Source: Verrucomicrobia bacterium 12-59-8 (lineage in GTDB: Bacteria; Verrucomicrobiota; Verrucomicrobiae; Verrucomicrobiales; Verrucomicrobiaceae). From it: 20,322 bases of DNA. The stretch is from the NCBI GenBank assembly GCA_002279765.1, contig NCCR01000097.1:1-20322 (forward strand), in the 5' to 3' direction. The notes beneath the pieces are model-generated. The model saw only the letters and a program-made list of their open reading frames with translations. It had not been told where the DNA came from and ran no database searches. Position 1 is the first letter of the stretch; the number at the start of each line of letters is the position of its first letter. Shown in pieces: positions 1 to 20,322 of this stretch. A program made the translations under genes and the position numbers.

Positions 1-602
1 ACCGTGCTGGCTCCCTTGCCAGTGATCTTGGCCGCATTGCGCACGCTCTGACCTGCCTTTAAGGCTCGGGCAATGTCGGGGTGCTTTGCGACGAGTTCCT
101 TGGCTTCCAGCGTCGTTCCTTCCGGCCTGCCCAACTTCACGCCCTTGCGCCGTGCTTCGTCCAACCCGCTCTTGATGCGCTCCACCAGCGTTTCCTTTTC
201 CGCCCTCGCCATCTCCGCCAGCAAGGCCAGCATGATAGCCGCTGCCGGATTGCGCTTCCCGCTCGCCATCAAGGTTTCAATGCTGTGAGCGTGCCAGTAG
301 AGAGAAACGCCGCACTGCTCCAAAGTCTCCACAAAGGCATGCGCCACGCTTGGCCGACGTGCCACGCGGGAAATCTCATGCACCAGCACCTTCTTGATTT
401 TGCCCGCCCGTGCCAGTTCCTCGATTCGTGCAAGGCCAGGGCGCTCGTCTCTGTCCGCACTGCCTGAAACGGTTTCCTCGCAGACTTCCACCACCTCCCA
501 GCCTTTCGACTCCGCCACGGCGCTGAGTTCGTGCTTCTGGCGCTGTGTCTCCTGCTTGTTGGTGGAGACGCGGACAAGGATGGCGGCTGGTATCGTTTTC
601 AT
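1..602 (-). CDS. Serine recombinase (resolvase/invertase family), C-terminus cut by window edge
   Basis: Open reading frame from ATG at 602 running off the left edge, about 200 codons seen. The N-terminus reads AAILVRVSTNKQETQRQK, where Ser13 in the LVRVST motif is the expected nucleophile. ISRVARRP and a long amphipathic helix (EMARAEKETLVERIKSGLDE) follow, as in small serine recombinases. Then comes a LGRPEGT hinge and a Hin-type helix-turn-helix (ARALKAGQSVRNAAKITGKG) that is nearly complete, so probably only a few residues are missing. Enzymes of this family cut and rejoin DNA through a 5'-phosphoserine, resolving cointegrates or inverting segments. The small size argues against a large serine integrase. 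The AT-rich inverted repeats just upstream (634-748) are the natural candidate for its recombination and autoregulatory site. The family call is firm; the exact reaction (resolution, inversion or transposition partner) is not visible. Confidence 0.9.
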   Translation of the reverse strand, partial: MKTIPAAILVRVSTNKQETQRQKHELSAVAESKGWEVVEVCEETVSGSADRDERPGLARIEELARAGKIKKVLVHEISRVARRPSVAHAFVETLEQCGVSLYWHAHSIETLMASGKRNPAAAIMLALLAEMARAEKETLVERIKSGLDEARRKGVKLGRPEGTTLEAKELVAKHPDIARALKAGQSVRNAAKITGKGAST

Positions 603-633
603 GGCGTGTGCTTCGTGGTTGTTCCACAATGCC

Positions 634-748
634 GAGTGTATCCAAATAATCAAATGATTATATGAATACATGTATTTTAAGCTCCCCTGTTTCGGGTTCC
701 CTGCGAAAATCAGCCCGTTACTGTCCAAATGATTATTTGAATACACTC
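634..748. promoter_or_regulatory. Candidate res/operator site of the serine recombinase
   Basis: An AT-rich 115-bp block directly upstream of the recombinase start. It has three copies of one motif: TGATTATTTGGATACACTC on the minus strand at 634-652, TGATTATATGAATACA on the plus strand at 655-670, and TGATTATTTGAATACACTC on the plus strand at 730-748. The first and third are 18/19 identical in opposite orientation. The first and second form an imperfect 34-bp palindrome (637-670). Resolvase res sites are of similar size, lie beside the gene and consist of paired inverted motifs, so this is a reasonable inference. It could instead be only an operator. Confidence 0.5.
666..677. repeat. Perfect 12-bp palindrome AATACATGTATT
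   Basis: A perfect palindrome that overlaps the second motif copy of the candidate recombinase site. It may be part of that site or of a promoter for the recombinase gene. No function can be assigned from sequence alone. Confidence 0.5.
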
Positions 749-863
749 GCCCAACCAAGGCTGCCGGAGCATTTCGCTACAACACATGGTGAAGCGATTA
801 GCTTTGGGATTAGGAGAGCGCTGTCTGGATGCTGAGAAGGTCTAGTGCATGCATGGCCCGCTG

Positions 864-2051
864 CTAAAGTTTCACGCTAACTGTATCGAAGTCGCTTTTC
901 CCCTGGGGCGTTACTTGGATCATTTTGACCGTCAACTTGGTCTTGCTTACAGTGACCGTGAGGTAGCCGTAACCATTGAGCGATTTGTCATAAGAATGGT
1001 CGCCCGTCACTGCCCCATCGGCGTCCGTCGCGTGGGTGATGCCGCGTCCACCACAGCCGGCGACGATGTACGGCACGGTACTAGGTTTGCCATTCAGCGA
1101 TACTGTGCGGGTGAAGCGTTGGTAATTGTGCGCGTGTGCCCCCAGTACAAGGTCAGGCACAAGGCCGTTACCGGAGCAGGCTTCGTCGATATCAGCTAGC
1201 ATTTCGTCGCTACCACTGTGCCCGCCTTTGCTCAGTGCAGGGTGATGAGCGGCGATGATTAGCGCCTTACGGGTTCCAGCCTGACGGGCGGAGGCGACAT
1301 CCTTCAGCCGGGCGATCAGCCACTTCTTTTGTTTGTCGCCAATCGAGTCTGCCGCGATATAACCCGGGTTTTCCGCAGCGTTCGAGTAAAGCCCAATTAT
1401 GGTTGCGAACGGTGTGTCAAGTAGCCAATAGACGCCTGGCTGTGCCACCATCTCGCGGTAGATGGAGCCCGCAGCCGCCGGTACTCCGGGCTGCTTCTGG
1501 CAGAAATTCCTTATGAACGCTTCCAAAGTTTGCTTTTGTCCGACACTCGACCCATCGTACTTGAAGAGTTCGCCATCGTGGTTTCCAGGAATGGCGATGA
1601 TCTTCCCAGGGTAGGTCTTGTAGGGTTCGTAAAACTGTGCGTGGTAGCCGTTGTCGGTGTTATTGTAGTAATTTACATCTCCGAGATGCATGAAGAACGC
1701 AGGTGCTGTGTGAGGCTGCGCGATGTTGTAGTCTTCAGTCATCGCATCGGCCACCATTTGCTGATTCGGCTGGCTGGGGTTTCCCGTGTCGCCGACGGCG
1801 TGAAACGTGATCAAGCCATTCGCCTCGATGTCTTTTGCGCCGTTCTTTCCGATTACATCCGCCAGCGTCATCGTGGAATCGCCGCGCACTGCTGGGATGG
1901 GCAAGAGCGTTCCCTTGATGTGGTCAGTGAGCCGTTGCCCAACGCCGGGGACGCGGCTTCGCTCCTCGGGAGGGACAAGCGTAAAGAAGGGATGGGCAAA
2001 GCGTCCGGGTTGTTTGCGTGCCGTAGTGGTTTTTGCGTTCTTTTTAGCCAT
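864..2051 (-). CDS. Calcineurin-like metallophosphoesterase, purple-acid-phosphatase type
   Basis: A 395-aa protein with the metallophosphatase signature in order: GDTGN (87-91), GDVNYY (124-129), PGNHD (155-159), AAHHP (267-271) and GAHAHNYQRF (304-313). Together these form the two-metal site of purple-acid-phosphatase-like phosphoesterases, which hydrolyse phosphate esters. GAHAHNYQR replaces the more usual GHxHxYxR; the second His is kept. The N-terminus (MAKKNAKTTTARKQPG) is basic, with no signal peptide or membrane segment, so a cytoplasmic location is inferred, unlike secreted acid phosphatases. About 80 residues precede the catalytic core and are not recognised. The gene is separated from its neighbours by about 260-290 bp on each side, so it is probably transcribed alone. 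The substrate (nucleotide, protein or other) cannot be told from sequence. Confidence 0.88.
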   Translation of the reverse strand: MAKKNAKTTTARKQPGRFAHPFFTLVPPEERSRVPGVGQRLTDHIKGTLLPIPAVRGDSTMTLADVIGKNGAKDIEANGLITFHAVGDTGNPSQPNQQMVADAMTEDYNIAQPHTAPAFFMHLGDVNYYNNTDNGYHAQFYEPYKTYPGKIIAIPGNHDGELFKYDGSSVGQKQTLEAFIRNFCQKQPGVPAAAGSIYREMVAQPGVYWLLDTPFATIIGLYSNAAENPGYIAADSIGDKQKKWLIARLKDVASARQAGTRKALIIAAHHPALSKGGHSGSDEMLADIDEACSGNGLVPDLVLGAHAHNYQRFTRTVSLNGKPSTVPYIVAGCGGRGITHATDADGAVTGDHSYDKSLNGYGYLTVTVSKTKLTVKMIQVTPQGKSDFDTVSVKL

Positions 2052-2320
2052 ACTCTAGTTGGGTGTTGCAGTTATCCTAGCGTAATCATAGCCGACATTT
2101 TCGTAATGAAATTAAACAAATGTAACAAAAGCGTCGGTTCGCACGCAAGATTTTTTCCGCACTATCGCGATTACCTGTTGCCTGCCTCCAGCCCCGCCAG
2201 AGCTTGCTCTAGTTGAGAAGATTTCCCCCTCGCTCCAAAGAAACAGAGGCAGAGCCTCCTTCATCCCACCACAGCATCTATCCACGAAAGCATGTCTTTC
2301 TCCACCATCACAAAGAGACA
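2052..2320. other. Gene-free stretch between the phosphoesterase and the HsdM-like remnant
   Basis: AT-rich next to the phosphoesterase start, so its promoter should lie here, though I could not pick convincing -35/-10 boxes. A small 5-bp hairpin (GAGGC, AGA, GCCTC at 2246-2258) is present but lacks a T-run. A 24-codon minus-strand ORF starting MSGGK (2335 to 2261) extends from the repeated block at 2321-2342; its coding status is unclear. Confidence 0.4.
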
Positions 2321-2342
2321 CTTCCCGCCGCTCATCTCTGCA
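2321..2342. repeat. 22-bp block shared with the hsdM 3' flank (copy 1)
   Basis: On the minus strand it begins TGCAGAGATGAGCGG immediately after the stop codon of the HsdM-like remnant. It matches 9293-9314 at 20 of 22 positions. In both places it lies just downstream of a modification-subunit gene or remnant and contains the start of a short ORF beginning MSGG. Confidence 0.6.
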
Positions 2343-2655
2343 CTACGGCTGCGCCATCAGTGCCGCCAGTCTCGCAAGCGCCGTATCGGCTTCCTTGCCC
2401 TTGTCGTGGCTGAAGGCCATCAGCTCGGCAGGGGTGCGCTTGTCGGTCGTGTCGGCGCGGTTCGGGTTCACGGCCTTGAGGTCAAAGGCTGCGTTTTCTA
2501 GGGCGTCCGGCTTGTCGCGTGAGTCGCGTGCTTCTGCTAGGGCCACGCGCCAGCGCTCTTCCAGGGCCTTGAGCTTCGCCGCGCTTTTCTTCTCCTTCTT
2601 GGCGACTCTGGCAGAACGCGTCTATCAGCACGTCTTCCAGCAGAGCACTGCGGGG
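2343..2655 (-). pseudogene. Frameshifted remnant, probably C-terminus of a type I R-M modification subunit (HsdM-like)
   Basis: The readable 3' part (stop at 2343) encodes KALEERWRVALAEARDSR, then DLKAVNPNRADTTDKRTPAE and ALARLAALMAQP. The pattern DLKAVNPN, RTPAEL and a terminal helix resembles the tail of some HsdM proteins. Just upstream another frame continues sensible coding (SALLEDVLIDAFCQSR, about 2649-2602), while the first frame has TGA and TAG near 2620-2630, so at least one frameshift separates the two. No catalytic methylase motif remains and the 5' part is missing. It differs in sequence from the intact HsdM at 9342, so it would be the relic of a different R-M system. The family call is from memory of the tail pattern and is moderate; that it is broken is clearer. 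Confidence 0.5.
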
Positions 2656-2707
2656 GCCTTTGGCGAGAAGGCGGCATGATCGAGGTTTTTTGCTCCGTCC
2701 TGTTAAA

Positions 2708-2725
2708 CCGCTGACTCAGGAGCGG
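2708..2725 (-). terminator. Weak hairpin downstream of the membrane-protein gene
   Basis: Read on the minus strand: CCGCT, an 8-base loop, AGCGG, then TTTAAC. It lies about 75 bp past the stop codon of the membrane protein. The stem is only 5 bp and the T-run is short, so a terminator role is a guess. Confidence 0.25.
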
Positions 2726-2799
2726 CCTTATGTCTCCAGCGATGGCATTCCACGGTGCGATCTCCTAAGCGGTATGGCCTCACTGGGAAATGCCTGTAT

Positions 2800-3339
2800 T
2801 TACTTGATTTCCACCTTGGGCAACGGAGTGCCTAGTTTGTCATAATCAGAGTCACTCTGGAATTTGATCGTAGCCTTATTAAGCCCGGTTGAATAAAGGT
2901 TCCAAGTAGTGAAAAACAGCAGGAGACTCAGACCTGCGATGAATCCATAAATTTGAACACTCTCTGCAACCTTCCGGCGCTTATTGATAACTGCCCGCCA
3001 TTCTTTGGCCTTTGGCTTAGTCCATTTGGTCCCCCATGATGTGTAATAACAAGCCCAGTAGCGCATGTGAAGAATCCCTGCGAGGATAGAGACAACCATA
3101 AATAACCAGCCGACTGGAAGAGCAAGTTTAGCGGTCGCCTCTGTCGTTGGTTTGCCGACGAAATCCTTCATGAACGTCACAGAAAAAACGAATACACCTG
3201 TGGCGATGGAAATGAGATGCTTGATATATTCAAGCCTGTAGTTATTACCGAATTCGATGTCACGGTGTGCATCAGCTAGCGTCCGTTCCGACGTCGGCGA
3301 ACTGTCACTGCTATTCGTTTCTTTTGGAGATTTAGCCAT
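2800..3339 (-). CDS. Small membrane protein with three predicted helices, unrecognised
   Basis: 179 aa from ATG at 3339; a TTG at 3366 would add nine residues and has GAGG only two bases upstream, too close to be a good ribosome site. The first about 38 residues are polar and Ser-rich (MAKSPKETNSSDSSPTSERT). Three hydrophobic segments follow at about 39-58 (HLISIATGVFVFSVTF), 72-92 (ALPVGWLFMVVSILAGIL) and 127-149 (IYGFIAGLSLLLFFTTW). A basic linker (KWTKPKAKEWRAVINKRRK) separates the last two. There is no signal peptide and no catalytic motif. The start lies about 75 bp after the end of the polymerase fusion on the same strand, so it may be co-transcribed with that SOS operon. I do not recognise the family. 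Its polar tail, multi-pass layout and position beside mobile DNA-repair genes would fit an accessory or toxin-like membrane protein, but that is speculation. Confidence 0.75.
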   Translation of the reverse strand: MAKSPKETNSSDSSPTSERTLADAHRDIEFGNNYRLEYIKHLISIATGVFVFSVTFMKDFVGKPTTEATAKLALPVGWLFMVVSILAGILHMRYWACYYTSWGTKWTKPKAKEWRAVINKRRKVAESVQIYGFIAGLSLLLFFTTWNLYSTGLNKATIKFQSDSDYDKLGTPLPKVEIK

Positions 3340-3414
3340 TTGAATGAAAGCTTGTAAATGTGCCAAATCCTCACAGATCAGGCGACAACGAACTTCAGAC
3401 TGGTTTACAAGAAA

Positions 3415-5487
3415 TCAAGTGCGTGCTTGTTCCACCCGCTGCACATCCAGCGTGTAGCCTGCTCCATTATCAAACGGCTTCACCTCTCCCGTGACCTGCA
3501 CGACGGGATAGCGCACGGTGTTCAAACCATAAACGCGGTACGCAGCGGCAAAGATTTCACACTCCACGATGCCGGTGCGGTCGCAGATGGAGATGAACTT
3601 CATGGGCTGGCCGTTTTGCTGCAAATGGGAGCGGCTGACGATGATGAGGCCGCAGACGGTGACGCGTTGATTGGGGTAGCGGTGGAGTTCGGCAATCGGG
3701 CAATAGGTTTGCCAGGCCGCCTGCGGGTACAGGTCCAGAGGATGACCGCTGACGGTGTAGCCGAAGAGTTCGAGTTCATCGTGCAGCTTTTGCAGCGCAG
3801 TGGGTTCTTCACGGAAGGTGGCGCGGATGTCGTCTTCGCGGGCGGTGCGAAAGAGCCAGTCGGCCCCGGCACTCGCATCACGCGAACTGTGCAGGCAGCG
3901 CCAGAACTGCTCGGTGCGGGAACTGCCCACGGAATCAAACGCACCGGCACGAATGAGGTTCAGCGCTTCGGTGCCTTCGGGGCGGACACGCTCGCAGAAG
4001 TCGCGCACGCTGGTGAACGCAGCGCGGGCACTCTCACTGCGCCAGCGGGCGAGCGTGGCATCACTGAGGTCTTTGATGCAGCGCAGGGGCACACGGATGA
4101 CTTTGCCCAAAGCGGGAGCAGGCGTGCCATGATCCACGCTGCGGGGTTCCACGGTGAAGAGGTCGCTGAGCAGGTTCACGTCGGGAGAGAGGAAGCCGAT
4201 ACCGAGGCGGCGGCACTCCAGCGTATAGACCAGCGCGGAGTAGAATCCTTTGCCATTGCTAAGCACACCGGCCATGAACTCAGCAGGGTGGTAGTGCTTG
4301 GCATAGGCTCCCTGGTAAGCCTCCACGGCATAGGCGGTGCTGTGCGCCCGGCAGAAAGCGTAGCCTTGAAACCCGGCCACCAAGTCCCAGACATAGGCGG
4401 TGCTGCGGGCATCACGCCGACGCGCTTTGGCCGCCTGCATGAACTCGGCTTTCACCTCGTTGATCTTGGCCTTGTCCTGTTTGACCAAGGCACGGCGCAG
4501 CACATCGGCCCGGCCTGCGGGCAGTCCGGCGAAGGCTTCGCAGATTTGCAGGATGTGCTCTTCATAAGCCACCACGCCAAAGGTGGAGCGCAGCACGGGA
4601 GCGAGGCTGTCGTGCGTGTAGTCCACGGGTTCAAGCCCCTGCGCACGGCGGGCAAACTGCGCTTTCTTGAGGCCATTGGCCGCACCGGGCCGGATGACGG
4701 AGACGATTGCCACGAGGCGGTCGATGTCGCGCACATCCGCCATGCAGGCGAGGCTGGTCATGGCGGGGCTTTCGATATGATGTACGCCGCGTGCATTACC
4801 CGTGGCGATCATGTGCCACACGCCGGGATCACTCCACGGCTCGACGGGTCCGGTGCGCGGCGGCTGCTCCGTGCCACCCAATCCGCCGACTTCGAGGGAA
4901 GCAAGATTCAAGACTGGCAAGGATGCCTGCTCTTGCGGGAATCCAGTCGTCGCGCAATCTAATGCCCCTATGCGCGACGAAGATTGGCAGCAAGTCTCCC
5001 GACAAGAATACCCTTCCGAAAACGAACCCGTCTGGACCAGCGACGGCGGCGTTGTTCGCAAAGGCATTTGGCGCTGAGGCTTGGAAGGCCCGCTAGAGGA
5101 GTCACCATGGTTCAGTGAATCTGGAGAGCGCATCACTGTCACGCATTGGTGCTTTTCAGAGGACACTCCCGACGGCCCTCCGCCACTGCCGGGGTCGTAG
5201 GGCTTCGCCAGCATTGCCTGCGTGTCCCGCAGCACGGCCAGACCGCCCTGCGCGAGGATGTCGAGCTTGATCAAGCCGACAGCCTCCACGGCATCCATAT
5301 CGAAGTGCGTAGTGGGCCAGCCCTTGGTGCTCATGAACGTGGGCGTTTGATCACGGATGGGATCACGCGAGAGCACCACGCCGCAAGGGTGCATCTTGGC
5401 GTAACGTGGAAAGCCATCGAGCATCCCGGCCATGAGCAAGGCCGTGCGCAGCGGCTCCTCCCACGGCATCAGCGGCATGGCGTGCAT
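3415..5487 (-). CDS. C-terminal part of the DinB-DnaE fusion polymerase (DnaE palm, fingers and OB fold), after the frameshift
   Basis: This continues the DnaE homology of 5363-7897 in another frame; ATG at 5487 is simply the first start after the shift. In order: KMHPCGVVLS; GLIKLDILAQGGL, holding the third palm aspartate of C-family polymerases; then an abnormal segment of about 119 residues (4845-5200). After it come WSDPGVWHMIATG and HHIESPAMTSL, IRPGAANGLKKAQF, STFGVVAYEEHILQICEAFA (DnaE2-like fingers), AFCRAHSTAYAVEAYQGAYA, a helix-hairpin-helix region, and a C-terminal OB fold (RVTVCGLIIVSRSHLQQNG to DVQRVEQART). There is no tau-binding tail, as in DnaE2 error-prone polymerases. Joined to the first part by removing one base near 5485, the product would be about 1,493 aa. 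As it stands this half lacks the first two catalytic aspartates, so it cannot act alone. Confidence 0.85.
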   Translation of the reverse strand: MHAMPLMPWEEPLRTALLMAGMLDGFPRYAKMHPCGVVLSRDPIRDQTPTFMSTKGWPTTHFDMDAVEAVGLIKLDILAQGGLAVLRDTQAMLAKPYDPGSGGGPSGVSSEKHQCVTVMRSPDSLNHGDSSSGPSKPQRQMPLRTTPPSLVQTGSFSEGYSCRETCCQSSSRIGALDCATTGFPQEQASLPVLNLASLEVGGLGGTEQPPRTGPVEPWSDPGVWHMIATGNARGVHHIESPAMTSLACMADVRDIDRLVAIVSVIRPGAANGLKKAQFARRAQGLEPVDYTHDSLAPVLRSTFGVVAYEEHILQICEAFAGLPAGRADVLRRALVKQDKAKINEVKAEFMQAAKARRRDARSTAYVWDLVAGFQGYAFCRAHSTAYAVEAYQGAYAKHYHPAEFMAGVLSNGKGFYSALVYTLECRRLGIGFLSPDVNLLSDLFTVEPRSVDHGTPAPALGKVIRVPLRCIKDLSDATLARWRSESARAAFTSVRDFCERVRPEGTEALNLIRAGAFDSVGSSRTEQFWRCLHSSRDASAGADWLFRTAREDDIRATFREEPTALQKLHDELELFGYTVSGHPLDLYPQAAWQTYCPIAELHRYPNQRVTVCGLIIVSRSHLQQNGQPMKFISICDRTGIVECEIFAAAYRVYGLNTVRYPVVQVTGEVKPFDNGAGYTLDVQRVEQART
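4845..5200. mobile_element. In-frame extra segment inside the DnaE region, perhaps a miniature inserted element
   Basis: DnaE proteins normally have about 20 residues between the KxDxLxxGxL palm motif and the following DDPxVW-like motif; here there are about 119. The extra translation (for example SGVSSEKHQCVTVMRSPDSL and ETCCQSSSRIGALDCATTG) is Ser/Gly/Cys-rich and unlike a folded polymerase domain. The DNA contains a REP-like hairpin (4912-4948). On the opposite strand it has a 35-codon ORF (4970-5077) reading MRDEDWQQVSRQEYPSENEP and ending VVRKGIWR. This looks like a foreign piece of about 280-300 bp that entered without breaking the frame. No terminal repeats or clear target duplication were found, so the element call is tentative. 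Confidence 0.4.
4912..4948. repeat. REP-like imperfect palindrome within the DnaE extra segment
   Basis: The outer arms GACTGG (4912-4917) and CCAGTC (4943-4948) flank an inner hairpin (4921-4944), which on the minus strand reads GGATTCCCGC, loop AAGA, GCAGGCATCC, with two mismatches. The GGATTCCCGC arm recalls dispersed palindromic repeats seen in many bacterial genomes. Copy number in the genome is unknown. Confidence 0.5.
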
Positions 5488-7897
5488 CCGTCCACGGCAT
5501 GTGCTCGGTGAGGCGACGAATTTCGTTCTCGGCGACACCGAGCACCTTGGCGACATCGCCAAACGCGGAGCGGGCCTGGAAGGTATTGAACCCACCCACG
5601 ATGGCCGCGTGCTCGGGGCCGTAGCGATCCAGCAGCAGACGCACAACGTCGTCTTTGCGGTCATGCGCGAAGTCGATGTCGATGTCCGGCAGCTTTTGCA
5701 GCGCCATGCGGTCGCGGTTGAGGAAGCGTTTGAAGTAAAGCTCAAAGCGGATGGGGCAGACGTTGCTGATGCCGAGCGCGTAGCACACCAGCGAATCCGC
5801 CGCACTGCCTCGGGTGATCCAGCCAATGCCAAGAGCGGCGCACTCCTGGAGCAAATGCCAGACGGTGAGGAAGTACTCTTCATATCCAACCTCCGCGATG
5901 ATGGAAAGCTCCTCGCGCAACTGCGCCTCGTGCTGCTTGGCCTTGCTGCCGTAGCGGTTGCGCAGGCCGTCATGCGCAAGCCGATACAGCATGGCCGCAG
6001 CCGTGCTGCCATCGGCAGGAGTGTAGAGTGGAAAGCGCAGGGTTTTGAAATCGAAAGCAAACTCGCACTGCAACACGATGTCCTGCGCGGCCTGCATAGC
6101 GGCTGCGGAATAACTCCATTGTGCAGGCGGATGAAAAGCGAGGTCACCGCGCCGTTTCTTCGCATGCTTCTCATGCAGCAGCGTGAGCGTCTTCATGCTC
6201 TGCACGATGTCGAAGAACACCTTATCCTCCGCCTTGTGATAACGAATCTCCGGTAATGCCACAGCGGTGCTGTCAGCCGCCAGGATGATCAAGCCCTCAC
6301 GGTAATCGTGCATTTGTGCCGGAGTGATGCAGGCATCGTTATTGAACGAGAGCAAACGGCACAGGTTTTGGTAGCCGCGCACGTTCTGCACATAGGCCAG
6401 CAGCGGCTTCTTATCGCAGCACAGCTCCGCGCCAATGATGGGCTTGATCCCGGCGGCTGTTGCGGCCTCGAAGAACGGCACGGAGGCGTGCAGATTTTTA
6501 TCCGTGAGCGCCACCGCAGGCATGTCATGCGCAGCAGCAGCTGCGATGATGGCGGGAATCGTGAGCGTGGAATCAAGAAAGCTGTAGCAGCTCTTCACAT
6601 TCAGCGCAGGCACGGCGAGACGTGCGGTAGGGCTGATGATTTGTGGCCCCGTGCTGTGACGCTCCCGCAAAACGCGATTCGTCACGCTGGCAGTGGGATC
6701 GGTAACAAGCTGCGGCTTGGGCAAAGTTTGCCGAGGTGCCTGCCGGTGCTGCGAGAGCCACAGATCATGCCCGCGCATGATGCTGCGATTTCCACGACGA
6801 AGATCGTCCACCACGAGCGAGAGCGTGTGCAGGCGCTCGCGTTTCATGTCGGACTGCTCCAGCGGCAGCACATTGCAGAAGCCCGTCTCATACACCTTGG
6901 TGAAGCGCAGGCCGATGAGGCGTACGCTGACTCGGCGCTCCCACGCACGGGTGAGCATGGCTTGCAGCAGCGGATAAAGATCATGCTCCAGGTCGGTTGG
7001 TTCATCGAGACTGGTGGAGCGTGTCACCTCGTCCATGTCGTTGTAGCGCAGGCGCAGTGTCACGGTGCGGATGCTTTTGCCATCCTCGCGCACACGGCGC
7101 ATGAGCGTATCCGCCATGGCCCGCAGACGGGCGATGATGAAGGCGGTATCCGTGGTGTCCTGCGCGAAGGTTTCCTGCTCGCCGTAGCTTTTCGCCGCAG
7201 GGGCATCGCAGACCACCGGGCGGAGGTCATTGCCCAGAGCGTAGTCATGCAGGGCCGGGGCACCGGAACCGACGAGCAATGAAAGCTCATCCACCGGCGT
7301 ACGCGCAATGTGCTCGACCATGCGCAGCCCGGCGGTGTTGAGCCTGGCCGCGAGTTGCGGGCCGACCTGCGGCAGCCATTTGTTTTCCAGCGGCCAGAGA
7401 AAGCCCTGCTCATAACCGGGAGCCACTTCGATGAAGCAATGCGGCTTGCGCAGCTTGCTGGCGATCTGCGACACCAGCTTGTTCGTCCCCACACCCACGG
7501 ACACTGAGAGCTTCAAACTCTGCGCGATGGCCTTCTGCATTTTCGCCGCAGCGTCACAGGCCTTTGTCTGCCTTGCGCCGTGGAGATCGAGGTAGCATTC
7601 ATCAATCGAAGCCAGCTCCACGATGGGCGTGAAGTCATAGGCATACGAAAACATCAGGTGCGAGAAGCGCTCGTACTTGTCGAAGTCACACGGCAGCACG
7701 ATGAGATTGGGGCAGAGCTTCCGCGCCCGTGCGGTGGGCATGGGCGTGTAGATGCCCAGCTTCCGCGCCTCATAGCTGGCGGAGGCGATGATGCCGCGCC
7801 GCTCGCCACCCACCGCCACCGGGCGGCCTCGCAGCTTTGTATCAGCCGCCTGCTCCACGGAGGCAAAGAACGCATCCGCATCGAAGTGCAGAATCAT
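5363..7897 (-). CDS. N-terminal part of a DinB (Y-family) - DnaE (C-family) fusion DNA polymerase, frameshifted near 5485
   Basis: Residues 1-370 are a Y-family translesion polymerase: FDADAFFASVEQ (5-16, catalytic Asp6 and steric-gate Phe11), RKLGIYTPMPTARA, SIDECYLDL (97-105, catalytic Asp99/Glu100), SVSVGVGTNKLVSQIASKL, a helix-hairpin-helix, and a little-finger domain. All catalytic acids are present, so it is DinB/Pol IV-like and not the inactive ImuB. A Pro-rich linker (386-428) leads into a DnaE module. Its PHP domain starts ALNVKSCYSFLD (431-442) and has TDKN at 465-468, where family metal ligands (LHxHS, TDH) are replaced. The palm follows with RGSAADSLVCYALGI (696-710) and PDIDIDF (737-743, catalytic Asp pair). 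Homology leaves this frame at about residue 804 and resumes at 5484 with a net one-base shift; the last about 40 codons here are out of frame. The start is 6 bp after the UmuD-like stop codon, so the two are probably co-translated under LexA control. Confidence 0.9.
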   Translation of the reverse strand: MILHFDADAFFASVEQAADTKLRGRPVAVGGERRGIIASASYEARKLGIYTPMPTARARKLCPNLIVLPCDFDKYERFSHLMFSYAYDFTPIVELASIDECYLDLHGARQTKACDAAAKMQKAIAQSLKLSVSVGVGTNKLVSQIASKLRKPHCFIEVAPGYEQGFLWPLENKWLPQVGPQLAARLNTAGLRMVEHIARTPVDELSLLVGSGAPALHDYALGNDLRPVVCDAPAAKSYGEQETFAQDTTDTAFIIARLRAMADTLMRRVREDGKSIRTVTLRLRYNDMDEVTRSTSLDEPTDLEHDLYPLLQAMLTRAWERRVSVRLIGLRFTKVYETGFCNVLPLEQSDMKRERLHTLSLVVDDLRRGNRSIMRGHDLWLSQHRQAPRQTLPKPQLVTDPTASVTNRVLRERHSTGPQIISPTARLAVPALNVKSCYSFLDSTLTIPAIIAAAAAHDMPAVALTDKNLHASVPFFEAATAAGIKPIIGAELCCDKKPLLAYVQNVRGYQNLCRLLSFNNDACITPAQMHDYREGLIILAADSTAVALPEIRYHKAEDKVFFDIVQSMKTLTLLHEKHAKKRRGDLAFHPPAQWSYSAAAMQAAQDIVLQCEFAFDFKTLRFPLYTPADGSTAAAMLYRLAHDGLRNRYGSKAKQHEAQLREELSIIAEVGYEEYFLTVWHLLQECAALGIGWITRGSAADSLVCYALGISNVCPIRFELYFKRFLNRDRMALQKLPDIDIDFAHDRKDDVVRLLLDRYGPEHAAIVGGFNTFQARSAFGDVAKVLGVAENEIRRLTEHMPWTDARHAADAVGGAAAHGLAHGRDARWLSTLRQDAPLRRGALA

Positions 7898-7903
7898 GGC
7901 GCA

Positions 7904-8356
7904 TCAGCTCTTGGAAAGCCGCAGCAGCGCGATGAGTACCCCCTGGATGACCAGCTCCCGCGCCGGAATCAGGTCAGGGTACTTCGGATTCGAGGCACGC
8001 AGGTAAGGCACGCCGTTTTGCACGACGAAGCGCTTCAGGGTCGTCTCGCCGTCGATCAAAGCTGCCACGATGTCGCCATGCTTCGCCTCACGGAACTCCA
8101 TAATGACGATGTCGCCCTCCAGAATGGCCGCATTGCGCATGGAGTCGCCCCGGACTTTCAGGGCAAAGGTGCGAGCGTTTTTGGGCAGTCGCAGCGTCGT
8201 GGGGTCGATGTCGATGCAGCCATCCACCCGCCCCTCTTGCTGTTCAGGCTTACCCGCGATGATGCTGCCCAAAAGTGGAATCTGGTGGCGAATCCACGAG
8301 CGGGCTTCGGACAGCCAAAGGAAATGCAGGGACTTGCGCTGGAATGGGGTGATCAT
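7904..8356 (-). CDS. UmuD/LexA-like self-cleaving S24 protease without DNA-binding domain
   Basis: 150 aa with a complete LexA-fold peptidase. The cleavage site is Ala34-Gly35 in PLLGSIIAGKP. The catalytic Ser72 is in VRGDSMRNAAILEGDIVIM and the catalytic Lys108 in DGETTLKRF. Only about 33 residues precede the cleavage site, so there is no helix-turn-helix, as in UmuD. By family knowledge, RecA-stimulated self-cleavage would yield a UmuD'-like partner that licenses a translesion polymerase. Here the adjoining polymerase gene starts 6 bp downstream. The first residues (TPFQRKSLHFLW) resemble LexA's first helix, suggesting descent from a LexA that lost its HTH. The ATG at 8356 is only 9 bp from the predicted -10 box, so the mRNA would be leaderless or nearly so; no convincing ribosome site is present. 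It could be named umuD, but sequence alone does not separate UmuD from a truncated LexA. Confidence 0.9.
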   Translation of the reverse strand: MITPFQRKSLHFLWLSEARSWIRHQIPLLGSIIAGKPEQQEGRVDGCIDIDPTTLRLPKNARTFALKVRGDSMRNAAILEGDIVIMEFREAKHGDIVAALIDGETTLKRFVVQNGVPYLRASNPKYPDLIPARELVIQGVLIALLRLSKS

Positions 8357-8364
8357 GCGCCACC

Positions 8365-8392
8365 CATATACTGTTCTTTAGAACAGTTTCAA
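8365..8392 (-). promoter_or_regulatory. LexA-controlled promoter with operator in the spacer
   Basis: Read on the minus strand: -35 TTGAAA (8392-8387), a 16-bp spacer, and -10 TATATG (8370-8365). The spacer contains the perfect palindrome TGTTCTAAAGAACA (8372-8385). This is exactly the TGTTC-N4-GAACA operator reported for Verrucomicrobia LexA, placed where a bound repressor would block RNA polymerase. It drives the UmuD-like gene and the fusion polymerase. It overlaps the last codons and stop of the upstream SRAP gene, so that gene is not covered by this promoter. Confidence 0.88.
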
Positions 8393-9172
8393 TTGCGGAC
8401 TTGCTTCATTTTCAACAGAGACCGGCTCATCCCCCGCCTGTGGAACAGGGGGCGCTATCGGGCGCAACGCCTCCTCACTCTTGTTACGGGCCTGATTGGC
8501 GGCAGTGGAGACGCGATAGGCCTCCAGGTGCTCGCTTTCATAGGGCTTGAAGAGGGCGCGGAGGGCGTCCGCCTGCATGCCCGGCTGCATCCAGGCGAGG
8601 GCGTTTTCGTCTTCCAAAATCAGCGGAGAGCGGTCGTGGAACTTCGCCATGTAGCGCCCCGGCGGCGTAGTGACCACGCTCATGGAGGTGATGACGGGAC
8701 CGCTTTCAAAATCTTCCGGGTGGGGACTCTCCCACACATCCCAGATGCCCGCCAGCAGTAGCGGCGCATCGTCCGTGCGATGGATGAAGTAGGGCGTCGT
8801 GCGGTCCGGCCACTCATGCCAACCGCGCACCGGAATGAGGCAGCGCTGGCGCAGAATCGGCCCCCGGTAGGAAGCCAGCTCAAAGACGCTCTCACAACGG
8901 GCATTGAACGTGAGTCCAAACTTCTTCGCCACCTCCGCCTTGCTGCCCTTGGCCCAAGATGGCACGAGGCCAAAGCGCATGCGCTCCATGCCCACCTCGC
9001 CAGCTTCCATGGTGAGCACGTCGGCATAGTCCGTGGGGCAGATGTTGTTGACCACCTGCACCCCGGCCTTCTTGTCCTCGTCCTTTTTCGCTTTGCGCCG
9101 CTCAATGCGCAGCTTCTTCCCCGCGAGCGAAAGCGCAGGGATACTCGCAAACTGGTTCAGACGGCCACACAT
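8378..9172 (-). CDS. SRAP-family (YedK/HMCES-like) abasic-site DNA-protein crosslinking protein
   Basis: 264 aa. The start is set at ATG 9172 because the family needs Cys directly after the initiator Met (MCGRLNQ); the longer in-frame start at 9190 would bury it. Family landmarks: Cys2, NNICPTDYADV (42-52), MRFGLVPSWAKG (65-76), FNARCES with Asn90, CLIPVRGWHEW with Glu120, and KFHDRSPLIL with His179. The processed N-terminal Cys attacks the aldehyde of an abasic site in single-stranded DNA, forming a thiazolidine crosslink that shields the lesion; the Glu and His assist formation or reversal. A basic insert (residues 20-36, Lys/Arg-rich) near the N-terminus could add DNA affinity. It sits between hsdM (169 bp upstream) and the LexA-controlled polymerase pair, matching the known association of SRAP genes with SOS mutagenesis genes. 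I see no LexA box of its own. Confidence 0.93.
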   Translation of the reverse strand: MCGRLNQFASIPALSLAGKKLRIERRKAKKDEDKKAGVQVVNNICPTDYADVLTMEAGEVGMERMRFGLVPSWAKGSKAEVAKKFGLTFNARCESVFELASYRGPILRQRCLIPVRGWHEWPDRTTPYFIHRTDDAPLLLAGIWDVWESPHPEDFESGPVITSMSVVTTPPGRYMAKFHDRSPLILEDENALAWMQPGMQADALRALFKPYESEHLEAYRVSTAANQARNKSEEALRPIAPPVPQAGDEPVSVENEASPQLKLF

Positions 9173-9292
9173 GGGCGCAGCAAAGCGCACTCAGCCGTAG
9201 AGGCAAATCAGAACGCACTGAGCACGATCAAGGTGGTGGATTTAGGATGCCCCAACGCCTGCCACAAACGAAAAGACAGCCCAATAGCTTGC

Positions 9293-9314
9293 CTCCCCAC
9301 CGCTCATCTCTGCA
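9293..9314. repeat. 22-bp block shared with the HsdM-like remnant 3' flank (copy 2)
   Basis: Lies 27 bp downstream of the hsdM stop codon. On the minus strand it begins TGCAGAGATGAGCGG and matches 2321-2342 at 20 of 22 positions. A 21-residue ORF starting MSGGEASYWAVFSFVAGVG begins inside it (9307 to 9242). It may be a relic of a gene that once followed the modification subunit. Confidence 0.6.
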
Positions 9315-9341
9315 AATGTCGGCACGGTCCTTTCCAATGCT

Positions 9342-10838
9342 CTAAGCCTTCTTCGCCAGCTTCGCCGCGATTTTAGCGAACATCTCCTGTGCGGTCGCCA
9401 GCTCGTCGGCTATCTCGGTCGCGATGATGTCGGGCGCGGGCAGGCTGTCGGTGTCGGTAAGGCTTTGGTCTTTGATCCAGAAGAGGTCTAGGCTCAGCTT
9501 GTCGCGCTTCACCAGTTCGGCGTAGTTGTAGCTCCGCCAGCGTCCATTCGGGTTCGTCTCGCTCCAGGTGGCCTTGCGCTTGGCGGTGGCTCCCGGCTTG
9601 TAGCACTCCACGAACTCGTCGAAGTCCTTCCGCTGAATCGGTGACTGCTTCTGGGTGAAGTGCAAGTTCGTGCGCAGGTCATACACCCACAGCTTGTCTG
9701 TCCAGGCTTGCTTGCGCCCTTCCATCTTTTCAAAGAAAAGCACGTTCGCTTTCACGCCGGGGGAATACCAGATGCCCGTGGGCAGGCGTAGCAGCGTATG
9801 CAGGCGGCACTTCTCCAGCAGGTGCTTGCGCACCTTCTCACCAGCCCCGCCTTCAAAGAGCACGTTGTCAGGCAGCACCACGGCAGCGCGCCCGTTGATC
9901 TTGAGCAGGCTGTAAATGTGCTGCACGAAGTTGAGCTGCTTGTTGCTCGTGCTTGTCCAGAAATCCTCGCGCACGATCACTTGATCATCTTTCTCGGTGT
10001 CGCCTTCCTCGTTCACGAATAGAAGGTTTTGCTTTTTGCCAAACGGCGGATTGGCGAGAATCATCGAATACTCCCGGCTCCACGGCGCGGCGAGGCTATC
10101 GTGCCCCGTGTGCATCACGATCTTATTTCCGCCGATGCCGTGCAAATAGAGATTCATCGCACACATGCGCCCAACCTTGGGCGAAAGCTCCATGCCCTCG
10201 ATGAGCTCCTCGCGGAGTTTCTTCTTTTCCTCGCGGTCGAGCGACTTCTCGAAACGGTCGAGCACATGCTGAAAAGCTACACAGAGAAAGCCGCCCGTAC
10301 CGGCGGCAGGGTCGCAAATGCTGTCTTGCGGCGTGGGCTGCATCACCTCGCACATCGTTTGAATAACCGGGCGCGGAGTGAAGTACTGGCCTGCGCCGCG
10401 TGCCGATTCGGAGGCGCTGCGCTGCATGAGTTCTTCGTAAATCGTGCCTTTCACGTCCACGGGCAGGCCAAGCCAGTCTTCCTTGTCGATAAGGTTCACG
10501 ATGAGCTGTTGCAGCAGCGCAGGATTGTGAATCTCACAGCGGGCATTCTTGAAGATCACTCCCAGCATCCCCTTGGAATGGGAGAGCTTCTCCAGGATGT
10601 CCCTGTAATGATCCTCCAGCGCCGCCCCGCTCCTGTTGAGCAGGGACTTCCAGCCGTATTCCTTCGGGAATGAAGCAGGCTGGTTATAGGGCGGCTCGGT
10701 GAGCTGGTCCGCCATCTTGAGAAAGAGCAGCAGCGTGAGCTGCTCCACATACTCGAAACAACTCAGGCCCGCGCCTTGTAAAACGCCAGCATAGCTCCAG
10801 GCGCGTTTGCCAATGGTGGATGAATCTATCAGGGACAT
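9342..10838 (-). CDS. hsdM: Type I restriction-modification system, modification (N6-adenine methyltransferase) subunit
   Basis: 498 aa with the HsdM layout. An N-terminal helical domain (about 10-140, CFEYVEQLTLLLFLKMADQL) is followed by GAGQYFTPRPVIQTM (148-162), the AdoMet-binding motif DPAAGTGGF (176-184), and the catalytic motif NPPFG (263-267). A C-terminal helical region ends in KIAAKLAKKA. It transfers a methyl group from AdoMet to N6 of adenine in the HsdS-defined site, and in the full complex marks self DNA. The start is 2 bp after the hsdS stop (TGATTATG arrangement), indicating translational coupling. Gene order hsdR-hsdS-hsdM is less usual than R-M-S but complete. The length is normal, with no broken motif. 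Confidence 0.96.
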   Translation of the reverse strand: MSLIDSSTIGKRAWSYAGVLQGAGLSCFEYVEQLTLLLFLKMADQLTEPPYNQPASFPKEYGWKSLLNRSGAALEDHYRDILEKLSHSKGMLGVIFKNARCEIHNPALLQQLIVNLIDKEDWLGLPVDVKGTIYEELMQRSASESARGAGQYFTPRPVIQTMCEVMQPTPQDSICDPAAGTGGFLCVAFQHVLDRFEKSLDREEKKKLREELIEGMELSPKVGRMCAMNLYLHGIGGNKIVMHTGHDSLAAPWSREYSMILANPPFGKKQNLLFVNEEGDTEKDDQVIVREDFWTSTSNKQLNFVQHIYSLLKINGRAAVVLPDNVLFEGGAGEKVRKHLLEKCRLHTLLRLPTGIWYSPGVKANVLFFEKMEGRKQAWTDKLWVYDLRTNLHFTQKQSPIQRKDFDEFVECYKPGATAKRKATWSETNPNGRWRSYNYAELVKRDKLSLDLFWIKDQSLTDTDSLPAPDIIATEIADELATAQEMFAKIAAKLAKKA

Positions 10839-10840
10839 AA

Positions 10841-12475
10841 TCAGGTACTCTTGCTGGCGCGTTTGCTCGCGGCCTTCTTCATTAATGGTTTGGCCTGCTT
10901 GCTGGCGCTCTGGGTGGCAGCGCGGGCACTAGCGGCCACGCGGGCACGTTCTGCCCGTTCGGTGGCGATGCGTTTCAGCAGTTCGGCGGCGGGTTCGTCG
11001 TTCGGGTATTGCCGCACGAGTTGGCCGGTGAAGGCGTGGCGTAGGATGGATTGCCGCAAACCTTTGGCACTCTTGAGCTTCGCGGCGATGTCGGCCTCCA
11101 GATGGTCAATCACGGAAAGCTGCGCTTCTACGGCTTCGACGATTGCTTCTTGCTCCGCGAGTGGAGGGAGAGGTAAAACAATCTTCGCGAGGTCGGGCTG
11201 TGCAATCTTCCAGATACCTGCGGTTGTCTTCGCTGCTTTTTCAATTTGCGTTCTGGCGCAGCTAGACGCCCATAAGACAGGGAAAAGACGTGTTTCCTTG
11301 ATGGCCGGAACAAACCGGAGTCTCATCATTGTATCGGGAAATATCACCGCATCTGGTGGCTCTTGCGCGGTGGTGCCACGGCCAACGAGTTTCTTTGAGC
11401 CATTGCCCCGACAAACAAAGAAATCGCCATCTTCAATCCACAGATCGTCCACATCTTTTTCCCTCAGCGGAAGCCAGCGACGCTTGGAATAATCAAAGCC
11501 ATTCTCAGACATGGCACTCAAACGAAGCGCGGCAATACCTGGGGGCGAATCACTGCCTTTCACTGAGATGCCGTTAATGATTGGAGGCACGCTAAGTGTG
11601 TCAACGTTTGTCCAAATCCAACTATCCGGCAGGCTTGGCGAATTGGGCTTTTCGGGCAATTGTGGTTCACGATACCTTGCCTTCCAATTTTTCGGCGGCT
11701 CTTTACCTGCTTCCCGGAACTTGCGGAGCTGGTCTTCTTCCCAGCGGCGGCGGCGTTCGGTGAGAATGCGGGAGAGCAGGGCGGAGGCGGGTTCGGTGTC
11801 GGGGTGTTGGGCGCGCCAGTCGGCAGTCAAATCACCCTCTACGGCAGCTTTCAACACGGCAGCGCGGTAGTGCTTGAGCTTCTTCTGCACCCGCTCCAGC
11901 GCAGCGACTCCAGCGTCGAGATCGGAGAGAAGTTCGTCGAGCGTGTCCGCGATACGTTCTTGTTCTCGGCTAGATGGCAAGGCAAACGGGACAGTTTTCG
12001 CCAACGGCTCGGCTGCGATGCTGGCTTGATTAACGTGATTCTTGCAGCGATGCAGGAAGTACCCTGACATCCAAAGAAAATGAAGTTGCTTGGCTGTGAA
12101 AACAGAACTCATGCCATCTTCCAACCGGATGCGCGTCATGTGGTTGGAATACGCCATGCGGTCATCAATGGGAATGGCTGTTGTTTTACCAATCAGCTCT
12201 GGACTGTTGGTATTGTTGAACAGCACATCGCCTTTCTGAACGAGCTTCGGAACCTCGCCTGTCAGATGCTTCACAAAGCTAAGATCAAACCTGCCTTCCC
12301 TGTCGACGTTCATCGGGCGAAGGTGCGGAACGCCCTCGCCGCTTGCATTATGAGCGCCGGACGGAAAACCGGATGAAATATCCTTCGCAATTGACTCTAT
12401 GGCAACCAATGACCAGCCATCAGGTAGGGGCGATGATCGGAGCGGATGATGATCGAAAACAAATGGTTCACTCAT
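10841..12475 (-). CDS. hsdS: Type I restriction-modification system, specificity subunit
   Basis: 544 aa with the two-repeat HsdS plan. Target-recognition domain 1 (about 15-160) begins PLPDGWSLVAIESI. A conserved coiled-coil spacer follows (about 170-225, SREQERIADTLDELLSDLDA). Domain 2 (about 285-430) begins SLPDSWIWTNVDTL. A second conserved helix (PLAEQEAIVEAVEAQLSVID) and SILRHAFTGQLV come next. Each domain reads one half of a bipartite DNA site. The tail (about 505-544) is Arg/Lys/Ala-rich, ending in KKAASKRASKST, and extends past the usual HsdS end; it may add nonspecific DNA binding. The ATG overlaps the hsdR stop by 4 bp (12472-12475). The recognition sequence cannot be predicted from this. 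Confidence 0.95.
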   Translation of the reverse strand: MSEPFVFDHHPLRSSPLPDGWSLVAIESIAKDISSGFPSGAHNASGEGVPHLRPMNVDREGRFDLSFVKHLTGEVPKLVQKGDVLFNNTNSPELIGKTTAIPIDDRMAYSNHMTRIRLEDGMSSVFTAKQLHFLWMSGYFLHRCKNHVNQASIAAEPLAKTVPFALPSSREQERIADTLDELLSDLDAGVAALERVQKKLKHYRAAVLKAAVEGDLTADWRAQHPDTEPASALLSRILTERRRRWEEDQLRKFREAGKEPPKNWKARYREPQLPEKPNSPSLPDSWIWTNVDTLSVPPIINGISVKGSDSPPGIAALRLSAMSENGFDYSKRRWLPLREKDVDDLWIEDGDFFVCRGNGSKKLVGRGTTAQEPPDAVIFPDTMMRLRFVPAIKETRLFPVLWASSCARTQIEKAAKTTAGIWKIAQPDLAKIVLPLPPLAEQEAIVEAVEAQLSVIDHLEADIAAKLKSAKGLRQSILRHAFTGQLVRQYPNDEPAAELLKRIATERAERARVAASARAATQSASKQAKPLMKKAASKRASKST

Positions 12476-15369
12476 GCGGCGAGACGTTCATTCAGTTCGG
12501 CCATGATCGGATTGAGTTGCTCGCCAAAGAGCTTATGTGCGGCACTGAGGCTGCCGTGCTGGCTGAACCAGCCTTCTTGGAAGTCGTCGCGTTCAATGCT
12601 GAGGTTGTTGGCAATGGTGTCGGCCATGCGGTCAAGCCATTCGTTTTGTTCCTCGGTGAAAGCAATCTCATTGCGTGCCTTCTCCAGCTTCCACAAGATG
12701 AAGTTTTGCCGCACATCGGCGCGGTAAGGTTCCAGCGGTGTCTCGGGCGCGATGGCATGGCGCACGAGCTTCACAATGTCGGTGAGCATTTCACCGGGGC
12801 GCTCGGCGGGCGAGGTGGCTGCTGGCGCTGCCACTTTGGCACCTGTCTCGGTGATTTCAAACGCACGCCAGAGCTGCAATGGGGTGACATTCAGCGGCGG
12901 ACGGGCGAGGGCATCACGAAGCTGTTTCAAGTCCCGCAGCCCGATACGCAAGGGGCGCGTGCCTGACCAGAGCACTTGCAGCGCCGTGAGTTCGTCCTTG
13001 TTCTCAGCTATCCAGGCGCGGAAGTCCTGAACCTTCGCCCGTGCCTTTTCGCGTGAAGCGTCACTCAAGCCAGAGCCGATGATTTCATCTGGGTTGATGC
13101 GGTCAATCACTTGCTCGTTTTGCTGGCGTATCTCCATCAAACGGCGGCGAAACGCTGGCTTCAAGATGGGCGTGACAGCGGCCTGTGCGAGCTGCTCTGC
13201 CGCCTTGGCGAGTTGCTCCTCGGAGGGCGCACCCTTCAAGCCAGGAAGGGCCAGTGCGGCCTCGGCCTGTGACTCGGGATTGATGGCGTTTAGAAGATTG
13301 TGCGCGATTTCGGCAAGCGTCTTGCCACCCGCGAGGCTTTGCAGTTCGGTGAGCTGGTCGCCTGTAAACTCACGTTGAAGCCGTGCCAGTCGTCCGGCGA
13401 GTGTCTCCAGCGCGTCCTCGTGCAAACCGCCTTGGCCGACATACTCCAGCAATTCCTTCAAGCTGGCGGAGGGTTTGCGGTTCAACGTATGAGAACCGCA
13501 TTTGTCTTCTTCGCACACGCCCACGGCATCCACGATGATAAAGCGGTCTTTCACTTTCGCTGACGGGGTGACAACGCGGAGCTTGTCCGGCGTAATGACA
13601 CGCACGCCCCGGCCTTTCATCTGCTCAAAGAATGCGGCGGACTTCACATTGCGCATGAAGAATACGCACTCGATAGGCTTCACGTCCGTTCCAGTGGCGA
13701 TCATGTCCACAGTGACGGCAATGCGCGGATGAAAGCTGGTGCGGAAATTTCCAAGAATTTCCTCCGGCGTGAGATTGGAAGTGCGCACCCAAGTGACGAT
13801 TTTGATAGGCTCGCCTTTATCGTCCTTCAAAACATTGCCTTGTTCGTCCTTGGCTTCTTCCTCCCTGCGCGTGAAGCCGGTGCGATAGGTGATCTTTTGG
13901 CAGAAGTCGTTCCCTTCGTGAAACACCTCGCGGCAAATGCGCACGATGTCGTCGGCATGGGAATCATCCTTGGCAAAGATCAAGGTCTTTGGCACTTCCT
14001 TGCGCCCAGGGAAGCAGGCCGGAAGGGTGCCTTCTTTGAAATGGTTGAGTACGCAGCGTATTTGCGGCTCGGATACCACATCGCTGTCGAGCTGGTTCGC
14101 GGTATAGGTGAGGTCACGATTGAGCAATTCCAGGCGCTCGGCTCGCGTGAGCTTGTGGCGCTTATCCACAAAGGTTCCGGTTTCTTCGGCCTTAATCGTA
14201 GCGCCTTGTTCGGTGATGCGTGTGCGAATGCGGTAAACGTCGAAATCCACGTTCACCGTATCCGTGACGGCCTCGGCATGGCCGTATTGCATCACCAGAT
14301 TCTGATTGAAGAAGCTGAGGGTGCGGCCTGCGGGCGTGGCAGTCAGGCCGATGAGGAAAGAATCGAAATAAAGCAAGACTTGGCTCCAAAGGTCATAAAT
14401 GGAGCGGTGGCACTCATCCACGATGATGATGTCGAAAAACTCGGGCGGGATGGCGGCATTGTACTCCACCTTCGGCGGCTCACCTTGCCACGGCTTCGCA
14501 GAGTCAAAGCCGGAACCTGTTTCGTTTTCCTCGTCGAACTCCGTATCGCCTTTCAGCATGGAGAACAGGCGTTGGATCGTGGTAATGACGACTTTAGCGG
14601 CGGGGTTGATCTTGTTGCCCTTGAGGCGCTGCACCGTGTAAAGCGTCGGGAACTTGCGTGGGTCGTCGGTCGGAGTGAAGTCGGCAAACTCATCCTCAGT
14701 CTGCTTGCCCAGATTCGAGCGATCCACGAGAAACAAGACACGCTTGGCATCGGCAAATTTCAGCGTGCGATAGCTGACATTCACAGCGGTAAAGGTCTTG
14801 CCCGAACCCGTGGCCATCTGAATCAGCGCACGCGGATCACCCGCAGCAAAGGATTTTTCCAGCCCGGTGATGGCTTGCTCCTGCACCTTCCAAAGGTCGG
14901 CAGCGTCCAGAGGCGGCATTTGCTGGAGCCGTGCCCGAAGCTGGAGCGGCTGCTCCACGAGTTCGGCCAGCGTTTCAGGGCGCGGAAAGTTGAACACCTT
15001 TCGACTGCGCGGCACGGGATCGAGTCCATTCGTGAAGTAAGTCACGGAACCGTTCGACTCGAAAAGGAAGGGCAGCGGGCGCTTGTGCGCAGGGAGATTG
15101 TCTGGCAATCCGGCAGCATACTTGGCCGATTGAGCTTCCACCCCCGCAAGCGTGCCCGCAGCCTTGGCTTCCACGGCTCCGAGTGCTTTGCGGTCCACAT
15201 AGAGCAGGTAATCGGCAAAACCAAAGCCGGACTTCATCACGAATTCCCGAACCGCTATGCCGCGCCCGGCGGTGATGTCGATGTCTTGCAAGTCCTGAAC
15301 CAGCCAGCCAGCGGCAACAAGATCTTCGTCGATCTGGCGGCGGGCTTTCTGTTCGGGTGTTTCAGGCAT
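12472..15369 (-). CDS. hsdR: Type I restriction-modification system, restriction/translocase subunit
   Basis: 965 aa from ATG 15369, chosen because the N-terminus MPETPEQKARRQIDEDLVAA matches the family; a TTG ten codons upstream (15399) is also possible. Domains: a PD-(D/E)xK nuclease (Asp53, with Glu67 and Lys69 in GAVEAKA); a superfamily-2 motor with Walker A ATGSGKT (about 186-192), DECH box VDECHRS (318-323) and LTATP (342-346); a second RecA lobe with TVDMIATGTDVKPIE and MKGRGVRV; then a C-terminal helical region for HsdM contact. The complex translocates unmodified DNA with ATP and cuts at a distance. The gene follows the ATPase gene by about 100 bp and overlaps hsdS by 4 bp. All key motifs are intact, so restriction should be active. 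Confidence 0.95.
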   Translation of the reverse strand: MPETPEQKARRQIDEDLVAAGWLVQDLQDIDITAGRGIAVREFVMKSGFGFADYLLYVDRKALGAVEAKAAGTLAGVEAQSAKYAAGLPDNLPAHKRPLPFLFESNGSVTYFTNGLDPVPRSRKVFNFPRPETLAELVEQPLQLRARLQQMPPLDAADLWKVQEQAITGLEKSFAAGDPRALIQMATGSGKTFTAVNVSYRTLKFADAKRVLFLVDRSNLGKQTEDEFADFTPTDDPRKFPTLYTVQRLKGNKINPAAKVVITTIQRLFSMLKGDTEFDEENETGSGFDSAKPWQGEPPKVEYNAAIPPEFFDIIIVDECHRSIYDLWSQVLLYFDSFLIGLTATPAGRTLSFFNQNLVMQYGHAEAVTDTVNVDFDVYRIRTRITEQGATIKAEETGTFVDKRHKLTRAERLELLNRDLTYTANQLDSDVVSEPQIRCVLNHFKEGTLPACFPGRKEVPKTLIFAKDDSHADDIVRICREVFHEGNDFCQKITYRTGFTRREEEAKDEQGNVLKDDKGEPIKIVTWVRTSNLTPEEILGNFRTSFHPRIAVTVDMIATGTDVKPIECVFFMRNVKSAAFFEQMKGRGVRVITPDKLRVVTPSAKVKDRFIIVDAVGVCEEDKCGSHTLNRKPSASLKELLEYVGQGGLHEDALETLAGRLARLQREFTGDQLTELQSLAGGKTLAEIAHNLLNAINPESQAEAALALPGLKGAPSEEQLAKAAEQLAQAAVTPILKPAFRRRLMEIRQQNEQVIDRINPDEIIGSGLSDASREKARAKVQDFRAWIAENKDELTALQVLWSGTRPLRIGLRDLKQLRDALARPPLNVTPLQLWRAFEITETGAKVAAPAATSPAERPGEMLTDIVKLVRHAIAPETPLEPYRADVRQNFILWKLEKARNEIAFTEEQNEWLDRMADTIANNLSIERDDFQEGWFSQHGSLSAAHKLFGEQLNPIMAELNERLAA

Positions 15370-15371
15370 GG

Positions 15372-15397
15372 GGAAGATGAATAGAGCAGCATCTTCC
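15372..15397. promoter_or_regulatory. Perfect 8-bp inverted repeat at the hsdR start
   Basis: GGAAGATG and CATCTTCC, separated by 10 bp, end two bases before the hsdR ATG at 15369. It could be an operator or an RNA hairpin that hides the start region and limits restriction-enzyme synthesis. If translation starts at the TTG at 15399, the repeat is coding. Function not known. Confidence 0.4.
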
Positions 15398-15465
15398 AAC
15401 CTTCAAACATCCAATCATCTTGGCCGGGCAATATTCTTACCCAATCCAAAGGTGGTTTTTCCTAT

Positions 15466-16629
15466 TCACTCCACCGGCCCTGCACCCGTATGCAGACCGA
15501 TCTCTTTCCCCTCAATTTTTAACATGTGAGAGAATCGGCCATTAGCAGCCAGTGCCGCGTAGCACGCCTTGTTCTGCGCCCCCGTAAGCTCCATCAGCCG
15601 CCGCACTGCTTCGCCCTTGGAATGATGCACCCGGCCATTCTCGAAAAGCTCGCGAATATGCTGCTCCGTGATCTTCTCATTGTGTCCACCCGCGCCACCG
15701 CCCGCACATTCCGAGAAATCGAAATTGGCAATCTCATCAAAGCCCCGGTCGGTTTGCTGCAAGGCATGCTTGGCACCCTCGCTCTTGCCATTCGAGTTCT
15801 TGAGCAGAGTTGCCACCACGCGCCTGTCTCCTGATTGCTCAGTGACTCGCTCCAGCTCGATGATGGTTCGTGGCTTGCGCCGCAAGACTTGATGGCCGCT
15901 GATTGCGTGAAGCCTTCCGTTGCCGTCTGTGTCCTCGCTCTTGGGCTTGCGCCTGTGATGCACCAGCAGCCAGCACGGGCGTACCGGCAGCCCGAAATTG
16001 ATCGCCTTCATGCCGCGAAACATGAACGAAAAATCCTTCGCCGTCTCATCCACCACCGCACTCGAAACCGTGTCCAGAATCACCACCTTGATTCCCTTTT
16101 CCTCAACGATTCGCCGCGTATGCGCCACAAAGGCAGGGTCGGCAACATCCATCGTTTCCGGCACATCAGTGATGAAAATCCATTTCTCGAAATCAGGCGG
16201 CAGCATCCCCGCCGCGTGCAATGCCTTCAACTGATTAGCGAGACGGCGCTTGTTGTTTTCATCACCGATCCAAAGCGTTGCAAACTGGCATTTGATCTCA
16301 TGGCCCAGCCAGCGCCCCCGCCCCCACGCCGCCTTTACCATCAAGTCCATGATGGCCCAGCTTTTCCCCACCGATGGGAAACCAAACAGCATGGCGAACT
16401 CTCCAATCTCCAGCACGGCATCACCGCAAAGCACCTCGCCAGGCTGTTCCTGGTAATCAAGCAATTCCAGCAAGTCGAGCAGCTCATACGGCGGTGCGGC
16501 TGCCTGCGTTTTCTTCTTTCCATTTTCACCCTCCAGTGGTGACCTCTGGAAAGCCGGTTGCACCTCTGCATCGTCTGGCAACGGATCATAAGCCCCGGCC
16601 TTGGCTCCTGCTTTGGGCTTCGCACTCAT
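15466..16629 (-). CDS. RecA/RepA-like AAA ATPase (replicative helicase or helicase-loader type)
   Basis: 387 aa from ATG 16629, which overlaps the primase stop codon by 4 bp; the frame stays open further upstream inside the primase gene, but that stretch is not protein-like. Motifs: Walker A GFPSVGKSW (83-91), a DEN-containing loop (LWIGDENNKRRL, 119-130), Walker B VVILDTV (182-188), and LLVHHRRK (221-228). HAISGHQVLRRKPRTIIEL (241-259) corresponds to the conserved arm of plasmid RepA-type hexameric ATPases. A C-terminal winged-helix-like region follows (about 320-375, EQHIRELFENGRVHHSKGEA). The low-complexity N-terminus (1-45) is Lys/Gly/Ala-rich. The family includes DnaB-fold helicases encoded by plasmids, satellites and islands, next to small primases, as here. 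This predicts self-directed replication of the element; it might alternatively act as a regulatory ATPase. Confidence 0.8.
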   Translation of the reverse strand: MSAKPKAGAKAGAYDPLPDDAEVQPAFQRSPLEGENGKKKTQAAAPPYELLDLLELLDYQEQPGEVLCGDAVLEIGEFAMLFGFPSVGKSWAIMDLMVKAAWGRGRWLGHEIKCQFATLWIGDENNKRRLANQLKALHAAGMLPPDFEKWIFITDVPETMDVADPAFVAHTRRIVEEKGIKVVILDTVSSAVVDETAKDFSFMFRGMKAINFGLPVRPCWLLVHHRRKPKSEDTDGNGRLHAISGHQVLRRKPRTIIELERVTEQSGDRRVVATLLKNSNGKSEGAKHALQQTDRGFDEIANFDFSECAGGGAGGHNEKITEQHIRELFENGRVHHSKGEAVRRLMELTGAQNKACYAALAANGRFSHMLKIEGKEIGLHTGAGPVE

Positions 16630-17612
16630 GGGCAAACCTCCAATATCTGAGGATTCGCCCGCATGCTTGCCGCGCTCGCCTTCGCGAACAGGTCGCCTAG
16701 GTCTTTGATGGCCTGCCCGCTCGCATCCACGATGCCAGCGAGGGAGAAGCCATCCACCACAGCGCCCGCATTCCGCAGACTCCGCGCCCATGACTGCGCC
16801 GCCCTCTGCCCCGGTTCATCCATCTGCGGAATGATCCGCACGCGCTTCCCGGCCATGCGTGCCGCCACGTCGGGCGACAATTGCACCGCCGCCCCCATGC
16901 AGCACAGCGCCGCCACATCTGCCGCCCGCCCTTCGCCATCAATCACGGCATGCGCCGCGAGGAAGTCCCCCACGCCTTCCACAAGCAGCAGATTTGCAAA
17001 CGCCTCCGCCTCGATCAATCCCACCGGCCACGTCTTGTCTCCAAAGCAATGCGCCTTTCGTGGCGGCACATGCCTCCATTCCGGCCACAGCTCGCCATCC
17101 ATCCGCCGCAATTCGGCACCGCGCCGCGCTGCATCCGTGATGCACCAGAACGCCCTGCCCCACTGCTGCCCGAAGTGAAGAAAGCCCCGCTCATCCGCCA
17201 GCCGCACTGCAAGCAATGACAGCGTACGCAGTTTCGCCAGCGCCTCCAGTTCCTCCACCGTGCCGCGCCCCATCGCCGGCCACGGCTTCGCTTTGCGCAC
17301 CTGTTCGCGTTTGGGCGGGAGAGGCGGCACTTCGCGGACTTCGCCCACCTGCTCACGCATCCAGCGCACAGCGCCCGCTATATCGCAATCGAGCGCCTTC
17401 TTGATGAAGTCCACCACATCAAAGGTTTCACCCGTCGCGAAATCCTTGGCCCGTGTGCCCTCAGCATACACGGAAAAGCTCGCGTGCTTCTCCTCCGGTC
17501 GAAACGGTGATTTGCTGCTATTCCCCGGCTCCCCTGGAAGATGCAGCAGCCGCCACGCCTCATCAATCCGCAGCCGTGCCTTCAACTCTTGAATCGAACT
17601 TGCCGCGTTCAT
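16626..17612 (-). CDS. Toprim primase-like protein with degenerate CHC2 zinc finger
   Basis: 328 aa. The N-terminal part (about 20-85) follows the DnaG zinc-domain plan (SPFRPEEKHASFSVYAEG, then DFATGETFDVVDFIKKAL), but the Cys/His zinc ligands are absent, with Ser at the CPFH position. The C-terminal part is a toprim fold: LLLVEGVGDFLAA (208-220, acidic Glu212) and RVRIIPQMDEPGQRAA (257-272), where the usual DxD is QMD. Between them is a linker rich in Lys/Pro. Proteins of this shape accompany RepA-like ATPases in plasmids, phages and islands and are thought to prime or initiate their replication; activity with the altered metal residues is uncertain. Its ATG overlaps the preceding HTH gene by 4 bp (17609-17612) and its stop overlaps the ATPase start, so all three are made together. 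Confidence 0.8.
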   Translation of the reverse strand: MNAASSIQELKARLRIDEAWRLLHLPGEPGNSSKSPFRPEEKHASFSVYAEGTRAKDFATGETFDVVDFIKKALDCDIAGAVRWMREQVGEVREVPPLPPKREQVRKAKPWPAMGRGTVEELEALAKLRTLSLLAVRLADERGFLHFGQQWGRAFWCITDAARRGAELRRMDGELWPEWRHVPPRKAHCFGDKTWPVGLIEAEAFANLLLVEGVGDFLAAHAVIDGEGRAADVAALCCMGAAVQLSPDVAARMAGKRVRIIPQMDEPGQRAAQSWARSLRNAGAVVDGFSLAGIVDASGQAIKDLGDLFAKASAASMRANPQILEVCP

Positions 17613-17959
17613 ACCTCCGCCCCTTCCCCATGGCCCGCCTTGCTGCGCAGGAACGCCGAAAGCTTGTCCTTATCAATGAGCACCGCCCCACGCACACGCC
17701 CCGGCAGCCGCGCCGAAATGAAAGCACCCGCCGCCTTCGCCGCCGCAACAAGGCCCGAACGGCTCAAACCCGTGAACCGGCAGCGACTCTTAGGCGAAGG
17801 CAGCCGCAAAAACTCCGCCTCGTGAATCGGAGCCGGTTCAAAGCGCTGCTCCATGCCCTGCGGCAGATTCCCCGCCACGGATGGGCGGCTCGTCTTAATC
17901 CCCGGCAATCCGCCCTTGGCTGCCGTGAATGATTTGTGTTGGCTTGATGGAGTGTTCAT
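17609..17959 (-). CDS. Small helix-turn-helix (AlpA/excisionase-like) protein
   Basis: 116 aa from ATG 17959; a GTG at 17989 would add ten residues, and neither start has a strong ribosome site. The C-terminal half (FLRLPSPKSRCRFTGLSRSG to AGAFISARLPG, then GAVLIDKDKLSAFLRSK) follows the AlpA/MerR-type pattern: a helix-turn-helix, a wing with RLPG, and a closing helix. Such proteins act as excisionases or as activators of integrase genes in satellites and islands. The N-terminal half is polar and unrecognised. As first gene of the coupled HTH-primase-ATPase unit it is well placed to control the element. The call rests on pattern and context rather than on a strong motif. Confidence 0.7.
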   Translation of the reverse strand: MNTPSSQHKSFTAAKGGLPGIKTSRPSVAGNLPQGMEQRFEPAPIHEAEFLRLPSPKSRCRFTGLSRSGLVAAAKAAGAFISARLPGRVRGAVLIDKDKLSAFLRSKAGHGEGAEV

Positions 17960-18049
17960 GTCCGTGATCTCGTTAGAGATTGCGGACACTCATTTATAAT
18001 CGCTGATAACTTTTAACAGCACACGAGGCTTCGTTTTTTGTTCTCGAAA

Positions 18050-19840
18050 TCAAATCGATTTCGCGGACAGTTTTTTCCACCATGGCGATTCATCATCGCC
18101 GACGATCTTCTTGAAGCAGGCTGTGATCCTTGCGAGCTTCGCACCTGAAAGGGGTTGAGCCTTGGTCTTTTTCCCCGTCTCAGTCTCGATGGCTAAAGCC
18201 TCTTGTATCCCCGCTTCAATGGCTGCCTGTTCCTGCGCTGTCCAACCGCCCTTTTTCAATTCTCGCTTGAGTCGTTTCCCTTCCGCTTGTGCAGCGTGTA
18301 GCGCATTCTTTGCCGACTGCTTTCCTTGAAGATCAATCAAGGCATTCAAAGCGGCCATGGCTTCTGCCTGCCACTTGCTGCCCTGCTTCTGTTTCGCCGG
18401 ACGTTCGGGCCATTCGGCTTCTGGCATAGCGCGGTAATAGTCCCCCTTTTTTGATTTGCGCGGTCGCAGTCTTTTCAAGAGTTGCAGGAATGCTTCTGCA
18501 AGCTCGCTGTCCCGCGTGTCCTTCCAAACAACTTTCAAAGCCAGAACTTCGCCCCCTTCGTTGTCCAGTGCGCGAAAATGCCCCCTCTGCTTCGTCCGCG
18601 TGTTCATCACTTCTTGATCGCTCGTGGTCGCATGCAGCGCTTTGTCGAAGTTGATTACATCCTCATGCCCTATCGTTTTCCCGTGCTCTTCCTTGGCAAT
18701 GATAACCCGGTACTCAATCTTGGCTGTCTTGGTCGCTTCCTCAATTTTTGCCAGCCTCACTCTATCGCGCACAACCTGCCCGATCACCCAAGGATCGAGC
18801 ACAGGCCCGGCATCCGTAAGCATCGGCCCCGTGTAGTAATGAGATTCATTGCAGCTTATTGCAAAAGACGCGGCCCATTTGCGCTGTTGTAGCGGGATGA
18901 GGGGATAGGGCAAATCTTCTACCAGAAATTTGCCAAGGCTCTGAATGACTGCCTCCGCATAGCCTCCGATTCTCGCATGCAGTTCTTTAATTTTTCTTCG
19001 TGTCGTAAACTCCAATGGGTGCATTGCACAACCTCCAAGCCGGGGCTTGCTGCTAATGCGCTTGGGGATGCGCATCTTTTCCGGCATCTCCTGCTTTATC
19101 GTCTCATGCATCACAGCAAGTTGTAGCAGCGTCACTGACTGCCGGGCATACTCGTAATACACCGGCAGCAATCTTTCGGCCCTCTCCCACTGCTGGCGCA
19201 AAGGCTCCCGCTGCTTGGCCGTGAGCTTGTCCCACAATTCCGGCCTCCACTCGCTGCCACCATGAAAGCCGCCCCCTTCCGGCCCGAAGGAGCGAAAACA
19301 ATCGGCAAAGCTCAACTCCATGGAATCGGCATCGGCTGCCACCTTGCGCTTGGCAATGATCTCCAGTGCCGTTTGTCTCGCGGCTTCAATGCGGGCCTGC
19401 CATTCCCTTTTTTCTTCTCCATTCTCCCAAGCAACGAGAGCATGCTGCACATCCTGAAAGTCCTCGCTGCTCATTGCACTGCTTTTGCTGCCAAACTCAA
19501 TGCTCAAGACTTTCTTCTCCTCCCTGGTCAGCTTGCAGACTTTGCGGGCTATTTCGACACGACTAGCTGACAGCATGGAATCTTTCCATACCGGAGCAGT
19601 AAGAGGCTTGAGCGGCCAAGAAACCGGCTTCTTGCCCGCCTTGATTCGTTCCTGGTTGAACTCATCCTGTTCAGCTTTCGGTAGTGCATTCAAGCGTTCC
19701 CGTTCACGGTTAACGTCGGAAACATTTTCCTCAATGTACCGCTGCTGATTGTTCCGCTCAATAACCAGCCACGCTTCAAATCTCGCGTTGACAATCTCCT
19801 TCGCCTCGCTGCCCTCCATCCTCTCAAGCATTGATGTCAT
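18050..19840 (-). CDS. Large unrecognised protein next to the ssrA end
   Basis: 596 aa, starting ATG 19840 (a second in-frame ATG is three codons later). It is soluble, charged and mostly helical: no signal peptide or membrane segment, and long Glu/Lys/Arg/Gln-rich stretches (SDVNRERERLNALPKAEQDE near the start, QAEGKRLKRELKKGGWTAQE near the end). A central part has more mixed composition (RIGGYAEAVIQSLGKFLVED, then SFAISCNESHYYTGPML), and the C-terminus is basic (SPWWKKLSAKSI). I see no nucleotide-binding, nuclease or tyrosine-recombinase signature, although an integrase would be expected at this place. It is the gene nearest ssrA and lies about 90 bp upstream of the HTH-primase-ATPase unit, on the same strand. 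A structural or DNA-processing role for the element is possible but not supported by any motif. Confidence 0.8.
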   Translation of the reverse strand: MTSMLERMEGSEAKEIVNARFEAWLVIERNNQQRYIEENVSDVNRERERLNALPKAEQDEFNQERIKAGKKPVSWPLKPLTAPVWKDSMLSASRVEIARKVCKLTREEKKVLSIEFGSKSSAMSSEDFQDVQHALVAWENGEEKREWQARIEAARQTALEIIAKRKVAADADSMELSFADCFRSFGPEGGGFHGGSEWRPELWDKLTAKQREPLRQQWERAERLLPVYYEYARQSVTLLQLAVMHETIKQEMPEKMRIPKRISSKPRLGGCAMHPLEFTTRRKIKELHARIGGYAEAVIQSLGKFLVEDLPYPLIPLQQRKWAASFAISCNESHYYTGPMLTDAGPVLDPWVIGQVVRDRVRLAKIEEATKTAKIEYRVIIAKEEHGKTIGHEDVINFDKALHATTSDQEVMNTRTKQRGHFRALDNEGGEVLALKVVWKDTRDSELAEAFLQLLKRLRPRKSKKGDYYRAMPEAEWPERPAKQKQGSKWQAEAMAALNALIDLQGKQSAKNALHAAQAEGKRLKRELKKGGWTAQEQAAIEAGIQEALAIETETGKKTKAQPLSGAKLARITACFKKIVGDDESPWWKKLSAKSI

Positions 19841-20253
19841 AGGCGAACATTCTCACCGCTTTGGCGATGGCAAACACTTTGCACGGCATCCAGCGCGGGC
19901 GCGGGGGGAATGGAACGACGGGCGGCATGAGTTCCAAGAAGGCCGGGGAAGCCTCTCCCGGCACCGCTTCCATCCATCCCGAATTCTAGGGAGGTGCTTA
20001 GAAAGAAAGAAAAGCCACAGCCCGCGCTGAATGAGAGAAAGAAAGAGAGTGTTCTCTTTCTTCTTCTGGCCCAATCCAACCGGCCAGCCATAGGCAATGC
20101 AAAATAATTTTTCCCCTCAGAATGGATATGCAGCCAACACGCCAGCGCCCATCCGCACCCCCTCCCCCCCTGCCAAAGTTATTGGCGTCAATGTCTTACC
20201 CTGTGTCTTACTCACCTCCAATTCTAGCTTTACTTCCTTGGAAATCAAGAAAG
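19841..20253. other. Gene-free stretch between ssrA and the 596-aa gene
   Basis: No convincing gene. A purine-rich tract at about 19999-20049 contains a 9-bp perfect hairpin (AAGAAAGAG, loop AGTGTT, CTCTTTCTT, near 20037-20060), and a pyrimidine-rich run with seven C residues lies at about 20160. A promoter for the 596-aa gene and an attachment-site arm are expected here but were not pinpointed. The end of an 86-codon minus ORF overlaps the 19840 start by 4 bp, but its composition is not protein-like. Confidence 0.5.
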
Positions 20254-20322
20254 TGGAGGCGAGGGGAGTTGAACCCCTGTCCGAATAGTCGTTGCCCGTA
20301 GCGTCTCCATGCTCAGTCTCAT
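20254..20322 (-). ncRNA. ssrA: tmRNA (ssrA), 3' end only; probable integration target
   Basis: The minus strand ends with GGACAGGGGTTCAACTCCCC followed by TCGCCTCCA. The 5-bp T stem AGGGG/CCCCT closes the standard 7-base loop TTCAACT (20262-20278). CGCCTCC is the 3' strand of the acceptor stem and A at 20254 the discriminator base. The next bases are CTT, so CCA is not encoded here. The sequence upstream (CTATTCGGAC) fits tmRNA rather than an ordinary tRNA, as no anticodon arm precedes it at tRNA distance. tmRNA rescues stalled ribosomes and tags their products. Its 5' part lies outside the window. The 3' end of ssrA is a common attachment site for islands and prophages, which matches the accessory content to the left. 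Confidence 0.85.

Follow-up and report, generated by a model that had tools for sequence, protein, structure and literature searches.

A candidate LexA-regulated, single-chain translesion mutasome in Verrucomicrobiota pairing a DinB-type with a DnaE2-type DNA polymerase

Many Verrucomicrobiota encode, in a single open frame of about 1,360-1,500 aa, a DinB-type Y-family polymerase joined to a DnaE2-type C-family polymerase. With a probability of roughly two in three, we propose that this protein is a LexA-regulated single-chain translesion mutasome conserved in Verrucomicrobiota, whose biochemistry is predicted from sequence and of which a broken copy lies in the window (the whole stretch of 20,322 nt analysed here).

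Occurrence and ancestry of the fused polymerases

The original prediction, made from the letters of the window, read one gene with the DinB-like motifs FDADAFFASVE and SIDECYLDL followed by the DnaE2-like motifs PDIDIDF and KLDILAQ. All four are present, and Pfam places Y- and C-family domains on the minus strand, with IMS, IMS_C, PHP and the start of DNA_pol3_alpha in ORF 1 and the remaining DNA_pol3_alpha, the finger domain, HHH_6 and the OB fold in ORF 2 (Table 1). The prediction proposed a search for the same two-polymerase architecture and for intact orthologues in other Verrucomicrobiota, and feared that there might be only separate genes and an artefactual junction. Instead, PF00817 and PF07733 occur on one chain in 117 of 120 relatives among the matches listed, an intact fusion ORF is found in Brevifollis gellanilyticus NBRC 108608, and further fusion entries stand under the names Prosthecobacter vanneervenii, fluviatilis, dejongeii and fusiformis. 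The genomes of the family, including the query's own, hold 20 full-length stop-free copies, each a single row; together with the listed relatives, these exclude chance joining. At the level of sequence, the fusion is real and no assembly artefact. Its entries currently go under 'DNA polymerase III subunit alpha' or 'DNA polymerase IV'.

Table 1. Features of the fusion locus in the window
Feature	Position	Strand	Evidence
Gene fusing Y- and C-family DNA polymerases, broken, in two frames	3415..7897	-	ORFs, Pfam, homology map
ORF 1 of fusion gene, 844 aa	7897-5363	-	
ORF 2 of fusion gene, 919 aa	6174-3415	-	
Y-family catalytic domain (IMS), with D6, D99, E100	7454..7882	-	Pfam IMS E 1.4e-45
Y-family little-finger domain (IMS_C)	6893..7192	-	Pfam E 1.9e-23
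RecA-NT-like stretch L..vvD.LR...rSIMRGHDLW, status uncertain	6758..6844	-	Conserved columns, model helix, profile match
Linker joining both polymerases, predicted flexible	6608..6748	-	Low pLDDT (L013 model), variable columns
PHP domain without HxH metal pair	6263..6604	-	Pfam PHP E 1e-20
DnaE palm, part 1, carries PDIDIDF	5483..5992	-	Pfam DNA_pol3_alpha E 1.5e-46
Break site: ~34 nt of relatives' sequence missing, frame shifts	5455..5485	-	tblastn and blastn against intact relatives
DnaE palm, part 2, carries further aspartate (KLDILAQ)	5209..5460	-	tblastn match to L001 aa 825-908 (95% identical)
Stop-free stretch, mostly insert, 297 nt, in frame	4912..5208	-	Alignment and homology map
DnaE fingers, HhH, OB fold	3421..4911	-	Pfam finger E 7.4e-29, HHH_6 E 9.1e-13, OB E 1.7e-7
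S24 autopeptidase gene, headless LexA / UmuD-like	7904..8356	-	Pfam Peptidase_S24 E 3.4e-22
LexA-type box TGTTC-N4-GAACA, 29 nt ahead of S24 start codon	8372..8385	-	0 mismatches
SRAP (SOS response-associated peptidase) gene	8378..9190	-	Pfam SRAP E 9.4e-50

Six short patterns run once over viral contigs detected no fusion relative, and none of 1,308 partially matching phage records covers 80% of the fusion query, so a viral origin was set aside. Among the best 5,000 plasmid records, four match the query over 80% of its length at a single site. Of the ten regions that we opened, six have separate Y and DnaE genes, by annotation in Chryseobacterium, Emticicia, Adhaeribacter and Desulfosarcina and as read from ORFs in the two Persicobacter. 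The Adhaeribacter DnaE has no relative with an IMS domain among the 120 matches listed. Since separate dinB and dnaE genes are adjacent or overlapping in Bacteroidota, the path to a fusion would be simple.

In the trees of the Y and of the C half alike, the 27 fusion rows come together in a single clade. In the C-half tree (built by a quick method, with SH-aLRT support only and long branches flagged), the fusion groups with L050 and Bacteroidota DnaE2 rows (96), apart from the ImuB-linked rows of Novosphingobium, Pseudomonas and Brevifollis DnaE2. One Streptomyces plasmid DnaE, on a very long branch, falls among the ImuB-linked rows; its lineage is placed in DnaE2B by PMC12926913 (2026), so DnaE2B as a whole is not recovered here. 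The fusion bears the DnaE2 hallmark of a lost PHP metal site with polymerase aspartates kept. DnaE1 identity of the C half was ruled out by the tree and by the missing HxH pair in PHP. The Y domain is DinB-type, scoring up to 267 bits with Pol IV models and 59.5 with UmuC, all under curated cut-offs, and it lies apart from UmuC-like rows in the Y tree.

The closest known system is the Bacteroidetes DnaE2B-PolY-RecA mutasome, predicted (PMC6511836, 2019; PMC12926913, 2026) to use an active PolY and two separate polymerase genes. Both systems couple an active-type Y-family polymerase to a DnaE2-type polymerase, and SRAP and/or S24-type regulators lie near some Bacteroidetes plasmid examples. Unlike that system, the Verrucomicrobiota protein is a single chain, with a same-strand LexA-family neighbour and no canonical clamp motif; and whereas a DnaE2B-PolY-RecA genome lacks ImuA and ImuB, that of Brevifollis (G001) has, besides the fusion, a second DnaE2 with a weak-IMS (ImuB-like) gene next to it. 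With ImuA-ImuB-DnaE2 the fusion shares a LexA-regulated pairing of Y-family protein and DnaE2 and the dead PHP site in DnaE2, but that system includes ImuA and keeps ImuB as a separate, inactive protein, and the fusion's C half falls outside the ImuB-linked DnaE2 group. As the original prediction stated, neither protein is encoded nearby (0 of 14 Pfam-scanned window ORFs are ImuA- or ImuB-like). DinB/Pol IV (e.g. 7yll) shares the Y catalytic domain and its acids, but is a lone chain of ~350 aa, whereas the Y part makes up the N-terminal third of ~1,400 in the fusion. The claim that no such system had been described holds for the covalent fusion within the literature searched; it does not hold for the two-gene Bacteroidetes equivalent, predicted since 2019 (PMC6511836, PMC12926913).

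Fusion might merely fix the stoichiometry of the predicted PolY, DnaE2B and RecA, the two sites serving separate events with no hand-over within the chain. This is a possibility that we take seriously but would bet against. It fits the adjacent or overlapping genes of unfused relatives, the grouping of the C half with Bacteroidota DnaE2 rows and a linker that appears disordered in a structure model (of relative L013), whereas the single fusion clade and the retention of the joined form in nearly all listed relatives suggest that linkage matters.

The upstream S24 gene, LexA-type box and SRAP gene

Directly upstream of the fusion lie an S24 gene, a LexA-type box and an SRAP gene, which the original prediction had missed. 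The S24 gene immediately precedes the fusion in 24/24 loci of the clade, and the A-G site, the GDSM serine and the TLKR lysine are present in every one. Pfam found no LexA_DNA_bind domain up to E 1 and no HTH was found in the window's S24 protein; LexA_DNA_bind was absent from 3/3 headless S24 proteins scanned, while S24 neighbours in other families carry it in 14 of 16 cases. The S24 core shows a dN/dS of 0.045-0.064 in six of seven scored pairs and 0.125 in one. A deep member of the fusion family (G343) has neither the S24 neighbour nor the box. Relatives of 11 window genes were sought in 22 loci, and an SRAP relative was found upstream of S24 in 12 but not in the remaining ones.

In the S24 tree, the headless protein groups (100/97) with LexA proteins of the same genomes, and the headless group (93/91) has housekeeping-type LexA rows and two of the fusion neighbours next to it, with the remaining 14 placed elsewhere. 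Derivation from a dedicated repressor beside the fusion is not shown by this tree, and we therefore state the origin as LexA family only. Among NCBIfam models, LexA fits the protein best (89.7 bits, versus 68.1 for UmuD, both below curated cut-offs). These two observations would suit a LexA regulator that titrates LexA monomers as their partner and is no polymerase subunit; this is rather unlikely, as the gene stands ahead of the polymerase at all 24 loci and has a UmuD-like layout, with a short arm ahead of the A-G site. Compared with E. coli Pol V (UmuD'2C-RecA), the locus likewise sets a seemingly self-cleavable S24 protein of UmuD-like, HTH-free layout beside a Y-family polymerase under LexA-type control; it differs in that the S24 protein scores closer to LexA than to UmuD and the Y domain is DinB-type and joined to a second polymerase.

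The box precedes S24 with 0 mismatches in 24/24 loci, and 0 of 1,200 shuffles reached 0 mismatches. A first scan had covered the sequence fronting SRAP in 11 loci and S24 in the other 13, and a second that fronting S24 in all 24; in the 11 loci with a recognised SRAP, no box precedes SRAP (best, 3-5 mismatches). The same palindrome occurs near recA in 5/6 loci, near four of nine LexA-domain genes and ~0.7 kb ahead of the Brevifollis ImuB-like ORF. Palindromes ahead of the LexA-like genes were judged by eye, with no statistics applied. Reportedly, TGTTC-N4-GAACA was described by Erill et al. in 2016 as the Verrucomicrobia LexA motif, an identity that the copies near recA and some lexA genes support. 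A LexA operator-type box, a candidate LexA site, thus stands at the putative promoter of the fusion operon. A more specific version of our proposal, advanced tentatively and with the odds leaning slightly against it, is that of a single-chain, two-site inserter-extender whose LexA-family neighbour, still a DNA-binding repressor in other families of the class, has in this clade turned into a headless UmuD-like subunit under the general LexA box of the cell.

Active sites, linker and predicted hand-over

Conservation was counted over 129 full-length relatives (125 distinct sequences). Both polymerases keep their catalytic acids in 128-129 of them, and the PHP HxH pair is gone in all 129, with N and K/R in its place. 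Judged by dN/dS in four intact pairs (0.04-0.06 for the Y half, 0.08-0.09 for the C half), both halves are under purifying selection. The two sets of retained acids and this selection support the core of the original prediction, an active-type inserter covalently joined to an extender.

Both halves resemble solved polymerases in sequence (2hpi, E 1.3e-95; 7yll, E 1.7e-52). An AF2 model of relative L013 (1,200 residues, pTM 0.61) has pLDDT below 50 at 386-391 and 397-425, in the linker, and at 72-155, within the Y domain; its Y part superposes poorly on 7yll (TM 0.10/0.30). A long, poorly conserved linker modelled with low confidence, next to genes for the proteolytic switches S24 and SRAP, would also suit cleavage of the chain in vivo into two ordinary polymerases, which we consider improbable. 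A little more improbable still is that the Y domain mainly scaffolds the DnaE2 domain in the manner of ImuB, its own catalysis dispensable: the Y-family protein ImuB of ImuA-ImuB-DnaE2 is catalytically dead (PMC6511836) and in one relative (L019) E replaces the second Asp of the Y site, but the near-universal Y catalytic acids rule out an ImuB-type dead domain, and dN/dS is lower in the Y half than in the C half.

The RecA-NT-like stretch forms a helix (348-368) in the L013 model, and its profile finds matches in the tails of UmuC-like proteins (E 3.3e-4) and of Bacteroidota PolY (E 3e-4), and a weak one in RecA itself (E 0.13). When a single RecA sequence was scanned without gaps, the best window fell at this site in 58/129 relatives, with a median site score of 12.0, less than the average best score from shuffled proteins (14.8), a result that speaks against a RecA-NT motif; the degenerate helix hints at RecA dependence. 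No QxxLF clamp motif is conserved among the 129 relatives (best site, 44/129), whereas nearly all PolY groups have a clamp motif (PMC12926913). With the S24 neighbour at every locus of the clade, the helix and the missing clamp motif make further protein partners likely, and the description of the fusion as a one-polypeptide machine went too far.

The single-chain mutasome that we favour would work as follows. Upon DNA damage LexA would leave the box, and RecA filaments may stimulate the S24 protein to cleave itself and may license the polymerase, the S24 fragment probably playing the role of UmuD' in Pol V. The Y domain would then insert opposite the lesion. Across the flexible linker, some 40-50 residues long, the primer end would pass to the DnaE2 domain, predicted to extend it without proofreading.

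The damaged window copy and the meaning of the fusion

We mapped the window gene by homology (tblastn, blastn) against six intact relatives. Homology in frame -2 ends at ~5459-5480 and in frame -3 starts at 5460, and between these blocks the relatives have ~34 nt extra. Further on, 297 nt (4912-5208) replace six codons of relative L001; this insert is absent in 8/9 aligned relatives, the other (L009) having a different insert at the same place, and a repeat search of 4700-5300 found none. The copy is thus broken or misassembled. A single-base error is ruled out by the ~34 missing nt, and with the 297-nt stretch they overturn the earlier view that correcting one base restores the gene. The product as read would have 844 aa, with the Y domain complete and the DnaE palm truncated; the window copy, as read, is unable to make the full-length protein. 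Two such defects within one gene might raise the suspicion that its Y/C junction is an assembly artefact too, but they sit in the DnaE half, away from the junction, which is open in many other genomes, and we dismiss this idea.

Lesion bypass by two polymerases, an inserter and then an extender, has mostly been studied as a swap between enzymes on separate chains. Where nature has joined the two covalently and both sets of catalytic acids are intact, the hand-over becomes directly testable by killing single sites. Within one bacterial class, headed LexA-like and headless UmuD-like forms occupy the same gene position, which makes the origin of a UmuD-type subunit testable. The fusion protein looks DNA-damage-induced, and entries now named as a Pol III alpha subunit or Pol IV gain a predicted role in induced mutagenesis.

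Intact fusions and their active sites

The original prediction held that one gene joins a DinB-type Y-family polymerase (Y half) to a DnaE2-type C-family polymerase (C half), and when this architecture was sought in genome and protein databases, intact single-chain copies were found in many Verrucomicrobia. Scanning genomes with ORF 1 of the window gene gave 26 loci (23 Verrucomicrobia by title), of which 15 carry an uninterrupted ORF of 1,380–1,488 aa. A protein search gave 1,826 matches; a single chain holds both PF00817 and PF07733 in 117 of the 120 listed, and the remaining three are shorter (1,055–1,096 aa). The listed names include Prosthecobacter vanneervenii, P. fluviatilis, P. dejongeii, P. 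fusiformis, and a Chthoniobacteraceae bacterium. In the Brevifollis gellanilyticus family, matches at E ≤ 1e-120 come from 26 of 68 genomes (the query's own among them); there are 20 full-length stop-free copies as single rows, two further copies each in several pieces in one frame (genomes G435 and G422), and one full-length row with a flagged TGA (G400), the other rows being partial. The class and phylum searches scored two candidates per genome, so their counts are lower bounds: at least 27 of 236 genomes match in the class of genome G343 (E ≤ 1e-150; open frame of 1,346–1,610 aa in 22 of the 27), and at least 9 of 387 in a phylum sample (E ≤ 1e-100). These nine comprise three with an intact fusion, one where it is seemingly split over two contigs, one with an unfused DnaE2 (locus L050 in G008), and four with a DnaE match only (frame of 1,156–1,186 aa, ~34% identity). 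Presence is patchy, with three copies in G003 and two each in G004, G404, G441, and G510. By these sequence comparisons, the fusion is real and conserved. The Brevifollis genome also holds a remnant, a fusion fragment running into an unrelated ORF (L033, G001:C22:60911-62086).

Of 136 proteins, seven fell short of 1,300 aa and were dropped; active-site residues were counted in the other 129, all full-length (113 from the protein search and 16 from loci; 125 distinct). As predicted, the catalytic acids are intact in both halves: D6 in 129, D99 in 128 (one E), and E100 in 129 for the Y half, and the C-half aspartates in 129, 128 (one gap), 129, and 129. In all 129, N and K/R stand in place of the PHP HxH pair. 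Across four intact pairs, dN/dS is 0.04–0.06 for the Y half and 0.08–0.09 for the C half.

Both halves are clear by sequence match to solved polymerases. An AlphaFold2 model of residues 1–1200 of the Brevifollis protein (L013; 77 rows; pLDDT 76.2, pTM 0.61) has a helix at 348–368 and low confidence at 386–391, 397–425, and 72–155 (the last in the Y domain); Foldseek matched it to DnaE (2hpi; E 5.8e-46, TM 0.54/0.56) and more weakly to Y-family polymerases (7yll; E 1.2e-16, TM 0.10/0.30). No conserved clamp motif was found, the best candidate site being kept in 44 of the 129 proteins.

The window copy and its surroundings

The window gene consists of two overlapping ORFs (table). In NCBIfam, the first part scores highest with Pol IV models (up to 267 bits, against 59.5 for UmuC) and the remainder with DnaE or error-prone polymerase models; every score lies below the curated cut-off. 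Alignment to six intact relatives follows frame -2 until about 5459–5480 and frame -3 from 5460, and the window is ~34 nt shorter at this point. It also has a 297-nt stop-free stretch where L001, a related locus, has 6 codons. The window copy therefore appears broken by more than the one base that had been proposed to restore a single gene. Past the break, dN/dS is still low (0.09–0.20 for a short palm part, 0.09–0.10 from finger to OB), which argues for a recent or technical break. Inserts that keep the reading frame and have inverted repeats on both sides occur at another locus, L009 (around 9262–9337 and 10757–10859), in the Y/C linker and in the loop that holds the window stretch.

With a resolvase at one end and an AAA_25 ATPase and unmatched ORFs at the other, the window suggests a mobile or genomic-island setting.

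Features of the window
Feature	Position	Strand	Description
Polymerase gene, ORF 1	7897-5363	minus	844 aa; IMS, IMS_C, PHP, DNA_pol3_alpha (Pfam)
Polymerase gene, ORF 2	6174-3415	minus	919 aa; remaining DNA_pol3_alpha, finger domain, HHH_6, OB fold (Pfam)
Stop-free stretch in polymerase gene	4912-5208	minus	297 nt; 6 codons in L001
hsdM, hsdS, hsdR (type I restriction-modification)	9342-15399	same strand	directly upstream of SRAP (Pfam)
Resolvase-type recombinase	3-758		Pfam
AAA_25 ATPase; three further ORFs unmatched in Pfam	15466-19840		Pfam

The S24 neighbor and the LexA-type box

Wherever the upstream DNA could be read, in 24 of 24 loci (window, L001–L021, L023, and L047; 23 distinct proteins), an S24 autopeptidase gene of 149–151 codons lies directly upstream of the fusion, and all 24 keep the A-G site, the GDSM serine, and the TLKR lysine. 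LexA_DNA_bind was not found in the three scanned with Pfam. Another 20 upstream stretches represent other families of the class; 16 of the 18 with a readable Y start have an S24 gene upstream, 12 ending ≤77 nt and 4 lying 185–619 nt away, and 14 of these 16 neighbors have a LexA DNA-binding domain. The headless S24 proteins form one group (93/91), compatible with origin from a neighbor repressor or from housekeeping LexA. Their sequences mark the neighbor as a putative LexA-family, UmuD-like protein. In the L023 remnant, S24 is intact and the fusion is reduced to 76 matching residues. Beside further fusion copies, only S24 and at times SRAP were matched among window genes; SRAP was matched at 12 of 22 loci scanned for relatives of window genes.

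The palindrome TGTTC-N4-GAACA, reportedly the Verrucomicrobia LexA motif, occurs without mismatch 27–31 nt before the S24 start codon in 24/24 loci, a score reached by 0 of 1,200 single-base shuffles; it was not found in front of SRAP. A wider scan placed it at 50 of 53 fusion starts (repeats of the same genes included), and the three exceptions all represent the single gene of G343, where S24 is missing as well. The same palindrome occurs near recA in 5/6 loci. Among 9 loci matched by the LexA DNA-binding model, 4 have it near the gene and five, Brevifollis among them, have no perfect copy. The fusion stands behind a predicted LexA-type box. By eye, within window 8350–8395 and at the same place in other loci, the box lies between a TTGAA-like and a TATA-like hexamer so close to the ATG that the mRNA of S24 may have almost no leader. 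At L154–L171, differing palindromes lie ~16–25 nt before the start of LexA-like genes in about half of the genomes viewed, as if dedicated repressors had their own operators; in the rest, none was seen by eye within this span. Brevifollis also carries an ImuB-like/DnaE2 pair (L104, contig C11), with a TGTTC-N4-GAACA box ~0.7 kb before the ImuB-like ORF.

Origin and relation to known mutasomes

In a C-half tree, built by a quick method and with many long branches flagged, 27 fusion rows, the window piece among them, form one clade (100) that adjoins the unfused L050 (100) and then Bacteroidota DnaE2 plus Desulfosarcina (96). This clade is separate from DnaE1 and from a DnaE2 group of Novosphingobium, Pseudomonas, Brevifollis L040, Streptomyces, and Abditibacteriota. 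Because a 2026 paper assigns a Streptomyces lineage to DnaE2B (PMC12926913), DnaE2B is not recovered as a single group, and a DnaE2B label for the fusion would rest on its Bacteroidota neighbors. The 27 Y rows likewise form one clade (100/100), apart from ImuB and UmuC-like rows. Unfused dinB and dnaE adjoin on Bacteroidota plasmids, overlapping by 1 nt (Emticicia) or 4 nt (Adhaeribacter), and none of the 120 relatives listed for the Adhaeribacter DnaE has an IMS domain. Loss of the stop codon between such overlapping genes would be an easy route to the fusion.

The helix region resembles the RecA-NT motif described by Timinskas and Venclovas, with profile matches of E 3e-4 to other PolY tails and a weak 0.13 to RecA; an ungapped scan gave the motif no support.

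The claim that no system of this form had been described stands for the covalent fusion in the literature searched, including the parts consulted of PMC6511836, PMC3919608, PMC3765255, PMC8565304, PMC7739468, and PMC12926913. It does not extend to two-gene systems, since active PolY and DnaE2 are predicted partners in Bacteroidetes in PMC6511836 (2019) and PMC12926913 (2026). SRAP is noted near DinB, and at times near a DnaE paralogue, in PMC3765255 (2013). In the favored reading, the fusion would be the predicted DnaE2B-PolY-RecA mutasome in covalent form, accompanied by a LexA-family, UmuD-like neighbor, and would presumably act as a translesion mutasome.
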